A stretch of 64,000 nt of DNA from Hujiaoplasma nucleasis (lineage in GTDB: Bacteria; Bacillota_I; Bacilli_A; Izemoplasmatales; Hujiaoplasmataceae). The stretch covers positions 1,550,001 through 1,614,000 of the forward strand of contig NZ_CP051151.1 of the NCBI RefSeq assembly GCF_013745115.1. Reading direction: 5' to 3'. Under the pieces are notes generated by a model. That model was not told the DNA's origin and ran no database searches. It was given only the letters and a program-made list of their open reading frames with translations. This document shows positions 1 through 64,000 of the stretch, piece after piece (within the stretch, counting starts at the first letter, position 1; the number at the start of each line of letters is the position of its first letter). A program made the translations under genes and the position numbers.

Positions 1-1
1 T

Positions 2-814
2 CAAGGAATATTCGAAGTATTACCAATATCTTCAAGTGGCCAAGTGGCCTTTATTCAGTTTATAGTCAATGATCAATTTGAATACAGTCAATTCTTTTTA
101 ATTGTAGTCAATTTAGGATCGTTATTCGCATTAATCGTATATTTCAGAAAAAATATAAAAGAATTATTATGTCATACATACTTAGATTTGGTTAAGAAAA
201 AAGATAATCCAGAATATAAAAAATCATCCATATATTTAAAAAATATTTTGATTGCTATTATACCTATAGGTATATTAGGGACAATCTTGACCTTATCTGG
301 TATTGATATTGCCAATATATCTTTAATTATTATTGGTGTAGGGGCTTTATTGACAGGTACAATACTTTATTTATCAAGACATCGTACTGATTTATATACT
401 TCGACTAAAGTCACAGCTAAAAAAGCTTGGGTTATAGGCTTATTTCAGATCTTAGCTTTAATACCTGGTGTAAGTCGTTTGGCAGTGACTGCCACAGCTG
501 GAACCCAACAGGAATTATCTTATAATACAGCCTTGAAATTTTCGCTTCTAATGAGCATTCCTATATCTCTAGGCTCAATATTGGTCTATGTGGTTAGAGG
601 TTTTGTTGATATCCATAGCTTATTAGATTTTGATACTTCTTTATGGTATATGTATTTTTATTATTTTACCTCTATGTTTATAAGTTTCTTTGGTACTTTG
701 TATGCCTTGAAGTTTATTTTCATCATTACTCAAAAGGGTAATTTTAGAATGTTTTATGTCTATAATGTGATCTTTGGTTTGATCGCTTTATTGATAGGAA
801 TTATTAGATATTAA
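2..814 (+). CDS. uppP: Undecaprenyl-diphosphatase UppP/BacA, 5' end outside window
   Basis: Integral membrane phosphatase that recycles undecaprenyl pyrophosphate to the monophosphate lipid carrier used for surface polymers. The frame is open to the left edge, so the N-terminus is missing. The GTG at 44 is internal, because upstream codons read QGIFEVLPISSSGQ, the family's (E/Q)xxxE and SSxGH region. The second motif appears as PGVSRLAVT (family PGxSRSxxT). Several hydrophobic segments follow. Two deviations are visible: the motif-1 histidine is Gln, and the Ser after SR is Leu. Family assignment is firm; full activity is less certain. It lies just upstream of the exopolysaccharide control genes, which fits a role in lipid-carrier supply. 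Confidence 0.87.
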   Translation, partial: QGIFEVLPISSSGQVAFIQFIVNDQFEYSQFFLIVVNLGSLFALIVYFRKNIKELLCHTYLDLVKKKDNPEYKKSSIYLKNILIAIIPIGILGTILTLSGIDIANISLIIIGVGALLTGTILYLSRHRTDLYTSTKVTAKKAWVIGLFQILALIPGVSRLAVTATAGTQQELSYNTALKFSLLMSIPISLGSILVYVVRGFVDIHSLLDFDTSLWYMYFYYFTSMFISFFGTLYALKFIFIITQKGNFRMFYVYNVIFGLIALLIGIIRY

Positions 815-828
815 ATTATATGACTTTA

Positions 829-857
829 TTGTTTTATAAAGACGATTATTGTATAAT
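829..857 (+). promoter_or_regulatory. Sigma-A-type promoter of the wzz-like operon
   Basis: The -35 box TTGTTT (829-834) and perfect -10 box TATAAT (852-857) are separated by 17 bases. They sit about 30 bases before the start codon of the chain-length determinant gene, which has a good AAAGGAG ribosome site. Confidence 0.7.
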
Positions 858-887
858 AGCATTAATCATAATTAAAGGAGATTTACT

Positions 888-1637
888 ATGAATGAAGAAC
901 TAGATAGAATAAATACTGAACAAGAAGAAGGGATATCTTTAAAAGAACTTTTTAAGATAGTTTGGAACAATATAGCCTTGATTATTATTGTTGGGTTTTG
1001 GGTTGTTGTATTAGGTATTGTATATACCTTTGTAATTGCGACACCTAAATATACAGCCAATGCTTCCCTACAAATGCAAGTTAAGGTTGAAGAAAATGTA
1101 GGCAGTGAACAATCTGCTCTTTATATTGCCAATACAATTAGAGGAACATATAATGATTTTGCTATTTCAAACACTGTTTTAGCAAGTGTGATTGAGGATG
1201 TTCCTGAACTTGAGAATACATCAATCAGCAATTTGAAAAGTCAAATTTCTATTTCCAGCCCTCAAGATGCTTTGATTATCTATATACAAGTAGAATCAAC
1301 ATCACCTGAACTCGCTCAAGAGATAGCCAATCAATTAATTGAAAATTCGATTGAAATCGCTAATGGAACTAGAGAAGATAGAGAAAATATTTATTTGAAA
1401 GATAGGTTAAGCCTTTTGGATGAAGCTACTTATCCAAGTGGTCCTAGTTCTCCTAACAAGGTTTTAAATATTGCTATATCAGTTATCTTAGGTGGAATCA
1501 TTGCTTTGGGTGTTGTTTTTATTAAAGAAGCTTTTAATAATAAATTTAAATCACCTGAAGAACTAGAAAAACACTTAAAAATCAAAGTTTTAGCTACAGT
1601 TCCTGGTACCATTAAAGAAAGAAAGGTTGTGGAATAA
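888..1637 (+). CDS. Wzz-family polysaccharide chain-length determinant / BY-kinase activator
   Basis: 249-residue membrane protein of the Wzz/YveK type, which sets polymer chain length and carries the cytoplasmic activator tail for a tyrosine autokinase. TM1 is at about residues 28-50, an extracytoplasmic domain follows, and TM2 is at about 195-213, preceded by the Pro-rich stretch YPSGPSSPNK typical of the family. The short C-terminal tail is cytosolic. The stop codon overlaps the ATG of the kinase gene by one base (TAATG), so the two are translationally coupled. A consensus promoter lies directly upstream. No glycosyltransferases are in the window, so the polymer is unknown. Confidence 0.85.
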   Translation: MNEELDRINTEQEEGISLKELFKIVWNNIALIIIVGFWVVVLGIVYTFVIATPKYTANASLQMQVKVEENVGSEQSALYIANTIRGTYNDFAISNTVLASVIEDVPELENTSISNLKSQISISSPQDALIIYIQVESTSPELAQEIANQLIENSIEIANGTREDRENIYLKDRLSLLDEATYPSGPSSPNKVLNIAISVILGGIIALGVVFIKEAFNNKFKSPEELEKHLKIKVLATVPGTIKERKVVE

Positions 1638-2317
1638 TGGAATTTTTTGAATATAGAAATGTTGTCTTAGAAATGCCTAATTCTCCTGAAGCTGAAGCTT
1701 ACAGAAAATTAGAATTAAATATACGTTTACACGGCATTGATAAACCTATCCAAGTTATTCAAACCACATCCGCAACTCCTAGAGATGGTAAAACTACTAC
1801 AGCTATAAATTTAGCAGCTGTTTATAGAGAACGTGGAAAAAAGACTTTAATTATAGATTTTGATTTAAGGAAACCAAAAATTCATCGTGCCTTTAAAAAA
1901 GCCAATGATTTAGGCTTTTATGATTATATAGTTGAAGATAAATCAGTTGAAGACATCATCATTAAAGATGAATCTGGCATTGACTTAATTCTATCTGGCC
2001 AACACACAACAAGTCCACATATTATTTTAGAAAGCAAAAAAACTCATGCTTTAGTTGATTATGTGAAAAGTAAATACGATGTGATTATTGTCGATTCACC
2101 ACCAGTTTTATCTGTGACTGATGCCTTTATTATTTCTAAAATGGTTGAAGGTGTTATATATGTTGTGGCTTACAACCAAACCAAAAAAGAAGAAGCTAAA
2201 ATGGGCTTAAAACAACTACAAGATGCCGGTATTAACATATTAGGATCTGTATTCGCTAATGTAGATCCAAAAATCACAGGTTACTCATATAATTACTATT
2301 ACAGTAAAGAGGAGTAA
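1637..2317 (+). CDS. CpsD/YwqD-type bacterial tyrosine kinase
   Basis: 226-residue cytoplasmic BY-kinase that autophosphorylates C-terminal tyrosines and works with the Wzz-like partner in polysaccharide export. Visible motifs are a Walker A region (SATPRDGKTTT, about 45-55, Lys52), Walker A' (LIIDFDLRKP, 71-80) and Walker B (DVIIVDSPP, 148-156). The C-terminus GYSYNYYYSKEE carries a tyrosine cluster, the expected autophosphorylation site. Length and separation from the membrane partner match the Gram-positive split type (CapA/CapB, YwqC/YwqD). It lies between the partner and the cognate phosphatase. Confidence 0.9.
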   Translation: MEFFEYRNVVLEMPNSPEAEAYRKLELNIRLHGIDKPIQVIQTTSATPRDGKTTTAINLAAVYRERGKKTLIIDFDLRKPKIHRAFKKANDLGFYDYIVEDKSVEDIIIKDESGIDLILSGQHTTSPHIILESKKTHALVDYVKSKYDVIIVDSPPVLSVTDAFIISKMVEGVIYVVAYNQTKKEEAKMGLKQLQDAGINILGSVFANVDPKITGYSYNYYYSKEE

Positions 2318-2322
2318 AAATT

Positions 2323-3012
2323 ATGATGATTGATATTCATACCCATTTACTACCATTTGTAGATGATGGGGTAAGGGATTATGATGAAGCAATCCAAATC
2401 ATTAATGATTTAAGTAAACAAGGGGTTAATGATATTTTTATTACCCCACATTATTATAAATTAAGAAATTATATATCGAGCCCAGAAGAAAATAAGCAAA
2501 TTTTTGATACTTTAAAATCTAAGCTAGATATGAATGATATTAGATTATACCTGGCCAATGAAATTAAATATACCAAGGACACTTTAAAAGATATAGAAGA
2601 TAAAAGAGTCTTAGCCTTATTTAAGAATTTATATTTGGTTGAGTTTTCTACAGATATATCTGTCTATGAGCTCAGTGAAGCTATTTTTAACATGATTGTT
2701 AAAAAATATATACCAATAATAGCTCATGTTGAAAGATATGAGAATTTAAATAAAATTGAGGATGTTAAGGCTTTTAAAAAAATGGGTGCTCTTATTCAAG
2801 TAAATGCAACAAGTTTGCTTGGTTCTAGGGGTTTAAGAACCAAGAAGTGGATAAAAAAATTAATTAAGGAAGATCTTGTTGATTTTGTATCCAGTGATTC
2901 ACATCGTATTCATGAAAATTTAATGAAGGATGCTTATCAATATTTAGAGAAAAAATTCTCTAAAGAATGTGCTGAAAAATTAATGAACAATCAAATAGTG
3001 ATACAAGCATAA
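2323..3012 (+). CDS. CpsB/YwqE-type PHP-family protein-tyrosine phosphatase
   Basis: 229-residue manganese-type PHP phosphatase expected to dephosphorylate the upstream BY-kinase. PHP metal-ligand motifs are visible in order: DIHTHLLP with His6 and His8, TPHYY, ANEIKY, IIAHVERY and SSDSHR. Two ATGs are adjacent at 2323 and 2326; the AGAGGAG ribosome site favours either. It starts five bases after the kinase stop codon, so the three genes form one operon. The function is a family inference, strongly supported by the kinase neighbour. Confidence 0.88.
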   Translation: MMIDIHTHLLPFVDDGVRDYDEAIQIINDLSKQGVNDIFITPHYYKLRNYISSPEENKQIFDTLKSKLDMNDIRLYLANEIKYTKDTLKDIEDKRVLALFKNLYLVEFSTDISVYELSEAIFNMIVKKYIPIIAHVERYENLNKIEDVKAFKKMGALIQVNATSLLGSRGLRTKKWIKKLIKEDLVDFVSSDSHRIHENLMKDAYQYLEKKFSKECAEKLMNNQIVIQA

Positions 3013-3040
3013 TTCAATATCTTAGGTATTGAATTATCTT
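3011..3040 (+). terminator. Possible weak terminator after the polysaccharide control operon
   Basis: A perfect nine-base stem, AATTCAATA (3011-3019) with TATTGAATT (3027-3035), is followed by a T-rich run. The stem is AT-only, so termination may be partial. Confidence 0.4.
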
Positions 3041-3062
3041 TTCTTAGAAAGGTGATGTTTTT

Positions 3063-3758
3063 ATGAACAATAAACGTGTATTAGTTGTTGATGATGAATT
3101 TAGAATAAGGAAACTCTTGGTTGAGTTTTTAAAACGCCACAACTATGATACAGTTGAAGCTAAAGATGGTGAAGAAGCCATTGATATTTTATTTGAGAAA
3201 AATGAAAAATTTGACTTAATCATCCTTGATGTGATGATGCCTAAATATGACGGCTGGTATGTCTTAGAAAGTATTAGAGACTATATGACAACCCCTGTTG
3301 TTATGTTAACTGCTAGAAGTGATGAGTATGATCAATTAAAAGGATTTAAGTTAGGGGCAGATGATTACGTGACTAAACCCTTTTCTCCTTCGGTTTTAAT
3401 GGCAAGAATTAATAAGATACTCCATAAGGAAAAAGAAGAAGTTCAAGTCTTAGATTTTGGTCTAATCCATATGGATTTAGCATCAAGGCAAGTCTATGTT
3501 AATCAAGATAAAATAGAGTTAACCCCTAAAGAATTTGAACTTTTAAGGTATTTTATTAACAACAAGGGTATAGCCTTATCTAGAGATAAAATTTTGAACG
3601 CAGTTTGGAATTACGATTATTATGGAGACTTAAGAACTGTTGATACTCATATTAAACAATTAAGAGCTAAATTAGGAGATTTATCATATTATATCTCTAC
3701 AGTTAGATCTGTAGGGTATCGTTTGGATGTAGAAAATGAATTCATCACTGAGAAGTAA
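3063..3758 (+). CDS. OmpR/PhoB-family response regulator
   Basis: 231-residue DNA-binding response regulator. The receiver domain (about 1-120) has the acidic pair Asp10/Asp11, the phosphoacceptor Asp56 in ILDVMMP and Lys105 in VTKPFSP. A winged-helix effector domain follows (about 130-225, with LTPKEFELLRYF and TVDTHIKQLRAKLG). The gene overlaps the downstream histidine kinase by 23 bases, so they are a cognate pair. The location between polysaccharide control genes and the nucleotide-sugar dehydratase suggests envelope regulation; this is inference. Confidence 0.92.
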   Translation: MNNKRVLVVDDEFRIRKLLVEFLKRHNYDTVEAKDGEEAIDILFEKNEKFDLIILDVMMPKYDGWYVLESIRDYMTTPVVMLTARSDEYDQLKGFKLGADDYVTKPFSPSVLMARINKILHKEKEEVQVLDFGLIHMDLASRQVYVNQDKIELTPKEFELLRYFINNKGIALSRDKILNAVWNYDYYGDLRTVDTHIKQLRAKLGDLSYYISTVRSVGYRLDVENEFITEK

Positions 3759-5307
3759 ACTCTTTTTAATCACCTATGGGACTATTTTAGCTTTTATTGC
3801 AGGTTTGATTATTTTTAATAATACCATATTAAGAAACTATTATACATTTAGAAGAAATACTCATTTAGTTGAAGCCTATGAAGAGACTGTAAGACTTAAC
3901 ATTCTAGATATTGATTATGAGAATAAAGTCGCTGTCATTGAAAGTGGTTATAATATTTCAATTCAAGTATTGTATCAAGAAAATGAACTTGACCTAAATA
4001 AGAGTTTCCAAGAAACATTAGAGGATGATCAAATATTGACCATGGTTTATGGACATTCTTATTGGCTTAATCGTCAAGATGTTTTACATTTTATTTATGA
4101 ATATCAAAAATCTTTAATGAATCAAGAAGAGTTCTCATTAGCTAGAGATGTTGATATTGATTCATCACAAGAAAAAGCTTTTCTTTTTGATGTTGATCCT
4201 CGATCTGTTAATCACGATGAAGAACTCGTAGGTTTATTTGTGGTAAAACCCTTAAATCAGGGATATATGTATTATTTTAATACCATCACAACATCTTCAA
4301 TCAATGAGAATATTTGGATATTCAATTCTTTTACCGTGGTTTTAGGTATGTTCTTTATGATTTTATCTGCTATTGTCATGTATTTTCTTTCTTATAAGTT
4401 AACAAACCCTATTTTGGAGATTAATCGAGTGGCTAATGAAATCGCAAATCTTAATTTTTCTGATAAAGCTATGGTTGAAACAGAAGATGAAATTGGCCAT
4501 TTAGCGCAATCTATCAATATAATGTCGGATGAATTAAAAACCAATATAGAAGAATTGAAAGTATCTAATAAACGACTTGCTGAAGAAATTCTCTATAAAA
4601 ATGAAATAGAAAAACAAAGAAGAGACTTTATTGCTTCTGCTTCCCATGAATTAAAAACACCATTGTCCTTAATTATGGGCTATTCAGAGGCCTTGAAGTT
4701 AGAGGATATTTCTAAAGAAGATAAAGATAATTATCTTGACATTGTCATAGATGAAACCCATAAAATGAATAAATTAGTGAGAGAACTGCTTAATATATCA
4801 CAAATTGAATCTGGTGTAATTACAGTTAACCAATCAGAATTTTCTATTAAGAAATTAGTTGAATCAACCTATCAGTTATTGGCCATAAAAATTAATGAAA
4901 AAGATATAAGTTTCTCTATGGATGTTGAGGATATTTTGGTCCAATCTGATTACGATCAATTACAAACGGTCTTAATTAATTTTATTAACAATGCCATTAA
5001 CCATATATCCGATCCGAATAAAATACATATATCAACTCGAGTTGAAGATGCATTTGTAAGACTATCTGTATTTAATACAGGAAGTCAAATTCCTGAAGAA
5101 GATATCTTAAACTTGTGGGATAGCTTTTATAAGGTGGATAAGGCAAGAACAAGAGCCTATGGTGGTCATGGTTTAGGATTATCTATATGCAAAACTATTT
5201 TTGAATCTTTAGATTATTCTTATGGTATTAAGAATGAAAAAAATGGTGTTACGTTTTATTTTGATATCAAAATCATAAAACCGATTGAAGCAGATATAAG
5301 TCTGTGA
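3736..5307 (+). CDS. Sensor histidine kinase with two TM segments and HAMP
   Basis: 523-residue membrane sensor. TM1 is at about residues 7-27, an extracytoplasmic sensor region of roughly 160 residues follows, and TM2 is at about 195-216. After it come a HAMP linker, a HisKA domain with the phosphoacceptor His304 (ASASHELKTPL) and a HATPase_c domain with N-box NFINNAINH and G-box GGHGLGLSIC. It phosphorylates the overlapping response regulator. The sensor domain is not one I recognise. The gene ends at TGA followed by TAA, consistent with TGA being a true stop. Confidence 0.9.
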   Translation: MNSSLRSKLFLITYGTILAFIAGLIIFNNTILRNYYTFRRNTHLVEAYEETVRLNILDIDYENKVAVIESGYNISIQVLYQENELDLNKSFQETLEDDQILTMVYGHSYWLNRQDVLHFIYEYQKSLMNQEEFSLARDVDIDSSQEKAFLFDVDPRSVNHDEELVGLFVVKPLNQGYMYYFNTITTSSINENIWIFNSFTVVLGMFFMILSAIVMYFLSYKLTNPILEINRVANEIANLNFSDKAMVETEDEIGHLAQSINIMSDELKTNIEELKVSNKRLAEEILYKNEIEKQRRDFIASASHELKTPLSLIMGYSEALKLEDISKEDKDNYLDIVIDETHKMNKLVRELLNISQIESGVITVNQSEFSIKKLVESTYQLLAIKINEKDISFSMDVEDILVQSDYDQLQTVLINFINNAINHISDPNKIHISTRVEDAFVRLSVFNTGSQIPEEDILNLWDSFYKVDKARTRAYGGHGLGLSICKTIFESLDYSYGIKNEKNGVTFYFDIKIIKPIEADISL

Positions 5308-5337
5308 TAAAATAATTCGAAGTGGTAGGTGGGGTTA

Positions 5338-7200
5338 ATGAAAAATTTATTAAGTCGAAGTCGTTCCTATTTAAGGAATAAAACAAAATTTAACTTTATG
5401 GCAATTGATGCCATAGGTATAGCCTTTACTTATACAATCATGATTGTATTGTTAAGGTTATATGTTTATACAGAATTCGACTATAAAATGGCCTTCACCC
5501 TACTTCCTAGCATTATTATTTTTAAGATAGTATATTACTATATATTTAAAGTTTATCATTTGGTATTGGTCAATGTTGGTTTGGATGAAGTTGTTAAAAT
5601 TTCTATTCATATAGGTATTTCAAATACCATTATCGCGATTATTACTTTAGCCATTCCAAATTTTGAATTTATTCCTGAATTTTTCTTTATTTTTACAACA
5701 TTCTTAGAAATTTTCACTATGGTAGCGCCAAGAATCATACGTAGATTATTAAAACTTGTCATGCCCAATCATATGTATCGCCCCGGGAAAAGAACTTTGA
5801 TTGTTGGGGCTGGACCTGGTGGTAAAATTGTTCTAAATGAGATAAGAAATAACCCACAGGTTTTTAATAATCCTATAGCCTTTGTGGATGATGATGAAAA
5901 TAAAATTGGACAATTATTATCTGGCTATGAAATACTCGGCCCTATCAAAAAAATACCAGAAATCATTGATGACTTGCAAATACAAGAAGTTATCATTGCG
6001 ATTGCTAATATTAGTAAAGATAAGTTACATGATTTAATTCATATTATTTCTTCTAGATCAGTAACCATAAAAAGATTACCTCAATTATCAGAATATAAGG
6101 ATGATGAACCTAACAAAATCATTGATGTTAATGTTGAAGATTTGCTTTCAAGAAAACCTGTTGAACTTGATAAGACAGGTATCAAAAGTTTTATTCACCA
6201 TAAAACAGTTTTAGTCACTGGTGCAGGTGGCTCAATAGGTTCAGAGCTAGTGAGACAAATCGTTGATTATGAACCTGATTTATTAGTATTGTTTGATATC
6301 TATGAAAATGGTGTTTATGATTTACAGTCAGAATTAAATATTAAATTTAGAGAAACCAAAAAGAGAATACAACTCGTGATATTAATTGGTTCAGTTTATA
6401 ATTACCAAAGATTAGAAGATGTATTTAAAACTTATAAACCAGATTTGGTCTTCCATGCTGCTGCATATAAGCATGTACCATTAATGGAAGATAGTGCTGT
6501 TGAAGCAGTTAGAACCAATATTTTAGGAACTTACAATGTATGTAAATTATCAGATATATATCAAGTCAAGAAAATGGTTTTAGTCTCATCAGATAAGGCG
6601 GTAAGACCAACCAACGTGATGGGCGCTACCAAGCGTTTTGCTGAAATGATTATTCAATCCTTTGCTAATCAATCAAAGACTTCTTATTCAGCTGTTAGAT
6701 TTGGTAACGTATTAGGATCCAATGGTTCTGTAGTGCCTTTATTTAAAAAGCAAATTGAAAATGGTGGACCTGTTACTTTGACAGATAAACGAATCATCCG
6801 CTACTTTATGACGATTCCAGAAGCGAGTGGATTGATTTTACAATCGGCTGTTTTTGCAGAAGGTGGAGAAATCTTTATACTTGATATGGGTGAACCTGTT
6901 AAAATTTATGATTTGGCACTTAAAATGATTAAGTTATCGGGCTACAAACCTTTTGAAGAAATTGATATCAAAGTCATTGGTTTAAGACCAGGTGAAAAAT
7001 TATATGAAGAGTTATTGGTAGATAAGAGTAACGGTCATATCAAAACCAATAATGAAAAAATATTTATAGAGAAAATTCCATGCCATATGGACATTAATAA
7101 AGAAGTATCTGATATTATTCAAATCTTTGAATCACTAGAGAATATTGAAATAAAACAGATGATTCGAAAGTATGTTGATACTTATCAACTTAAATTATAA
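5338..7200 (+). CDS. Membrane-bound NDP-sugar 4,6-dehydratase (CapD/PglF/WbpM type)
   Basis: About 620-residue enzyme making a 4-keto-6-deoxy NDP-sugar for surface glycans. Four N-terminal TM segments (within about 20-140) precede a first Rossmann domain (LIVGAGPGGKIV) and a second, catalytic SDR domain (VLVTGAGGSIGSELVRQ). It has the family signatures AAYKHVPLMEDS and SSDKAVRPTNVMGATK, where Met replaces the usual SDR Tyr, as expected in this subfamily. I prefer the ATG at 5338, which has AGGTGG five bases upstream, over the in-frame GTG at 5329. It is followed by a terminator and probably reads with the two-component genes. Confidence 0.88.
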   Translation: MKNLLSRSRSYLRNKTKFNFMAIDAIGIAFTYTIMIVLLRLYVYTEFDYKMAFTLLPSIIIFKIVYYYIFKVYHLVLVNVGLDEVVKISIHIGISNTIIAIITLAIPNFEFIPEFFFIFTTFLEIFTMVAPRIIRRLLKLVMPNHMYRPGKRTLIVGAGPGGKIVLNEIRNNPQVFNNPIAFVDDDENKIGQLLSGYEILGPIKKIPEIIDDLQIQEVIIAIANISKDKLHDLIHIISSRSVTIKRLPQLSEYKDDEPNKIIDVNVEDLLSRKPVELDKTGIKSFIHHKTVLVTGAGGSIGSELVRQIVDYEPDLLVLFDIYENGVYDLQSELNIKFRETKKRIQLVILIGSVYNYQRLEDVFKTYKPDLVFHAAAYKHVPLMEDSAVEAVRTNILGTYNVCKLSDIYQVKKMVLVSSDKAVRPTNVMGATKRFAEMIIQSFANQSKTSYSAVRFGNVLGSNGSVVPLFKKQIENGGPVTLTDKRIIRYFMTIPEASGLILQSAVFAEGGEIFILDMGEPVKIYDLALKMIKLSGYKPFEEIDIKVIGLRPGEKLYEELLVDKSNGHIKTNNEKIFIEKIPCHMDINKEVSDIIQIFESLENIEIKQMIRKYVDTYQLKL

Positions 7201-7229
7201 AACAAGGTGGAAACATCTTGTTTTTTTCT
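7201..7229 (+). terminator. Rho-independent terminator after the capD-like gene
   Basis: The stem AACAAGGTG (7201-7209) pairs with CATCTTGTT (7214-7222) with one G-U pair and a GAAA loop, then runs into seven or more T. Confidence 0.85.
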
Positions 7230-7264
7230 TGGATAAGAAAATGTGAAATTTATCTTATTTTTGT

Positions 7265-7270
7265 TATAAT
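7265..7270 (+). promoter_or_regulatory. -10 box upstream of the TrmA-like gene
   Basis: A perfect TATAAT lies about 19 bases before the ATG, after a preceding terminator. The -35 region (around 7242) is poorly conserved. Confidence 0.45.
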
Positions 7271-7288
7271 AGAATTAGGAGTAAAACG

Positions 7289-8650
7289 ATGATGAAATTA
7301 ATAGAGAAACAAAAATTAAAACTTAATATTAGAAAACAAGGAATCAATGGTGAAGGCATTGGTTATTTTAACCGTGTAGCTGTTTTTGTTCCTGGAGCTA
7401 TTCGTAAAGAAGTGGTAAATGTCGAAGTAGAGAAAGTGTATGATAATTACGCAGTGGCTAAAATCATCGATATAGAACGACCTTCAACAAAAAGAGTTTT
7501 ACCACCTTGTAAATATTATGACCAATGTGGGCATTGTGATTTGCAACACATTGAATACAATGAACAATTGAAAATCAAACAATTAATCTTAGAACAATCA
7601 TTTAAACGTTATACAAATTTAAATGAAGTGAAGAATAAAATTGATAAGACTTTAAATGACCAAGAAAAAGAACACTATAGTACCTATCTAGACTTGGTTT
7701 TAAAAAACACTAATTTTGGTTTAGCCATGGGTTATTATAAACCAATGACCAATCATTTTGTTTATATTGATCAATGCATTATTCAAGACAAAGAAATAAA
7801 TCAAATTGCTGGTTTGGCATTGAAGTTATTTAGAAAATATAAAATGAAAGCTCATGATTTTAGAAATAAAGAAGGTACTTTGTTTAATTTGGTGATTCGT
7901 TATTTCAAAGATACTGATCAAGCATCGCTTGTAATTGTTGTCAATAGACAGACGCCTAAACTTAAACAAATCGCTAAAGAATTGGTTGATACATTTAAGT
8001 CAATTCAATCAGTAGGCTTTAGTATGTATCAAGCTGAAAGTCAATTGCTTGTTCATCCCCCAGTTGAAGTTCTTGCTGGTCAAGAACGTTTAATCACTAG
8101 ATATCATGGTTTAGAATGTCATGTATCATTGGCAGGCGCTTATCCAAATCATCTTAAAGTATCTGAGATGATGGATGAAAATATCGTAAAATATACAGGT
8201 ATGGCTGAGGATGACCTTGTACTTAACTTATATGAACAATCAAGTGTATCTTCTTTATTCTTCGCTCAATATGCCGAAAAAGTGATTGCTATTGATTATT
8301 TAGAAGATTCTATCTTAGACGCCAAGATTAATATTAAGAACTTAGCTATTAAAAATATTGAATTGATTCAAGATCATGTTGAAGCAGTGTTACCTAAGCT
8401 ATTAAAAAATAATGATCAAACTAAAATCGTTATCTTAAATGCACCCAAACATGGTTTAAGTCAAACGACTATTGATTTATTGAATAAATATAAGGTGGAC
8501 CAAGTTGTTTATATCTCTCAAAATCCATCTTCACTTGCCAAAGATATGGATAGATTAATGATGTCTTATTCTGTAAGTAAAATTATACCTGTGGATTTAT
8601 ACCCACAGACAGCAAGAATAGATAGTTTAACATTTATGAATAGATTATAA
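7289..8650 (+). CDS. TrmA/RlmD-family RNA m5U methyltransferase homologue lacking catalytic residues
   Basis: 453 residues with the family layout. There is an N-terminal TRAM-like domain (about 1-65), then Fe-S cysteines Cys74, Cys80 and Cys83 (CKYYDQCGHCDLQH), an insert, and a C-terminal Rossmann methyltransferase fold. The active-site motifs are altered. The SAM loop reads LNLYEQSS rather than LDLYCGxG, DPPR reads NAPK (384-387), the nucleophile motif SCNP reads SQNP (Gln411), and the C-terminal HxE reads RID. Family knowledge says the Cys and Glu are needed for methyl transfer, so I infer a catalytically dead RNA-binding paralogue. The frame is intact, arguing against recent decay. ATGs lie at 7289 and 7292. 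Confidence 0.8.
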   Translation: MMKLIEKQKLKLNIRKQGINGEGIGYFNRVAVFVPGAIRKEVVNVEVEKVYDNYAVAKIIDIERPSTKRVLPPCKYYDQCGHCDLQHIEYNEQLKIKQLILEQSFKRYTNLNEVKNKIDKTLNDQEKEHYSTYLDLVLKNTNFGLAMGYYKPMTNHFVYIDQCIIQDKEINQIAGLALKLFRKYKMKAHDFRNKEGTLFNLVIRYFKDTDQASLVIVVNRQTPKLKQIAKELVDTFKSIQSVGFSMYQAESQLLVHPPVEVLAGQERLITRYHGLECHVSLAGAYPNHLKVSEMMDENIVKYTGMAEDDLVLNLYEQSSVSSLFFAQYAEKVIAIDYLEDSILDAKINIKNLAIKNIELIQDHVEAVLPKLLKNNDQTKIVILNAPKHGLSQTTIDLLNKYKVDQVVYISQNPSSLAKDMDRLMMSYSVSKIIPVDLYPQTARIDSLTFMNRL

Positions 8651-8660
8651 GGAGGCTATG

Positions 8661-10328
8661 ATGTTATCAGATTTACAAATTGCTCAAAAAGCGAAAATGT
8701 CACATATTTTAGAGATTGCAAAAACCATTAATTTAAGTTCTGAAGATTTAGAACTCTATGGAGATTACAAGGCAAAGATTAGTTTTGACGCCATCAACCG
8801 CTACAAAAAGAATCCTAGAGGGAAAATAGTATTAGTCACAGCCATAAACCCAACCAAAGCTGGAGAAGGAAAATCGACCACCACCATTGGTTTAGGAGAT
8901 TCTTTAAAAGCCTTAGGCTATAAGACAATGATCGCCTTAAGAGAACCATCTTTAGGTCCCGTCATGGGAATGAAGGGTGGAGCTGCTGGTGGAGGCTATG
9001 CTCAAGTGGTTCCTATGGAAGATATCAATCTTCATTTTACTGGAGATATTCATGCCATTGGCGCAAGCAATAACTTAATTTCATCTGTGATTGATAATCA
9101 CCTATACCAAGGAAACGAACTCAATATCAATCCTGAAAAAGTTATTTGGAGAAGAGCCATTGATATGAATGACCGTTCTTTAAGAAAAATTCAAGTGGCT
9201 TTATCTTTAAAAAGAGAAGTTCCAAGATATGATGGTTTTGATATTACTGTAGCTTCTGAAGTTATGGCAGTATTATGTTTATCTAAAGATTTAGACGATT
9301 TAAAACAAAGATTAGCAGCAATGGTTGTTGCATATGATATGGATGACCAACCAATTACTGTTGCGGATTTAAAGATTCAAGGGGCTTTGGTCATGTTATT
9401 AAAAGATGCTATCAAGCCTAATTTAGTACAGACCTTAGAGAAAACACCGGCCTTAATTCATGGGGGTCCTTTTGCGAATATAGCCCACGGAGCTAATTCA
9501 ATTATTGCGACTGATTTTGCTTCAAGAGTTAGTGACTATGTGGTCACAGAAGCAGGTTTTGGAGCTGATTTAGGGATGGAAAAATTCATGGATATTAAAA
9601 TGCGTGTCATGGATACCATGCCTTCGGCTGTAGTCATTGTCGCGAGTATTAGAGCCTTAAAATTACATGGAAATGCATCTGATGATCTCTTAGATCAAGA
9701 AGATGTTCAAGCCTTAAAAGATGGCCTTGTGAACTTAGAAAAACATATTGAATCAGTTAAGACTTTTGACAGACCTTATGTGGTTGCTATCAATAGGTTC
9801 CCTAAAGATACCGAAAATGAAATTCAAGCCCTTATGGATTGGGCAAAAGATAATAATCATCCGATTTCTTTATCTGAAGTTTTTTCTAAGGGTAGTCAAG
9901 GTGGATTAGATCTTGCTCAAAAGGTTGTAGAAATTACCAAAGATGAAAATCCACATGAAAATAGACCATTATACCCATTAAATATGCCAATTAAAAATAA
10001 AATTGAAATTATTGCTAAAAAAATCTATGGGGCAGATGGCGTAGATTATGGTGAAAAAGCTTTAGAACAACTTCAAGCTTTTAACCATAATAAGTGGAAT
10101 GATTTAGCTATTTGTATGGCTAAGACACCATTGTCTTTATCAGATGACCCTAAATTAAAAGGGAGACCACAAAATTTTAGAATTACAGTTAGAGAATTTA
10201 AACCGTCGATAGGTGCTGGTTTTATCGTGGCATTGACTGGACAAGTGATGACCATGCCTGGTTTACCTAAACATGGTGCTTATGAAAACATGGATGTTGT
10301 TGATGAAAAAATAATTGGATTGTTTTAG
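8661..10328 (+). CDS. fhs: Formate--tetrahydrofolate ligase
   Basis: Cytoplasmic ATP-dependent ligase making 10-formyl-THF from formate and THF for one-carbon metabolism. About 555 residues, the normal family length. The nucleotide loop NPTKAGEGKSTTTIGLGD and the family stretches REPSLGPVMGMKGGAAGGG and PALIHGGPFANIAHG are intact. The first ATG (8658) is only two bases from GGAGG; the second (8661) has five-base spacing and is preferred. It follows the TrmA-like gene by ten bases and is probably co-transcribed with it. Confidence 0.95.
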   Translation: MLSDLQIAQKAKMSHILEIAKTINLSSEDLELYGDYKAKISFDAINRYKKNPRGKIVLVTAINPTKAGEGKSTTTIGLGDSLKALGYKTMIALREPSLGPVMGMKGGAAGGGYAQVVPMEDINLHFTGDIHAIGASNNLISSVIDNHLYQGNELNINPEKVIWRRAIDMNDRSLRKIQVALSLKREVPRYDGFDITVASEVMAVLCLSKDLDDLKQRLAAMVVAYDMDDQPITVADLKIQGALVMLLKDAIKPNLVQTLEKTPALIHGGPFANIAHGANSIIATDFASRVSDYVVTEAGFGADLGMEKFMDIKMRVMDTMPSAVVIVASIRALKLHGNASDDLLDQEDVQALKDGLVNLEKHIESVKTFDRPYVVAINRFPKDTENEIQALMDWAKDNNHPISLSEVFSKGSQGGLDLAQKVVEITKDENPHENRPLYPLNMPIKNKIEIIAKKIYGADGVDYGEKALEQLQAFNHNKWNDLAICMAKTPLSLSDDPKLKGRPQNFRITVREFKPSIGAGFIVALTGQVMTMPGLPKHGAYENMDVVDEKIIGLF

Positions 10329-10336
10329 GTGATTTT

Positions 10337-10756
10337 ATGGAAAAATTTATTAATTTTTTAAAAGAAAAAAGTATGAAAATTGTTAATAAAACCAATGAAT
10401 TTGTTGATCAGACCAAAGATAAGATTAAAGACAACTTATTAAACGATCAACTAAAACGAAGATTTCAATTAGAAAACCCTCATAAAATGTTGGTATCTGA
10501 GAAAGTGACTCCAGTCAATATGATTCAAGAGTTAACTTCTAGCCACGCTAAAATATATGAAGACGATAATGTTTTTGTTTTTTATGGACCTAAAAAAGAT
10601 AATGATATTCAAATTGGATATTATATTAGAAACCTAGCCACCATGGAGGAATTTATCGTTAAAGATATTTTAGAAGTGGAAGTACCTGTAACTTATAAAG
10701 AAAAGGTCTATGAAGTTCTAGCAACTGCAGTATACTGTGAGGCTTACAATGGATAA
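10337..10756 (+). CDS. Small soluble protein of unknown function
   Basis: 139 residues that I do not recognise. The N-terminal 45 residues are Lys-rich and amphipathic (KEKSMKIVNKTNEFVDQTKDK). A compact second half contains VFYGPKKDNDIQIGYYIRN. No signal peptide, membrane segment or metal motif is visible. It sits between fhs and an HD-domain protein, and its end overlaps the next start by eight bases, so the two are translationally coupled and may work together. Confidence 0.65.
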   Translation: MEKFINFLKEKSMKIVNKTNEFVDQTKDKIKDNLLNDQLKRRFQLENPHKMLVSEKVTPVNMIQELTSSHAKIYEDDNVFVFYGPKKDNDIQIGYYIRNLATMEEFIVKDILEVEVPVTYKEKVYEVLATAVYCEAYNG

Positions 10757-11324
10757 GGAACGTTTTATTGACATATATCGACAATATATCAAAAGAGAAG
10801 GATCTGAAGATTTATTAAATTACTTATTATCTAGCAAAAGTGATTTTTTTGAAGCTCCTTGTTCAACAAGGTATCATTTATCTGAACCAGGTGGCCTTTG
10901 TAAACATTCACTAAATGTTTATGATTGCTTAAAGGCTTATATGGAAAGACCTCGGGTCAAAGACGTCTATCAATTAAAGGCAAGTGATGAGTCTATCGCT
11001 ATTGTGGCTTTACTTCATGACTTATGTAAAGTTAATGTCTATAAAAAAACCATGAGGAATATGAAGAACGATCAAGGACAATGGGTCCAAGTACCTTCCT
11101 ATAATTTTGATGATGATCTTCCATATGGTCATGGTGAAAAATCAGTATATATTATTTCAGGTTTTATGAAATTGACTAGGGAAGAAGCCTTCGCTATTCG
11201 CTATCATATGGGCTTTTCAGCCGGTGAAGAAACAATGAATGTTGGTAAAGCTTTTCAGCTTTATCCTCTAGCTTTTGCCTTGTCCACTGCGGATATGGAG
11301 GCTACTTATTTTTTAGAAAATTAA
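10749..11324 (+). CDS. HD-domain hydrolase
   Basis: 191-residue HD-superfamily protein with likely phosphohydrolase or nucleotidase activity. Metal-ligand residues are visible in CKHSLNVYD (first His), ALLHDLCK (HD dyad) and a later HMGF/D region. I start at the ATG at 10749, which has GTGAGG six bases upstream, rather than the in-frame GTG at 10737. The substrate is unknown. Similar small HD proteins hydrolyse nucleotides or act on RNA ends. A terminator follows, so it is the last gene of the fhs transcript. Confidence 0.8.
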   Translation: MDKERFIDIYRQYIKREGSEDLLNYLLSSKSDFFEAPCSTRYHLSEPGGLCKHSLNVYDCLKAYMERPRVKDVYQLKASDESIAIVALLHDLCKVNVYKKTMRNMKNDQGQWVQVPSYNFDDDLPYGHGEKSVYIISGFMKLTREEAFAIRYHMGFSAGEETMNVGKAFQLYPLAFALSTADMEATYFLEN

Positions 11325-11338
11325 TCAATTGAGAAAGG

Positions 11339-11366
11339 AAAGAAACTTCTTAGGAGGTTTCTTTTT
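11339..11366 (+). terminator. Rho-independent terminator after the HD-domain gene
   Basis: The perfect stem AAAGAAAC (11339-11346) and GTTTCTTT (11357-11364) is followed by T residues. It lies inside the possible TTG-initiated extension of the MATE gene, which argues for the later ATG there. Confidence 0.75.
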
Positions 11367-11376
11367 AGAGAAATAC

Positions 11377-12747
11377 ATGAAGAAAGTAAATAACGTTACT
11401 CAGGGTAAAATATTTGAAAAACTGGTTTTATTAGCCATCCCAATTCTATTAACAACCTTAAGTCAGATGGCTTACAATCTTACAGATATCTTTTGGATTG
11501 GCAGGGTAGATACAATTGGCCTTTCTGAAACAGATGCTGTAGCGGCTGTAGGAACAGCTTCTTATTTAACTTGGTTTTGTTTTGGTGTTATATTGATTGC
11601 TAAAATAGGGACATCTGTCAGAATTTCACACGCAGTGGGGCGTGATGAGATGGACAAAGTTAATGTCTATGCAAGTAATGGTTTATTATTGCAAACTGTT
11701 CTAGGACTTGTTTTTTCATTATTAACCTTATTTTTTTCAAAGGCTTATTTATCTATTTTTAATATTGAATCACAAACAATCATAGAATATGCAATGGATT
11801 ATATTCCTATTATTGGTGGTTTAATTATTGTTCAGTTTATCGTTCATGGTTTTGTAGCTATTAATGAAGGACTTGGTCAAACGAAGATTAATTTATTGAT
11901 TTTATCAGTTGGTTTTATATTCAATATGATATTAGACCCCTTGTTTATTTTGGTCTTTAAACTTGGTTTGACAGGCGCAGCGATTGCGACTGTATCATCA
12001 CAAATAGTAACTTTAATTATTTTTTATATTGTTTATCATAAGTTAAATCCTGAAGTAAGAGCTTTTAAAGTCAAGAATTTTAATTTAGATGCTATGAAGA
12101 AAATCATCAAAGTAGGGTTGCCAGTAGGAACACAATCTATGTTTTTTACATTGATTGCTATTTATGTTGCTAGGCAAATTTATTTGTTTGGTGAAGACGT
12201 TGTGGCTGCTCAAAGAATTGGCGTTCAAATTGAACAATTAACTTGGATGATTGCTAGTGGTTTTCAAACAGCCATTACTGTTTTTGTAGGTCAAAACTTT
12301 GGGGCGAAAGCCTTTGACCGGGTTAGGATATCTGTGGCTTACGCTGCTATGGTTTTAATCCCTTATTCTTTATTAATCACAGGTCTATTGTACTTTATAC
12401 CGGGTTCTTTAATGAGTATATTTGTTGATGAACCTGCCACCATTAAACATGGTATTGTCTATTTACAAATCATTGCTTTTTCTCAAATCTTTATGATTAT
12501 TGAAGGGATAGGGACTGGTTTCTTTAATGGGATTGCTAAATCATATGTTCCATCCATTAATGGAATTGTTGGTAATAGTTTAAGAATACCCTTGGTCATA
12601 ATATTAATTAAAACCATGGATGAAAGAGGAATATGGTGGTCTATTAATATTTCGACCATGGTCAAAGCCTTGGTTATCTTAATCGTATTTGCTTATTTCT
12701 TCTCTAGGATAGAACAAGTTAAAGTAAAAAAGTTAGTACTAAAGTAA
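11377..12747 (+). CDS. MATE-family multidrug/toxin exporter
   Basis: About 456-residue inner-membrane antiporter with roughly twelve TM helices. The N-terminus contains PILLTTLSQMAYNLTDIFWIG, matching the MATE helix-1 region, and the two homologous halves are visible. The ATG at 11377 is chosen because an upstream TTG frame would run through a terminator hairpin and give an unusually long N-terminus. The substrate cannot be told. An ABC exporter gene follows after nine bases, so a drug- or metabolite-export operon is plausible. Confidence 0.88.
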   Translation: MKKVNNVTQGKIFEKLVLLAIPILLTTLSQMAYNLTDIFWIGRVDTIGLSETDAVAAVGTASYLTWFCFGVILIAKIGTSVRISHAVGRDEMDKVNVYASNGLLLQTVLGLVFSLLTLFFSKAYLSIFNIESQTIIEYAMDYIPIIGGLIIVQFIVHGFVAINEGLGQTKINLLILSVGFIFNMILDPLFILVFKLGLTGAAIATVSSQIVTLIIFYIVYHKLNPEVRAFKVKNFNLDAMKKIIKVGLPVGTQSMFFTLIAIYVARQIYLFGEDVVAAQRIGVQIEQLTWMIASGFQTAITVFVGQNFGAKAFDRVRISVAYAAMVLIPYSLLITGLLYFIPGSLMSIFVDEPATIKHGIVYLQIIAFSQIFMIIEGIGTGFFNGIAKSYVPSINGIVGNSLRIPLVIILIKTMDERGIWWSINISTMVKALVILIVFAYFFSRIEQVKVKKLVLK

Positions 12748-12756
12748 GGAGTTTAC

Positions 12757-14463
12757 ATGGTTAGAAAATTTATTTCATATTACAAAAATCATAAAAAAGT
12801 ATTTTATTTAGACATGATCTCGGCATTTTTAATGTCAGGAATTGATTTATTATATCCGATTGCCTTAAGGGTGATGTTGAATGATTATATACCTGATGGT
12901 AATATGAAATATATTATCTATCTAGGACTTGCCTTATTATTGATTTATATAATTAGGGCTAGATTATCATTTTATGTGACTTATAATGGCCATATGATGG
13001 GTGTCTTTATAGAAAGAGATATGCGTCATGACTTGTTTGAAAAATATGAAGAGTTGGATTATGAATTTTATGATGATAATCAAACCGGGGTTTTAATGTC
13101 GTACATTACCAATCACCTTCATGATATATCCGAAATGGCTCATCATGTACCAGAAGATATGTTTATTTCTGGAATTATGTTTCTTGGTTCATTTATATTT
13201 CTTGCGACCATATCCTTGGTTCTTACCATCATCATTTTTTCATTTGTGATTATCATTGTTTGGTTTTCTTGGTGGCGTCGAAAAAAAATGCTTGAAGCCC
13301 AAAGAAAAGTTAGGAAGAGTCATGGTGAACTTAATTCAAAAATTGAGAATTCTTTATCAGGTATTCGCTTGACTAAGGCATATAATAATGAAAACTATGA
13401 GTTAAATAGGTTCACTGATGTCAATCATCATTATGCAAATTCAAGAAAATTGTCATATTTTCAAATGGGTATTTTTCATGTGGGTAATCAGTTCTTCTTG
13501 AATATGTTGAATTTGCTCTTACTGGTGGTGGGAGGTTTATTTGTTTTCTACGATTATATTGACTATGTTGATTTATTTACTTATTACTTATATATATCAT
13601 TTTTAACAAGACCGATTAACCGTTTAATCGCCATGATTGAACAAATTCAAAATGGTGTTTCTGGTTTTGAAAAATTTTATCAGGTTATGCAAGTTGATAA
13701 AAAAATTAAAGTTTTAGATCCGGTTGTACCTTTAGAAAACCCTAAAGGTCATATTACTTTTAATAATGTAGATTTTCATTATGGTAAAGATGCTCATCAG
13801 GTACTCCATAAATTCAATCTAGCAATTAAAGCTGGTGAAAAAATTGGTTTGATTGGTGAAACAGGTGTTGGAAAATCAACCATTTCTAAGTTAATACCAA
13901 GGTTTTATGATCCTATTGCTGGTGAAATACTGATTGATGGTAAAGATATTAAACATTATGATGTATCTTCATTAAGAAAAGCCATTGGTCATGTCCAACA
14001 AGACGTTTTTATATTCTACGGAACCATAAGAGAGAATATTTTATATGGCAATCTAGAAGCTACTGATGAAGATGTTATTGAAGCAGCTAAAAAAGCAAGA
14101 GTTCATGATTATATTATGACTTTAGAAAATGCTTATGATACAATAGCTGGTGAAAAGGGTGTTAAATTATCTGGTGGTCAAAAGCAAAGAATTGCGATTG
14201 CTAGATTGTTTTTAAAGAAACCAAAAATTGTTATTCTTGATGAAGCAACATCTGCCCTTGATAATGTGACTGAAAGATTAATTCAAGAGGCATTTGATGA
14301 ATTAATCAAAGATAAAACAGCCATTATAATTGCCCATCGTTTATCGACGGTTAAATCTGTGGATAGGATTATTGTTTTGGGTGATGAAGGCATTGTAGAA
14401 ATGGGAAACCATGAAGAATTAATGAATTTAAAAGGTATTTATTATTCTTTAATGAATGAATAG
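12757..14463 (+). CDS. ABC exporter, fused TM and ATPase domains
   Basis: 568-residue half-transporter of the MsbA/LmrA/MdlB type, acting as a dimer. The N-terminal exporter domain has six TM helices (about 1-320). The C-terminal ATPase has Walker A GETGVGKST, Q-loop HVQQDVF, signature KLSGGQKQR, Walker B IVILDEATSALD and H-loop IIAHRLST. All catalytic residues are present. It has an AAGGAG ribosome site and sits between the MATE gene and an alpha/beta hydrolase. The substrate is unknown. Confidence 0.93.
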   Translation: MVRKFISYYKNHKKVFYLDMISAFLMSGIDLLYPIALRVMLNDYIPDGNMKYIIYLGLALLLIYIIRARLSFYVTYNGHMMGVFIERDMRHDLFEKYEELDYEFYDDNQTGVLMSYITNHLHDISEMAHHVPEDMFISGIMFLGSFIFLATISLVLTIIIFSFVIIIVWFSWWRRKKMLEAQRKVRKSHGELNSKIENSLSGIRLTKAYNNENYELNRFTDVNHHYANSRKLSYFQMGIFHVGNQFFLNMLNLLLLVVGGLFVFYDYIDYVDLFTYYLYISFLTRPINRLIAMIEQIQNGVSGFEKFYQVMQVDKKIKVLDPVVPLENPKGHITFNNVDFHYGKDAHQVLHKFNLAIKAGEKIGLIGETGVGKSTISKLIPRFYDPIAGEILIDGKDIKHYDVSSLRKAIGHVQQDVFIFYGTIRENILYGNLEATDEDVIEAAKKARVHDYIMTLENAYDTIAGEKGVKLSGGQKQRIAIARLFLKKPKIVILDEATSALDNVTERLIQEAFDELIKDKTAIIIAHRLSTVKSVDRIIVLGDEGIVEMGNHEELMNLKGIYYSLMNE

Positions 14464-14471
14464 GGGGCATT

Positions 14472-15395
14472 ATGGATTCGTATGTGTATTTAATTTTTAC
14501 ATTTATTTTTGTTTTTTTACTTTATGCTTATGTTGCTTTACATATCGCTATATCTATAGTCACGCCTAAAGTAAGAAAATTATCAGTTACAAGATTAGAA
14601 GAATCTGAAAGAGATACTTCTTTAATTCCCTTCTATGATAAGAATAAAACCAATGAGTATATGATTAAATCTAAGTATGGATATGATTTAGCTGTCTATG
14701 AATTGATCACCAATGACAAAAATAAAGATTTTGTTCTTATAGATCATGGCTATACTTATTCACACTATGGATCGATAAAATATGCAAAAATGATGATGGA
14801 CCTAGGATTTAATGTTGTCATGTATGATCACAGGTTCCATGGTAAAAGTGGTGGTAAAAATTCGACACTAGGATATTATGAAAAAGATGACCTTAAGACC
14901 ATTATTGACCATCTTTTTCAATTGTATGGTCCAATCTATTTAGGAACCTATGGGGAATCAATGGGTAGTTCAACGGTTTTACTTGAACAAGCCATCGATG
15001 ATCGGGTTCAATTTGTAATTTCAGATGCAGGTTTTAAAGATTTGAAAACACAAATCGCAAGACAATTGAAAGTAAAAAGAATTCCTTATAAAATCTTTTA
15101 CCCCATGGTTAATCTTTTTGTATATTTTATTGCTAAGGCTAATTTATCTAAAGTATCTCCCATGAAATCTATAGAAAATAGCACCATCCCTATGATGTTT
15201 ATCCATGGTAAAGATGATGATTATATACCTTACCAAGATAGTGTAGATATGTTTGAAAGTTACCAAGGTCCGAAAATGCTTTTCCTAGCAGAAAAGCAAG
15301 CTTTTCATGCTAGATCATATTATTTTAACAAAGAAGTTTACTATCAAAAATTAAAAGACTTTAAAGATACTTATTTAAGAAACTCAAACTTATAA
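14472..15395 (+). CDS. Membrane-anchored alpha/beta hydrolase
   Basis: 307 residues. An N-terminal TM anchor (about 4-27) precedes an alpha/beta-hydrolase fold. The oxyanion turn is DHGYTYSHYG, the nucleophile elbow is YGESMGSS, the acid is in HGKDDDYI and the His is in AFHARSY. It resembles the YqkD/YfhR-like group of esterase/peptidase homologues, and the substrate is unknown. It follows the ABC exporter after eight bases and is the last gene before the iron-operon promoter. Confidence 0.85.
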   Translation: MDSYVYLIFTFIFVFLLYAYVALHIAISIVTPKVRKLSVTRLEESERDTSLIPFYDKNKTNEYMIKSKYGYDLAVYELITNDKNKDFVLIDHGYTYSHYGSIKYAKMMMDLGFNVVMYDHRFHGKSGGKNSTLGYYEKDDLKTIIDHLFQLYGPIYLGTYGESMGSSTVLLEQAIDDRVQFVISDAGFKDLKTQIARQLKVKRIPYKIFYPMVNLFVYFIAKANLSKVSPMKSIENSTIPMMFIHGKDDDYIPYQDSVDMFESYQGPKMLFLAEKQAFHARSYYFNKEVYYQKLKDFKDTYLRNSNL

Positions 15396-15399
15396 TATC

Positions 15400-15428
15400 T
15401 TGACCTAAGTCAATAAATTCGCTATAAT
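15400..15428 (+). promoter_or_regulatory. Promoter of the feo operon with embedded palindromes
   Basis: The -35 TTGACC (15400-15405) and -10 TATAAT (15423-15428) are 17 bases apart. The -35 lies in the palindrome TTGAC-ctaa-GTCAA (15400-15413). The -10 lies in the left arm of a perfect 12-base inverted repeat, GCTATAATGTTA (15421-15432) and TAACATTATAGC (15441-15452). Such dyads at promoter boxes suggest a repressor operator, plausibly for the DtxR-type protein encoded at the operon's end. The inverted repeat is followed by TTTTTA and may also terminate the upstream transcript. Confidence 0.7.
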
Positions 15429-15470
15429 GTTATATGCAGCTAACATTATAGCTTTTTATTTTATGAATCT

Positions 15471-15489
15471 TGTTAGAAACATCTAACAT
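15471..15489 (+). promoter_or_regulatory. Leader hairpin before feoA
   Basis: TGTTAGA (about 15472-15478) and TCTAACA (about 15482-15488) form a seven-base stem with an AACA loop just upstream of the GGGAGG ribosome site. It could affect translation of feoA. No protein or ligand can be named. Confidence 0.35.
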
Positions 15490-15502
15490 AGCGGGAGGCA
15501 TC

Positions 15503-15733
15503 ATGACACTTCAAGACATTGTTCCTGGTCAAACATGTATAATTAAGGCAATAAGAACAAATAATTTAAGAAAAAGAATCATTGATATGGGGTTGATCAT
15601 TGGGACCCAAGTCTATGTGAAAAAAACAGCACCTTTAGGTGATCCTGTTGAAATAATTGTACGAGGATATTCTTTAACACTAAGAAAGGCAGAAGCTAGA
15701 ACTATCTTGGTAGAAAGGTTGGACACTGAATGA
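15503..15733 (+). CDS. feoA: FeoA ferrous-iron transport accessory protein
   Basis: 76-residue cytoplasmic SH3-like protein that assists FeoB. Typical features are the N-terminal DIVPGQTCIIKAI, RKRIIDMGLIIGTQVYV and the closing strand VRGYSLTLRKAEA. The ATG at 15503 has GGGAGG upstream; an upstream TTG in frame would read through the leader hairpin and is rejected. It ends in TGA overlapping the feoB ATG by four bases. Confidence 0.93.
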   Translation: MTLQDIVPGQTCIIKAIRTNNLRKRIIDMGLIIGTQVYVKKTAPLGDPVEIIVRGYSLTLRKAEARTILVERLDTE

Positions 15734-17925
15734 ATATAGCCTTAATAGGAAATCCTAATGCAGGAAAAACAACATTATTCAATCAGTTAACTGGTTCAAA
15801 CCAGTCTGTTGGTAATTGGCCTGGAGTCACAGTTGAAAAAAAATCTGGTAAATTAAAATCAGATAAGATTGAAGCTAATATTATTGATTTACCTGGTATT
15901 TATTCTTTATCTACCATTTCGCTTGAAGAAGAAATAGCCTCTTCATATGTTATGGATAGAAAAATGGATTTAATTATCAATATTGTTGATGCCAGTAATC
16001 TAGAAAGGAATTTATTCCTAACTTATCAATTGTTAGATTCAAATATACCTATGGTAGTTGCTTTAAATGGTATGGATATCATTCAAAGAAATGAAGAACA
16101 CATAGATTACCAATCCTTATCTAAAGCACTAGATTTACCGGTGATACCTATCTCAGCCAGTAAAAAAATAGGTATTGATGATTTAATTAAAGCTATCGAA
16201 GTCTTTGATTTTTCTAAAGAAAGAAAACTCATTCAATATAATGAAATGGTTGAATCATATATAAAAGTTTTTGATAATTATATCAAAGATAGGTTTTTAT
16301 CAATTAGATTCTTTGAAGATGGTTTAGTGGCTTTAGACCATGCGAAAGTATCCGAAAAAGATCAACCCATACTTATAGAACTTTATAATAAGAGTAAAGA
16401 GGAGTTAGAATTAGATATTGATATGGTTTTACCTGATGCCAGGTACCAACAAATCATAAATTTAATTCATCAAATATACAAAAAGAACGATTTAATAAAA
16501 GAAACAACCACAGATAAAATAGATAAAATATTAACTCATAAATATATGGGTCTACCCATTTTCATTGGTATTATGTTCTCGGTATTCTTCTTAGCTTTTG
16601 GACCCTTGGGAACTTGGATTACAGATCAATTTGTCTGGTTGATTGATGAGTTTTTTGCCTTAATTATAAGACTCGTTGATAACCTAGGAATGAGTCCTTA
16701 TGTATCGAGTTTAATCACTCGAGGTATATTTGGTGGTTTAGCAGCGGTTGTTGGTTTTTTACCACAGTTAATGATATTATTCTTTGCTCTTGCCATATTA
16801 GAAGATTCAGGATATATGTCTAGAGCTGCCTTTATTATGGATAGGGCCTTAAGAAAATTTGGCTTAAGTGGTAAATCATTTATCCCTATGCTAATAGGCT
16901 TTGGTTGTTCAGTACCTGCCATTACAGCGACCAGAACCTTGGATAAAGATGAAGACAGAAAAATAACTTCCATGATTATACCCTTTGTTTCCTGTGGGGC
17001 TAAAGCACCTATTTATGGAGTCTTTGCGGGAGCTTTATTTGCAAGAGGATCTTATATAGTTGTATTTTCAATGTATTTACTAGGATTATTAGTGGCAATT
17101 CTATCGGCCATATTATTTAAGAAGTTATTCTTTAAAAGCGCTAGTGCGAATTATATCATGGAATTACCCCAATACCGTAAACCAACCATTAGAAATACCT
17201 GGTTACATACTTGGGATAGGTCAAAAGACTTCCTTATTAAAGCAGGAACTATTTTATTAGCAGCTTTTATTATTATTTGGTTCTTAAGTTATTTTGGATT
17301 GGTTGATGGAAAATTACAATTACTTACAGACGATCAAATCGGACAAAGTTTCTTAGGGTATATCGGTAAAGCTTTATTGCCATTATTTACCCCTATTGGC
17401 TTCAATGATTGGCCACAAACAGTGGCTATATTATCAGGCTTTGTAGCTAAGGAATCTGTGGTGGGTACCTTAGGAATTCTCTATGGTTCTACAGGAGATG
17501 TTGTCGAAAACGGTTCTGCCTTATACCCAGCAATTAGAGCTAACTTTACAGCTATTCAAGCTTATTCATTTATGGCTTTCTCATTATTGGCTATACCATG
17601 TATTGCTGCAGTATCAGCCTTAAAAAGAGAGCTGAAGTCTACCAAATGGTTTATATTTACTTTGGTTTATGAAATGCTAGTGGCTTATTTAGTCGCATTA
17701 CTTATCTTCCAAATTGGTTCACTTCCTTCAGGAACTATCTTTACTATCCTATTTACTTCAACAATTGTCATTTTTGTTTTATTGATGGTTAGAAAGTTTA
17801 TTAGACAAAAGGGTTCAGCTTGTGGATCTTGTGATGGATGTTCATCTTCATCAGCTTGTGGCTTGCCACAATTCAAAGAATTTAAGGAAAATATTGATAA
17901 GGAGAAATCAAAAGATGAAAACTAA
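15730..17925 (+). CDS. feoB: FeoB ferrous-iron transporter
   Basis: 731-residue inner-membrane Fe(II) transporter. The N-terminal G domain has GNPNAGKTT (G1), DLPGIYSL (G3), LNGMD (G4) and ISASKK (G5). A helical spacer is followed by two Gate domains with multiple TM segments, including GFGCSVPAITATRTL and IPFVSCGAKAPIYGV. The C-terminal tail carries four Cys in SACGSCDGCSSSSACG, a metal-binding tail seen in many Firmicutes FeoB proteins. It overlaps feoA and the downstream dtxR-like gene, so the three form one tightly coupled operon. Confidence 0.96.
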   Translation: MNIALIGNPNAGKTTLFNQLTGSNQSVGNWPGVTVEKKSGKLKSDKIEANIIDLPGIYSLSTISLEEEIASSYVMDRKMDLIINIVDASNLERNLFLTYQLLDSNIPMVVALNGMDIIQRNEEHIDYQSLSKALDLPVIPISASKKIGIDDLIKAIEVFDFSKERKLIQYNEMVESYIKVFDNYIKDRFLSIRFFEDGLVALDHAKVSEKDQPILIELYNKSKEELELDIDMVLPDARYQQIINLIHQIYKKNDLIKETTTDKIDKILTHKYMGLPIFIGIMFSVFFLAFGPLGTWITDQFVWLIDEFFALIIRLVDNLGMSPYVSSLITRGIFGGLAAVVGFLPQLMILFFALAILEDSGYMSRAAFIMDRALRKFGLSGKSFIPMLIGFGCSVPAITATRTLDKDEDRKITSMIIPFVSCGAKAPIYGVFAGALFARGSYIVVFSMYLLGLLVAILSAILFKKLFFKSASANYIMELPQYRKPTIRNTWLHTWDRSKDFLIKAGTILLAAFIIIWFLSYFGLVDGKLQLLTDDQIGQSFLGYIGKALLPLFTPIGFNDWPQTVAILSGFVAKESVVGTLGILYGSTGDVVENGSALYPAIRANFTAIQAYSFMAFSLLAIPCIAAVSALKRELKSTKWFIFTLVYEMLVAYLVALLIFQIGSLPSGTIFTILFTSTIVIFVLLMVRKFIRQKGSACGSCDGCSSSSACGLPQFKEFKENIDKEKSKDEN

Positions 17926-18304
17926 AAGATATTCTGAATCTCTAGAAAATTATTTAGAAACCATTTATATGTTTGGTGGAGAAAATGTTAAATCTATTGA
18001 CTTAGCAAATCATTTAGATGTAACAAGGGCTAGTGTGAATTCGGCCATTAATTCTTTAATTGAGAAGAAACTTGTAACCAAAGCATTATATGGTCATATT
18101 TCTTTAACTGAAGAAGGTGTTGAAGTATCAAAAAAGATTTTACAAAAGCACGAACTTCTAAAAGAATTTCTTATTGATATCTTACATGTGTCTCCTGAAC
18201 AAGCTGAAAACGAAGCATGCGGTATTGAACATGTAATTTCTGATTATACTGCAAGTCAAATAAAAAAATTAATCAAGTCTATAAAGAATGATTCGCGAAA
18301 GTGA
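17915..18304 (+). CDS. DtxR/MntR-family metal-dependent repressor
   Basis: 129-residue winged-helix regulator with a dimerisation and metal-binding segment (ENEACGIEHVIS) and no SH3 domain, as in MntR. The winged helix is at about 5-70 (SLENYLETIY, DLANHLDVTRASVNSAI). The start at 17915 has an AAGGAGA ribosome site and gives a normal N-terminus; earlier in-frame codons lie inside feoB. As last gene of the feo operon it likely senses iron or manganese and represses the operon promoter at 15400. Confidence 0.9.
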   Translation: MKTKRYSESLENYLETIYMFGGENVKSIDLANHLDVTRASVNSAINSLIEKKLVTKALYGHISLTEEGVEVSKKILQKHELLKEFLIDILHVSPEQAENEACGIEHVISDYTASQIKKLIKSIKNDSRK

Positions 18305-18317
18305 ATCATTTTTTTTA
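18287..18317 (+). terminator. Rho-independent terminator of the feo operon
   Basis: AATGATTCGC (18287-18296), a GAAA loop and GTGAATCATT (18301-18310) are followed by eight T. It overlaps the last codons of the dtxR-like gene. Confidence 0.85.
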
Positions 18318-18352
18318 ACTGAGCCATTCGTGAATTTCAAGGTAGATTATGG

Positions 18353-18358
18353 TATAAT
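18353..18358 (+). promoter_or_regulatory. -10 box upstream of trmFO
   Basis: A perfect TATAAT 17 bases before the ATG, directly after the feo terminator. The -35 region is weak (TGAATT near 18331). Confidence 0.4.
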
Positions 18359-18374
18359 AATTTAGAGGTGAATT

Positions 18375-19676
18375 ATGCATGTAAATATTATTGGCGCTGG
18401 TTTAGCAGGTTGTGAAGCTGCATATCAATTGGCCAAAAGAAATATAAAAGTAAAACTATATGAAAGTAAAAAACAAAAAAAAACTCCAGCACAAAGTTTA
18501 GATACTTTTGCTGAGTTGGTTTGTTCGAATTCCTTAAGATCTGACTCTTTAATGAATGCTGCAGGTGTTATGAAAGAGGAGTTAAGAAAACTTGATTCTT
18601 TGCTTTTAAAAGCCGCAGACTTATACAAAGTACCTGCAGGTAACGCTTTGGCTGTGGATAGGGAACTATTCTCAAAATACATTACTAAAGAACTTGAAAA
18701 GCATCCCTTAATTGAAATCATCCATGAAGAAGTAACTTGTATTCCTCAAGGGCCATGTATACTAGCCACAGGTCCATTAACTCACTCAGGACTGGCTGAA
18801 GATATTCAAAAGTTTATTGGTGAAGATATGTTATATTTTTATGATGCAATTGCGCCTGTCATTGAAGCTGACTCTATTGATATGACAAAAGCCTATTTTA
18901 AAAGTCGTTATGATAAGGGTGATGCGGATTATATTAACTGCCCAATGAATGAAGAAGAGTACTCGAATTGGTACCAAGAAGTGATTGAGGCGAAAACCGC
19001 TGAAGTAAAGGATTTTGAAATGAAAGTCTTTGAAGGGTGTATGCCTTTTGAAGAGATGGCTAAACGAGGATATCAAACATTATTGTTTGGACCATTAAAG
19101 CCAGTTGGTTTAGAAAAACCAGGTGAAAAAAGACCTTTTGCTGTTGTACAATTGAGACAAGATAATTTAAAGAAAACCATGTATAATATCGTAGGTTTTC
19201 AAACACATTTGACTTTTTCTGAACAAAAGCGAATCATTCAAATGATACCAGGATTAGAAAAGGCTAAAATAATTAGATATGGAATTATGCATCGAAATAC
19301 CTTTATCAATGCACCTCATGCCATTAATGAATATTATCAGTCAAAGAAAAGAGATGATTTATTCTTTGCTGGACAATTAAGCGGCGTAGAAGGATACGTT
19401 GAATCTATTGCTTCTGGTCTTGTTGCTGGATTAAATATGGCAAGGTTTTTAAAAGGTTTGAATTTAATTAAAATGCCTATAGATTCAGCTATTGGATCTC
19501 AAGCTGATTATATAGCTCATGCTCCAATAGATTCTTTCCAACCCATGAACACAAATTTTGGAATATTTCCTGATTTAAAAGAAAAACATAAGAAAAAAGA
19601 GCGTAAAAACTTATATGCTCAAAGGGCTTTAGATGCCATAGACCAAATCATAAAGGATGAAAATATTGACCAATAA
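18375..19676 (+). CDS. trmFO: TrmFO, folate/FAD-dependent tRNA m5U54 methyltransferase
   Basis: 433-residue flavoprotein that methylates U54 of tRNA using methylene-THF. The N-terminal FAD motif is IIGAGLAGCEAAYQLA. Conserved stretches include ELVCSNSLRSD and EGCMPFEEMA with the functional cysteines, and GQLSGVEGYVESIASGLVAG. Length matches the family. It overlaps the XerC-like gene by 20 bases, an arrangement conserved in Bacillus-like genomes (trmFO-codV). A one-carbon donor route is suggested by fhs upstream. Confidence 0.95.
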   Translation: MHVNIIGAGLAGCEAAYQLAKRNIKVKLYESKKQKKTPAQSLDTFAELVCSNSLRSDSLMNAAGVMKEELRKLDSLLLKAADLYKVPAGNALAVDRELFSKYITKELEKHPLIEIIHEEVTCIPQGPCILATGPLTHSGLAEDIQKFIGEDMLYFYDAIAPVIEADSIDMTKAYFKSRYDKGDADYINCPMNEEEYSNWYQEVIEAKTAEVKDFEMKVFEGCMPFEEMAKRGYQTLLFGPLKPVGLEKPGEKRPFAVVQLRQDNLKKTMYNIVGFQTHLTFSEQKRIIQMIPGLEKAKIIRYGIMHRNTFINAPHAINEYYQSKKRDDLFFAGQLSGVEGYVESIASGLVAGLNMARFLKGLNLIKMPIDSAIGSQADYIAHAPIDSFQPMNTNFGIFPDLKEKHKKKERKNLYAQRALDAIDQIIKDENIDQ

Positions 19677-20574
19677 AGAAATCATTCAAAAATACCAAGA
19701 ATATTTAGAAAATGATAAAATGTATTCTAGTCATACAGTAAAAGCTTATATCAATGATCTTCAAACATTGATACATTTTTTGGTGGAAGAAGACTTAGGA
19801 GATTTAGGTTACATGACTCATAGAATTGCTAAATTTTATGTTGCTAGTTTACATAGTCATTATGATCCTAAATCAATCAGAAGAAAAATTAGTTCAGTAA
19901 GAAGCTTGTTTGATTATTTGATAGAAGAAGAAATATTAAAGGATAATCCTTTTGAAAATGTTGATCTACCTAAAATCAAAAAAACTTTGCCTAAATTTAT
20001 CTATGAAGAAGAAATGTTAAAGTTTCTTAACAAGATTGATGTAAAAACCAATTTAGGATTAAGAAACAAAGTAATCTTTGAGTTGTTGTATGGTTCTGGA
20101 CTTCGGGTTTCTGAATTAACAGGTATTCAATTATCAGATATCGATTTTATTAACCAAGAGATTATTATTCATGGGAAAGGCTCTAAAGATCGATTGGTTC
20201 CCCTTCATGATTTGGCTATTCAAACCATTAAAGATTACTTGAAAACTTCAAGAATTGAATTAGCTTTAAAGCACAAAGAAAAAACCAATTTATTATTATT
20301 GAATTATAAAGGCACAGCCTTAACGCCTAGGGGTGTTAGGGTTATCCTAAATAAAGAGTTAGAAAAGCAAGCTTCAGCGATGAATTTAACTCCACACTCA
20401 TTTAGACATTCATTTGCGACTCACTTATTAAATAGGGGCGTTGATTTAAGAGTTGTTCAAGAGCTCTTAGGTCATGTGTCTCTTTCAACAACTCAAATAT
20501 ATACAAAAATATCAAGAGAAAAACTTCAAGATGAGTATTTAAAGGCTCATCCAAGAGCCTTTAAGAAAGGATAA
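19657..20574 (+). CDS. xerC: XerC/CodV-type tyrosine recombinase
   Basis: 305-residue chromosome-dimer-resolution recombinase. The N-terminal SAM-like core-binding domain (about 1-95) precedes a catalytic domain with GSGLRVSELTG (Arg I), HGKGSKDR (Lys), HSFRHSFATHLL (HxxR), LLGHVSLSTTQIYTKI (His and the Tyr nucleophile). Its position behind trmFO makes it the housekeeping recombinase, not the integrase of the downstream island. Confidence 0.92.
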   Translation: MKILTNKEIIQKYQEYLENDKMYSSHTVKAYINDLQTLIHFLVEEDLGDLGYMTHRIAKFYVASLHSHYDPKSIRRKISSVRSLFDYLIEEEILKDNPFENVDLPKIKKTLPKFIYEEEMLKFLNKIDVKTNLGLRNKVIFELLYGSGLRVSELTGIQLSDIDFINQEIIIHGKGSKDRLVPLHDLAIQTIKDYLKTSRIELALKHKEKTNLLLLNYKGTALTPRGVRVILNKELEKQASAMNLTPHSFRHSFATHLLNRGVDLRVVQELLGHVSLSTTQIYTKISREKLQDEYLKAHPRAFKKG

Positions 20575-20579
20575 ATTTT

Positions 20580-21863
20580 ATGGCTATTGAAACCAAGAAA
20601 GATTTAAGAAATTTATTAATTTATCAAGTTTATGTTAGAAATTATTCTGAAGAAGGTTCTTTTAGTTCTTTAAGAAATGATCTTCAAAGAATCAAAGATT
20701 TAGGTGTCGATATAGTTTACCTTTTACCAATTCATCCTATCGGAAAAGCCAATAGGAAAGGACAACTTGGATCACCATATTCTATTAGTGATTATTATGG
20801 TATTAATCCTGAATTAGGCTCTTTAGATGATTTTAAATTACTAATCAAAGCGATTCACGATTTAGATATGAAAATTATGATGGATATTGTATTTAACCAT
20901 ACCTCTCATGATTCAGTATTACTAAAAGAACACCCTGAATTCTTTTATAAAAAAGATGGTAAATTTGCAAATAAAGTTGGCGATTGGTGGGATATTACAG
21001 ACTTAGATTTTCATAATAAAGAACTTCATCAAACCCTTATTAATGTCATAGAATATTGGACGGATTTAGGTATTGATGCTTATAGGTTTGATGTTGCTAG
21101 TTTATTACCCCTAGACTTTTTAATATCGATGAAAGAAGCTGTTTTAAATAAGAATCCTTATACAATCTTTCTTAGTGAATCTGTTCATGGAGGTTTCTGT
21201 AAATATTTAAGGAATTTAGGCTTTGATTGTTTAAGTGAATCTGAAATATTCCAAGTATTTGATATGGCTTATGACTATGATATCCATCCATATTTTGAAG
21301 GCTATTTAAGAGGAGATTTACCTTTCAAAAGATATCTAGAGGAGTTAAACAAACAAGAAGAAATCTATCCTGAAAATTATATTAAAATGAGAAATTTAGA
21401 AAACCATGATTTTGGAAGATTTGCAAAAATGGTTGATAATAACATTTTAAAAATTCAACAATGGTTAGCTTTAACATTCTTTTCTAATGGCTCTACAATG
21501 ATTTATAATGGACAAGAATTTTGTGATGATCATTTGCCTGATTTATTCAATAAAGATCTTATCAATTGGAAGGGACATAATCTTTCTAAATTTATTAGTG
21601 ATTTAAATCGTATAACAAAAAATGAAGTCAGAAGTCATGGGGCTTATGATATAGAATTACAGGATAAAGATGTTTACATAGGGCACTACAAGTTAAATAA
21701 CCAAAAATTTGTTGGTATTTTCAATGTTGGGTTAGAATATGGTAGAATTAATGTTCCTTTAGATGATGGTAAGTACATCAATGAAATTACCAAAAAAGAA
21801 ATCATCATCAAGAATAATCAAATAACATTGATAGAAGAACCCATAATTATTTTAACTAATTAA
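20580..21863 (+). CDS. GH13 alpha-amylase-family glycosidase, cytoplasmic
   Basis: 427-residue TIM-barrel enzyme without signal peptide. GH13 conserved regions are visible: MDIVFNHTS (region I), AYRFDVASLL with the nucleophile Asp (II), FLSESVH with the acid/base Glu (III) and NLENHDFGR (IV). A short beta domain closes the protein. It probably hydrolyses intracellular malto-oligosaccharides; exact specificity is unknown. It follows the xerC-like gene by five bases. Confidence 0.9.
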   Translation: MAIETKKDLRNLLIYQVYVRNYSEEGSFSSLRNDLQRIKDLGVDIVYLLPIHPIGKANRKGQLGSPYSISDYYGINPELGSLDDFKLLIKAIHDLDMKIMMDIVFNHTSHDSVLLKEHPEFFYKKDGKFANKVGDWWDITDLDFHNKELHQTLINVIEYWTDLGIDAYRFDVASLLPLDFLISMKEAVLNKNPYTIFLSESVHGGFCKYLRNLGFDCLSESEIFQVFDMAYDYDIHPYFEGYLRGDLPFKRYLEELNKQEEIYPENYIKMRNLENHDFGRFAKMVDNNILKIQQWLALTFFSNGSTMIYNGQEFCDDHLPDLFNKDLINWKGHNLSKFISDLNRITKNEVRSHGAYDIELQDKDVYIGHYKLNNQKFVGIFNVGLEYGRINVPLDDGKYINEITKKEIIIKNNQITLIEEPIIILTN

Positions 21864-21872
21864 GGATATCTT

Positions 21873-22349
21873 ATGAAAATTAAAATAATCTCAGTAGGAA
21901 AGATAAAAGAAAAATATTTTAAAAATGCTATCGATGAATACTCAAAAAGGATTAGTAAATATTCAAAACTAGAATTTTTAGAAGTTCCTGATGAAAAAGC
22001 ACCAGAGAGTTTATCTGATAAAGATATGGAAATCATTAAGGATAAAGAAGGAGAAAAAATATTATCTAAAATTAACAATGAATATATTATAGTTTTAGAT
22101 ATTTTTGGTAATCAATTAGATAGTATAGACTTATCCAAAAAAATAATTGATATTTTTTCTTATCAATCTTCTGATATAGTATTCATAATAGGAGGATCAT
22201 TAGGTTTATCAAAACAAGTTATAGATAAAGCAAATTTGAAATTATCTTTCTCTAAATTAACATTTCCTCATCAATTAATGAAGGTATTATTATTAGAACA
22301 AATATATCGTTCATTTAGAATTATTAATAACGAGCCGTATCACAAATAG
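21873..22349 (+). CDS. rlmH: RlmH, 23S rRNA pseudouridine-1915 N3-methyltransferase
   Basis: 158-residue SPOUT methyltransferase acting on the 70S ribosome. It contains FIIGGSLGLSK, the family SAM loop, and ends with FPHQLMKVLLLEQIYRSFRI plus NNEPYHK. The C-terminal codons GAGCCGTATCACAAATAG (22332-22349) are the att core of the island that follows. The same gene (orfX) is the SCCmec target in staphylococci. The reading frame is intact. Confidence 0.96.
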   Translation: MKIKIISVGKIKEKYFKNAIDEYSKRISKYSKLEFLEVPDEKAPESLSDKDMEIIKDKEGEKILSKINNEYIIVLDIFGNQLDSIDLSKKIIDIFSYQSSDIVFIIGGSLGLSKQVIDKANLKLSFSKLTFPHQLMKVLLLEQIYRSFRIINNEPYHK

Positions 22350-22395
22350 TTGCAACTTATGATATAAACACCATAACAAAGCCCTTTTAGGTTTT
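22330..22395 (+). repeat. att-like repeat R1 (within rlmH)
   Basis: The core GAGCCGTATCACAAATAG is the rlmH C-terminus. It is followed by TTGCAACTTATGATATAAAC, then CATAACAAAGCCC and a degenerate terminator. The tail closely matches R3 and R5. Confidence 0.8.
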
Positions 22396-22416
22396 TTTAT
22401 TTATTTCAGGGATGAA

Positions 22417-22514
22417 ATGATTTTTATTTAGATTTATGATATTCTAAATTAATAAACCGTAAGGGGATAACTATTCAGTCCTCAAATGAGGGCTGTTTTT
22501 AAGGAGAGGAATAT
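22417..22514 (+). promoter_or_regulatory. Promoter and shared leader of the PHP-ATPase cassette (L1)
   Basis: The -35-like ATGATT (22417-22422) and -10 TATTCT (22440-22445) are 17 bases apart. They precede a leader containing ACCGTAAGGGG, the small hairpin CCTC-AAAT-GAGG (22480-22491) and AAGGAGAGG. It is nearly the same as the leader before the HamA-like gene at 29280-29364. Confidence 0.65.
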
Positions 22515-24995
22515 ATGAAACACATAGATGAGTTTGTCAAAATTGATTTGCATATTCACAGTGAGGCAAGTAAAACTAAAAGTGGTGATGAAGGCTTGGT
22601 TTCGGGTATGAACAAAGATAATATCGAAACACTGTTGGATAAATTAGATGATAATAAAATAAATGTATTTTCAATCACAGATCATAACACATTTGATTTT
22701 GAACTTTATAAGTTGATTAAAGATACAATTGCACAAGGCAGTTACGATAGTATCAAAAATATTCTACCTGCAGTAGAATTTGATTTAGAGTTTGACCCAG
22801 AATTTTATGAGGTTGTAGAGAAAGAAAGTGAAATTGAACTATCTGAAGATAAAAAATGTACCATACATGTAATATCAATCTTCAATGATAATAATCAGGA
22901 TGAGCTAAGTAAACTTAGCGAAAACTTGAAGGAATTGTACAAAAAGAAACTTAATATTCTACATCAAGAGAGTATTGAAATAGGTGTGGAAATTGCCAAG
23001 AAGAATATAAACGTTGTTTTTAATGAAAACGACTTAAGTGAGTTATTTAAAAGCATTAATGTTAATTTTTTGCTTATAGCTCACCAAAAAGGACCATACA
23101 TGAATAGAAGCATGAAAACTGAAAACGATTTTACAAACTTGAGTTATCAGATTAAGGAAAAATTGCTTTTTATTAAATATTTTGATGCTTTGGAGTTTAA
23201 ACAGCTCAGATCAAACATTTCACTTAAATCTTATTTAAGAGGAAAAGCAATAAATTTCATTTCCGGATCTGATTGTCATAATTGGAATTTTTATCCTATG
23301 AATAGTGAAAAAGAACTTAATACACACTCGAAGTTGATTCAGAAAGAAGATAATAGAAGATTCGAATATACATATTTGAAGTGTGATTCTTCTTTTGAAG
23401 GATTAAAAATAGCACTAACTGGAGACTCTGATTCTAGAATTTACTTGTCAGAACCGAATGTGGAAGATAGAGTTTATTTAAAGTCTTTAGATGTGAAAGT
23501 CTCAGGGAATCCAATTAACATTCCTCTTTCTTATGGTATTAATGCGATTATAGGTAACAATACAAGTGGCAAAACTTTATTGATTAATACTGCATTTGAT
23601 AAATTCAACGAACATGGAAACGGAGAGCCATTTTGTAGAAAGTATGATTTTTGGCCAAGCAAACTTAATTTGAATGAGTTTGACTATGAGTTTATTGCAC
23701 AAGGCGACATTGTTAATAAATTTTCTAAAGATAAGGAACTAGAGAGGGAGTTTGATGGGAAGTTTAAGGATATAGATTATTCAAAGTATGATCAAATCAT
23801 AGAACAGGCATCAATAAGGTTGCTTAGAAAAATTAAATATAATACAGACGTTAAAAATGCTCAGAATGGACTAGATATTGATATTAAATTACCAAGCAGA
23901 AAATTAAAACCTTATCAGCTTGTTATAACTACTAGTCCTGCTAAAGTTGTTATTAGAAATACTCGAGTAATTTCACAAATTGAAGCTGTAATAGATAAAC
24001 TATTTTTAATCTACCCAACAGTAAAACCACTTTTTCACAAAGTGATACATGAGATTTTACAGTTAATAATTCCGGTATATAGATATTATACGAAACAGAA
24101 AATTGATGACAATAAGTCAAAAGCAATGGTTGATGCATTTAGACAAAGTATCTTGGATTATAATAATAAGACTAGAGAAAATCAAAGTCAGTATTCAGAT
24201 ACGAATCAATTCTTGAATGTAAATGATTCTAAAATTGTGATTTACAATAACTTTATCAATTTATTAAAATTGAAGGATGTTGTGTTGTCACCACCCATCA
24301 AAGAAGGAACAAATTATAACCCTAAGGATGCGGTGAACACAGAAGGTGATTTCAAATTTATTAAGTCGTCAGAAAACATTTTGAATGACAAGACCTTGAA
24401 AGAAATCCTTGAATCTCCATTTAAAGCTAATTATAAGTATGAAAACATATTGCAAATGACAGTAGAACAGGCTATTGACGCTTTAGTGCAAAACAGTACC
24501 GATATAGTTAACTCTACTTCATTAAGTGAAAGATATAGAGCTCTATTACAAAGAAAAATTAGTAGTGATTATAGAAAAGTTAAGCTTAGCATAGTTGATA
24601 GTGAAAACGGATTGAAAAATCAAAGTCCAGGCAAGAATGCGATAACATATTTACGATTAAAGAATATATCAAATCAAGAAAATATATATGTCATTGATCA
24701 ACCAGAAGATCAAATAGGACCGACTGATATAAAGAAAAAGCTAAAGTCAATATTGAGAAAACTAGCTTCTAAATCTCAAATCATAATGATAACACATAAC
24801 CCGTATTTAGTTGTAAATCTTGATGTTGACAATGTAATACAACTAGACAACACATCAGGTAAAATGGAGGTAAGCTTTGGTGCATTATATCATAAAGATA
24901 ATGGTAATATAATTGACATAGTAGCAAATTCCCTTGAAGGTGGATATGAAGCAATTAAAGAGAGGATGGATAGATATGAAAGAAATAATCATTAA
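22515..24995 (+). CDS. PHP-domain / SMC-like ATPase (TrlF-like), putative defence effector
   Basis: 826 residues. The N-terminal PHP domain has the metal motifs DLHIHSEAS (His13, His15) and ITDHNTF (Asp56, His57) and later SGSDCHNWN. A C-terminal ABC/SMC-like ATPase is split around a long helical region. It has Walker A GNNTSGKT (347-354), Walker B and switch VIDQPEDQ (726-733) and H-loop MITHNP. The layout resembles TrlF-family PHP-ATPases found in defence islands. I infer ATP-gated hydrolysis of a nucleic acid or nucleotide by the PHP site. It overlaps a small partner gene by 20 bases. Confidence 0.78.
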   Translation: MKHIDEFVKIDLHIHSEASKTKSGDEGLVSGMNKDNIETLLDKLDDNKINVFSITDHNTFDFELYKLIKDTIAQGSYDSIKNILPAVEFDLEFDPEFYEVVEKESEIELSEDKKCTIHVISIFNDNNQDELSKLSENLKELYKKKLNILHQESIEIGVEIAKKNINVVFNENDLSELFKSINVNFLLIAHQKGPYMNRSMKTENDFTNLSYQIKEKLLFIKYFDALEFKQLRSNISLKSYLRGKAINFISGSDCHNWNFYPMNSEKELNTHSKLIQKEDNRRFEYTYLKCDSSFEGLKIALTGDSDSRIYLSEPNVEDRVYLKSLDVKVSGNPINIPLSYGINAIIGNNTSGKTLLINTAFDKFNEHGNGEPFCRKYDFWPSKLNLNEFDYEFIAQGDIVNKFSKDKELEREFDGKFKDIDYSKYDQIIEQASIRLLRKIKYNTDVKNAQNGLDIDIKLPSRKLKPYQLVITTSPAKVVIRNTRVISQIEAVIDKLFLIYPTVKPLFHKVIHEILQLIIPVYRYYTKQKIDDNKSKAMVDAFRQSILDYNNKTRENQSQYSDTNQFLNVNDSKIVIYNNFINLLKLKDVVLSPPIKEGTNYNPKDAVNTEGDFKFIKSSENILNDKTLKEILESPFKANYKYENILQMTVEQAIDALVQNSTDIVNSTSLSERYRALLQRKISSDYRKVKLSIVDSENGLKNQSPGKNAITYLRLKNISNQENIYVIDQPEDQIGPTDIKKKLKSILRKLASKSQIIMITHNPYLVVNLDVDNVIQLDNTSGKMEVSFGALYHKDNGNIIDIVANSLEGGYEAIKERMDRYERNNH

Positions 24996-25344
24996 AAAAA
25001 ATAAGAATCAAATAGATGTGCAAATTAATGAAACAAAAATCTGTTCAGTAACTTTAGATGATAAGGTGATTAATGGCTCAGATTTATATAAATCTTATAG
25101 TTGGAATATTGATGATGAATATAAACTTTCTGATTCAAATGAAAGTATTGAAAAAGAAGAACATGAGAAGACTAATATAGATTATTTATATGAGAATGTT
25201 TGTGAGTTTTTTTCAGGATTGATTTTAAGAATTCAAGAAGAGAAGGAACTTCTTCCATCTGAAAATAATCAAATTAATGCTGATGTTAAGGATAGGATTG
25301 AAAAAATTAAAATAATTTCCGAAGAAATACTTGAAGAGGAATAG
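24976..25344 (+). CDS. Small acidic partner of the PHP-ATPase
   Basis: 122-residue protein that I do not recognise. The first half is strand-rich (IIIKKNKNQIDVQINETKIC). The C-terminal half is acidic and helical, ending EKIKIISEEILEEE. The ATG at 24976 overlaps the ATPase gene by 20 bases and is preceded by AGAGAGG. Translational coupling to the ATPase suggests a subunit, inhibitor or specificity factor. There is no TM segment or enzymatic motif. Confidence 0.6.
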   Translation: MKEIIIKKNKNQIDVQINETKICSVTLDDKVINGSDLYKSYSWNIDDEYKLSDSNESIEKEEHEKTNIDYLYENVCEFFSGLILRIQEEKELLPSENNQINADVKDRIEKIKIISEEILEEE

Positions 25345-25491
25345 TGCATTTAGTATGGAGAGTTATTGATTTGACTAAGTATTGATAAAAATTAGTAATA
25401 CAGATTTAACAAAAAGTATTTATCCTTATTTAGATATTGTGAAATGATATTGAAATCTCATATTTATTGAATTGAGTTCAGAGGGCATTTT

Positions 25492-25914
25492 ATGGGCAAT
25501 TATGTTAAACATCATTACATCCCCCAATTTATTTTAAAAAGATTTTCACACGATAATAAAGTGAATGTTTTTAATCATATTAAGTTTTCATTAACAAGTA
25601 TATCAATAAGAAACCTATTTATGGTTGAGAATCTTTATGACTATTATGTTTATGAAGATATTAAAGTGATAGAAAAAGAGTTGGCTTCTAAAATTGAGTC
25701 CCCAATGGGACAAATCTGTAGTCGAGTAGTTAAAGAGTTAAAGGAAAAACCAAAAAACATAACCTTTACTAGAAAGGAACTATTGATTATTAAGAAATAT
25801 ATGATGTTGCAGTTTTATAGAACAGAAGGCAATATGACATATTACATTGGCTCTAATATTAGTAGAAAGAATGAATTATCTAAGTATAATATTAATCAAG
25901 ACTGTTGTTTTTAA
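25492..25914 (+). CDS. DUF4238 protein, apparently C-terminally truncated
   Basis: 140 residues starting GNYVKHHYIPQFILKRF, the hallmark opening of DUF4238 proteins, which are usually about 300 residues. It ends abruptly after about 140 residues with YNINQDCCF. Homology to the full-length copy at 26656 (IKHHFIPQFILRNF) covers the N-terminal half only, so this is either a naturally short form or a deletion remnant. Function is unknown. It is preceded by a 147-base gap with no gene. Confidence 0.55.
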   Translation: MGNYVKHHYIPQFILKRFSHDNKVNVFNHIKFSLTSISIRNLFMVENLYDYYVYEDIKVIEKELASKIESPMGQICSRVVKELKEKPKNITFTRKELLIIKKYMMLQFYRTEGNMTYYIGSNISRKNELSKYNINQDCCF

Positions 25915-25935
25915 AAATAGTAGAGGAGAGATGGA

Positions 25936-26616
25936 ATGTTTACTGTTAAAAAATATATTATCGGACTACTTATTGGAACAATGATTTTTTCAGGTATTGC
26001 CATAGTGGATGATATGATAGTGAAAATATCAATGGCGGCAGCTTCATCAGTAGCTTTTACAGTAGTAGGTAGTTTTTATTCAGCTGGCTTAATAACTAGT
26101 AAAGCTGAAGGCGGTAAGGCTAGAATGATAATTTTTGTTATATTACTTTGTTTTTTTCAGTATGTCTTCACTCAAATAGCCAAAGGTATAATATGGTTAT
26201 TCTCATTTCCAATATGGATTTATATTGCTATTTTATCCTTTTCAATAGCAGTTCTTATCTTAGTAATGTTATATAAAGACAAAAAAGTCAAACAAAAATA
26301 TAATGCAATTTTTAAGATTGAGAATAGAGTTGATGATTCCAGTGAACAGACATTAAATAAGTCTCCTAGTGTTGATGATAATCCTATTGTTAAGTATATG
26401 ACTATTAGGGAGTTGTTGAAAAACGAGAAAAATCTAGACTATATTAAAGCTTATCATAACAATCCGCATAGTCCCGGTTTAGAATATGTGAAAGTATATA
26501 AGAGTGCGTTAAATCATTCTAAGATTAAAGGCTATATTAAGATGGATAATGCAACTGCTTTTTGGGGGGATGTATATTATGCAGAAGATAGAAGATGGAT
26601 GAAGTTCGATTATTAG
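25936..26616 (+). CDS. Membrane protein between two DUF4238 genes
   Basis: 226 residues. There are four predicted TM segments in the first 115 residues (around 8-26, 31-50, 66-88 and 92-111), then a cytoplasmic domain of about 110 residues ending NATAFWGDVYYAEDRRWMKFDY. I do not recognise the family. It has a good AGAGGAGAG ribosome site 21 bases after the truncated DUF4238 gene and is followed by the full-length DUF4238 gene after 39 bases. It could be the membrane effector of a DUF4238-based system; this is inference. Confidence 0.6.
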   Translation: MFTVKKYIIGLLIGTMIFSGIAIVDDMIVKISMAAASSVAFTVVGSFYSAGLITSKAEGGKARMIIFVILLCFFQYVFTQIAKGIIWLFSFPIWIYIAILSFSIAVLILVMLYKDKKVKQKYNAIFKIENRVDDSSEQTLNKSPSVDDNPIVKYMTIRELLKNEKNLDYIKAYHNNPHSPGLEYVKVYKSALNHSKIKGYIKMDNATAFWGDVYYAEDRRWMKFDY

Positions 26617-26655
26617 TTATTATTGGCAACTTAAAAAAAGGAAGGATGGATAAGT

Positions 26656-27681
26656 ATGTCAGAACCAATTAAACATCATTTTATCCCACAGTTTATATTG
26701 CGTAATTTTTTAGATGAAAACCAAATAAACTATTGGAACATGAAAACTGGGAAGTTTGAGAGAAGAAATCCAAAGAGTATTTTTATGAGAAAGAATCTAT
26801 ATAAGGATGTTGAAAATCATCCTGATGAGATTATGACTATAGAAAAGAAATTTGCATCTTTAGAACGCGAGGTATCAGAGTTAATCAATAATAAAATACT
26901 TGATAAAAAGGAAATACGAATTACAAGAGCAGATAATGAGTTACTGAGAAGATTTTTGTTTTTACTAGGTTTTAGAAGTGAAAATAGGAAACGTCAGTAT
27001 CGCGATGAATTATTTGATCAATTTACAATTGAAACTTTAAAACCATTTGTCAAAAATAATAATTATGTAGATCTTTGGCTAAGAGAGTTAAATGAGATGC
27101 TAGATTTGGCATCTTTCGGAGAACTACAGAATAATAAAGAAATTTCAACTGTTATTAAGATGGATTTGCAAAGTGAGTTAAGAGACTACTATATGAGTTT
27201 TGTTGAAGCCAGAGGGCAAGAGTTTATCCTTTCGGATATTTATCCAACTACTGAGATTTTCCCTATTGATATATCAACTAAAACCAAAATCGATTTACAC
27301 GCCTTTTTCCCAATATCTCCAAATAGAGTACTAATCCTTAATTATGTTATTTTCAGAAAAGATAGAAAAGTAGATGAGCCAATGATAAATGCAATGAGAA
27401 ATTTTTCTAGAGTTGGTCCTACAATAATTGAAATTCCAAGAGTTAAATATGTTAAAAGAGGTACTTTTAGTCAAGAAGACGAGTATACTTATACAGTTAG
27501 AAAGATTTATGAAGATGAAGTATCTTATATCAATAGTCTTTACTTAAACGAGGCCAAGGACGGGTTTATATTTAATGACTTTAGTAAAGTTTTGAAATCA
27601 ATTCAAAACTACAATAATGTTGAACAATACAAAAGGAAAAACGCTTTTGAAGGAGTTGAAGATATCATAAATAATTCATAA
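26656..27681 (+). CDS. DUF4238 family protein, full length
   Basis: 341-residue soluble protein opening with IKHHFIPQFILRNFLDENQ, the conserved DUF4238 signature; the C-terminal half includes a beta-rich HAFFPISPNRVLIL segment. The domain is common in mobile and defence regions but has no established biochemical role that I know of. The HH-x-P-Q-F motif conserved with the copy at 25492 would be a candidate active or metal site. It is the last gene before att copy R2. Confidence 0.75.
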   Translation: MSEPIKHHFIPQFILRNFLDENQINYWNMKTGKFERRNPKSIFMRKNLYKDVENHPDEIMTIEKKFASLEREVSELINNKILDKKEIRITRADNELLRRFLFLLGFRSENRKRQYRDELFDQFTIETLKPFVKNNNYVDLWLRELNEMLDLASFGELQNNKEISTVIKMDLQSELRDYYMSFVEARGQEFILSDIYPTTEIFPIDISTKTKIDLHAFFPISPNRVLILNYVIFRKDRKVDEPMINAMRNFSRVGPTIIEIPRVKYVKRGTFSQEDEYTYTVRKIYEDEVSYINSLYLNEAKDGFIFNDFSKVLKSIQNYNNVEQYKRKNAFEGVEDIINNS

Positions 27682-27763
27682 TTAGTTGCACCTATTTACG
27701 ATACAACGAGCCGTACCATACCATAAGTAATTGGAACATATGATATAAAGCGCATAACAAAGG
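27680..27763 (+). repeat. att-like repeat R2
   Basis: The core GAGCCGTACCAT plus AAGTAA (27708-27730) carries a five-base tandem duplication (ACCATACCAT); without it the core would encode EPYHK-stop. The left flank AGTTGCA and ATACAAC matches R4. The tail ATATGATATAAAG then CGCATAACAAAGGC is conserved, but the terminator is lost. Confidence 0.7.
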
Positions 27764-27892
27764 CATATACATCGTTTAGCATTTACAATGCATGATTCAT
27801 ATATGGTCAGAATTACCTGTCTTTTATAATTGTTCACTATATAGTATAATTGAACAGGAAGAGATGATACTTCAGACATAGGAGGGGTTTGA

Positions 27893-28930
27893 ATGGCAAA
27901 AAAAGAATACACTACTATATTAGGTATCAGTATTTCACTATTTTTATTAGGTTTTCTATTGTTAGTAACTAGCACAGTTTTGCAAAACAGTGGAAGTGTA
28001 CAGCCGTGGATTTACAACATTCTAGGATTTAGTTTCTTTCCTGTTTGTTTAGCAAGTTTGTTTATATTATTAAAAAATCGTAAGAAGATCAAAGAATACG
28101 AAGATAACAAGAAAATGGAAAAAGGTAGAGAAATTGTTGAGAATAAAGATGATACACTCTTAAATCTCAATGCGTTGTTAGGGAACACTAAGAAATATTC
28201 ATTCATTATTCCGCTAGTTGCAGGTGTTGTATTGTTAACTTTATGGGGTGTTATACTTGATCTCTTAATGGGATATCAGCTCGAGGAATTTGATATCTAT
28301 AGTTCTTTATTGGTTATTATGGCTACTGGAATATCTTCTTTTGGGACATATTGGAGTTATCGTAGAAGAGTCAAATATCTAGAACTATATGATAAAGATA
28401 AAGAAACACTGAAAATTGAACTAATCGATATAAAAAACAATCAAGATAAACATACTAGAAATTATGATATTACAGATATAAATTATATTGATTCGCTTTT
28501 ATTGGGTTTGGGTGAAAACTTGCATCAAACCAATCCTGAAGAAGCCTTACTAAAATATCTTAAAAAAACATACGGACTAAAAAAATACAAAAACTTATGG
28601 TATTTTATACCTCCCCAAGTCTTTGGATTAATTTTCATTATATTTCATGGTGGTTTATCAGTCTTGAATGAAGGTAACTTTTGGTTCACATGGATTGGAA
28701 CAAACTTAGTATTCGGGACAATCTATATAATGTTTAGATTATCACAAAGAGAAGGTAAATACATTGTTGAAAACTATAAGCAAAACAAAAAAGATACAAT
28801 TAAGTACCTTGAGCAAAGGAGATTGGTTATATTAGGAATTAGTACAAGGTTCAACCCTCAAGTAAATACTTTGAAATACGATATATTAATCCACTTAATT
28901 AAGAGGGTTGATGTTAATCAGTTTGAATAA
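27893..28930 (+). CDS. Multi-pass membrane protein of unknown function (segment B)
   Basis: 345 residues with paired hydrophobic segments near 9-31, 39-58, 97-120, 135-150, 243-262 and 267-285. They are separated by cytoplasmic basic stretches (KNRKKIKEYEDNKK) and a central soluble loop. No enzymatic motif is recognised. It has a strong AGGAGGGG ribosome site. It is the only full gene between att copies R2 and R3, so it is a candidate single-gene cassette whose role is unknown. Confidence 0.65.
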   Translation: MAKKEYTTILGISISLFLLGFLLLVTSTVLQNSGSVQPWIYNILGFSFFPVCLASLFILLKNRKKIKEYEDNKKMEKGREIVENKDDTLLNLNALLGNTKKYSFIIPLVAGVVLLTLWGVILDLLMGYQLEEFDIYSSLLVIMATGISSFGTYWSYRRRVKYLELYDKDKETLKIELIDIKNNQDKHTRNYDITDINYIDSLLLGLGENLHQTNPEEALLKYLKKTYGLKKYKNLWYFIPPQVFGLIFIIFHGGLSVLNEGNFWFTWIGTNLVFGTIYIMFRLSQREGKYIVENYKQNKKDTIKYLEQRRLVILGISTRFNPQVNTLKYDILIHLIKRVDVNQFE

Positions 28931-28950
28931 ATATCGGGGTATTAATATGG

Positions 28951-29137
28951 AGTGTGATAAGATATTTGGAGAATTAAAGGACTAAATTGGCTTTATAATG
29001 AGTTGCTACCTTGTTTAGAGAGCGTTGTTGGATCTACAATTGCTTCAATTATTGTACTAATACTTTTTATTTGTATCCTTGCAATTGTAAGTGTGTCTAT
29101 AGGGGTTATAATTAGATTTTTTAGGGATATATTCTAG
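28951..29137 (+). pseudogene. Possible frameshifted small hydrophobic protein
   Basis: An ATG-initiated frame near 28957 reads MECDKIFGELKD and stops. A +1 frame continues WLYNELLPCLESVVGS and then a roughly 24-residue hydrophobic stretch, ending RFFRDIF at TAG 29135-29137. A single frameshift would join them into a ~60-residue single-TM protein. Alternatively, a TTG at 29003 starts a 44-residue peptide. Evidence is only the open frame and hydrophobicity. Confidence 0.3.
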
Positions 29138-29152
29138 ATGGAACATAACCCA

Positions 29153-29250
29153 TAATATGTTCCAACTAAAAATGAGACAACGAGCCATACTATAAGTAGT
29201 TGCGGCTTATGTCACAGACACCATAACAAAGCCCTTTTTGGGCTTTTTTT
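29153..29250 (+). repeat. att-like repeat R3
   Basis: The core GAGCCATACTATAAGTAG (29182-29199) encodes EPYYK-stop. The tail GTTGCGGCTTATG and ACACCATAACAAAGCCC matches R1. It ends in a strong hairpin, AAGCCC-TTTTT-GGGCTT, with eight following T. Confidence 0.78.
29229..29250 (+). terminator. Rho-independent terminator within R3
   Basis: AAGCCC and GGGCTT pair around a five-T loop, followed by a T run. It insulates segment B transcripts from the segment C promoter. Confidence 0.75.
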
Positions 29251-29268
29251 ATTATTTTCAGGGATGAA

Positions 29269-29364
29269 CTGACTTATAGAAATGTTTATGATATACTGAT
29301 TTTAGAAACCGTAAGGGGAAAACTATGCTGACCTCAAATGAGGGCTGTTTTTAAGGAGAGGTAT
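29269..29364 (+). promoter_or_regulatory. Promoter and shared leader of the Hachiman-like cassette (L2)
   Basis: The -35 CTGACT (29269-29274) and -10 TATACT (29292-29297) are 17 bases apart. The leader has ACCGTAAGGGG, the CCTC-AAAT-GAGG hairpin (29332-29343) and AAGGAGAGG. It is near-identical to L1 at 22440-22514 although the downstream genes are unrelated. Confidence 0.7.
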
Positions 29365-30141
29365 ATGTTTGACGTAACTACTGAAAAATATAATGGAGTA
29401 GAATTTCATTTTATAAAATATGAAAAATTTACAACTAGATTGAAAGATTATTTAGATGAATCACTTTCAACAATTTATAAAGGTGATTTCACTCGTGATA
29501 TTGAAGTTGTAAAAAACATGTTGAGAAAATTCTTTTTAAATAAGGCTAAATCAACTACTTTATATGGTTCAATAGCTGAACTGTTAATTCATTTATTTTT
29601 AAAGAATCAAGGCGCATTACAACTATCACTTTTTGGTAATCTTGAGGAGATTAGAACAATTAAGAAAGGTTTTGATGGATATTATTTACACAAGAATATC
29701 GAGTGGATTATGGAAAGTAAATCTAGTAAAAGTTCAACAAAAGGTGTTACACATTTAAAAAATATTAAAGAGTCTCATTCAGATATAGAAATGAAAATAA
29801 ATGGTAGTCGTCCTGAAATCAACCCATGGGAAAATGCATATAATCATGTGAGATTAATAGAAATTGATATAGACAAGAGTATTTATAACAATTTAAAAAG
29901 GATGTCGGATCTATATGAGAAAGATGTATTTCAAGAGATTGAAAAATATAACATTATTAACTCATCTACTATAGGGTTTAAATCGAATGAAAATATTTTT
30001 GATAAGTTTAGTGTAAATGACTTTGATAATTTTATTGCCCAATCCAAATTTAAAGATATGATTATCATTTGTATTGAACACAAAATTATTGTTGATATCT
30101 TGAGGTACTTCAATATAGAAAATGGTGATACATATGAGTAA
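29365..30141 (+). CDS. HamA-like (DUF1837) nuclease of a Hachiman-type defence system
   Basis: 258 residues. It has the DUF1837-type PD-(D/E)xK arrangement: Glu72 in YGSIAELLIHLF, Asp104 in KKGFDGYY, then Glu117-x-Lys119 in WIMESKSS. HamA partners a helicase in Hachiman and AbpA in AbpAB, and here a large helicase gene overlaps by eight bases. The start at 29365 is set by alignment of the leader with that of the PHP-ATPase and by AAGGAGAGG; an in-frame ATG at 29338 lies inside the leader hairpin and is rejected. Family assignment is from motifs and gene order. Confidence 0.72.
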   Translation: MFDVTTEKYNGVEFHFIKYEKFTTRLKDYLDESLSTIYKGDFTRDIEVVKNMLRKFFLNKAKSTTLYGSIAELLIHLFLKNQGALQLSLFGNLEEIRTIKKGFDGYYLHKNIEWIMESKSSKSSTKGVTHLKNIKESHSDIEMKINGSRPEINPWENAYNHVRLIEIDIDKSIYNNLKRMSDLYEKDVFQEIEKYNIINSSTIGFKSNENIFDKFSVNDFDNFIAQSKFKDMIIICIEHKIIVDILRYFNIENGDTYE

Positions 30142-32527
30142 AAATTTAAAACAAGATTTATCAAACCTTAAAAGAAATAATATGTTCCAAAATATCATGA
30201 AAAAATTATGTTTATCTAAAGAACTAGAGACTACTGAAGAAGTTTTTATACTGAATTTTGCAATGATCCTTATAGAAATGTATAAGAAGTATAACAAAAA
30301 AACATTAATTGAGTTCTCGTACTTCGTAATTTTGAAATATTCACTTACATCAAAAAATTATTTACCGTTATATGATTTTTCTTATGAAATGGGATTTTAC
30401 CCAATAATTGATGAGATTTTCAAACATAAACTAGTTGATTTCGATAGCCCTAGACAAGTAATTTACCATTCTTTAGTTAATGATTACAAGGATGATTATG
30501 TAAATACTTTTGAGCAAAAAGAGTCTAAAAGCAACTTCATTAAGTCTAAAGAAAAAGAAATTAGTTATACTGCACCTACATCATATGGCAAAAGTGAAGT
30601 TATGATATCTCTGGTAAAAGATGGAAATTATAACAATGTTTGTATTATTGTCCCCTCTAAATCATTGTTAGTTCAGACTTTCAATAGTCTTAAATCTTCT
30701 GAATTAAATTATAAATTGATTCTACATGATGAAATGTACAAGCCTGATGAATCTAGGAAGAATCTCTTTATTTTAACTCAAGAAAGGGCATTACGCTTAT
30801 TTGATAAATGGAAACCAGACTTTGACATCATTTTTGTTGATGAAGCACATAATTTGCTGGACTTAGATTCAGAGAGAAGGTCTGTTTTGTTAGCTAGATT
30901 TCTCAAAAAGTATAAGAAATCTAGAAATACTAGAATTGCATATCTTTCACCTTTTGTGGCTAAAACGTCTAGTTTGAAGATGAATGATGTAGAAATTTCT
31001 AATTATAAGATTGAATACAATATGAAAGAACCAGAATTGTATTTGTACAACAAACAATGTGAAACTTATTATTACAATCGATTTACTAACGAATTTTACT
31101 ATATAAAAACTGACTATGATTCGTATTTAGAATATATCATTGAAAATTCTAATCAGAAGAACTTTGTTTATATTACTCAACCAAAGAAGATTGAAGAGTT
31201 TGCCCATCAGTTAATTAAACATTTACCTGACATTGAATCAAATGATTTAGCTGAACTTATTTCAACAATAGAGGGTGAAGTCGATACTAATTATAATTTA
31301 GTAGAATGCTTAAAAAAAGGGGTAATATATCTTCATGCTCAAATGCCACAAATTATAAAAGAGTTTTTAGAGAGTAAGTTCAAAGAACTTTCAGATTTGA
31401 AGTGTGTAATAGGTAATAGTGTTGTTTTAGAAGGAATTAACATGCCTGTTCAAACTATGTTTATTTTGTCACAAAGTTATCTAAACGAGAAGAAAGCTCT
31501 TAACCTCATAGGAAGGGTGAATAGATTAAATTTTATTTTCAATTCAAAAGAGAATAATCTTGATATGCTTGTGCCAAGAATTCACTTTGTAGATACTGTT
31601 TACTATAATTCAAGAACATCAAAGCTAAGTAATTTCATGCTAAGATTACGTTCAACAGATTTTGATGATGACATTAAGAATCCTTTACTCGACAATTTCG
31701 AAAACATTACTGAAAAAGAAAGAGTAATACTACATGAAGAGGAATGCTTAGATGAAGATACAAAAGAAGATGTTATCAAAAATCTTGAGAAAACATTAAT
31801 CAAAAATGGAGTAAGTAAATTTTATAAGAACTTTGAAGTTAGTTTAAAAAGAATTTACAATAATATTGTGAAATTAAGAGATAATTATGAGAACATATAT
31901 GACAGGCTATATGCAATATTTATTCGATCTAATGAGAATAATACTGTGTATGGAGTAAAAAGGTTGCAAAAACCCGAGGCTAGAATGTTCTACCATTATT
32001 ACTTAGCTAACAACTATTTCAAAGGTCTAAAAGAGAATATTAGATTGCAATATACATTTTATAAAACAAAAGTTAATGATGATTACAAATTGTATGTTGA
32101 TAAGTTCGGAGAGATTTCATATAGAAGTGATGATTATGAAGAATCCTTCAAGAAATGCTATATTAATTTAAAAGGGAAATCTGATAAGGATTTAAAAAAC
32201 ATTGCAATTAGAAAAATAAGTGTGGAAGAAAAATTTATCAAGTATACATTGGGATCATTTGTAGATGCGATGTATGAATTAGGTTTAATTGTTCTTGAGG
32301 AATACAACTATTTCCACTATGGTACAACGAGATTAGAAGAATTAGATCTTATATATAGGGGAATACCATTTTATCTTGTAAAAGCTATAACAGATGACAA
32401 ACAAATTGAAAACATTATTATAGATAATTTTGGGAACCTATTAGCGAATCAAATATTTTTAGAATATCTAAAGACAAAACCAGTTCTTTTTAGATTTGAA
32501 GTAGAAAAATATATCATGAATGTTTAA
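30134..32527 (+). CDS. HamB-like superfamily 2 helicase
   Basis: About 797-residue DExH helicase. Motif I is APTSYGKSEV, motif II FVDEAHNLL, motif III AYLSPF, motif V VVLEGINMPVQT and motif VI LIGRVNRLN. A long helical C-terminal region follows. In Hachiman the helicase senses damaged or abnormal DNA and releases the HamA nuclease. The ATG at 30134 overlaps the hamA-like stop (ATGAGTAA); an ATG at 30122 is possible but has no ribosome site. Confidence 0.78.
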   Translation: MSKNLKQDLSNLKRNNMFQNIMKKLCLSKELETTEEVFILNFAMILIEMYKKYNKKTLIEFSYFVILKYSLTSKNYLPLYDFSYEMGFYPIIDEIFKHKLVDFDSPRQVIYHSLVNDYKDDYVNTFEQKESKSNFIKSKEKEISYTAPTSYGKSEVMISLVKDGNYNNVCIIVPSKSLLVQTFNSLKSSELNYKLILHDEMYKPDESRKNLFILTQERALRLFDKWKPDFDIIFVDEAHNLLDLDSERRSVLLARFLKKYKKSRNTRIAYLSPFVAKTSSLKMNDVEISNYKIEYNMKEPELYLYNKQCETYYYNRFTNEFYYIKTDYDSYLEYIIENSNQKNFVYITQPKKIEEFAHQLIKHLPDIESNDLAELISTIEGEVDTNYNLVECLKKGVIYLHAQMPQIIKEFLESKFKELSDLKCVIGNSVVLEGINMPVQTMFILSQSYLNEKKALNLIGRVNRLNFIFNSKENNLDMLVPRIHFVDTVYYNSRTSKLSNFMLRLRSTDFDDDIKNPLLDNFENITEKERVILHEEECLDEDTKEDVIKNLEKTLIKNGVSKFYKNFEVSLKRIYNNIVKLRDNYENIYDRLYAIFIRSNENNTVYGVKRLQKPEARMFYHYYLANNYFKGLKENIRLQYTFYKTKVNDDYKLYVDKFGEISYRSDDYEESFKKCYINLKGKSDKDLKNIAIRKISVEEKFIKYTLGSFVDAMYELGLIVLEEYNYFHYGTTRLEELDLIYRGIPFYLVKAITDDKQIENIIIDNFGNLLANQIFLEYLKTKPVLFRFEVEKYIMNV

Positions 32528-32539
32528 AAGGAGTTAACT

Positions 32540-33298
32540 ATGGTTGATTATGAAAAAAGAAGGTACGCAATTTTAAAAGAATATTTTAAAAATAAAAATA
32601 GATATATATACGAGAAACACATAGTGTCTATTTTAGATGATCTAAAAGAAATGTTTGACAAACATAGTGTAGTTATGGAACAGGGAACCATATTATATAG
32701 AAGTCAAATTGGTTCTGAATGGGTTGAAGAAAATGGTAATGGGCAGTTACTACCTTATAATAAGGCTAGAATGTATCCAAGAAAAAGACTTGCTCGAGAA
32801 GGAAGAGCAAACCCTAAGGGAATTCCCTACTTATATTTAGCATCCGACACTGAAACATCACTCAATGAGGTTAGAGCATGGCCAGGACAGGAAGTGTCAA
32901 CGTGTACATTTACAAGCGAAAAAGAGCTAAGATTAGTAGATCTAAGTAAAAAAAGAGAGTCAGGACTAGCATCAATGGTTATCAATATCAAAAAGGGTAA
33001 GATTATGTCCAAAGATTCTAATGACAACTTACTTGGTGAAATTAATCAGGCTTTTACTACTCCAGTGAGAAATTCGGATGATTCATCAGATTATGTAGTC
33101 ACACAAATTATATCAGAACTTATAAAAACAGAAGGATATGATGGGATTGTGTATAACTCTTATTTTACAAAAAGTGGTAAGAATATTGTGATTTTCGATA
33201 GTTCTAATATGATCATTAAGAATGGTCTTGTTTTTAGAATAAATGCATTTAATATTGAATATGAGCAAATTTCGAATGCTGTTCGATATAAAAATTAA
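32540..33298 (+). CDS. RES-domain protein (putative NAD-degrading toxin) in the Hachiman-like operon
   Basis: 252 residues. RES-domain features are visible: ILYRSQIG (Arg), GRANPKGIPYLYLASD, ETSLNEVRAWPG (Glu) and GYDGIVYNSYF plus KSGKNIVIF (Ser region). RES proteins of toxin-antitoxin systems degrade NAD+. Here no antitoxin gene follows, and the gene is twelve bases behind the helicase with an AAAGGAG site, so I infer it is a third component or abortive effector of the system. Confidence 0.75.
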   Translation: MVDYEKRRYAILKEYFKNKNRYIYEKHIVSILDDLKEMFDKHSVVMEQGTILYRSQIGSEWVEENGNGQLLPYNKARMYPRKRLAREGRANPKGIPYLYLASDTETSLNEVRAWPGQEVSTCTFTSEKELRLVDLSKKRESGLASMVINIKKGKIMSKDSNDNLLGEINQAFTTPVRNSDDSSDYVVTQIISELIKTEGYDGIVYNSYFTKSGKNIVIFDSSNMIIKNGLVFRINAFNIEYEQISNAVRYKN

Positions 33299-33320
33299 CT
33301 AGATTTTAATTGTTAAACGA

Positions 33321-33420
33321 TTCATATTAAGTTGCAATTAAAAGTGATACAACGAGCCATATCATAAATGATTAAAAAAATGATATAAAAAGCATATCAA
33401 AGCCCTTTCGGGCTTTTTTT
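33321..33420 (+). repeat. att-like repeat R4
   Basis: The core GAGCCATATCATAAATGA (33354-33371) encodes EPYHK-stop and differs at two positions from the staphylococcal core GAAGCATATCATAAATGA. The left flank AGTTGCAATTAAAAGTGATA resembles R2. The tail ATGATATAAAAAGCATATC is followed by a terminator. Confidence 0.8.
33399..33420 (+). terminator. Rho-independent terminator within R4
   Basis: Perfect stem AAAGCCC (33399-33405) and GGGCTTT (33410-33416), loop TTTC, then T residues. It ends the HamA-HamB-RES transcript. Confidence 0.85.
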
Positions 33421-33809
33421 ATTTGATAGGGACATGTAACATATATGAATTTGTATCCAAAAGATGAAAAATTATTTGAGACTATACTATATATGGTGGA
33501 ATACTTCATACAATTAACTTTTCCTATTCCAAGGATATAAAATCTTAAAAAAGAATCGAGAATACTTGAAGGAGGTCTTTCAAGAGAAATAATAATTTTA
33601 TGACAAGATTTTGTAGGTTATATCATATTAGAATAAGGTGTGAGTTTAAGAAATTCAATATCATCCTTTTTACTATCTATCAATGTATCAATTTTTAGTG
33701 ATATGCTTTTTTTTATAACCTGTGTTATTATTGTTAATGAAATATATTTCAGGACATTGTTTAAAAACTTGTGTATATATTTACAGAAGCAATTTATTGT
33801 GCTTATTGA
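33421..33809. other. Gene-poor start of segment D
   Basis: About 390 bases of AT-rich DNA between R4 and the sigma factor gene. A 70-codon open frame (33640-33852) overlaps the sigma gene, lacks a ribosome site and looks random. A CTTGAA/TTCAAG inverted repeat is near 33569. No clear promoter boxes were found; an ECF-type autoregulated promoter could lie here. Confidence 0.5.
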
Positions 33810-34352
33810 ATGGAGAACTGCGTGGATTACAATATTATTAAAGAAATTTTAAACGGAGATAAAAATCAATTTAATCAACTCATAGATAAGTACTACTATG
33901 AGATCTTTAAGTTTACATATAATCAAGTGAACGATGTCGAAAAGACAAAAGATGTTGTTCAAGAAATATTCATGAGGATATATAAAAAGCTAAGCAAATA
34001 TAATCCTAAGAAAGCGTCTTTTAGAACATGGATCTATAGGATTGCGAATAACTACTGCATTAATTACCATCGAGACCATCATAAAGATCAACATCTTGTT
34101 CTTCATGGAGAAAGAATATCGGATTCTGAAGATATATTGAACAACTTGATAAAAAAGGAAGATGTTTCATATATTTTAGATCTTATGGAAAAAAACTTGA
34201 GTCAAAGAAACTACAAAATACTGATTTTGCATTTTTATAGCGATTTATCGCAAACAGATATTGGAGAAACTATGAATCTTGCGCCTAAAACAGTTAGAAA
34301 TATTGTTTCAGAAAGCATTCAAAAAATTAGAGCATTAGTCGGAGGTGAATGA
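33810..34352 (+). CDS. ECF-type RNA polymerase sigma factor
   Basis: 180-residue sigma-70 family protein of the extracytoplasmic-function class. Region 2 is visible (KYYYEIFKFTYNQ, KDVVQEIFMRIYKKL, SFRTWIYRIANNYCINYHR). Region 4 has the helix-turn-helix LSQTDIGETMNLAPKTVRNIV. An in-frame GTG at 33822 with TGGAGA upstream is a credible alternative start. It overlaps no gene but is one base short of the GGAGG-led anti-sigma-like gene, as in sigma/anti-sigma pairs. It ends in TGA. Confidence 0.88.
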   Translation: MENCVDYNIIKEILNGDKNQFNQLIDKYYYEIFKFTYNQVNDVEKTKDVVQEIFMRIYKKLSKYNPKKASFRTWIYRIANNYCINYHRDHHKDQHLVLHGERISDSEDILNNLIKKEDVSYILDLMEKNLSQRNYKILILHFYSDLSQTDIGETMNLAPKTVRNIVSESIQKIRALVGGE

Positions 34353-34353
34353 C

Positions 34354-37300
34354 TTGTATAATTATAAAAAAACATGTTTAATCACAGATCAAGATATTCA
34401 TTTATTTTATAATGAAGAAAAGAATAAAATTATGTCCAGCATTAATGAAGTGAAATCAGAAAATCTTTATATATTTCCCTTTATTAAATATGCTTGGATG
34501 CCTGTTTTACTGATAATTGTTAGCCTTAGTCTTATTTTGTTTATCAAACCAATTACAGGAGATGATGATAGGCAGATTTTTAAAAATAATTTTCATTTGG
34601 TGAGTCAAAAATTATCAGATATAGTTGATCATGCTAGTATCAATGATTTAAGTAAGCACAGAACAAATCAGATGAAAGAATTATCTTATTCCAAATTTAT
34701 AGATAGACAATCCCTCTTAGATGCATATCTTAAAGGTGAAACAAATATTGTATATGATGACTATTTAGAGCAACTTTTAACAACCAAGGACTTTATAGAA
34801 GACATTGAAGATATTGTTTTGAATTCATCGAATTGGCAGTTAGATGAGGACATTATCCCTGATGAAAATATAGATGTATCCTTTAGGTTCCTTTTGTCTA
34901 GTGATGACTATATTGTGATCAAAAAGAGGAGTGGCCAAGAATATTCAACAATAAAACTTGGTATAGAAAGTAATCAACTTATTTATTATGATATCCATTA
35001 TAGTTACGATTTTTCTTCGGATTTCATTAATAATGAAGCATCACTAAATTTTAATTATTTTCATTTTATTGAAGATGATCAAGCTGTATATATTAATAGT
35101 CTAACTGATCTATTTACATTAAGATATACATCAATTATTGATGGATCTCAATTCACAATTAGTCGGGGTAATCAGGTTGTTGAAGGACTAGAATCCTCAG
35201 ATGGCTATAGCTTTTACTCATATGACTCAGAGGCTTTGGTCACACGATACTTTCAAGTCGTGGATGAAGTTATTGTATCTGAAACCTTTGATGTTTATAG
35301 TAACCATGGTTTGTTATACCGGTATGAGGACCTAGATTATTCTAGTGACTTAACTTACTTATATGTTAATATAGTGCCGGCTCTAGGTTGGGACTACTTG
35401 TGCATTGAAGACACAGATGATCAGTTAGAAGGTGTATATTTAGAAGATGGGTCTCCTTTATTTACGGGTCATATCTATTATACATATACACCAAAATATG
35501 GATATGCTGCTTTTAAACAAACCATTGAAAAAAATGATTTCTCTGATGACCATTTTAAATTAACTGAGTATGGAATGAATTTATCAGAAGAAAAGGCAAG
35601 CATTGAGTATTTAGATTCAATTAGGATATCAAACTTTGAACAAGCGAAAGAAGATTTCTTTGTCGAGGGAATAGATTTCTTTACAGAGGATTTAAAATCA
35701 GAATTATACAATTATATCGACAAAGATCTATTGATTGAATTTAATGCTGAAAGCAATTCTGGGGAGGATATTGTTACTGGAGATGTTGAGGCTTTTGAAA
35801 ATGAAATATTTGATTTTGAACAAGCTTTTTCATTAAAAGGGCATTTGGTTATGGAAAGTGATGTAACAATTGCTGTTTATGACGGCGACCACCTTATCCA
35901 AAGTCAAGTGAACAGTCAACATACTAAATACGATATATTAGATATGTATTTAGAAAGAAGAACATTTAGTGGTCAATTGTTTGGGACGCAAGAAATCATC
36001 ATGGCTTATGAGGGACAATTAGTTTCATTTACAAATGATGATGGACCTGTTACTGATTTTGAAATTGTGAGTCAGTCAGCGAGTCCTCAAATTTTTATGG
36101 AATATTTAATGACCGAATATCCTGAATTGGATTTATTAGATGGGGTGAACCATATTGAGTCTCAAGGACAGGGTGTTTATAAAGTGACCTTAAATGATGA
36201 TTTTTTTGGAGACGAGATCAATATGGATTTGGTTTTCAATCAAATGGGCATTGATGGGTTCTCAGAGGCAATGATTGAAGCCATCTATACCTTTAATCAA
36301 AATCATCAATCATATGATGTTGTACTTACAATCACTGGGCTGAAAACAATTGAAGGCGCCTATGATGTGACATATATAGAAACAACCAATGTTTCTATTG
36401 AATCTTTTATAAAAAAGAATCCTTTAGAATCACTTATCTTTTTTAGGTTACCGCAAACAAGGGATGGTATTATATTTGATTCAAATATCAATCAATTAAA
36501 TGTCTATTATATTAATGAGGGTGAATCATGGATGAGGTTGTATTTAGAAGAGGGTGTCTATTCCTCGAGTATTTATGGAAGTTCTAATAGCAACTTATCT
36601 TATGTCTTAATTGATGAGAATGGACAAATAATTGATGATAGTAACTATCGATTTGAAATTGGTGCGTCTGGTTATTATTACTATAAGTTCAACTCTTCTG
36701 TTAAACAGCGAATAGATACAAGGATTAGTGAAAACCCTTATCCTAAGAACCAAGATATCACAATGGATCAAAGTAATGATCTCATTGAATTGTATAGTCA
36801 ATTAGAGACGGATACTTATAACTTGTTTACCAATATAGATGATAAAGAGAGGGTATTGCGTTTAACATTAAATCCTATAAATCAAGATTTTTTAGTCATC
36901 AACGAATTAGATGCTTTGGGAGATTACATCAACGATTATTTTTTCGAAAATTATGTAAATGTTGTTTATATTTTAATCCCTGAGAATACTAGAGTTGATT
37001 TTGAGATTTCAGGTATGTATCAAGGTCAATTTTCTTTTGCTTATGACTACCTATATCCTCCAGTATCTGAAGAATCGGATGTAAGATATGAAGTTGATAA
37101 TCTTGATGATTTTCCTCATGCTATCATGAACGAATATGTGACAAAGGTGAGGTATGATTTTAGTATTGAAGAAGAAGGTTATTATAAGTTAGATAAAAAT
37201 ATGATTACTTTTGGACTTTATCTAGATTTAAAAATGGCCCTTTATGATTCCGAGGGTACAAGACTTAGAATTTCGGACCATGCCATATATGAAACATTGC

Positions 37301-37383
37301 AAGCAGGTAACTATTATATAGAGTTTTATTTTATAGAAGCAGATAGTGGCTTATTAATATTAATGCCCACTGTGAATCGATAG
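34354..37383 (+). CDS. Giant membrane-anchored ectodomain protein, putative anti-sigma factor
   Basis: About 1009 residues. A cytosolic N-terminus of some 40 residues (with IHLFYNEEKNKIMSSINEV) precedes one TM segment (YAWMPVLLIIVSLSLILFI) and a roughly 940-residue acidic, Tyr/Asp-rich extracellular region without a domain I recognise. The last third resembles pre-peptidase-like beta domains (EEGVYSSSIYGSSNSNLSYV, AGNYYIEFYF). Gene order with the sigma factor suggests an anti-sigma whose ectodomain senses a signal. TTG at 34354 has GGAGG eight bases upstream; a GTG at 34345 overlaps that site. Confidence 0.6.
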   Translation: MYNYKKTCLITDQDIHLFYNEEKNKIMSSINEVKSENLYIFPFIKYAWMPVLLIIVSLSLILFIKPITGDDDRQIFKNNFHLVSQKLSDIVDHASINDLSKHRTNQMKELSYSKFIDRQSLLDAYLKGETNIVYDDYLEQLLTTKDFIEDIEDIVLNSSNWQLDEDIIPDENIDVSFRFLLSSDDYIVIKKRSGQEYSTIKLGIESNQLIYYDIHYSYDFSSDFINNEASLNFNYFHFIEDDQAVYINSLTDLFTLRYTSIIDGSQFTISRGNQVVEGLESSDGYSFYSYDSEALVTRYFQVVDEVIVSETFDVYSNHGLLYRYEDLDYSSDLTYLYVNIVPALGWDYLCIEDTDDQLEGVYLEDGSPLFTGHIYYTYTPKYGYAAFKQTIEKNDFSDDHFKLTEYGMNLSEEKASIEYLDSIRISNFEQAKEDFFVEGIDFFTEDLKSELYNYIDKDLLIEFNAESNSGEDIVTGDVEAFENEIFDFEQAFSLKGHLVMESDVTIAVYDGDHLIQSQVNSQHTKYDILDMYLERRTFSGQLFGTQEIIMAYEGQLVSFTNDDGPVTDFEIVSQSASPQIFMEYLMTEYPELDLLDGVNHIESQGQGVYKVTLNDDFFGDEINMDLVFNQMGIDGFSEAMIEAIYTFNQNHQSYDVVLTITGLKTIEGAYDVTYIETTNVSIESFIKKNPLESLIFFRLPQTRDGIIFDSNINQLNVYYINEGESWMRLYLEEGVYSSSIYGSSNSNLSYVLIDENGQIIDDSNYRFEIGASGYYYYKFNSSVKQRIDTRISENPYPKNQDITMDQSNDLIELYSQLETDTYNLFTNIDDKERVLRLTLNPINQDFLVINELDALGDYINDYFFENYVNVVYILIPENTRVDFEISGMYQGQFSFAYDYLYPPVSEESDVRYEVDNLDDFPHAIMNEYVTKVRYDFSIEEEGYYKLDKNMITFGLYLDLKMALYDSEGTRLRISDHAIYETLQAGNYYIEFYFIEADSGLLILMPTVNR

Positions 37384-37395
37384 GAGGTAGTAGTA

Positions 37396-38928
37396 ATGCG
37401 TTTATTAAGTAAAATGATAATGTTTAGTCTTGTTTTTCTACTTTTGTTTACAGCTCTTGCATGTCAAGAAGTGTTAGAGACAAGTCAAGAGATAACGAAT
37501 CTCGAAGAAACGACAAGTAACGAAACAACAACTGAACAAATAACAACTGAACAAATAACAACTGAACAAATAACAACACCTATCCCCTCAACAACCACAG
37601 AAATGGTGACTGAGAGCATTTCATATGAGATAGAAAACGACCTAACAACATCATTGGGAATTTATCGATTTGACGGTAATTTTGTGAATCCAGAGTATCA
37701 TCCCTTTATAGGTAATTTAACTTTTACTTTAGAAATCAATGATGAGAATTATCGTAATTCAACGTATTTTGTTGTCGTAAGAGAGTTGAACTCACCAAAT
37801 TATGATTTTTTACAAGCTTTTACTATTGACGAAAGTCAAGTATCTAGGTTTCATTCCATCGATTATACACCTGGAAAAGAAGTAATTGTTGCTAAAATAG
37901 ATGGAACGGTTTATAACGATCATGTTTATCTTGAACCTGTCGCATCTTTGCTTGTTGAAGATTTGATGGCTGATTCAAGAAATACTTTATCTGGATACAA
38001 CATGATTGGAAATTCTTTAAGAGATATAGAAGTGGATGAAACGCCATATTTAGAGATTACCCTAACAGCTATCGACCCAGAAAGAATCATTTCTTCAATA
38101 AAAGCAATGGTATATTATCCAGAATATGGTTTAGTGCTTGACACAAAAGATTTTGAAATCAGCGAAGAAATGTATTTGGATGATGGACTCTCAATAGAAA
38201 ACATTATCTTTGATAATCTTCCACCTGACAAGACATTCACAATCATTTATTTTATGACTGGAAATGATGGTGTAGATGACTTTGAAGACGTTTTAGTAAC
38301 TTCGAAGAGAATGACGACATCAAAGTATGCACTTGGTTCAGGTATCACAAATAGCTATCCAGGTTTTTGGGGTGTCATTCATAATCTTGAACTCAATGAA
38401 ACATATACTAGGATTAATATACATTATGTTAATGATCAAGTTTTATCAATCGATGATGAATACTTAACATCCAGTTTAAATGTATATGATGAGACTGGTC
38501 ATTTAGTTAAAAATTATCCATTAGTTGGTCATATGTCTTATATAGATATAGATAATGAATATTTGGATGATTATTATAGTTTAAGAATCGAATGTGATCA
38601 AGTAGATGATCTCTTAGCTGTATATCATATCAGATATGGTTTTGATGGTTTAGATTTTATAAATGCAACTTATGCAGAGCAAAATTTACGAGTGAGTTAC
38701 CAAGGAACATGGGTTGAGGTATTATCTATATATATTAAAATTACTCAGGTTGGTGGTGAATCAAATATCATAGAAGTCACTCTCAAGGACTTAGATGAAG
38801 GTTACACTGATATATATTATCCTGAAGGACCTGATGGATATTTTAGTCAATATGACGCTTATATAGAGATCACTTTTATAGGTTTTAAAGGTGAAGAAGT
38901 TCATGTGACTGGATATTCAAAACGATAG
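37396..38928 (+). CDS. Surface lipoprotein with Thr-rich stalk
   Basis: 510 residues. The signal peptide ends FTALAC, giving lipid-modified Cys23 (Leu at -2 rather than -3). A low-complexity Thr/Glu stalk (residues about 38-75) includes three TTEQI repeats, followed by a large beta-rich extracellular region without a recognised domain. It has an AGGAGG ribosome site twelve bases after the ectodomain protein, so it belongs to the sigma-factor operon and may be its target or co-sensor. Confidence 0.68.
   Translation: MRLLSKMIMFSLVFLLLFTALACQEVLETSQEITNLEETTSNETTTEQITTEQITTEQITTPIPSTTTEMVTESISYEIENDLTTSLGIYRFDGNFVNPEYHPFIGNLTFTLEINDENYRNSTYFVVVRELNSPNYDFLQAFTIDESQVSRFHSIDYTPGKEVIVAKIDGTVYNDHVYLEPVASLLVEDLMADSRNTLSGYNMIGNSLRDIEVDETPYLEITLTAIDPERIISSIKAMVYYPEYGLVLDTKDFEISEEMYLDDGLSIENIIFDNLPPDKTFTIIYFMTGNDGVDDFEDVLVTSKRMTTSKYALGSGITNSYPGFWGVIHNLELNETYTRINIHYVNDQVLSIDDEYLTSSLNVYDETGHLVKNYPLVGHMSYIDIDNEYLDDYYSLRIECDQVDDLLAVYHIRYGFDGLDFINATYAEQNLRVSYQGTWVEVLSIYIKITQVGGESNIIEVTLKDLDEGYTDIYYPEGPDGYFSQYDAYIEITFIGFKGEEVHVTGYSKR
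37528..37577 (+). repeat. 15-base tandem repeat in the lipoprotein stalk
   Basis: Three exact copies of ACAACTGAACAAATA plus five further bases. The unit is a multiple of three, so slippage would lengthen the TTEQI stalk without shifting the frame. Confidence 0.9.
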
Positions 38929-38950
38929 TATTGCTAAAGTTTTCTTTTAT

Positions 38951-39006
38951 AGAGCCTGTAAGTTCTAATAATCTTTACTGATATATTTTCTTTACAGGCT
39001 CTTTTT
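38951..39006 (+). terminator. Rho-independent terminator after the lipoprotein gene
   Basis: AGAGCCTGTAA (38951-38961) pairs perfectly with TTACAGGCTCT (38992-39002), followed by five T. The loop is long, about 30 bases. Confidence 0.75.
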
Positions 39007-39036
39007 CATTATTCTGTTATGGTATAATTAACATGG

Positions 39037-39107
39037 TTCAATAAAAAAATTACATCTAGCCATATCATAAATAATTGCAACTAATGAAATGCACATTGTA
39101 ACAAAGC
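39037..39107 (+). repeat. att-like repeat R5, right end of the island
   Basis: The core TAGCCATATCATAAATAA (39057-39074) matches R4 at 15 of 18 positions. The tail TTGCAACTAATGAAATG then CATTGTAACAAAGC matches R1. The left flank TTCAATAAAAAAATTACATC resembles the R4 flank. Leading GAG has become TAG. Confidence 0.68.
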
Positions 39108-39131
39108 TAGTCATAATATAGGGAGTTAACT

Positions 39132-39671
39132 ATGGATAAACATCTTTTATTTACTGAAACAAAGCGATTAACTATAAGGAATTTCACGATGGATGATATT
39201 TTGGATTATTATGAATATCTATCCGATCCTGAGGTGTTACGGTTTGAACCCTATAAAGCTCAAACGATGGACCAAATGGAAAATATTATTTTAGAAGATA
39301 TTAATTCTAATAACAAACTTGCTGTAGAGTTAAAATCTTCCAAGAAGATGATTGGAAATATATATTTTGGTGATATAGACTCAGAGACAAAAGTGTTAGG
39401 ATATGTATTTAACAAAAAGTATTGGAATCAAGGCTATGCAAAAGAAGCAACAAAATCAATCATTGACTTGTCATTTAAATATTCAATACAAAGAATTGAA
39501 GCAAGATGTGACCCATTGAATATACCTTCTTGGAAGCTCTTAGAAAGTCTTGGTTTTACACGGCTTTCTCATTTAAAGAAGAATACATATTTTTGGAAAG
39601 ATAAAGATGGTAATCCAATTTGGAAAGATACATATATTTATTCACTTAATAAAGATGAACATATCAAATAA
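39132..39671 (+). CDS. GNAT N-acetyltransferase, RimJ/RimL-like
   Basis: 179-residue cytoplasmic acetyltransferase. The N-terminus TETKRLTIRNFTMDDILDYYEYLSDP is typical of the RimL/ribosomal-protein-type GNAT family. The acetyl-CoA region is in NKKYWNQGYAKEATKSIIDLS. The C-terminal half has DPLNIPSWKLLESLGF. The substrate is unknown. It has a good ribosome site and lies between R5 and a weak copy at 39804, so it could be a further small cassette. Confidence 0.85.
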   Translation: MDKHLLFTETKRLTIRNFTMDDILDYYEYLSDPEVLRFEPYKAQTMDQMENIILEDINSNNKLAVELKSSKKMIGNIYFGDIDSETKVLGYVFNKKYWNQGYAKEATKSIIDLSFKYSIQRIEARCDPLNIPSWKLLESLGFTRLSHLKKNTYFWKDKDGNPIWKDTYIYSLNKDEHIK

Positions 39672-39800
39672 GCGAAGCTAAAACCAATTCATGGTCTCTA
39701 TTTTATGTTATTTTATTTGAGGGAATGATGATTTCTAAATAGTGACTTCCTTACATATTTTATGGATATTTAATCACTTATAAGTGAAAATTATATTGTG

Positions 39801-39824
39801 ATTCATATCATAATTAATTGGATC
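39801..39824 (+). repeat. Degenerate att-like sequence R6
   Basis: CATATCATAATTAATTGGATC (39804-39824) differs at three of 21 positions from the R5 segment CATATCATAAATAATTGCAAC. The GAGC part and the AACAAAGC tail are not recognisable. Confidence 0.35.
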
Positions 39825-39854
39825 TATTATATATTTTAATATTAGGAGAATTTT

Positions 39855-40238
39855 ATGTTTAATTTAAGTCTAACAATTACTTTAGGCTATTTGTTTTACT
39901 CATTAGTCATCTTAATACATGTTTTGATAATGACAAAGAAAGTATCATATTTAAAAGTAAATGGTGGAAGAAGTAAATCATTTGCTGATCAATATAAATT
40001 ATCAGTATCAAGTACTATTATTGCCTTACTTGGATTACTGTATATTCTACTTACTCAATTAAACCATGCAATGATATCACATTGGTTGTATATTAGTATC
40101 ACCGCTTTATTAACTCTGTTGTGGATTTTTGGTCTCATTATGCAGTTGCTTGGAACAAAATTTGAAAAAACCGTCATGATTTGGATAAATTTACTTGGTG
40201 TCTTGGTCCATTTGAACTTGTTATTGTTAGGCATATAA
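39855..40238 (+). CDS. Small four-TM membrane protein
   Basis: 127 residues with four hydrophobic segments (about 5-26, 52-69, 75-97 and 105-125) and one basic loop (KVNGGRSKSFADQYKLS). I do not recognise the family. The TAGGAG ribosome site supports it as a real gene. Neighbours give no functional hint. Confidence 0.6.
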   Translation: MFNLSLTITLGYLFYSLVILIHVLIMTKKVSYLKVNGGRSKSFADQYKLSVSSTIIALLGLLYILLTQLNHAMISHWLYISITALLTLLWIFGLIMQLLGTKFEKTVMIWINLLGVLVHLNLLLLGI

Positions 40239-40352
40239 AATTAGAATCATAACGAATTATTATAACTAAAATCATAAGAAAATATAAATTTGTAGATATA
40301 CAATTTAACATACTTATCGTGAAATCTTAATGCATATAATGGAGGAAAATAT

Positions 40353-40757
40353 ATGAAATATTATGGTTCATGCCTTTGTGGCGAAATTACATTTGAAATA
40401 GAAGGAGATTTTGACAATTTTTATTTATGTCATTGTGAGAAGTGCAGGAAAGATTCTGGTTCAGCTCATGCGGCAAACTTGTTTTCTTCAAGCGCTAAAC
40501 TAAAATGGTTATCTGGAGAAGAAAAGCCCAAAACCTATAACCATCGCTTAGAAGGTCATATAAAAAGTTTTTGCCCTAATTGTGGATCAGCTCTACCTAA
40601 CATACAAATGAACGGAAAATTACTTGTTGTTCCAGCTGGAAGTTTAGATAGCGATGTATATTTAAAACCTCAAGGGCATATATTTTTCGCTAGCAAAGCA
40701 AATTGGGATAGTGATCTTGAAAAAGTAGATAAATATGATGTGCTTCCAAAGGAGTGA
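40353..40757 (+). CDS. GFA-family zinc protein (glutathione-dependent formaldehyde-activating enzyme-like)
   Basis: 134-residue Mss4-like fold protein. The zinc ligands are visible: CLCGEITF, CHCEKCRKDSG and SFCPNCGSAL. The family name comes from one member that forms S-hydroxymethylglutathione; most members are uncharacterised, and this organism may not make glutathione, so no reaction is assigned. A strong ribosome site (GGAGG) precedes it and a bidirectional terminator follows. Confidence 0.85.
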   Translation: MKYYGSCLCGEITFEIEGDFDNFYLCHCEKCRKDSGSAHAANLFSSSAKLKWLSGEEKPKTYNHRLEGHIKSFCPNCGSALPNIQMNGKLLVVPAGSLDSDVYLKPQGHIFFASKANWDSDLEKVDKYDVLPKE

Positions 40758-40829
40758 ATTATAAGTTTTTTTAATTATTAAATAAATCATTATTCAAAGA
40801 TAAGCTTGACATAGTAACACAGTAATGAA

Positions 40830-40882
40830 AAAAGATACTAGCACCTCTCTCATTCTTATGAGTGTAAATGCTAGTATCTTTT
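40830..40882. terminator. Bidirectional terminator between convergent genes
   Basis: AAAAGATACTAGCA (40830-40843) and TGCTAGTATCTTTT (40869-40882) form a perfect 14-base stem. The loop contains a second small hairpin, CTCAT-TCTT-ATGAG. It separates the GFA gene from the minus-strand GntR/ABC operon. Confidence 0.85.
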
Positions 40883-40895
40883 CTTATAATATATC

Positions 40896-41267
40896 CTATT
40901 TATATTTCTTATTAATGAGTTCAACCAACTCACTCTTTGTGATACCTATTGATTTACAGCGCTTTATAATATCATCAACATCATCTTCAATAACAACATC
41001 CTTTTTTATTGATAGTTTTGAAGGCTTAATATCTTGTACATACGCACCTTTTCCAGCAATTGTATAAATGAAATTATCATTTTCTAACATTTCCCATGTT
41101 TTCTTAATGGTAATTATACTTACTCTTAGCTCTTTCGCAGCTGTTCTAATGGATGGTAGTTTGGTATCCTTTACTAAATCTTGATTAATAATTTGTGAAG
41201 CAATTTGATCATACAACTGTTGATAAATTGGTTTGCTTGATTGAAAGTTTATTCTCAGAGCTTTCAT
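40896..41267 (-). CDS. YtrA-type GntR-family transcriptional regulator
   Basis: 123-residue regulator with an N-terminal winged helix (SKPIYQQLYDQIASQIINQ, KLPSIRTAAKELRVSIITIKKTWEMLENDNFI) and a short dimerisation tail, typical of the YtrA subfamily that controls neighbouring ABC genes. Here it is the third gene of the operon, its start abutting the permease stop. Likely autorepressor at the palindrome 42772-42790. Confidence 0.9.
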   Translation of the reverse strand: MKALRINFQSSKPIYQQLYDQIASQIINQDLVKDTKLPSIRTAAKELRVSIITIKKTWEMLENDNFIYTIAGKGAYVQDIKPSKLSIKKDVVIEDDVDDIIKRCKSIGITKSELVELINKKYK

Positions 41268-41905
41268 TATTGTATCTTTTCGTAATTTTTAATAGATAAG
41301 AGTGTTGCGAATATAGATAAAATGATACCACCAAAAAATCCAAGAGCAAATAGAGAGTATTGAGTATATAAATTCACTGAGTTTAAAACTTTTGATATAG
41401 AAGGTATGGCAGCTGCTGCATATTCAAACAAACCAGCAAATATTAATGTAACTATCACACCATATATAGTTGGTTTTCCCCATCGGTAAGCAGTTTTGAA
41501 ATATAATGGGAAAACTATTATGTTAAAAATCCCAAAGATCATGAAAACAATACCAAAGTAAATAGGGTTAATTTGTAGGAAAAAATTATATTGTCCATAT
41601 ATAAGATTATGAATGATACCGAAAATTAAGGCAAAGATAATATGAATTCCTTGAATTATGTAAATTGATACTGTTTTTGCAACAACTATATTGGCTTTTG
41701 TTACAGGTAGTAGTGAAAGAAATGGATAATCTAATTGAGCACTATATGATGAAAAAATATTTGGTATGGAAATCCAAAAGAAGTACATTGGAACGAGGGT
41801 AAAAATCCAGTTTGGAATAAAAAATAGTAAACCGAGTAATAGAGGTAAGAGGTAAAAGAATTTTCCAATAGTGAGTGTGAGTTCTTTAAAAAGTAAATTT
41901 TTCAT
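41267..41905 (-). CDS. ABC-2-type permease
   Basis: 212-residue membrane protein with about six TM segments and no ATPase motifs. Gene order with an ABC ATPase and a YtrA-type regulator defines a small exporter. It overlaps both neighbours by one base, so all three are coupled. The substrate is unknown; related systems respond to cell-wall-active compounds. Confidence 0.82.
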   Translation of the reverse strand: MKNLLFKELTLTIGKFFYLLPLLLGLLFFIPNWIFTLVPMYFFWISIPNIFSSYSAQLDYPFLSLLPVTKANIVVAKTVSIYIIQGIHIIFALIFGIIHNLIYGQYNFFLQINPIYFGIVFMIFGIFNIIVFPLYFKTAYRWGKPTIYGVIVTLIFAGLFEYAAAAIPSISKVLNSVNLYTQYSLFALGFFGGIILSIFATLLSIKNYEKIQ

Positions 41906-42753
41906 TATTCATTTCCTCTCTTTTCTGAAAAATAAATTATGACATCATCAATTTTTGGTCTTGCATATTCTATATTTGGGTTATTAATGATATCTTCTTT
42001 TCTAATTAAGCCATTAACACCAAATGCATTTTCTTTGTACGAAATAACATTTTCTTTAATTTTGTATAAATAGTCTCTTGATGTATTAAAGAGTTGATAT
42101 TTTTTTAACAAATCTTCTTTACTACAACTTTCGATTATTCTTCCTTCTTGAATAAAAGTAATATAATCCGCGCATTTATCAAGATCACTTGTTATATGGG
42201 TAGAATATAAAATACTTATTTCCCCATCTTCAACTAATTCTTGGAATAACTCGAGTAGATTATCTCTTGCGACTGGATCCATACCGCTCGTTGGTTCATC
42301 TAAAATCAATAGTTTAGCATGATGTGAAAGAGCAAGTGATAAGGCAAATTTCATTTTCATTCCTTTAGATAACTCGTCGATTCTTTTGTTTTCATTCAAA
42401 TTAAAATCATTGAGGAATTTATTGTAAATGGTTTCATCCCAATTATCAAAGAATCGTTTGTATACTTTAGTGATTTCTGATATTTTTTTCTTTGGGTAGA
42501 AATATTCGCCTGATACATAGCCTATTTCACGTTTTATATCAAGCTCTTCTAAATCCATATCCTTTCCGAGTATTTTTACATTTCCTCCATTTTTAGAAAT
42601 AATATTGAGCATTGCTTTTATTGTTGTTGTTTTACCTGCTCCATTTTCTCCAACGAACCCCATGATGTAACCTTGTGGTATTTCGAACGATACATCTTTC
42701 AGTGAAAATCCTTCATAGGATTTATTTAGTGATTTAATTTCTAGTGCATTCAT
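41905..42753 (-). CDS. ABC transporter ATP-binding protein
   Basis: About 282 residues. Walker A is GENGAGKTT, the signature LSKGMKMK, Walker B LLILDEPTSGMD and the H-loop YSTHI, with a short C-terminal extension. I choose the second ATG (42753): the first, at 42765, lies directly on the GGAAGG ribosome site. First gene of the ABC-GntR operon. Confidence 0.9.
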   Translation of the reverse strand: MNALEIKSLNKSYEGFSLKDVSFEIPQGYIMGFVGENGAGKTTTIKAMLNIISKNGGNVKILGKDMDLEELDIKREIGYVSGEYFYPKKKISEITKVYKRFFDNWDETIYNKFLNDFNLNENKRIDELSKGMKMKFALSLALSHHAKLLILDEPTSGMDPVARDNLLELFQELVEDGEISILYSTHITSDLDKCADYITFIQEGRIIESCSKEDLLKKYQLFNTSRDYLYKIKENVISYKENAFGVNGLIRKEDIINNPNIEYARPKIDDVIIYFSEKRGNE

Positions 42754-42771
42754 TGATAAGCACATCCTTCC

Positions 42772-42790
42772 GTGTATATTGATTATACAC
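42772..42790 (-). promoter_or_regulatory. Palindromic operator of the ABC-GntR operon
   Basis: GTGTATA-TTGAT-TATACAC is a perfect seven-base-arm palindrome directly downstream of the -10 box. Its form matches YtrA-type operators, so the GntR protein at 40896 is its likely ligand. Confidence 0.72.
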
Positions 42791-42819
42791 AGTATACACA
42801 GTTAATTATATTTTGTCAA
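42791..42819 (-). promoter_or_regulatory. Consensus promoter of the ABC-GntR operon
   Basis: On the minus strand, -35 TTGACA (42819-42814) and -10 TATACT (42796-42791) are separated by 17 bases. Confidence 0.85.
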
Positions 42820-43019
42820 GAGTTTTATCTTCTTAAGAACATGGATAATGATATAACTCTTATTGGAGTAATTATGTTTGATTAATGAAGATAAAATCAT
42901 AAACAAAAATGTTATATTGAATTATTTTTATCTGTGAAATATATATATGGAATTAAATTTCTTTAAACTATTTTAAAAATGTACTATATAAGTATATAAT
43001 TAAATAAAGGAGATATTCT

Positions 43020-44516
43020 ATGTCAATTGAACTTATATTAATTAACATCTATTTATTTGTCTCTTTAATAGCGATTATTTATATGATTGGATATGCTATT
43101 CCAAAAAAACAATCACCACTGATAAGACAAATTGGACTCCTTACATTTTTAACCTTTATATATGTATTGGGATATTTAATTGAACTTAATGCATTATCCT
43201 TAGAAGTAAAACGTTTCTGGAATGGTGTTCAATACTTAGTGATTCCCATTATTCCACCAGTATGGCTTTTAATAGCAATGAACTTTATAGGATTGAAAAT
43301 AAAAAAGATTTATAAAATCTTCATTTTTTTAATTCCTATGATGACTTATGTTATGAGATTCACAAATCAGTTTCATCAGCTATTTTATGCTAGTACATAT
43401 TTAGAAAATACACAAATTGGTATATTAATGTCAATAGAATATGGTCTTTTCTACTATTTTCAAGTTGTGTATATTTTATTTTGTTTTGTATTCGCAAATA
43501 TTTTATACTTATTAAAATACAACAAAGTAGATACCAATCAGAAGAAAAGAATCAAAAGAATTTCATTATCTTCACTTGCACCTTGGCTTGGAGTTTTTTT
43601 AAATATTATATTTGCAAAAAATTATCCTTTAGATTACTCAGTCATTCTATTTCCTATTGCAATATTATTAATCATTTTTAGTTTGAAAGATGAACACCGT
43701 ATATCAATTTCACCTTTTGCTAGAAATTTAATGTTTATGTCTTCAAGTGAAGGAGTCATTGTTGTTAATCGTGAAAGAATGATAATTGATTTCAATGATA
43801 AAGCCAAAGAAATATTTGTAAATATAAATGAGTTATATCTTAGTGATATTAGATTATTAAAAAAGTTGCTACCCGCTTTTCCTTCAGAAATGAAAATGAA
43901 TCATAGAGAATTGATGAAAGTATCAAACTGTACTTATCAAGTGTATCTAAGAGGCGTTTTTGGCAAGGAGAATGAAATACTGGGATACGTTTATAGTTTC
44001 TCAGATATCACAGAAAATATTAACCTTATTGAACAGTTAAAATCTAATGAAGAAAGAATCAAAGAGTTGATTTATTTGGATGTTCTTACCGGGGTTCATA
44101 ATCGTAATTATTTAGATTATTATATTAAAGAAAATAAATATTTACAATGTTCATACATTTTAATGATTGATATGAATGAGTTAAAATATACGAACGATCA
44201 TTTTGGTCATCAAAAAGGCGATGAAATCATCATTTCATTAGTTAATTTAATTATGAAAAAGTTGAATAACAAAGATGAATTAATCCGTTTGAGTGGTGAT
44301 GAGTTTTTAATCTTTACATATATTCATAGTGAAGAAAAACTCAAAACTTGGATTCAAAGCTTAAAAGCAGAAGCTTTATCAATTCAATATCTTTCTTTTG
44401 CTATTGGATATGCAAAAATAGAAGAAGGTTTAGATTTTTCAATGATGTATAAAATAGCAGAGGATAGGATGTATCAAAATAAAATTGAAATGAAAAAAAG
44501 CAAAGAGATAATTTAA
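43020..44516 (+). CDS. 7TM-sensor diguanylate cyclase (GGDEF)
   Basis: 498 residues. Seven predicted N-terminal TM segments (about 1-225) resemble the histidine-kinase-type 7TM module. A PAS-like region (about 240-345) links to a C-terminal GGDEF domain (about 350-495) with DVLTGVHNRNYLD and RLSGDEFLIF, where the signature is SGDEF, which is usually still active. Expected to make cyclic di-GMP in response to a membrane signal. The AAAGGAG ribosome site is good. Two other GGDEF genes are in the window. Confidence 0.87.
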   Translation: MSIELILINIYLFVSLIAIIYMIGYAIPKKQSPLIRQIGLLTFLTFIYVLGYLIELNALSLEVKRFWNGVQYLVIPIIPPVWLLIAMNFIGLKIKKIYKIFIFLIPMMTYVMRFTNQFHQLFYASTYLENTQIGILMSIEYGLFYYFQVVYILFCFVFANILYLLKYNKVDTNQKKRIKRISLSSLAPWLGVFLNIIFAKNYPLDYSVILFPIAILLIIFSLKDEHRISISPFARNLMFMSSSEGVIVVNRERMIIDFNDKAKEIFVNINELYLSDIRLLKKLLPAFPSEMKMNHRELMKVSNCTYQVYLRGVFGKENEILGYVYSFSDITENINLIEQLKSNEERIKELIYLDVLTGVHNRNYLDYYIKENKYLQCSYILMIDMNELKYTNDHFGHQKGDEIIISLVNLIMKKLNNKDELIRLSGDEFLIFTYIHSEEKLKTWIQSLKAEALSIQYLSFAIGYAKIEEGLDFSMMYKIAEDRMYQNKIEMKKSKEII

Positions 44517-44638
44517 TAATAATATTTGTTAATAGATTATTTGTAATAATATATTTTTAATATGATTGAAGAACAATTTATGTTTTTTTTATTAATCTAT
44601 TTTGATCAAATACATAATGAAAGAAAGGTTGTGTAAAA

Positions 44639-45454
44639 TTGAAATATTTAAAAATGAATAATGACTTATCTATTCCTGTTTTAGGTACAGGAACAAATAC
44701 TTTTGGTAAAGAAAATAATATTTTCTCCGGTAAAATTACTTATGATACATTAGAACTTCTTTCTGCAATCAAACTTGGTTATAGATTAATAGATACAGCT
44801 ATTATGTATCGTAATGAAGCAGTCATTGGAAAAGCGGTTAAAGAATCTGGAATTGATAGAAGTGAGTTTTTCATTACTTCAAAAATACCGGCTGATAAAG
44901 AATATACTGATACTGATGAAAACGTAGAAAAGTATATATATAGATCTCTTAAAGAATTAGATATGAATTATATTGATTTATACTTAATTCATTTTCCTCT
45001 AGAATCAAATGAAGAAAATTTGCGTGTATGGCGTGTATTGGAGGAGTTTGTAAAAAAAGGATTAATTAAGTCAATAGGTGTATCAAATTTTAATGAAAAT
45101 CAATTAGCCTATTTAATAAAGCATTCTCATATCAAACCCGTTCTTAATCAATTTCAATCTTATCCAGGAAAGCACCAGCAATCATTGATTGATTTTTGTA
45201 AAGAAAATAACGTTATTCCTGAAGCATACCAATCATTGACTAAAATTGATGATAAAACTAAAGACATCTTAATTGAAATTGCTAAAGTATATAATAAAAC
45301 ATGGAGTCAGGTCGTCTTAAATTATCAAATCAATGAAGGTTTAGTTGTGATTCCCAAATCTCATAATAAAGACCATCAGTTTGAAAATATAGATGTTTTC
45401 AATTTCGAGTTAAGTGAAAAGGATATAGAAATCATTAAAAAAATAGGTTCCTAA
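44639..45454 (+). CDS. Aldo-keto reductase
   Basis: 271-residue NADPH-dependent TIM-barrel oxidoreductase. Catalytic residues are visible: Asp and Tyr in LIDTAIMYRNE, Lys in ITSKIP and His in LYLIHFP. The cofactor region is VIPKSHNKDH. The start is TTG at 44639 with AAAGG upstream; it restores the family N-terminus MKYLKMNNDLSIPVLGTGT. The physiological substrate is unknown. A terminator follows immediately. Confidence 0.9.
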   Translation: MKYLKMNNDLSIPVLGTGTNTFGKENNIFSGKITYDTLELLSAIKLGYRLIDTAIMYRNEAVIGKAVKESGIDRSEFFITSKIPADKEYTDTDENVEKYIYRSLKELDMNYIDLYLIHFPLESNEENLRVWRVLEEFVKKGLIKSIGVSNFNENQLAYLIKHSHIKPVLNQFQSYPGKHQQSLIDFCKENNVIPEAYQSLTKIDDKTKDILIEIAKVYNKTWSQVVLNYQINEGLVVIPKSHNKDHQFENIDVFNFELSEKDIEIIKKIGS

Positions 45455-45475
45455 TTTTTTAGGAACTTTTAATTT
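45447..45475 (+). terminator. Rho-independent terminator after the aldo-keto reductase gene
   Basis: GTTCCTAA (45447-45454) and TTAGGAAC (45459-45466) pair with a four-T loop, followed by TTTT. It overlaps the stop codon. Confidence 0.7.
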
Positions 45476-45567
45476 AAGTTTACATAATTAAATTTCGCAT
45501 GTAGTTCACCGGAATTTTCTTTAAGTTTGATTAATCATATGAAATAATATATGAGAAGGAGAGGCTA

Positions 45568-45906
45568 ATGATTACTTATAAAATTGATAAAGAAACATAT
45601 ACTTTAAATCATGAAGATGCCATCTACTTTTATTCTTATGACGATGATACCTTTTGTCGAATGTCTGATAAGACCGTTCAAGTAAATAATAGATTGTATG
45701 AAATAGAAGATGAACTTATGAATCATGGTTTTATAAGAATATCAAAGTGGAATGTTGTAAATTTTAATTTAATTCATAGTGCTTTTAGGATATTTAATTC
45801 TAGAATGTCAATTAAAATGATTAATGGCGATAAGCTTTATGTGAATCGTACCTACATTAAGAAGTTTATCCTTTATTTAAAAGAAAAGGGTGAAATCAAT
45901 GGTTAA
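45568..45906 (+). CDS. LytTR-domain DNA-binding protein
   Basis: 112 residues consisting essentially of one LytTR domain (DAIYFYSYDD, HGFIRISKWNVVNFN, VNRTYIKKFILYL), with no receiver domain. Stand-alone LytTR proteins often work with a co-encoded membrane inhibitor. Here a membrane protein gene overlaps the 3' end by eight bases. Direct targets are unknown. Confidence 0.82.
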   Translation: MITYKIDKETYTLNHEDAIYFYSYDDDTFCRMSDKTVQVNNRLYEIEDELMNHGFIRISKWNVVNFNLIHSAFRIFNSRMSIKMINGDKLYVNRTYIKKFILYLKEKGEING

Positions 45907-46636
45907 AATAATATTTTATATTTTCGTATCCATATTTATTGCTATAATTCTTGGTTTATTTTTTTTGATTCTTCAAAACCTATGGCTTAATTACCTAATA
46001 AAAAGAAAACAAAGAAGTAAAACCATAAGAGTATACAATAATTTTATCTTAAAGAACGTAATTATTCTTGTTCTAGTCTGCTTACTTACATTAACATTTA
46101 TTATCCATAGGAGTTTTATCTATACCACCTTATATATTCCTGGTTCATTTAACGGGGATTGTATAGACCTTGGGGATGATACTTACACTGATGAAAGTCA
46201 ATTAGAGTTTTTTAATTATATGGCTATTATAAAGGCTAATGATCAAGTAGATAACATTTTGTTTGATATTTTAGATGAAGGTGATTTCCCTATTCCTTAT
46301 GAAACAGATATTTATACCTACCAAGAAATTTATAGGAGTAGAGGAGAACATAAAGCTGAATATTTATACGATAAGAATTATTTAAGGTTCATGAATAAAT
46401 ACTTGAATGATAGTTGTGATCTTGTTCTTAATTTGCATAAAGAAAAAATTTATTTTATTCTTGGACGCTATGTAGAAGAAGAGATAGAATTTGATTCTTA
46501 TGAGAATAGTATATATATTTTTAAGGCAGTTGAACTGGATTCATATGATATTAGTAAACCTATAAATGAGCAAGATCAATCCATGATAGATTTATTAGAA
46601 ACTCTAGGATATTTCACTGATACTAAAGATGAGTAA
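45899..46636 (+). CDS. Membrane protein paired with the LytTR regulator
   Basis: 245 residues with TM segments at about 5-28 and 45-68 and a C-terminal soluble domain of about 175 residues, acidic and without known motifs. The ATG at 45899 has AAAAGGG eight bases upstream and is preferred over GTG 45890. Overlap with the LytTR gene suggests a regulator/anti-regulator pair; unproven. Confidence 0.65.
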   Translation: MVKIIFYIFVSIFIAIILGLFFLILQNLWLNYLIKRKQRSKTIRVYNNFILKNVIILVLVCLLTLTFIIHRSFIYTTLYIPGSFNGDCIDLGDDTYTDESQLEFFNYMAIIKANDQVDNILFDILDEGDFPIPYETDIYTYQEIYRSRGEHKAEYLYDKNYLRFMNKYLNDSCDLVLNLHKEKIYFILGRYVEEEIEFDSYENSIYIFKAVELDSYDISKPINEQDQSMIDLLETLGYFTDTKDE

Positions 46637-46653
46637 ATTTAAGTACCAAAAAT

Positions 46654-46684
46654 AAAGACCATTTGATTTATTGGTCTTTTTTTT
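46654..46684 (+). terminator. Rho-independent terminator after the LytTR pair
   Basis: AAAGACCA (46654-46661) and TGGTCTTT (46672-46679), followed by a T run. Confidence 0.82.
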
Positions 46685-46811
46685 GATAACTGATTTTAAT
46701 TAAAAAGAAAAAGAGTGATTGCTTGTTTTTACAGATAGAGATATAATCTATTTGTATGAGTATTAAGTATAAAGATATATATGTTATTTTTCAAGATAAT
46801 GGTGAGTTTAT

Positions 46812-48041
46812 ATGAACGATAAATTTAAATCGAATTTAAGGATTTTTATAATATTTGGTATATTATTTGAGTTAATGAATGTTTTTTATAACCCATATGC
46901 TATGAAGTTTCTAGAGAGAATCGGTGGGAATGAATTTCATTTTTCTTTAATTAATTCAACAAAGGGTATAATAATGATTTTTACAGCCTTGCCAGCTGCT
47001 TTTATTATGAATAAAATCATTGATAAGCAAAAAGCAACAGCTAATATTGTATTAGCTATGGCAATCATTATATTTTCTTTATTCTTTATTCCGTTATTAC
47101 CAAAAGATTATCAAGTTATGTCTTTTATAGTGATTATCACTTTATTAATGATTCCTATTGCTGTTTATAATATCTCCTACCAAAACATTATTGGTGAAGT
47201 TTTTCCAGTAAAAAGAGCCAGAGTTTTAGCAAAAAGAAGTATCTATACCATTATTTTTACGACCATCGCAACCATAAGTTCGGGTTTGGTATTTCGATAC
47301 TTTGCTCAGACAAACAGCGACTATATCTTAATCTATCGTATTTTTTACGCCATGGCTTTTATATATGGTGTCTTGGCTTTTTTAGTCTTTAAAAAATTAT
47401 ATTATAAACCTACAAAGATGACTGAACCACTTAAATTTAAGGGTAGCTTTAAAAAAGTGTTTAAAAACAAAGGCTTCACTAAATTCGCCTTAAGTTCTAC
47501 AATATTTCATTTTGGTTGGCAAATGGGATGGCCTCTTTTTTCTATTTACACTATAAAAACCTTAGGCGCAGATGAATTTTGGATATCTATTATTAGTGTA
47601 GGATCAGCCATGGTTATGCTTGTTGCTCATCGGATATGGCCTAGATTAATAGAAAAATATGGAAATGAGAAAATTGCCTATATTTGTACCTTTGGTATGG
47701 CGATAACTCCGCTGTTGTATGTGATTTCTAAAAGCCTCTTAGTTTTGGCTATTTTTTCTTCACTATCAGGTATATTTACAGCTGGAACAATAACTGTATT
47801 GTTTAGTGATATGTTAGAAGTTATACCAGAGAAAAATAGAATTATTTATGTAGGATATTATAATGTTTTAACAAACATTACTTTAGCAATATCGCCATTT
47901 GTAGGACATTATTTTTATGAAAGTAAAGGCATCATTTATGCTTTGATTGTCACCGCTATATTTAGACTTATTGGTGGTATGGCCTTTATGATTCGGGAAC
48001 GTTCCGAACATAGATATAAAATGAGAAAAGCAAGTTCATAA
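46812..48041 (+). CDS. Major facilitator superfamily transporter
   Basis: 409-residue membrane protein with about twelve TM helices. The central basic loop (KPTKMTEPLKFKGSFKKVFKNKG) divides two halves. Conserved MFS-type charged loops are weak, and the substrate is unknown. A ribosome site GGTGAG precedes the ATG. A GNAT gene follows after about 36 bases. Confidence 0.8.
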   Translation: MNDKFKSNLRIFIIFGILFELMNVFYNPYAMKFLERIGGNEFHFSLINSTKGIIMIFTALPAAFIMNKIIDKQKATANIVLAMAIIIFSLFFIPLLPKDYQVMSFIVIITLLMIPIAVYNISYQNIIGEVFPVKRARVLAKRSIYTIIFTTIATISSGLVFRYFAQTNSDYILIYRIFYAMAFIYGVLAFLVFKKLYYKPTKMTEPLKFKGSFKKVFKNKGFTKFALSSTIFHFGWQMGWPLFSIYTIKTLGADEFWISIISVGSAMVMLVAHRIWPRLIEKYGNEKIAYICTFGMAITPLLYVISKSLLVLAIFSSLSGIFTAGTITVLFSDMLEVIPEKNRIIYVGYYNVLTNITLAISPFVGHYFYESKGIIYALIVTAIFRLIGGMAFMIRERSEHRYKMRKASS

Positions 48042-48077
48042 AAAAGCATTATTTTGTTTTTAAAAAGGAGTCAATCT

Positions 48078-48581
48078 ATGAATGAGAATATTCGTTTACT
48101 AACAGAAGCAGATTATATTTTATATAAAACCATAAGATTGCAATTGTTAAAAGATCATCCATCTTTCTTTGGCTCTGATTATGAAGAGGAAAGTTCTTTT
48201 GGTGATAGTGTTTGGAAGAGTCGTTTGGCAAAAGATACAGTAGATACATATGGGCTATTTACTAGTAATCAACTGGTAGGTTTAGCTGTTGTTGTGAAGA
48301 ATCCAAGAAAAAAAATGAAACATATAGCAAACCTTAACAGTATGTACATTAAGTCTGAGTATCAAAATCAAGGCTTGGGCTCTAAATTAATCGATAGAAT
48401 CATTAAAGATTTAATTAATAAAGGTCTGCATCGCTTAAATTTATCGGTGGTAGAATCTAATCAATACGCTAAAAAACTTTACCTGTCAAAGGGGTTTATT
48501 CATTATGGAACTGAACCTGAATCAATATACCATCAAGGTAAATACCATAATTTATATCTAATGAGCTTATTATTAAGATAA
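48078..48581 (+). CDS. GNAT N-acetyltransferase
   Basis: 167 residues with the GNAT acetyl-CoA loop in MYIKSEYQNQGLGSKLIDRII and the final strand region ESNQYAKKLYLSKGFIHYG. The start at 48078 has AAAGGAG; in-frame codons upstream are excluded. The substrate is unknown. Its last codons form part of a terminator hairpin. Confidence 0.88.
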   Translation: MNENIRLLTEADYILYKTIRLQLLKDHPSFFGSDYEEESSFGDSVWKSRLAKDTVDTYGLFTSNQLVGLAVVVKNPRKKMKHIANLNSMYIKSEYQNQGLGSKLIDRIIKDLINKGLHRLNLSVVESNQYAKKLYLSKGFIHYGTEPESIYHQGKYHNLYLMSLLLR

Positions 48582-48592
48582 GCTCATTTTTT
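48561..48592 (+). terminator. Rho-independent terminator overlapping the GNAT 3' end
   Basis: ATGAGCTTA (48561-48569) and TAAGCTCAT (48579-48587), then six T. Confidence 0.8.
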
Positions 48593-48707
48593 GTTTATCA
48601 GTTAATAGTATAGTAAATATTGAAAAAAACCTTAAGTTCTTTTATCATATCAAATAATATGGTATTATGAAGGTAATTTTATACGATTTTAGTGAAAGGA
48701 TGTTGAG

Positions 48708-50027
48708 ATGTATTATTTTATTTTATTATTACCACTGCCTTTAATGATTTTAATTGGTTATTATCTAAATAGAAGAAAACTATATAAGAGAAGTGGAAAT
48801 TTTTATTTAGTCACATTTTTAGAGGGTTTAGGTTCATATTTAGTAATTGTAGCATTATTGTTAGAAGGATTTATAGTAAACCCTGTTTTAAAAGTAGTTA
48901 TATTGCTTGTGGGGTTGTTTCTTATAGCTTATTCTATGAATAATATTAATGAAAATAATCCTGAGTGGGAACTTCAACTTGAAACAATGAAGAATTCTAT
49001 AGTTATATTTTCTTCGACAGTTTTATTGTTTTTTATAACGCTTACTATATTTAGGTTTCAAGCTTTTTATTTGCAAGTTCTATTTTCATTACTCATCGTA
49101 GTTATTTTTAATATCATAAGTATCTATTTAAAACGATGGGTTGAAAAAACATGGGATAAATTATCATATAACTTATCTATGTTCGTAAGTTTTACTTCTT
49201 GGTATCTTTATGCAGCAATTGTATTAATATTTATGCTAATTATTGTCTTTAACTTTCCTAGAGTTGCAGTTAACCAATCTTTAAATCTTGGCAATAGTAA
49301 CGCTTATTTTGGTGTGATTGATGGATCTACTGATTTGGTTAATCGATATGAAAGTGAATTATTGATTGATTTGGATGTAGAGATGAGAATGGATAATGGT
49401 GCTTATATTAATAGAAAAGATGAATATGTATTTATTTTCATCCGTGATGAACTGCTTGTTTATGATTTAAAAAAGGATGAACTTACTTATTCAGGTGCAT
49501 ATCAATCAAATATTAACGGAATGGAAATAGATTCAATCAATCAAGAAGTTAATGAGATTAAATATCAAACATATTGTGGAGAAGATGATCTCCAATGTTT
49601 AGAATACATTTATCCTTTTGAGTATGGGGATGTAGAATATAAATATAAAAATCAAATACTGAAGATAGAAAATTTAAGTTATAATCATTCAGACACAGCT
49701 ATTTTTACTGATGATATTATACATTTATTTTCACATGAAGAAATAGATTCAAGAGTTGATTTATCTAAAGATAGACCATTTATTGGTTTTAATGACAGCA
49801 ATGCTTTAGTATCAGATATTGATTTTTATGATGGAGGTATTAGCTATTTACAATTAGAAATAGATGAAGAGTTATTAAATATAAAGGTGTATGATGTGTT
49901 GGAGAGAAAAGTAGACCTTGTATTACCATTTTACAGTCACTATCGATTTGGTATCTTGGTATTTGTTTTTATTATGGCTTTTATACCCATAAGTAATTTT
50001 GATCGATATAGACATGAATTTCATTAA
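48708..50027 (+). CDS. Multi-pass membrane protein of unknown function
   Basis: 439 residues. About six TM segments lie in the first 185 residues, an acidic extracytoplasmic domain of roughly 210 residues follows (with the Cys-containing CGEDDLQCLEY), and one TM is at the C-terminus. The family is not recognised. It is a single gene with a GAAAGGA ribosome site, followed by the M13 peptidase gene 58 bases downstream. Confidence 0.65.
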   Translation: MYYFILLLPLPLMILIGYYLNRRKLYKRSGNFYLVTFLEGLGSYLVIVALLLEGFIVNPVLKVVILLVGLFLIAYSMNNINENNPEWELQLETMKNSIVIFSSTVLLFFITLTIFRFQAFYLQVLFSLLIVVIFNIISIYLKRWVEKTWDKLSYNLSMFVSFTSWYLYAAIVLIFMLIIVFNFPRVAVNQSLNLGNSNAYFGVIDGSTDLVNRYESELLIDLDVEMRMDNGAYINRKDEYVFIFIRDELLVYDLKKDELTYSGAYQSNINGMEIDSINQEVNEIKYQTYCGEDDLQCLEYIYPFEYGDVEYKYKNQILKIENLSYNHSDTAIFTDDIIHLFSHEEIDSRVDLSKDRPFIGFNDSNALVSDIDFYDGGISYLQLEIDEELLNIKVYDVLERKVDLVLPFYSHYRFGILVFVFIMAFIPISNFDRYRHEFH

Positions 50028-50084
50028 ATTAATATATAATAGACTTATAGAATCTTATAATATTTTAAAGAAGAGGATGGTAAG

Positions 50085-51986
50085 ATGAAAAAAGATCAAA
50101 TCAAAAACAATTATTATGAAGCGGTTAATGGTGAATGGCTTGAAAAAGCGGTAATACCTGGAGACCAACCGTCAGTTTCAGCTTTCCTAGAGTTACATTT
50201 AGGTATTGAAAAAACCTTAATGGATTTAACTTCTCGATGGGAGAAAGAAAAAAGCTCTTTAAGTAAAAATCTTCAAAAGTACATTGATTTATATCAAATG
50301 ACAAAGGACTTTGAAAAAAGAAATCAACTAGGCACTAAACCTTTTGATATCGTTTCAAAAAAGATTGAAAAACTTAACAATTTAAAAGATTTAAAAGATG
50401 TTTTTAAAGAACTTACTTTAGAAGATCTTGAGTTACCTTTTGGTTTTATGGTCATGCAAGACTTCATGAACAGCAATAACCAAATACTATATTTTGGTGC
50501 AGCTGATTTATTCTTGCCGGACACATCTTATTACAAAGATGAAAAACAAAAAGCTCAATTAATTTCTTTATTTACCATGACAAGCAAGCAATTATTAGCC
50601 TTATATGGATACAAAGAAGAAACTATTGATAAATTAATTAAAGATGCTTTAGCATTTGATGAACTATTAGTTCCTGTGACAAAGTCATCTGTTGAAAAAG
50701 CAGATTATGTTAAAATGTACAACCCTTTAAGCAAAAAAGAAGTACAAGAATTAACAAATAATTTTGACTTAATGGCTATGGCTGAAGCTTTGGTTAATGA
50801 GGATGTTGATCAACTTATCATTACTAATTTGGACTTTATCAAAGCCTTTGATGACATCATCACTGATGATAACTTTTCTATCATCAAAGCTTGGATGATC
50901 TTATCTAATGCAATTAAGTTTGCTAGTGATTTGACAGATGAAATAAGAATTGCTGGAGGAGCTTTTAGGCGTGCTTTATCAGGTGTAAAAGAAGCCCAAA
51001 GTCAAGAAAAATATGCTTTTTATCAAGCCTATAATCGTTTTGGTCAAGTGGTAGGTTTACATTATGGAGAAACATATTTTGGTCCTATTGCAAAAAAAGA
51101 TGTTGAGGTGATGGTTCATGAAATGATAGATGTTTACCAAGAAAGAATCAAAAACAATACTTGGTTAAATGAAGAAACAAAAGAAAAAGCTGTTAAGAAA
51201 CTTTCTACACTTAATGTGCATGTAGGATATCCTGATGAACTTCCTCCTTATTTTGATCAGTTTAAAATTAAAGGTTATGACAATGGTTCAGATTTAATCC
51301 AAGAAAGATTAGCCATGACCAAAATCATTAATGTTTATAATTTTAAACAATATAATAAAGAACCAAATAGAAATTTATGGGGTATGCCAGCTTCTATGGT
51401 TAACGCTTATTACAGCCCAACCAATAACCAAATCGTCTTTCCTGCAGCTATTTTACAAGAACCATATTATAGTTTAAAACAAAGCAAGTCAGAAAATTAT
51501 GGTGGTATTGGAGCTGTTATGGCTCATGAGATATCTCATGCTTTTGATAATAATGGGGCGAAATTTGATGAAACAGGATCACTTAATAATTGGTGGACTG
51601 AAGCTGATCTAAAAGCTTTTAACAAAAAATCAAAAGACATGATTGATTTATTTGAAGGTGTAGAAACAGGTTATGGCCAGTGTAATGGGGAATTAACTGT
51701 GTCAGAAAATATAGCAGATAGTGGTGGATTAAGATGTGCGCTTGAAGCGAGTAAAAATAGTGGCCATCATAATTTTGAAGAATTCTTCCAAAACTGGGCG
51801 CGTGTATGGCGTAACAAGTCATCTATTGAATATTCACAATTGTTATTAAAAGTAGATGTTCATGGTCCTTCTATTTTAAGAGCTAATATGCAATTGAGTA
51901 ATCTTCCTGAATTCCAAGAATTTTATGAAATTAGTGACAAAGACAATATGTATTTACCAAAAGAAAAAATGGTAAGTATTTGGTAA
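50085..51986 (+). CDS. pepO: M13-family zinc endopeptidase (PepO)
   Basis: 633-residue neprilysin-type metallopeptidase without signal peptide, probably cytoplasmic oligopeptidase. Zinc site: HEISH (His481, His485) and Glu541 in SENIADSGG. The substrate-binding NAYYSPTNNQIVFPAAIL is intact, as is the C-terminal LPEF. Length fits PepO of lactic acid bacteria. Ends before a strong terminator. Confidence 0.95.
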   Translation: MKKDQIKNNYYEAVNGEWLEKAVIPGDQPSVSAFLELHLGIEKTLMDLTSRWEKEKSSLSKNLQKYIDLYQMTKDFEKRNQLGTKPFDIVSKKIEKLNNLKDLKDVFKELTLEDLELPFGFMVMQDFMNSNNQILYFGAADLFLPDTSYYKDEKQKAQLISLFTMTSKQLLALYGYKEETIDKLIKDALAFDELLVPVTKSSVEKADYVKMYNPLSKKEVQELTNNFDLMAMAEALVNEDVDQLIITNLDFIKAFDDIITDDNFSIIKAWMILSNAIKFASDLTDEIRIAGGAFRRALSGVKEAQSQEKYAFYQAYNRFGQVVGLHYGETYFGPIAKKDVEVMVHEMIDVYQERIKNNTWLNEETKEKAVKKLSTLNVHVGYPDELPPYFDQFKIKGYDNGSDLIQERLAMTKIINVYNFKQYNKEPNRNLWGMPASMVNAYYSPTNNQIVFPAAILQEPYYSLKQSKSENYGGIGAVMAHEISHAFDNNGAKFDETGSLNNWWTEADLKAFNKKSKDMIDLFEGVETGYGQCNGELTVSENIADSGGLRCALEASKNSGHHNFEEFFQNWARVWRNKSSIEYSQLLLKVDVHGPSILRANMQLSNLPEFQEFYEISDKDNMYLPKEKMVSIW

Positions 51987-52002
51987 TAAAAATTTAATAT
52001 TT

Positions 52003-52036
52003 AGCACATTATCTTTTGGGATAATGTGTTTTTTTT
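52003..52036 (+). terminator. Rho-independent terminator after pepO
   Basis: CACATTATC (52005-52013) and GATAATGTG (52020-52028) form a perfect stem, followed by eight or more T. Confidence 0.9.
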
Positions 52037-52240
52037 GACTAAAACAGTCTAATAATGATGGTGATTTAACAATGCAAACACCTTTTTAGTTACTATAATA
52101 AGTAATTAAGAATTTTACAGTTTATGATATTATTTTTATTTTACTTAGTCAAAATATGTATTAATAATATAAATTTGGTATACGTCTTTATTTTAGTTTT
52201 GATAACATTATGATATAATGCTATAAAAGGTTGTGATGTG

Positions 52241-53377
52241 ATGCAAATCAAGGATTCTTTTTTCAAACTTATACTGATGGTGTTTTATCACAGTAAGTTT
52301 AAGTTTCAGGTTAATTATGGGGATTTTAATCCAAAAAGGACAGATCCCTATTTTTTAATAGGAAATCATGCTTCATTGCATGATGGACTTTATACGGCTA
52401 CTTTTTTAAAGAGGTATCCTTATCCAGTGATTAATGCTTTTATGTTTATCCATAAATCTATGAAATTTGTGTTAAAGAGATTGATATATTCTATTCCCAA
52501 AAGAAAAGGACAAAGTGATATTTCAACCATTATGGAAATGATGAAAGTAGTGAAAAAAGGTCGAGGTATTATGTTGTTTCCAGAAGGCAACTCATCTTAT
52601 TTTGGGAAGGAAAGTCAAATTCCTTATGCTACCGTTAAGCTTTTTAAAAAATTTAAGATAGATGTTGTTATTTGTAAAACCAATGGAGCTTATCTATCAG
52701 CTCCAAGATGGGGTGATAAGTCTACCCATAAAGGATTGATGCAACTTAATTTCAAAGTTTTGTTTAAAGCAGAGGAACTTGAAAACTACTCATTAGATGA
52801 AATGTATGATATCTTAACAAAAGAAATGGCTTTTAATGACTTTGATTGGAATAAACAAAGAAAATATTTATACAAACCAAAGTATAGAGCCTTAGGTTTA
52901 GAAAACTATATTTACGTATGTCCTAAATGTTTATCCCATCAAACAATCTCTACGAATAAAAATGATATACAATGTAATCGTTGTGGTAAAATCGCTCACT
53001 TTAACCAATATTCACTAATCGAAGGTCTTGATTTTGATAATCTTGTTGATTGGGATTTGTTACAGAAGAGGCAGTTACCTAACATTCTTAAAGAAGAAGT
53101 TCATAGTCAGGGTCTGATGTATTTAGTTGACACTATGAAATATAAATCTTACAAATTAGGTCATGTTAAGACAAAAATTGATAAGGGTTCTTTGTTCGCT
53201 AAGACAGATAAAGAAACATATCATTTTAATATACTAGATATAAGCGGACTTACCTTAACGAAAAAAAATGAAGTATCTTTTGATTATGACCAAAAGACCT
53301 ATTTGTTTGTATTAAAAGATCCAATGTTATATGTGGATCTCATTCATTACATAAAGGAGAATAAGGGAAATGGATAA
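52241..53377 (+). CDS. PlsC-like acyltransferase with inserted zinc ribbon
   Basis: About 378 residues. The N-terminal lysophospholipid acyltransferase domain has the HX4D motif in GNHASLHDG and the glycerol-phosphate motif FPEGNSS. After it, a four-Cys zinc ribbon (Cys227, Cys230, Cys245, Cys248) leads to a C-terminal beta-rich domain of about 120 residues. The acyl chemistry is family knowledge; the reason for the zinc ribbon is unknown. The gene overlaps the transporter gene by eight bases. TATAAT at 52214-52219 may be its -10. Confidence 0.8.
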   Translation: MQIKDSFFKLILMVFYHSKFKFQVNYGDFNPKRTDPYFLIGNHASLHDGLYTATFLKRYPYPVINAFMFIHKSMKFVLKRLIYSIPKRKGQSDISTIMEMMKVVKKGRGIMLFPEGNSSYFGKESQIPYATVKLFKKFKIDVVICKTNGAYLSAPRWGDKSTHKGLMQLNFKVLFKAEELENYSLDEMYDILTKEMAFNDFDWNKQRKYLYKPKYRALGLENYIYVCPKCLSHQTISTNKNDIQCNRCGKIAHFNQYSLIEGLDFDNLVDWDLLQKRQLPNILKEEVHSQGLMYLVDTMKYKSYKLGHVKTKIDKGSLFAKTDKETYHFNILDISGLTLTKKNEVSFDYDQKTYLFVLKDPMLYVDLIHYIKENKGNG

Positions 53378-54725
53378 TTGGGGAATTATTATATATTTTA
53401 TTTTGATTGGGACTTTATTATTTGTAGGAAAATTATTAAAAAGGTATGTACCAATTTTAAATCGAATTGTATTACCGACTGCTTTGTTGGGTGGAGTCAT
53501 TGGGCTATTATTCTCTAGCGTGTTTATACCAGGATCTTATGTGATCGATGTTGATGTTATGACATCCATTGTCTATCATGCCTTAGCCTTAGGTTTTATC
53601 TCGCTAACTTTAAAAAGAACAAAAACAGACAATAAGAAGAAAGTCTGGTCTACAGGTATGCTAATAACATCTACTTATGCATTACAAGGTTTTATAGGTA
53701 TCTTATTGGTTCTATTATTCTTTAGTGATAAGTTTGTTGGTGCAGGTATGCTATTACCACTTGGTTTTGGTCAAGGACCGGGATTAGCCACAAGTTTTGG
53801 TAGAATGTGGTCTGATATGTTAAATGGTTATGGTGTTGCTTTAGGAGCTTCTTATGCTTTTCTTGGTTTTGTTTTTGGGGGTACCATTGGCGTCTTGGCA
53901 ATCAATATTTTATCGCGAAAAAAAGGTATCGAAAAAACTAAACGATACTGGGATGATTCAGTTCAAAAGACAAATATTCAAATCGACACCGTTAAAGAAA
54001 TTTCAGTCCTAGATGGTTTAACAGTTCAAGTTGTTGTAATTTTAGTTATTTATGGATTTGTGTGGTTGACATTATTCTTATTAGAAGGCATTTTATTAAA
54101 CTTAGGAAATATAGGCGAAACGATTTTTAATCTACTATCAGGCTTTAATTTCATTTTAGGTATAGCTTATGCCTTAATCTATAAACTGATTGTAAGAGCG
54201 ATTGAAAAAAGAGGTAAGAATCTAAACTTTGTGACGAATGACTATATATTATCTAATATCTCTTCACTAAGCTTTAATTTCATGATTACTGGTGCTGTTT
54301 TAACAATAACCATTGATTTCTTAACTGAATTTGGTTGGCTATTGATTTTAGTTACAGCAGTAGGCGGTTTTGCGACATTATTTTATATACGATATCTCAC
54401 ACAAAAAATATATCATCAATATAAAGATGAGTATTTTGTAGGTATTTTTGGCATGTTAACTGGTGTAGCCTCAACAGGTATAGCCTTGCTCAAGGGTTTA
54501 GATAGGAATCTTGAATCTCCAGTTGCCGAAGAGTTAGTTCTTGGTTCTGGAACAGCAATTACTATGGCACTTCCGCTCTTTGGATTTTTGATGTTACCAT
54601 CACTTGGATATGGTCAATCCTATGAAAGTCTTTTTGAACTTATTGCCTTGATAGGTTGTTTTACATATTTTGTAGCGATGTTCATCATTCTTATGGTAAG
54701 AAGCAAAAAAGGAAAAACAGAGTAG
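53370..54725 (+). CDS. GltS-family sodium/glutamate symporter-like protein
   Basis: 451-residue membrane carrier with about ten to twelve TM segments. The re-entrant motif region LLPLGFGQGPGLATSFG and the C-terminal GMLTGVASTGIALLKG match GltS-type transporters, though a longer form than E. coli GltS. Probably Na+-coupled uptake of glutamate or another acid. Translational coupling with the acyltransferase gene is unexpected. Confidence 0.75.
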   Translation: MDNWGIIIYFILIGTLLFVGKLLKRYVPILNRIVLPTALLGGVIGLLFSSVFIPGSYVIDVDVMTSIVYHALALGFISLTLKRTKTDNKKKVWSTGMLITSTYALQGFIGILLVLLFFSDKFVGAGMLLPLGFGQGPGLATSFGRMWSDMLNGYGVALGASYAFLGFVFGGTIGVLAINILSRKKGIEKTKRYWDDSVQKTNIQIDTVKEISVLDGLTVQVVVILVIYGFVWLTLFLLEGILLNLGNIGETIFNLLSGFNFILGIAYALIYKLIVRAIEKRGKNLNFVTNDYILSNISSLSFNFMITGAVLTITIDFLTEFGWLLILVTAVGGFATLFYIRYLTQKIYHQYKDEYFVGIFGMLTGVASTGIALLKGLDRNLESPVAEELVLGSGTAITMALPLFGFLMLPSLGYGQSYESLFELIALIGCFTYFVAMFIILMVRSKKGKTE

Positions 54726-54730
54726 ACAAA

Positions 54731-54773
54731 AAAATGTCTAGATTATTTTGAAAAGAAATAGTCTAGACATTTT
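54731..54773. terminator. Bidirectional terminator between gltS-like and GGDEF genes
   Basis: AAAATGTCTAGA (54731-54742) and TCTAGACATTTT (54762-54773) form a perfect 12-base stem, with A-rich and T-rich flanks serving both strands. Confidence 0.88.
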
Positions 54774-54777
54774 ATTT

Positions 54778-55911
54778 TTATGAATTTACTTGTTTTTTTA
54801 AGTGCTTTTCTTGATACATTAATTTATCTAAATGACTTAAGAAAGCGTTAAGACTTATATACTTATTAGTATATATGGCGGCTCCAAAAGAACAATCTAA
54901 AAGATAAGGTTTTATATTGCTTTGATTAATTTGTAAAAACTTATTTTTTATTTGATTTAATAGGGTGGTCAGCTGTTTTTCAGATGTCCATTCGATGAGA
55001 ATGATGAATTCATCTCCACCTAATCGACAGATAATACTTTCATTAGGCAAGATTTTTTTAATTGAATCCAAGACTAATTTAATGGCATTATCACCTTCAA
55101 GATGACCATAGTGATCATTGATTACTTTTAGATTATCAATGTCTAAGTAGATGGCCCCAAAGTCTCTATCAGGTCTAGATTGGATTCTTCTAGAGTATTT
55201 ATAATAAAAGGATTCTCTATTCCACACACCTGTTAATGAATCTAAATGAACCATTCTATCTTGTAAAAAAAGATAAGCTAAGAATAAAGCAACACCGGCA
55301 GAACTCCACATGGTAAGAATACCATATAAAACACTTTGGATGACACCTCCTATAATAGGTACGATACCAATACCTAAGATAAGCCAAAAATCTGATCGAA
55401 TGATTCTTTTAACATTAATTAAGACTAAAATATCTCCAAGCAAAAGGAATAAGTATGTTGAGAAGGCTGAAAGCAGGAATAAGGGCCCCCTTGAATATAC
55501 TCCTTGAGAACTAATGGAGAAAAGAATACCAAAGAAAGGAGATAAAAATGATAAAATTACATTTAAAACGATGGGTAAAGAAAAGATGAGTAAGATTGAT
55601 TTATCTAACTTTTTGTCTGGAAATACTATTCTAAAAATAAAGATAAAGAATGAAAAAGAAATCATTGGTGCTAAAGAGAAGATTATTATAGAAGAAATAT
55701 AGTTAATAATAATATATACTATATGACTATGACCATTGACAAAAGTACTTAAACTTTCAAAAAAAAGTCCTAGAATGACTCCAATAACTGTACGAATAAA
55801 GGCTTTGTTTAAATCATCAGTTTTTTCAAGTTTTTTAAAGGCGATAAGAGTCACAAAAAATAATATAATAAAAGTGGTAATATTAATTTGATTTTTCATT
55901 ATGATATCCAT
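54778..55911 (-). CDS. Membrane-bound diguanylate cyclase (GGDEF)
   Basis: About 377 residues. Around eight TM segments (residues 1-210) precede a GGDEF domain with DSLTGVWNRESFYYK, IYLDIDNLKVINDHYGH and RLGGDEFIILI. The active site is intact, and no RxxD inhibitory site is obvious. I use the ATG at 55911, which has a GGAG six bases upstream, over 55923. Expected product is cyclic di-GMP. It is divergent from another GGDEF gene. Confidence 0.87.
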   Translation of the reverse strand: MDIIMKNQINITTFIILFFVTLIAFKKLEKTDDLNKAFIRTVIGVILGLFFESLSTFVNGHSHIVYIIINYISSIIIFSLAPMISFSFFIFIFRIVFPDKKLDKSILLIFSLPIVLNVILSFLSPFFGILFSISSQGVYSRGPLFLLSAFSTYLFLLLGDILVLINVKRIIRSDFWLILGIGIVPIIGGVIQSVLYGILTMWSSAGVALFLAYLFLQDRMVHLDSLTGVWNRESFYYKYSRRIQSRPDRDFGAIYLDIDNLKVINDHYGHLEGDNAIKLVLDSIKKILPNESIICRLGGDEFIILIEWTSEKQLTTLLNQIKNKFLQINQSNIKPYLLDCSFGAAIYTNKYISLNAFLSHLDKLMYQEKHLKKQVNS

Positions 55912-55923
55912 AGATAGCTCCAT

Positions 55924-56324
55924 ACTAAAAGATTTCTATTGATCTATTATAAATAAAATATTAATGTACAGTAACTTTAAATGATAATTTTCTATAATTA
56001 ATTATAGCACTTATCATTTCTTTTTTGAAAAAATCATTAAATTTGACTACTTATTTATTGATATACTAGGTGATAATTATAATTTTTAGATAATTTCTAT
56101 AACTTTTTATGATTAAAAACCTTAATTAATATGGAGTATAGATTAAATATTCATTAATTTTCATTCGAAAACATTTTTCAATTGAATAATGGATTATTCA
56201 AAATCTGTTGATATTTACTGACGATATTGATATTATATAAGATGTGTGAATACTTAACAATATGATTACTTATATGAAGAAATCATTTTATAAAAGATAA
56301 TTTATTTGTAAGACAGGAGTTCTA
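55924..56324. other. Divergent intergenic region between two GGDEF genes
   Basis: About 400 bases, very AT-rich, with no credible ORF, repeat or RNA. It must hold promoters for both genes; several TATAAT-like boxes exist (for example near 56232), but no convincing -35 pairing stands out. Confidence 0.5.
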
Positions 56325-57209
56325 ATGAAATCAAAACTTGAAATATATAAAGATTATTTTTTTAAACAAGATCACCATATTACATTTTATTTTGAAATAG
56401 ATCAAGAACCTATTAATCTTCAAATTCTTTCTGGGAATGTGACCTTATTAGGTTTGCCAAATAAAGACAATTTTAATCTTCAAGAAATTATTGAACATAT
56501 AGAAACCATAAATGCATTGAGTGAGATAGAAGGTAAAGAAAGCTTTATTGAAGACACTATAAACGCTATTTGTAAGATGGAAGAAGAACATCATTTTTAT
56601 TTACCTTTCAAATTAAATAATCAAGTCGTATGGTGTTCAATAGGGCTTGAAAGAGCTAATAATAATATATTTGGGAGAGTTAATAGGATAAACTATTCTA
56701 TTCCTAAGGCCATTGAGTATTACCAAAAAGCTTTTCAAGATCCCCTTACAAGATTATTTACTAGAGAGACCTTAAGAATGCATTTATCTTATATTAAAGA
56801 ATTTGATGGTAAATATGGTTTATACATTGATATAGATGACTTCAAGACAGTCAATGATTCTCATGGACACGCTGTCGGAGATGGTTTACTAAAAGCAATC
56901 GCACAAGCTTTTATAGATGATTGGGAACATAATGTTATCTATTATCGATTGGGTGGCGATGAATTCTTTGTTTATGTAATGGAACATTCTAAAGCTCAAG
57001 TCTGTCAAAGGGCAAATAATATCATTAAGCAAATTGAATCAATAGAATATTTGGGAAAAACATATCCTATTAGCGCTTCTATAGGAATTGTACCAATCGA
57101 TGAAGAAACAGTAGATTATTTAACTTTACTTGATTTAGGAGATCAACTTATGTATCAATCTAAAGCTAAGGGTAAGGGACAATTTACCATGTATGAGATT
57201 AATGATTAA
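56325..57209 (+). CDS. Soluble diguanylate cyclase with N-terminal PAS-like domain
   Basis: 294 residues, no TM. An N-terminal sensor-like domain (about 1-125) leads to a GGDEF domain with DPLTRLFTRETL, YIDIDDFKTVNDSHGH and RLGGDEFFVYV. The catalytic motif is complete. The input signal is unknown. The ribosome site AGGAG is well spaced, and a strong terminator follows. Confidence 0.87.
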   Translation: MKSKLEIYKDYFFKQDHHITFYFEIDQEPINLQILSGNVTLLGLPNKDNFNLQEIIEHIETINALSEIEGKESFIEDTINAICKMEEEHHFYLPFKLNNQVVWCSIGLERANNNIFGRVNRINYSIPKAIEYYQKAFQDPLTRLFTRETLRMHLSYIKEFDGKYGLYIDIDDFKTVNDSHGHAVGDGLLKAIAQAFIDDWEHNVIYYRLGGDEFFVYVMEHSKAQVCQRANNIIKQIESIEYLGKTYPISASIGIVPIDEETVDYLTLLDLGDQLMYQSKAKGKGQFTMYEIND

Positions 57210-57250
57210 GTAATTGATTAACTAGTAATTAATAAATAGATATTTATATA

Positions 57251-57289
57251 AATAGAGGCCAGCATATGTGCTAGCCTCTATTTATTTTT
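57251..57289 (+). terminator. Rho-independent terminator after the soluble GGDEF gene
   Basis: AATAGAGGC and GCCTCTATT (57251-57282) with an inner AGCA-TATG-TGCT helix, followed by T-rich sequence. Confidence 0.85.
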
Positions 57290-57339
57290 GCCTTCGCTTA
57301 TTAAATTCTAATAAATTTAATCAAGGAAGAACTACATTA

Positions 57340-58227
57340 TTAGTCGATGAATTTGACTTCAACATCTCCATTAGAAGAGTCTAAAGAGATATATTTACCG
57401 CCATCGCTATTGATGGTTCCAGATTCTACTTTCAAACCATTATATACTTTATCACCATTTGAAGTTGATAAAGAAACCCGGTAATCATCAATGATACCTT
57501 TAACTGTCAAATAAATCTTACCATTGGATGTATCTAAAGAAATATCCGATGAAACAATATTGACAGCTTCAATTTTACCATTGGAAGTATCTCCGGTAAT
57601 CTCTGGTGAAAGGATATTATCCATTAATATTTTACCATTGGAAGTATCGATCTTAATTTCTTGACTTGCTAAAAGGTTTTTTATGGAGATATCTCCATTG
57701 GATGTATTTAATGTTAGTGTATTTGTTTCAATGTTCAAAACCTTAATATCGCCATTAGAACTGGCCAAGGAAATAGAATTAAATTGATGATCAATATTCA
57801 TTTCCATTTTTCCATTAGACGTGTGAATTTTTAAGCTTTCTATAATTGAAATGTTTGGAATATACAAATGAACTTGATATTTTTCTCTATTTGTAAAAAT
57901 ATCAAGGCTGAATAAGTTATAGTACCATTTTCTTGAAATAGATAAACTTAATTGATTATTATCCATACTTTGACTATATTCATCTTTATCATGGATATAA
58001 TACTTTAAGTGAACATCATTGTCTGTGCTTTCTAAGATATAGACCTCTCGATTATCAAAATCAAAATCAATATCAGTAAAGTCATCGTACTTAAAAGTTT
58101 GTTCATATAAAGTGTAATTTTCATCCCCCATACCAAAGACTTGGGTGTTAGAAGTTAATGGAATAGCGATAACAATCCCTAATCCTATTAATAAAAATAC
58201 TAATCCTATTTTAATAAGTTTACTCAT
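57340..58227 (-). CDS. DUF4097-family beta-solenoid membrane protein
   Basis: 295 residues. One N-terminal TM anchor (about 5-25) precedes a repetitive extracytoplasmic domain. The motif SNG(K/D) occurs eight times at roughly 20-residue spacing (TSNGKMEM, SSNGDIKV, TSNGDISI, TSNGKILM and so on), giving a regular beta-solenoid. DUF4097 proteins accompany PadR/HAAS modules and are linked to envelope-stress control in Firmicutes. Third gene of the minus-strand operon, overlapping the HAAS gene by eight bases. Confidence 0.85.
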   Translation of the reverse strand: MSKLIKIGLVFLLIGLGIVIAIPLTSNTQVFGMGDENYTLYEQTFKYDDFTDIDFDFDNREVYILESTDNDVHLKYYIHDKDEYSQSMDNNQLSLSISRKWYYNLFSLDIFTNREKYQVHLYIPNISIIESLKIHTSNGKMEMNIDHQFNSISLASSNGDIKVLNIETNTLTLNTSNGDISIKNLLASQEIKIDTSNGKILMDNILSPEITGDTSNGKIEAVNIVSSDISLDTSNGKIYLTVKGIIDDYRVSLSTSNGDKVYNGLKVESGTINSDGGKYISLDSSNGDVEVKFID

Positions 58228-58777
58228 AATCTGTGACCTCTCTTTTTCTAAGAATACTTTTTGTTTTTCTTATAAAAAACAATTTAATATTTTTGCTTGT
58301 TTTAAGCAAGTTTTTACAAATTCCAATACCTATAATTGCTAAACCTATACCTATTAAGATGGCTCCTATAAGGACGATTTGATCCATAGTACTTAATGAA
58401 TCGATAATCAAATAGACTAAAACTTGAAAAATTAAAGCAAAACCTGAAATTGATATAGATATAGATATAATAACCAAAATAAACAAAGCTAGATAATAAA
58501 AAATTAGACTGATTACTTTAATGCTTCCATTAAGTAGAGTACTTAATGAATTATCATTAGATGATTTAACCTTCTCAATAAAGTTTTCATCTTTAATCAT
58601 ATTTTTAATTATCTGATCAATGGAACCTAAATTTTTTATAAATAATGATTCATCTTGGCCTTCATCAACTGCATCTTGAATCATTTCATCATAATAGTAA
58701 ATGATTTCCTCACTGTCAATCTTTTTGTAATATTTTAATTCTTTTCTTAATTGATTTATAAACTCTTTTCTTTTCAT
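58220..58777 (-). CDS. HAAS-domain (DUF1700-like) membrane protein
   Basis: 185 residues. An N-terminal helical signalling domain (KRKEFINQLRKELKYY, about 1-65, with YYDEMIQDAVDEG) precedes about three TM segments and a basic tail. This family is paired with PadR regulators, and the HAAS domain is thought to transmit to PadR. Gene order supports that. Confidence 0.85.
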   Translation of the reverse strand: MKRKEFINQLRKELKYYKKIDSEEIIYYYDEMIQDAVDEGQDESLFIKNLGSIDQIIKNMIKDENFIEKVKSSNDNSLSTLLNGSIKVISLIFYYLALFILVIISISISISGFALIFQVLVYLIIDSLSTMDQIVLIGAILIGIGLAIIGIGICKNLLKTSKNIKLFFIRKTKSILRKREVTDYE

Positions 58778-58781
58778 CTTC

Positions 58782-59084
58782 TTACCTCTTTATAAATTCA
58801 TACATTCTTTTAATTTCATCAAAATCATCAATTGATTCTTTTAGTTTGTTTAAGCCTTCTTTGTTAATTTTATAATACTTTCTAATCCTAGAATTATGAG
58901 TTGTATTATATGTTGTTACAAGTTTTTGTTTCTCTAACCTCTTTAATATAGGATATAGGGTTGATTCACTGATATCCATAATGGAAGATATGTCTTGAAT
59001 TATTTTATAACCATAAGAGTCATTGTACTTAATAGAGGCTAAAACCATCAAATCTAATAAGCCTTTTTTTAGTTGAATATCCAC
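58782..59084 (-). CDS. PadR-family transcriptional regulator
   Basis: 100-residue winged-helix regulator: QLKKGLLDLMVLASIK, then SYGYKIIQDI and STLYPILKRLEKQKLV. The GTG at 59084 has a full AAGGAGG seven bases upstream and gives the usual short N-terminus; a longer frame from 59135 would cover the promoter. First gene of the PadR-HAAS-DUF4097 operon; probably autoregulatory. Confidence 0.9.
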   Translation of the reverse strand: MDIQLKKGLLDLMVLASIKYNDSYGYKIIQDISSIMDISESTLYPILKRLEKQKLVTTYNTTHNSRIRKYYKINKEGLNKLKESIDDFDEIKRMYEFIKR

Positions 59085-59105
59085 TCTATACCTCCTTATG
59101 CATAT

Positions 59106-59135
59106 TACTATACAATGCATAGTATATTTTGTCAA
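59106..59135 (-). promoter_or_regulatory. PadR operon promoter with overlapping operator
   Basis: On the minus strand, -35 TTGACA (59135-59130) and -10 TATAGT (59112-59107) are 17 bases apart. The palindrome TACTAT-N7-ATAGTA (59106-59124) covers the -10 and spacer and is a likely PadR operator. Confidence 0.78.
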
Positions 59136-59287
59136 TGATAAATTTTATGTTTTTAAAAAAATCTTTCTCATATGTTATACTATCATTGACCCATAAGTAA
59201 CAATACATCTTTTCTATATGAAGTTTTTGAATTCAATATTTCTTAAAATGTAGACTGATGAATAAAGGCAATGGAGGAAGGTTTTTC

Positions 59288-59995
59288 ATGGATAAAAGAA
59301 TTAATAAATATCTTAGCGAATCTGGCTATTGTTCAAGAAGAGAAGCAGATCGCTTGATAGAGCAAAAAAAAGTTAAAATTAATGGAGAGTTAGCTGAAAT
59401 AGGTTCGAAAGTAAAAAGTTCTGATACTGTAACAGTTCATGGAAAAACCATAGTAAATAATCAAGATTTTATTTATTTAGCTTTTAATAAGCCTGTAGGT
59501 ATTACATCAACGACTGATCAATCTATCAAAGGGAATATTGTTGATTATATTAACCATGATCAAAGAATCTTTCATGTAGGAAGATTAGACAAAGACAGCG
59601 AAGGATTAATATTAATGACCAATGATGGTGACATTGTTAATGAAATATTAAGGTCTGAGAATAATCATGAAAAAGAATATCTTGTGACAGTAGACAAAGA
59701 TATTACTCAGGATTTTTTGGAAAAAATGTCCAAGGGTGTTCCTATCTTAAACACAGTGACAAAAACTTGTAAAGTAAGAAAAATTAATTCAAGAACTTTT
59801 TCTATTATTTTAACAGAAGGGCTTAATAGACAAATTAGAAGAATGTGCGACTATTTTAACTATAGTGTACAATCATTAAAAAGAGTTAGAATCATGCATA
59901 TTCATTTGGATGTTCCTATTGGAACTTATCGGGAACTGAGTAAAAAAGAGTTAAAAATATTATTTAATACTATTGGCAGAAATGCTAATGACTGA
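59288..59995 (+). CDS. RluF/RluB-family 23S rRNA pseudouridine synthase
   Basis: 235 residues. An N-terminal S4 RNA-binding domain (INKYLSESGYCSRREADRLI) precedes a pseudouridine synthase domain with catalytic Asp in GRLDKDSEGLIL. The C-terminal signature EGLNRQIRRMCDYFNY is closest to RluF. The ATG at 59288 (GGAGG upstream) gives the family N-terminus. The exact uridine is not certain. Confidence 0.88.
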   Translation: MDKRINKYLSESGYCSRREADRLIEQKKVKINGELAEIGSKVKSSDTVTVHGKTIVNNQDFIYLAFNKPVGITSTTDQSIKGNIVDYINHDQRIFHVGRLDKDSEGLILMTNDGDIVNEILRSENNHEKEYLVTVDKDITQDFLEKMSKGVPILNTVTKTCKVRKINSRTFSIILTEGLNRQIRRMCDYFNYSVQSLKRVRIMHIHLDVPIGTYRELSKKELKILFNTIGRNAND

Positions 59996-60104
59996 ATTAA
60001 TCCTCTGAGTATGACATAAGTTGTTTTCGCTATTTTTCGCAGGCTAGGATTGTTTTTTAAATTAATCTATTTTATAATGATATGTGATTCGCGGAGGTGC
60101 TGGA

Positions 60105-60719
60105 ATGAAAAAAATTATATTATTGGTTATTATATTGATGTTAACCGTGGTCGGATGTTCTGGAGAGCCAACAGAAGATTTGTCAGACTTACCCTACTAT
60201 AGTTATTTAAATGACGATAATCCTGTGGTAACAATTAATATTAAAGATAGAGGCAAAATTAGAATCCAACTTTTTCCAGAAGTAGCGGAAAATACAGTCA
60301 ATAATTTTATTAAATACATTGAAGATGGTGATTATGAAAACTCATCATTTCATCGTGTTATTGAGGATTTTATGATTCAAGGTGGTAAGGTAGATAATCC
60401 AAACTGTCCTATTAGGGGCGAGTTCGCATCTAATGGATATGACAATAATTTATCACATTATAGAGGCGTTATATCTATGGCTAGAACTCATATTAAAAAC
60501 TCAGCGACCAGTCAGTTCTTTATTGTCCATAAAAATTCTTTTTCATTAGATGGTAATTATGCATCTTTTGGAGGTTTAATCAGTGGATTTGATATATTAG
60601 ACGATTTAGCAAAAGTAAAAACAAATCTTTCTGAAGCCCCCATTGAAGACATCATTATTGAGAGTATCACTGTAGATTTAAACACTTACACTTATAAACG
60701 TGTAAATTGCGCATATTAG
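60105..60719 (+). CDS. Lipoprotein cyclophilin-type peptidyl-prolyl isomerase
   Basis: 204 residues. A signal peptide ends VVGC with lipidated Cys18. The cyclophilin domain follows (ENTVNNFIKYIEDGDY, FHRVIEDFMIQGG, SMARTHIKNSATSQFFI), with the active-site Arg and Phe-x-x-x-x-Gln present. It acts on proline bonds of exported proteins at the outer membrane face. The ATG at 60105 has GGAGGT upstream. Confidence 0.9.
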   Translation: MKKIILLVIILMLTVVGCSGEPTEDLSDLPYYSYLNDDNPVVTINIKDRGKIRIQLFPEVAENTVNNFIKYIEDGDYENSSFHRVIEDFMIQGGKVDNPNCPIRGEFASNGYDNNLSHYRGVISMARTHIKNSATSQFFIVHKNSFSLDGNYASFGGLISGFDILDDLAKVKTNLSEAPIEDIIIESITVDLNTYTYKRVNCAY

Positions 60720-60748
60720 CCATAATACAAGATTTCAAGGAGACAATA

Positions 60749-61312
60749 ATGATTCAAATCAGGTTAGAAGAAGAAAAAGATTATTTATTGGTTGAAAAAA
60801 TCACAAAAGAAGCATTTGATGGTTTACATGGACCTGGGTGCGATGAACACTTAATTGTTCATAAATTAAGAAAAAGTGCTTGTTTTATTCCAAATCTATC
60901 CTATGTATTAGAAAAAGACGGACAAGTCATTGGACACATCGTTTTTTCAAAAGCAAAGGTGATTGGTGATGAAGAATATGAAGTGATTAGCTTTGGTCCT
61001 GTATCAATTATAAAAAATGAACAGGGTAAAGGGTACGGAACTAAGCTTATTCAATATGGGATTGACCAAGCAAAACAGCTTGGTTATAAAGCCATTGTTA
61101 TTTATGGCCATCCTGAATATTATCCAAGATTTGGTTTTGTTAATGCAGAAAAATTTCAAATAACAACTAAAGATGGACAAAATTTTAATGCCTTTATGGC
61201 CTTAGAATTATATGAAGGTGCACTTGATTCAATCAAAGGTAAGTTCTATGAAGATAAAGTTTTCCAGGTTGATTCAAGCGAGTTAGAAGCTTTTAATCTA
61301 AAATTTCTTTAA
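60749..61312 (+). CDS. GNAT N-acetyltransferase (YhbS-like)
   Basis: 187 residues with FGPVSIIKNEQGKGYGTKLIQYG (acetyl-CoA loop) and YGHPEYYPRFGF, the typical pattern of the YhbS/predicted N-acetyltransferase group. Start 60749 has AAGGAG; earlier in-frame codons overlap the isomerase gene. The substrate is unknown. A strong terminator follows. Confidence 0.88.
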   Translation: MIQIRLEEEKDYLLVEKITKEAFDGLHGPGCDEHLIVHKLRKSACFIPNLSYVLEKDGQVIGHIVFSKAKVIGDEEYEVISFGPVSIIKNEQGKGYGTKLIQYGIDQAKQLGYKAIVIYGHPEYYPRFGFVNAEKFQITTKDGQNFNAFMALELYEGALDSIKGKFYEDKVFQVDSSELEAFNLKFL

Positions 61313-61330
61313 GAGGAGATATAATTTAAT

Positions 61331-61362
61331 AAAGCAAAAGTAAAATTCTTTTGCTTTTTTTT
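61331..61362 (+). terminator. Rho-independent terminator after the GNAT gene
   Basis: AAAGCAAAAG (61331-61340) and CTTTTGCTTT (61348-61357), then a T run. Confidence 0.87.
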
Positions 61363-61364
61363 AT

Positions 61365-62063
61365 TTAAAAGGAAATTGTATTTAAAAAATAAAGTAGTGA
61401 TATAAATAGAAAAAGCCTACAGAGTAGGCTAAGTATATGAGGATTAAATTTTAAATCTCTACCAAAAGTGTGTAAGAAAGATATATAACCTAATTCTCTA
61501 TCATCATTTTTAGCTATTTTGGATTTACCCTGAATAAGATAAACAAAAACATCATCTACCGCTTTGAATAGTTCATGATAAAGATCTCTATAAAGTCTAA
61601 AATAAATTCTTAATTTTTCAGCGATAGAGAAGACAAACTGTCTGTGTGGTACATTCAAACATTTTTTAGCAATTTCATTGGCACGTCTTTCTCTATATAT
61701 CTTACCACAAGAAGCACAAAACCTTGAATGACAAGATAAACCAGATATATGGTAATGATCACAATTAGGACATTCATAAAAGACATAGCCATAAGAAAAA
61801 TCTTTACAAGCAATCATCCGATTAACATTATTAATGATAGAATCTCTAATGTCAATATGTGCATACATTTCAAGAAATTTATACCAGTATCTTACAAAAA
61901 TATCTTTAATGGTGTATTTATGTCTTAGTTCTCTAGCAAAAGGCGCATTGCCTATCTTATGAATGGTGTTTTCATAAACATGTTTACCAGCTTTAGCAGC
62001 TGTAAGCAGCTGCAATTTATAAGCATCTTGTTTTGCATATTCATAAACATTTATACATTTATT
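61365..62063 (-). pseudogene. IS91-family transposase fragment
   Basis: The frame encodes the N-terminal zinc-finger domain (CPNCDHYHISGLSCHSRFCASCG) and VPHRQFVFSIAEKLR of IS91/IS801-like HUH transposases. It breaks off at FNPHI, exactly where the HUH motif (PHIH) should continue; the last ~20 residues are unrelated. No ATG/GTG/TTG occurs at the natural start (frame open from 62063, first usable codon TTG 62015). Both ends are therefore lost, and it cannot transpose. Confidence 0.82.
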
Positions 62064-62082
62064 TTATCAAATAATAAGTATT

Positions 62083-62106
62083 CAAAAAAGAGGCTTTCGC
62101 CTCTTT
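62083..62106 (-). terminator. Rho-independent terminator of the nucleoside permease operon
   Basis: AAAGAGGC (62087-62094) and GCCTCTTT (62099-62106), loop TTTC; on the minus strand it is followed by TTTTTT. Confidence 0.85.
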
Positions 62107-62150
62107 AGTTGAAAAACTTGTTTTTTCTTTTTTTTATTATTTTATAGATA

Positions 62151-63137
62151 TTAATTTCCTTTAAAATTAAATGGAATACCAGAAGCTTTCGGAGCTTTGG
62201 ATTTTTTTGATGATATAGCAAGAACTACCATGGTTGCTAAGTAAGGTAAAATTCTAAAGATTGTTCCAAATGGTATAACTGATTCATATTGTTCAATTAA
62301 ATTACTAATCCAATCGAAAGAGAAGAATGTTACAGATAAAGCCTTAAACATTCCAAAGAATATTGCTGCAAGCAAGATTCTCATAGGTTTCCATTGACCA
62401 AAGATTAAAACCGCTAAAGCTAAGAAACCATATCCAGCAACTGTACCTTCAAAACTTACAGAGATTGGTAAGGCGTATACTAAACCACCCAAGCCTCCTA
62501 AGAAACCAGAGATAATAACACCAGTCCATCGATATCTATAAACATTTATACCAACGGATTGTGCTGCTTCAGGATGTTCACCACAAGCAGATAATCTTAA
62601 TCCGAATTTAGTCTTATAAATAACAATGGTAGAGATAATTAAAATAATAATACCTATATATAGTGTTATATAAGCCTGATCAAAGAAAATATAATTTATA
62701 TTAGGAAAGATATCCTCAAGAAAACCAGATTTTAATCTAAAGACTTCTTTGTTATAAGAAATTTGAACAGCGTTATTTTCTTGTAATTGTCTAGCAAGGA
62801 AAATTGCAAGTGCTCCAGCAAGTAAATTAAGCGCTGTACCACCAATAACTTGATTGGCTCGCATATTAATGGCTAAGAAACCTAATAATGCTGAGAATAC
62901 TGCCCCACCAATACCAGCTAATAATAGTGATATGATTAGTAGGAATTGTGGTGCACCGTCAAGGAAACCAATAGCTTGCATTCTATTTACAAAGAAAGTA
63001 CCAACGAAGGCTCCAATAACCATTAAGCCTTCTAAGGCGATATTGACAGTTCCTGATTTTTCAGAAAACATACCAGCCAGTGCTACAATTAATAATGGGA
63101 TGATAAAGAACATTGCTTGTGAAATAAAAAATGCCAT
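62151..63137 (-). CDS. ABC-type nucleoside/BMP permease, second subunit (NupQ/YufQ-like)
   Basis: 328-residue BPD_transp_2-type permease with about nine TM segments; signatures GTVNIALEGLMVIGAFVG, NMRANQVIGGTALNLLAG and GLRLSACGEHPEAAQSVGIN are typical of YufQ-like subunits. Imports nucleosides with a BMP-type binding lipoprotein and an ATPase encoded upstream, outside the window. Its start overlaps the preceding permease stop by one base. Confidence 0.92.
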   Translation of the reverse strand: MAFFISQAMFFIIPLLIVALAGMFSEKSGTVNIALEGLMVIGAFVGTFFVNRMQAIGFLDGAPQFLLIISLLLAGIGGAVFSALLGFLAINMRANQVIGGTALNLLAGALAIFLARQLQENNAVQISYNKEVFRLKSGFLEDIFPNINYIFFDQAYITLYIGIIILIISTIVIYKTKFGLRLSACGEHPEAAQSVGINVYRYRWTGVIISGFLGGLGGLVYALPISVSFEGTVAGYGFLALAVLIFGQWKPMRILLAAIFFGMFKALSVTFFSFDWISNLIEQYESVIPFGTIFRILPYLATMVVLAISSKKSKAPKASGIPFNFKGN

Positions 63138-64000
63138 TAGTTTTCACCCGCCTTTGTTTCAAGATGATTAATATCATCTTTTTTCTTTTTCTTGAATTTA
63201 ACTTTTTTAAAGATGGTACCAATCTTATCAAGATTTTGTGTCATGATTAAAGCGAAGGCACTGAAATATAAGATTACAGCAATGATTATATCTACGATTT
63301 CTTTGACAAAACCAACACTTTGCATTGGTCCACCAGCAATTTCAATATAAGCAACAAACATGGTTGAGAAGATAACACCAATTGGATTAGATGAAGCCAA
63401 TAAAGCAACAGGAATACCATCAAATCCGGCACCAGCAATGACATTTTCTACAGCGTAAACATTACCTAAATTATAAACGCTTGGTCCAAGGATAAACAAA
63501 GCGCCACCTAAACCAGCCAACATACCTGAAATAGCCATAGATAAGATTATACTTTTTTTCTCGTTAACACCAGCGTATTTTGCAGCATCACGATTTAAAC
63601 CAACACTTTTAAGTTCACGACCAAAAACAGTTTTGTTTAAGATAAAGTAAATTAAAATAGCAGTACCTAAAGCGATAAAAATAGAAATATCAAGACCACT
63701 ATTAGGGAACATAGTATCAAAAAAACCATATGATGTTCTAGCGTTTTGATCAACAGCGATTGTTCTATTGGTGGTTCCATTAATGACTTTTGTTTTCAAA
63801 TAGTCAGAGTTTAATAAACCATTAACAACATACATGGCAACGTAATTAAACATAATTGAAGTAATAACTTCGTGAACATTATATTTGGCTTTAAAAATAC
63901 CCGGGATAGCACCCCAAATAAATCCTGAAGCCATACCTGCTAAAACAGCAACAATCCATTGGAAAGAATTTAATTTATCACCAAGGATTCCTACCAAAGC
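63137..64000 (-). CDS. ABC-type nucleoside/BMP permease, first subunit (NupP/YufP-like), partial
   Basis: C-terminal 286 or more residues of a permease. The frame is open to the right edge, so the N-terminus is missing. TM-rich, with GLNRDAAKYAGVNEKK, the usual cytoplasmic coupling loop, and GAGFDGIPVALLASSNPIG. The C-terminal tail is strongly basic (KKVKFKKKKKDD). Pairs with the following subunit in one importer. Confidence 0.9.
   Translation of the reverse strand, partial: ALVGILGDKLNSFQWIVAVLAGMASGFIWGAIPGIFKAKYNVHEVITSIMFNYVAMYVVNGLLNSDYLKTKVINGTTNRTIAVDQNARTSYGFFDTMFPNSGLDISIFIALGTAILIYFILNKTVFGRELKSVGLNRDAAKYAGVNEKKSIILSMAISGMLAGLGGALFILGPSVYNLGNVYAVENVIAGAGFDGIPVALLASSNPIGVIFSTMFVAYIEIAGGPMQSVGFVKEIVDIIIAVILYFSAFALIMTQNLDKIGTIFKKVKFKKKKKDDINHLETKAGEN

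Follow-up and report, generated by a model that had tools for sequence, protein, structure and literature searches.

The analysed window is a stretch of 64,000 nucleotides (positions 1,550,001-1,614,000) of the 1.81 Mb single-contig genome of Hujiaoplasma nucleasis, a mollicute-like bacterium of an order that includes Candidatus Izimaplasma; the matches of three relatives (genomes G039, G045 and G080) agree with NQYJ01000014, CAJXVW010000002 and JAASSV010000065. Downstream of rlmH (21873-22349, PF02590), att-like copies stand at 22330, 27711, 29180, 33352 and 39055, and the cassettes and their heads are named here R1 to R4. The head elements and cargo genes of R1 and R3, and the R2 head, are on the forward strand. 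The cargo of R1 is a PHP-ATPase of 826 aa (22515-24995), with weak PDC-M49A matches (6.4e-06 and 7.1e-08) and similarity (2e-13) to the leader-bearing PHP-ATPase of L033, a locus of a related genome (L numbers denote loci and G numbers genomes). The R1 cassette also contains two DUF4238 proteins (25492-25914 and 26656-27681), the first of which is only about half length (PF14022 positions 1-112 of 281). The cargo of R3 is a Hachiman-type operon formed by a 258-aa protein (29365-30141), a HamB-type helicase (30122-32527; PADLOC HamB 1.9e-42, solved anti-phage protein B 8zue_B 4.1e-06) and a RES-domain protein (32540-33298; PF08808, 1.9e-15). The 258-aa protein occupies the position expected for HamA, but it has no Pfam, PADLOC or solved-structure match, and its place before HamB is the only ground for the assignment, so that whether it is the HamA nuclease is left undecided. 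The R4 cassette (33810-38928) holds a protein that by eye looks like an ECF sigma factor, followed by a 1012-aa membrane-anchored protein and a lipoprotein-like protein with a tandem TTE-rich stretch (37504-37578).

The initial annotation reported that the first 185 bases of R1 (22330-22514) and R3 (29180-29364) are homologous although the coding sequences are unrelated, and this observation is confirmed. The two heads align end to end with 82% identity (E 8.7e-46; 81% in a global alignment), whereas the 185 bases on either side are 48-49% alike, which is background, and the downstream proteins are unrelated (BLASTP best E 0.54). The pieces that had been named are all present: att tail, AAAGCCC, CAGGGATGAA, promoter, ACCGTAAGGGG, CCTC-AAAT-GAGG and AAGGAGAGG. 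However, some corrections are necessary. The promoter described as having 17-base spacing scores 9 of 12 in each copy, but at non-homologous hexamers, and the conserved feature is instead an extended -10 (TGATATWCT; TGNTATAAT in relatives), found as TGATATTCT at 22437-22445 in R1 and as TGATATACT at 29289-29297 in R3. The -10 of R1 (TATTCT) is further from consensus than that of R3 (TATACT), while the R1 terminator is stronger than that of R3. Moreover, the hairpin is longer than CCTC/GAGG. In R1 it reads CAGTCCTC-AAAT-GAGGGCTG followed by TTTTT (22476-22500) and is called by a terminator scan, with -12.6 kcal/mol, whereas in R3 (CTGACCTC-AAAT-GAGGGCTG plus TTTTT, 29328-29352) it carries two mismatches, is weaker (-5.3 kcal/mol) and is not called. 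The hairpin had been seen in the initial annotation, but it was not recognised as a second terminator, nor the leader as an attenuator. The Shine-Dalgarno AAGGAGAGG follows directly, at 22501-22509 in R1 and 29353-29361 in R3.

Comparison of 39 heads showed that the 185 bases are composite. The first ~70 bases form the cassette boundary, with the att core at the 3' end of rlmH, its tail and the AAAGCCC terminator in R1 (22330-22400, stem weakened in this copy) and the att copy with tail and AAAGCCC...GGGCTTT terminator in R3 (29180-29246, terminator at 29228-29246). This part occurs in front of many cassettes which have nothing else in common and lack the leader. The promoter and leader occur only in some cassettes, and also far from rlmH att, at L040, L101, L104, L105, L106 and L117. 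The R2 head (27711-27892) offers a contrast, since it has an att-like copy and a promoter reading TTACCTGTCTTTTATAAT...TATAGTATAAT without the attenuator, and other heads have the promoter without the hairpin (L044 and position 14285 of L031, on the minus strand, where the gene is TIR-like by eye). In genome G079 the same leader stands behind an nfo (endonuclease IV)-like 3' end on two contigs with different cargo, AriA-like (L101, about 4193) and Gabija (L105, about 3696), a second cassette-like site, although the nfo name is our reading of the protein end and not a profile match. In the Izimaplasma-group heads L029, L032, L033, L038 and L042, a palindrome of the type GGTC-WWATAT-GACC lies before the promoter (exact in L032: GGTCATATATGACC), where the window heads have TTTCAgggaTGAAA (R1), and it is a possible operator.

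Between the extended -10 and the Shine-Dalgarno lie about 50 nt, comprising a purine strand (AAGGGGA or CAAGGGAG), an A-rich linker, a hairpin with conserved CAGUCC...GGACUG and a U-run that runs straight into the Shine-Dalgarno. The terminator helix was analysed on 34 leaders: 85% of cells are paired, with 17 two-sided changes against 6.4 in shuffles (0 of 500), and slid versions of the helix fall away; the same test on 13 sequences alone had given no clear answer. The purine strand (AAGGGGA at 22461-22467 in R1, where GGGGAU pairs with GUCCUC, and at 29313-29319 in R3, where GGGG pairs with CCUC) can pair with the 5' arm of the hairpin before the 3' arm is made. Its pairing with the 5' arm and loop of its own leader gives -6.81 kcal/mol against -5.94 when swapped among leaders (z -3.9, 0 of 5000). 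Five control pairings (-10 region with arm, linker with arm, 5' strand with 3' arm, 5' strand with Shine-Dalgarno, arm with Shine-Dalgarno) are not significant, the last giving no coupling signal for a switch based on pairing of the arm with the downstream Shine-Dalgarno; a sixth, 5' strand with linker, gave meaningless energies and was disregarded. The leaders are related, and the permutation P is therefore not a strict probability, although control regions from the same sequences show no coupling. Examples of the pairing are AAGGGGA/UCCUCUU, UUGGGGA/UCCUCAA, CAAGGG/UCCUUG, AUGUAGGGA/UCCUUAUAU, GUAAGGA/UCCUUAU and AAAAGGGGA/UCCUCUUUU. In most leaders this helix is the predicted fold of the transcript before the 3' arm exists (median -4.95 kcal/mol), the terminator being more stable (median -8.85 kcal/mol), with 4-8 U in the 8 bases after the stem. 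However, some relatives lack a good terminator (L033 Thoeris, L032 CBASS) or a good antiterminator (L033 16336, DUF4297).

To determine the distribution of the leader, covariance models built from 13 and then from 34 leaders were searched in whole genomes. At E <= 0.001 the second model gives 35 hits in 13 of 90 genomes of the order; most of these sequences were used to build it, but the first model had found them from 13. In 395 genomes of the class and 392 of the phylum it adds only G138 and G241 outside the order, two other genomes of the class. Thus the model is specific and the element is largely confined to one order, with occasional transfer. A near-exact hairpin pattern searched in the order recovered only the two window copies, so that the covariance model was needed. 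In a pattern scan of reference genomes only L048, L054 and L056 are true copies (corresponding to G080, G045 and G039), and no convincing model hit was found in the other eight. In viral contigs an exact scan with the first leader pattern gave two GC-rich hits inside a phage structural gene, attributed to chance, and two further patterns gave none; there was no match in the phage and plasmid record collections searched, and no relevant Rfam match in the window stretch or in six leader loci.

The defence genes directly behind the leader, or second in the operon, include PHP-ATPases (R1, L033), PDC-M49 (L029), HamB (R3), GajA of Gabija (L042, L105, L031), the CD-NTase of CBASS (L032, L042 16130), ThsB of Thoeris (L033), DUF4297 (L033), an AriA-like ATPase (L101), a Tmn/YobI ATPase (L117), PDC-S31 (L030) and, with less certainty, Mokosh-like (L030) and QatA-like (L124) genes. 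Some PADLOC matches are weak (R1 PHP-ATPase, QatA-like) or to a generic helicase part (Mokosh-like). Of 29 first genes scanned, 8 match PADLOC at 1e-30 or better, against 0 of 40 ordinary genes of the window (P 5e-4). However, it must be considered that this compares largely cassette genes with ordinary chromosomal genes, and because cassettes are rich in defence genes anyway, part of the enrichment may be a property of the cassettes, and the count does not prove that the leader is specific to defence. Not all the genes are defence genes: WG-repeat, LRR lipoprotein, MFS, NUDIX and DSP phosphatase genes also carry it.

The initial annotation proposed a fixed cassette head supplying expression, and perhaps common regulation, to swapped cargo, and our data support this proposal only in part. 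A common head supplying expression and probably common regulation to swapped cargo is supported, since the same head occurs downstream of rlmH in other genomes with other cargo; the absence of such occurrences had been set out in advance as grounds for rejection, together with the absence of a transcript from the predicted promoter, whose start was not mapped here. One fixed 185-base unit tied to att is not supported. In a tree of 23 heads, R1 and R3 join at 100/99 support and heads cluster by host genome somewhat more than expected (14 changes against 16.9 for shuffled labels, as low in 1 of 200), while the PHP-ATPase and Gabija heads are scattered and do not group by cargo. Only 2 of 20 inner branches are well supported, so this is modest evidence.

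According to these data, it is likely that the shared part downstream of att is a promoter followed by a compact transcription attenuator, as two mutually exclusive helices, one ending in a U-run, are the classical anatomy of such elements. In this view, RNA polymerase starts just after the extended -10 and makes AAACCGUAAGGGGA, and as the 5' arm of the hairpin (UCCUC.., UCCUUG..) emerges, the AAGGGGA strand can pair with it and form an antiterminator. If that helix is lost or prevented, the 5' arm would pair with its 3' arm and an intrinsic terminator would end transcription directly before the Shine-Dalgarno, so the cargo stays low; if the antiterminator persists, transcription would run into the cargo. 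The default would be partial termination, and the element, travelling with cassettes at rlmH and elsewhere, would keep many unrelated, potentially self-harmful defence genes on a low, releasable setting. Sequence analysis shows the promoter-like, hairpin and U-run architecture, the two covarying exclusive helices and the recurrence before many defence systems, whereas actual termination, and the shift of the balance by a cellular state, are inferences; nothing is shown by experiment, no transcript data were available and read-through in response to a signal was not measured. The trigger is not known; our first guess, which fits best, is altered RNA polymerase elongation or termination during phage takeover or nucleotide stress, and the second is a protein or ribosomal subunit occupying the purine-rich, Shine-Dalgarno-like strand, although a ribosomal subunit would have to act, by reasoning alone, within the short time before the arm emerges.

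Other explanations seem unlikely to us, but should be weighed. The purine strand (AAGGGGA, AAGGGAG) resembles a Shine-Dalgarno and could serve a leader peptide, with ribosome loading or stalling deciding between the two helices. R3 reads ATG CTG ACC TCA AAT GAG GGC TGT TTT TAA with the stop at the cargo Shine-Dalgarno, L040 reads MQSSFTGCFF and stops at TAG before the Shine-Dalgarno, and 11 of 34 leaders have an ATG in the linker. However, 7.3 are expected from shuffles (sd 2.3), which is not convincing, the strongest leaders have ATA or ATT there (R1, L028, L029, L030, L104), and reading frames and lengths are not conserved. The leader might also be only inherited baggage, a good constitutive promoter and 5' UTR hitch-hiking with att, whose hairpin merely stabilises or insulates the mRNA. 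The nearest-neighbour relation of R1 and R3 within one genome, the heads with promoter but no hairpin and the degraded R3 stem favour this, but two exclusive helices covary while control regions of the same RNAs do not, the U-run is kept behind hairpins of different sequence, and the leader is found at non-att sites and in two genomes outside the order.

Least likely in our view, the head could be kept as a DNA exchange handle, with homologous or site-specific recombination between identical heads swapping the cargo. The clustering by host more than by cargo, the att copies at each cassette start and the two G079 contigs with the same nfo-like head and different cargo agree with this. It does not explain the helix covariation or the constant place between -10 and Shine-Dalgarno, and leaders also stand before single genes with no repeat seen nearby; nevertheless, it is compatible with the attenuator as an additional process.

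How bacteria keep dangerous defence genes quiet and release them during infection is poorly known; a 2025 paper says that far less is known about regulation than about defence mechanisms (PMC12255303). If the leader works as proposed, one ~50-nt RNA controls Gabija, CBASS, Thoeris, Hachiman and others in one bacterial group, and the question of what signal arms defence becomes directly testable with one reporter. Very different defences may be controlled by one common RNA switch. A more far-reaching possibility, which we consider improbable but cannot exclude, is that this switch senses phage takeover or host shutdown and releases many unrelated defence systems together, a defence regulon defined by a mobile RNA leader rather than by a protein regulator. 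The leader is also a search tag, since unknown genes behind it are candidate defence genes, though not all will be.

Attenuators shared by unrelated genes have already been described, and our literature searches, limited to open-access text, found no RNA attenuator common to anti-phage systems; what appears to be undescribed here is an attenuator family shared by unrelated defence systems. In the attenuator regulons and mobile attenuators of Naville and Gautheret 2010 (PMC2965389), one conserved 5' terminator with a candidate antiterminator stands before several non-homologous genes and can move with mobile DNA. Those mobile attenuators are explained as 5' or 3' terminators of insertion sequences, the 3' ones exapted after insertion upstream of a gene, and no attenuator regulon built around defence genes is described in that section, whereas here a dedicated promoter-antiterminator-terminator-Shine-Dalgarno unit is kept before defence genes and covaries in both helices. 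As in the SCC and ECC cassette chromosomes (ECC: PMC6222049), insertion is at the 3' end of rlmH, with variable cargo and repeated att copies, and the core TATCA(T/C)AA resembles the TATCATAA motif; rlmH is next to heads also in L031, L032, L034, L035, L036 and L124. However, no ccr gene was found in the R1-R4 cassettes: there was none among the R1-R3 cassette proteins scanned, and all PF07508 matches of the genome lie elsewhere. They include three pairs of adjacent large serine recombinase genes arranged like ccrAB, none at rlmH (G000:C1:83447-85109, 621897-623871 and 1007970-1009960; L156-L158), which could move the rlmH cassettes in trans; the first pair lies near a protein whose N-terminus resembles the leader-bearing CBASS cyclase of L042 (L156:11332-12234). 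A common RNA leader for the cargo is not mentioned in the ECC passages. In ToxIN-type (type III) toxin-antitoxin loci, a terminator also lies between the promoter and the harmful effector gene and limits its expression, but there the leader is a repeat array that is itself the antitoxin, while here there are no repeats and the cargo is unrelated from locus to locus. In the pyrG attenuator of Bacillus subtilis a purine-rich 5' strand likewise pairs with the pyrimidine-rich 5' arm of the terminator, but the G-run is made by reiterative transcription at the start site when CTP is low, whereas here it is encoded, about 10 nt into the transcript. Finally, protein regulators of defence islands (RptR, and the WYL and C proteins cited in PMC12255303) also hold potentially toxic defence genes at a low level; those act through DNA-binding proteins, whereas here the proposed control is in the nascent RNA.

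What the first reader, a model, noticed from the sequence alone, without database searches (positions are those of the whole stretch)
33810..38928. ECF sigma factor, 1009-residue ectodomain protein and Thr-stalk lipoprotein on the island
The sigma gene abuts a protein with a short cytosolic tail, one TM and ~940 extracellular residues, then a lipoprotein with a repeat stalk. Large-ectodomain anti-sigma factors exist for substrate sensing, but this trio lies between att copies R4 and R5 and its ectodomain is unfamiliar. It may be a mobile surface-sensing or adhesion system.
Basis: partly seen in the sequence, partly recalled or inferred. Interest (0 to 1): 0.55.

Follow-up and report, generated by a model that had tools for sequence, protein, structure and literature searches.

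The report
Chimeric surface-sensing sigma-factor switch cassette
In a bacterium related to Acholeplasma, three neighbouring genes appear to join a known kind of gene switch (a sigma factor held by a membrane protein) to a large outer-surface protein of another family, between repeats like those that bound staphylococcal cassettes; it is a new combination of known parts, not a new kind of system.

Summary
The three genes are as described: they look like one transcription unit between two terminators, inside repeats R4 and R5 of an array that starts at the 3' end of rlmH. The middle protein is very probably an anti-sigma factor. Its 46-residue tail matches a profile built, without it, from four tails encoded next to related sigma factors (E 3.5e-5; best unrelated of 1,898 ORFs 0.18). 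A promoter matrix built from the same four relatives, without the window, ranks the site upstream of this sigma gene first in the 64 kb. The ~945-residue ectodomain is not theirs: of 14 relatives elsewhere, the 11 with a readable N-terminus are all lipoproteins, and no sigma gene was found near any of the 14. So this is a domain-swapped sensor. A weak structure model suggests two collagen-binding/PPC-like domains. The third protein belongs to another lipoprotein family. The exact promoter pattern occurs once in the 1.81-Mb genome, so the switch may mainly control itself. Mobility rests on repeats only; no PF07508 serine recombinase lies in the window. Binding, ligand and excision are untested. 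New variant of a known kind.

The parts
33350..33419 (+). repeat R4 (rlmH/SCC-like attachment-type repeat; core 33354-33370), left boundary
33399..33416 (+). intrinsic terminator inside R4, upstream of the trio
   Evidence: -9.8 kcal/mol, z -3.0, 1 of 200 shuffles as good
33748..33778 (+). group-B ECF-type promoter: TTCAGGA (33748-33754), 14-nt spacer, TTGTGTATAT (33769-33778); a 16-nt reading scores the same
33810..34352 (+). ECF sigma factor, 180 aa
34354..37383 (+). single-pass membrane protein, 1009 aa, proposed anti-sigma factor with swapped ectodomain (alternative GTG start at 34345)
34354..34491 (+). codons 1-46: cytosolic tail homologous to tails encoded next to group-B sigma factors
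36421..36735 (+). residues 690-794: PPC/collagen-binding-like beta-sandwich in the model
   Evidence: Z 12.4 to 3jqw_A, rmsd 2.5 over 102
37063..37380 (+). residues 904-1009: second PPC/collagen-binding-like beta-sandwich in the model
   Evidence: Z 11.1 to 1nqj_A, rmsd 2.1 over 92; unrelated beta-sandwich rows score nearly as high
37396..38928 (+). lipoprotein, 510 aa, member of a lipoprotein family found elsewhere without sigma genes
37523..37577 (+). 15-nt tandem repeat coding the Thr-rich stalk (TTEQI units)
38951..39002 (+). intrinsic terminator after the lipoprotein gene
   Evidence: -19.6 kcal/mol, z -6.1, 0 of 200 shuffles as good; not listed, whose loop limit is 8
39054..39076 (+). 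repeat R5, right boundary (core 39057-39073)

Best explanation
The unit is a self-contained transmembrane switch. The 46-residue tail of the 1009-aa protein holds the ECF sigma factor inactive at the membrane (inferred from tail homology and gene layout). Binding of an outside ligand, surface or partner by the ~945-residue ectodomain ends that hold, most likely by proteolysis that ends at the site-2 protease the genome encodes (inferred). Freed sigma then transcribes from the TTCAGGA...TTGTGTATAT promoter in front of its own gene (motif shown, use inferred) and raises sigma, receptor and lipoprotein together: positive autoregulation of a surface sensor or adhesin. The receptor is a domain swap: where its relatives have a signal peptide and lipobox, this one has the tail and membrane helix of a group-B anti-sigma factor (shown by comparison; the direction of events is inferred). 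The unit sits between two rlmH-type attachment repeats and may move as a cassette without its own recombinase (inferred).
For: Tail: a profile from 4 group-B tails, window left out, finds the window tail at E 3.5e-5, the first hit outside its training set (1.3e-4 with the GTG start); the best unrelated ORF of 1,898 scores 0.18. Promoter: a matrix from the 4 relatives, window left out, ranks 33748 first of 639,680 position-spacer combinations on both strands, 19.3 against 15.7 for the next site. Pattern TTCRGGA-N12-18-TTGTRTATAT: once in the own genome, reversed control 0; 7 sites in 150 genomes, reversed control 1, 4 of the 7 directly upstream of a group-B sigma gene (these four are also what the pattern was made from). 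Sigma lies in a supported set of 8 of 24 rows (98/97) that holds the 3 group-B rows and no group-A row. Ectodomain: 14 relatives in other genomes, 11 with a readable N-terminus, all lipoprotein-like, no sigma-like ORF in any of the 14 stretches; alignment starts right after the membrane helix. Group A and B membrane proteins align over tail and helix only (75 columns, Prob 85.5, E 5.8e-6), so tails and ectodomains do part company. One M50 site-2 protease, E 1.1e-58. Terminators on both sides.
Against: No binding, transcription or proteolysis was tested. In the sigma tree the window stands outside the other 7 rows of its set (90/87) and its nearest rows by path are group A, so 'group B' rests on tail and promoter. 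The window site differs from the relatives' consensus at two bases, and the pattern was widened to admit it. Three of the 7 pattern sites lie in genomes without a group-B sigma (G009, G020, G146; contexts not examined), and G013's group-B site (ATCGGGA) is missed. The -10 part alone is no signal: 19 matches at <=1 mismatch in the window against 13.5 expected, 8 of 100 shuffles reach it. Only the exact pattern was sought genome-wide, so 'controls itself only' is not shown. M50 proteases occur in 14 of 14 control genomes. The model is weak (mean pLDDT 47.2).
Confidence: 0.72

Rival explanations
1. The membrane protein is simply an adhesin anchored by its N-terminal helix; sigma drives a surface-protein operon and is not controlled by the tail.
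For: Its relatives are lipoproteins without a sigma gene nearby; two C-terminal domains look like binding modules; a stalked lipoprotein gene follows.
Against: The tail is homologous to tails encoded directly after group-B sigma genes; a plain adhesin needs no such tail.
Confidence: 0.15
2. The trio is a fixed chromosomal operon that happens to lie between two repeats; it is not a mobile unit.
For: No PF07508 serine recombinase in the window; R4 and R5 each differ from the core consensus by one base; G+C of the three genes (0.295, 0.308, 0.319) is near that of the window (0.295).
Against: The core is otherwise absent from the genome at 0-1 mismatch; rlmH regions of related genomes hold other genes between like repeats, some of them recurring in another order; no trio relative lies in the 17 rlmH regions fetched.
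Confidence: 0.3
3. The unit is a chance fusion without a working sensor.
For: Only one genome with this combination was found (150 searched with the membrane protein; 396 with the group-B sigma profile).
Against: Three long intact frames, both terminators and a matching promoter are kept; the ectodomain keeps many residues conserved in its family.
Confidence: 0.08

Closest known systems
RsgI anti-sigma factors of Clostridium thermocellum (PMC12203970; passages seen)
   Same: Short N-terminal cytosolic part, one membrane helix, divergent substrate-sensing C-terminal domain; sigma partner; cleavage by RseP in the membrane.
   Different: The partner there is SigI, not an ECF factor; no Pfam family at E<=1 was found in this protein (that Pfam holds an RsgI_N model is recalled); ectodomain unrelated by all searches made.
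Class II (CnrY-like) anti-sigma domains, taken there as shorter than 50 residues (PMC7406223; passages seen)
   Same: A tail of 46 residues falls in that size class.
   Different: No sequence comparison with CnrY was made; likeness of size only.
Group A and group B sigma/anti-sigma operons of related genomes (this work; names mine)
   Same: Sigma gene, then a membrane protein with a related tail; group B shares the promoter type; group A is followed by a lipoprotein gene in 10 of 15 loci.
   Different: Ectodomains unrelated (hhalign Prob 1.1 and 0.1). In group A the next lipoprotein shares the receptor's ectodomain (E 1e-50); here only the signal-peptide ends align.
SCC composite islands with surface proteins, e.g. 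SesJ (PMC7029136; passages seen), and the enterococcal ECC (PMC6222049; passages seen)
   Same: Repeats at the 3' end of rlmH; staphylococcal repeat GAAGCGTATCACAAATAA against R1 GAGCCGTATCACAAATAG; surface proteins as cargo.
   Different: No PF07508 recombinase in the window; several small units in a row instead of one large element.

Membership tests
ECF sigma factor | Regions 2 and 4, ~180 aa, ECF profile over its cut-off | tested here: met
   Sigma70_r2 2.7e-16, Sigma70_r4 1.7e-7, TIGR02937 96 bits over cut-off 42.9
Membrane-bound anti-sigma factor | Gene directly after the sigma gene | tested here: met
   1 nt between stop and TTG start
Membrane-bound anti-sigma factor | Cytosolic part homologous to those encoded next to related sigma factors | tested here: met
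   E 3.5e-5 against 0.18 for the best unrelated ORF of 1,898; that those relatives are anti-sigma factors is itself inferred from their layout
Membrane-bound anti-sigma factor | Binds and inhibits the sigma factor | not testable with these tools
   needs an experiment
RsgI family | RsgI N-terminal domain (Pfam model recalled) | tested here: not met
   no Pfam family at E<=1 in the 1012-aa protein
Class I anti-sigma domain | Domain of about 100 residues, zinc type with Hx3Cx2C | tested here: not met
   tail of 46 residues with one Cys (sequence); size and signature from PMC7406223 passages
PPC / collagen-binding domain | Beta-sandwich fold of this type | tested here: inconclusive
   residues 690-794 Z 12.4 to 3jqw_A; 904-1009 Z 11.1 to 1nqj_A and 5sv5, but PliG (10.6) and GOLD domains (9.9) score nearly as high; block pLDDT 59-88 for 691-790, 44-47 for 901-920, 59-85 for 921-1009
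PPC / collagen-binding domain | Sequence profile match | tested here: not met
   no Pfam family at E<=5 in the window protein; no PDB sequence at E<=1 for the family profile
SCC element | Direct repeats that begin with the 3' end of rlmH | tested here: met
SCC element | ccr serine recombinase genes in the element | tested here: not met
   6 PF07508 matches in the genome, none in the window; those six score best against CcrB but far below the cut-offs

The most novel reading that the evidence does not exclude
The rlmH arrays of this bacterial order work as a cassette system for surface traits, and this cassette is a self-contained receptor switch whose main target is itself: receptors arise by plugging surface lipoproteins onto a conserved anti-sigma tail, and the whole unit is moved by Ccr-like recombinases encoded elsewhere in the genome.
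Probability: 0.25. Interest if true: 0.75.

Novelty: new variant of a known kind. Interest (0 to 1): 0.52.

Why it matters
It is a concrete case of a signal receptor made by putting an anti-sigma tail and membrane helix in place of the lipoprotein anchor of an unrelated surface protein, with tail, promoter and ectodomain each traceable to separate relatives. If the rlmH repeats are active, such switches could be exchanged between strains as single units, which would link cassette mobility to changes of surface and of signalling in relatives of Acholeplasma, on whose ECF signalling my search of the open library listed no paper by title.

Tried and rejected
RsgI membership: not filed, no Pfam match. 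Homology of the window ectodomain with group A or B ectodomains: none by hhalign. Homology of the third protein with the receptor: only N-terminal stretches of 33-35 columns align. Toxin reading: Foldseek's long alignments to botulinum HA and Clostridium perfringens enterotoxin chains have rmsd 19-27 A and cover poorly modelled regions; the enterotoxin C-terminal rows share a beta-sandwich with many unrelated proteins; I draw no toxin conclusion. Lipoprotein structure: single-sequence model, mean pLDDT 41.1, not used. Sigma-70 promoters in 33200-39200: 32 found, 40.1 expected, so no evidence. Terminators by that scan: 3 found, 1.5 expected. Ectodomain in phage and plasmid records: no match. 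First genome-contig scan with the window protein: none of 75 stretches. Viral contigs: none of 600 stretches, with the A2 alignment, whose confirming sequence is the G014 relative and not the window. Literature: by the listings I saw no paper on ECF switches or rlmH cassettes in Acholeplasma or Tenericutes; this covers only the open library.

Unresolved: what the pattern sites in G009, G020 and G146 are; which recombinase, if any, acts on the repeats; the organism's name.
Full report
What is there. Three same-strand genes lie between repeats R4 (33350) and R5 (39054): an ECF sigma factor (33810-34352, 180 aa), a membrane protein (34354-37383, 1009 aa from TTG; 1012 aa from GTG) and a lipoprotein (37396-38928, 510 aa). 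The sigma gene scores clearly as ECF. The membrane protein has no Pfam match at E<=1; the lipoprotein has one weak one (Mucin, 0.24). The gaps are 1 nt and 12 nt. A terminator stands before the unit inside R4 (33399-33416) and a strong one directly after it (38951-39002, -19.6 kcal/mol, z -6.1). The unit therefore looks like one transcript; no RNA data exist here.

Related sigma operons. The sigma factor has 26 matches at E<=1e-20 in 23 of 150 related genomes, the own genome included. I fetched surroundings for 24 of the 26, the window's own counted (not G073 and one of two in G146). In one search, 22 sigma-like ORFs had a same-strand ORF starting within 250 nt; where a membrane helix was predicted it began near residue 31-53. 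One search scanned ten proteins of these loci, eight such membrane proteins and two lipoproteins: no Pfam match reached its cut-off. Two kinds of tail are visible (names mine). Group A tails read NRxID...SKxRTIxxVM; group B tails read ITDxxIxxFxxxEIxKI (L086, L095, L096, L113). The window tail, LITDQDIHLFYNEEKNKI, is of the second kind. A profile built from the four group-B tails only finds the window tail at E 3.5e-5; the best hit that is neither a training tail nor the window is 0.18, among 1,898 ORFs, a set with duplicates because some loci were fetched more than once. A profile of the five group-B-like sigma factors gave no sixth member: of 396 genomes, own included, only those five score E 9.7e-78 or better (by construction), and the next is 4.1e-56.

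The promoter. Upstream of sigma genes I looked at 26 regions. The motif GAGAA-N13-19-(T)TGTATATAT is in 10 of 15 group-A loci (missing in L081, L083, L087, L093, L094) and nowhere else; TCGGGA-N13-18-TTGTATATAT is in 4 of 4 group-B loci and nowhere else. In 20,000 random 330-nt stretches of the fetched loci, which are redundant, the first motif occurs 210 times and the second, widened to admit the window, 96 times. The window has TTCAGGA-N14-TTGTGTATAT. A matrix from the four relatives alone puts this site first in the window on both strands. The widened exact pattern occurs once in the own genome, reversed control 0, and at 7 places in 150 genomes, reversed control 1. Four of the 7 lie in front of group-B sigma genes, the window's among them; since the pattern was drawn from these, the telling part is that only 3 others exist. 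Both groups share the -10 part and differ in the -35 part, as expected if sigma regions 2 and 4 read them (established ECF knowledge). On this evidence sigma drives its own operon. No second exact site exists in the genome; weaker sites were not sought genome-wide.

The sigma tree. Of 24 rows, L113 not among them, the window falls in a set of 8 (98/97) with three group-B rows and four distant rows, apart from the group-A rows. Inside it the other 7 group together (90/87), so the window is not nested in group B.

The ectodomain is swapped in. A search of 150 related genomes with the membrane protein matched 11, one being the own genome; the other ten hold 11 relatives, two in G139. Of these 14 relatives, 11 have a readable N-terminus and all 11 begin, by eye, with a lipoprotein signal peptide; three are cut or broken there (G030, G016, G027). 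Sigma-like ORFs were sought in all 14 stretches (4.8-19 kb) and in 7 stretches around relatives of the third gene (3.8-19 kb): none. Four relatives are short (413-448 aa; the G079 match has a stop inside), so the family seems to have a short form. The alignment to the lipoproteins begins just after the window's membrane helix. Group-A and group-B membrane proteins align with each other only over tail and helix (75 columns, Prob 85.5, E 5.8e-6), and neither resembles the window ectodomain. The tail is thus a conserved plug on different ectodomains, and the window is a third combination.

What the ectodomain may bind. The AlphaFold model on six sequences is poor overall (mean pLDDT 47.2) but better in the C-terminal third. 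Residues 690-794 match the ColH collagen-binding domain (Z 12.4, rmsd 2.5 over 102). Residues 904-1009 match the ColG collagen-binding and B. anthracis PPC domains (Z 11.1), with PliG (10.6) and GOLD domains (9.9) close behind. Foldseek gives the same domains (5sv5, 1nqj_A, TMt 0.67 and 0.70, E 1.1e-3 and 1.7e-3), below longer and meaningless rows. Sequence profiles do not confirm it. A binding module is likely; no ligand can be named.

The third gene. Relatives occur in 13 of 150 genomes, own included, several at weak E-values. Those examined, eight proteins from seven genomes with one N-terminus cut, are lipoproteins by eye, two in tandem in G014. A lipoprotein gene follows the anti-sigma gene in 10 of 15 group-A loci (L080-L084, L088-L091, L094); profiles of 10 group-A membrane proteins and 7 of those lipoproteins share an ectodomain (E 1e-50). 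In the window receptor and lipoprotein are not so related. A partner role is likely by position only.

The island. R1 is the end of rlmH (21873-22349, SPOUT_MTase 1.1e-55). The core occurs at 0-1 mismatch four times in the genome, all here; R2 has two mismatches. Of 17 related rlmH regions fetched (1.9-19.7 kb), 7 hold three or more copies at <=2 mismatches (G001 6, G003 5, G004 7, G017 3, G035 3, G041 3, G039 6), 3 hold one or two (G013, G037, G045) and 7 none. In the five whose genes I listed, contents differ, though some passengers recur in another order (L193 and L195). No trio relative was found in the 17. The repeats resemble staphylococcal direct repeats listed in PMC7029136 (passages). 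Six large serine recombinases in three tandem pairs lie elsewhere in the genome; all six score best against NCBIfam CcrB, far below its cut-off. I call this an SCC-like repeat-bounded unit, not an SCC element.

Mechanism, marked. Shown by sequence: gene layout, terminators, tail homology, promoter match, ectodomain origin, repeats. Inferred: the tail holds sigma; ligand or surface contact leads to proteolysis and release (one M50 protease, but such proteases are near universal); sigma amplifies its own operon; the unit can move. It works like RsgI-SigI sensing (PMC12203970, passages) but is not filed as a member.

Verdict. A real and well-formed unit, a new variant of a known kind.

Noticed in passing
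window 22329-39076; L193, L194, L195, L197, L198, L199, L209: rlmH-anchored arrays of 3-7 SCC-like repeats with small passengers in 7 of 17 related rlmH regions; some passengers recur in another order in L193 and L195.
   Followed up: partly
L069, L070, L071 (own genome 83 kb, 621 kb, 1007 kb): Three tandem pairs of large serine recombinases, all six with NCBIfam CcrB as best hit but far below its cut-off.
   Followed up: partly
L080-L084, L088-L091, L094 (group-A operons): Anti-sigma ectodomain and the lipoprotein of the next gene are homologous (profile E 1e-50): a receptor with a sibling lipoprotein.
   Followed up: partly
window 25492-27681: Two DUF4238 genes in the R1-R2 unit, the first matching only positions 1-112 of the 281-position profile.
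   Followed up: no
window 30122-33298: Helicase-like protein followed by a RES-domain protein in the R3-R4 unit; possibly a defence or toxin-type pair.
   Followed up: no
L104 6116-10560 (own genome 1748 kb): Another sigma/membrane protein/lipoprotein set in the own genome, distant from groups A and B.
   Followed up: no
window 44639-45454; L193, L195, L199: Aldo/keto reductase 74-79% identical in three related rlmH regions, at different places relative to the repeats.
   Followed up: no
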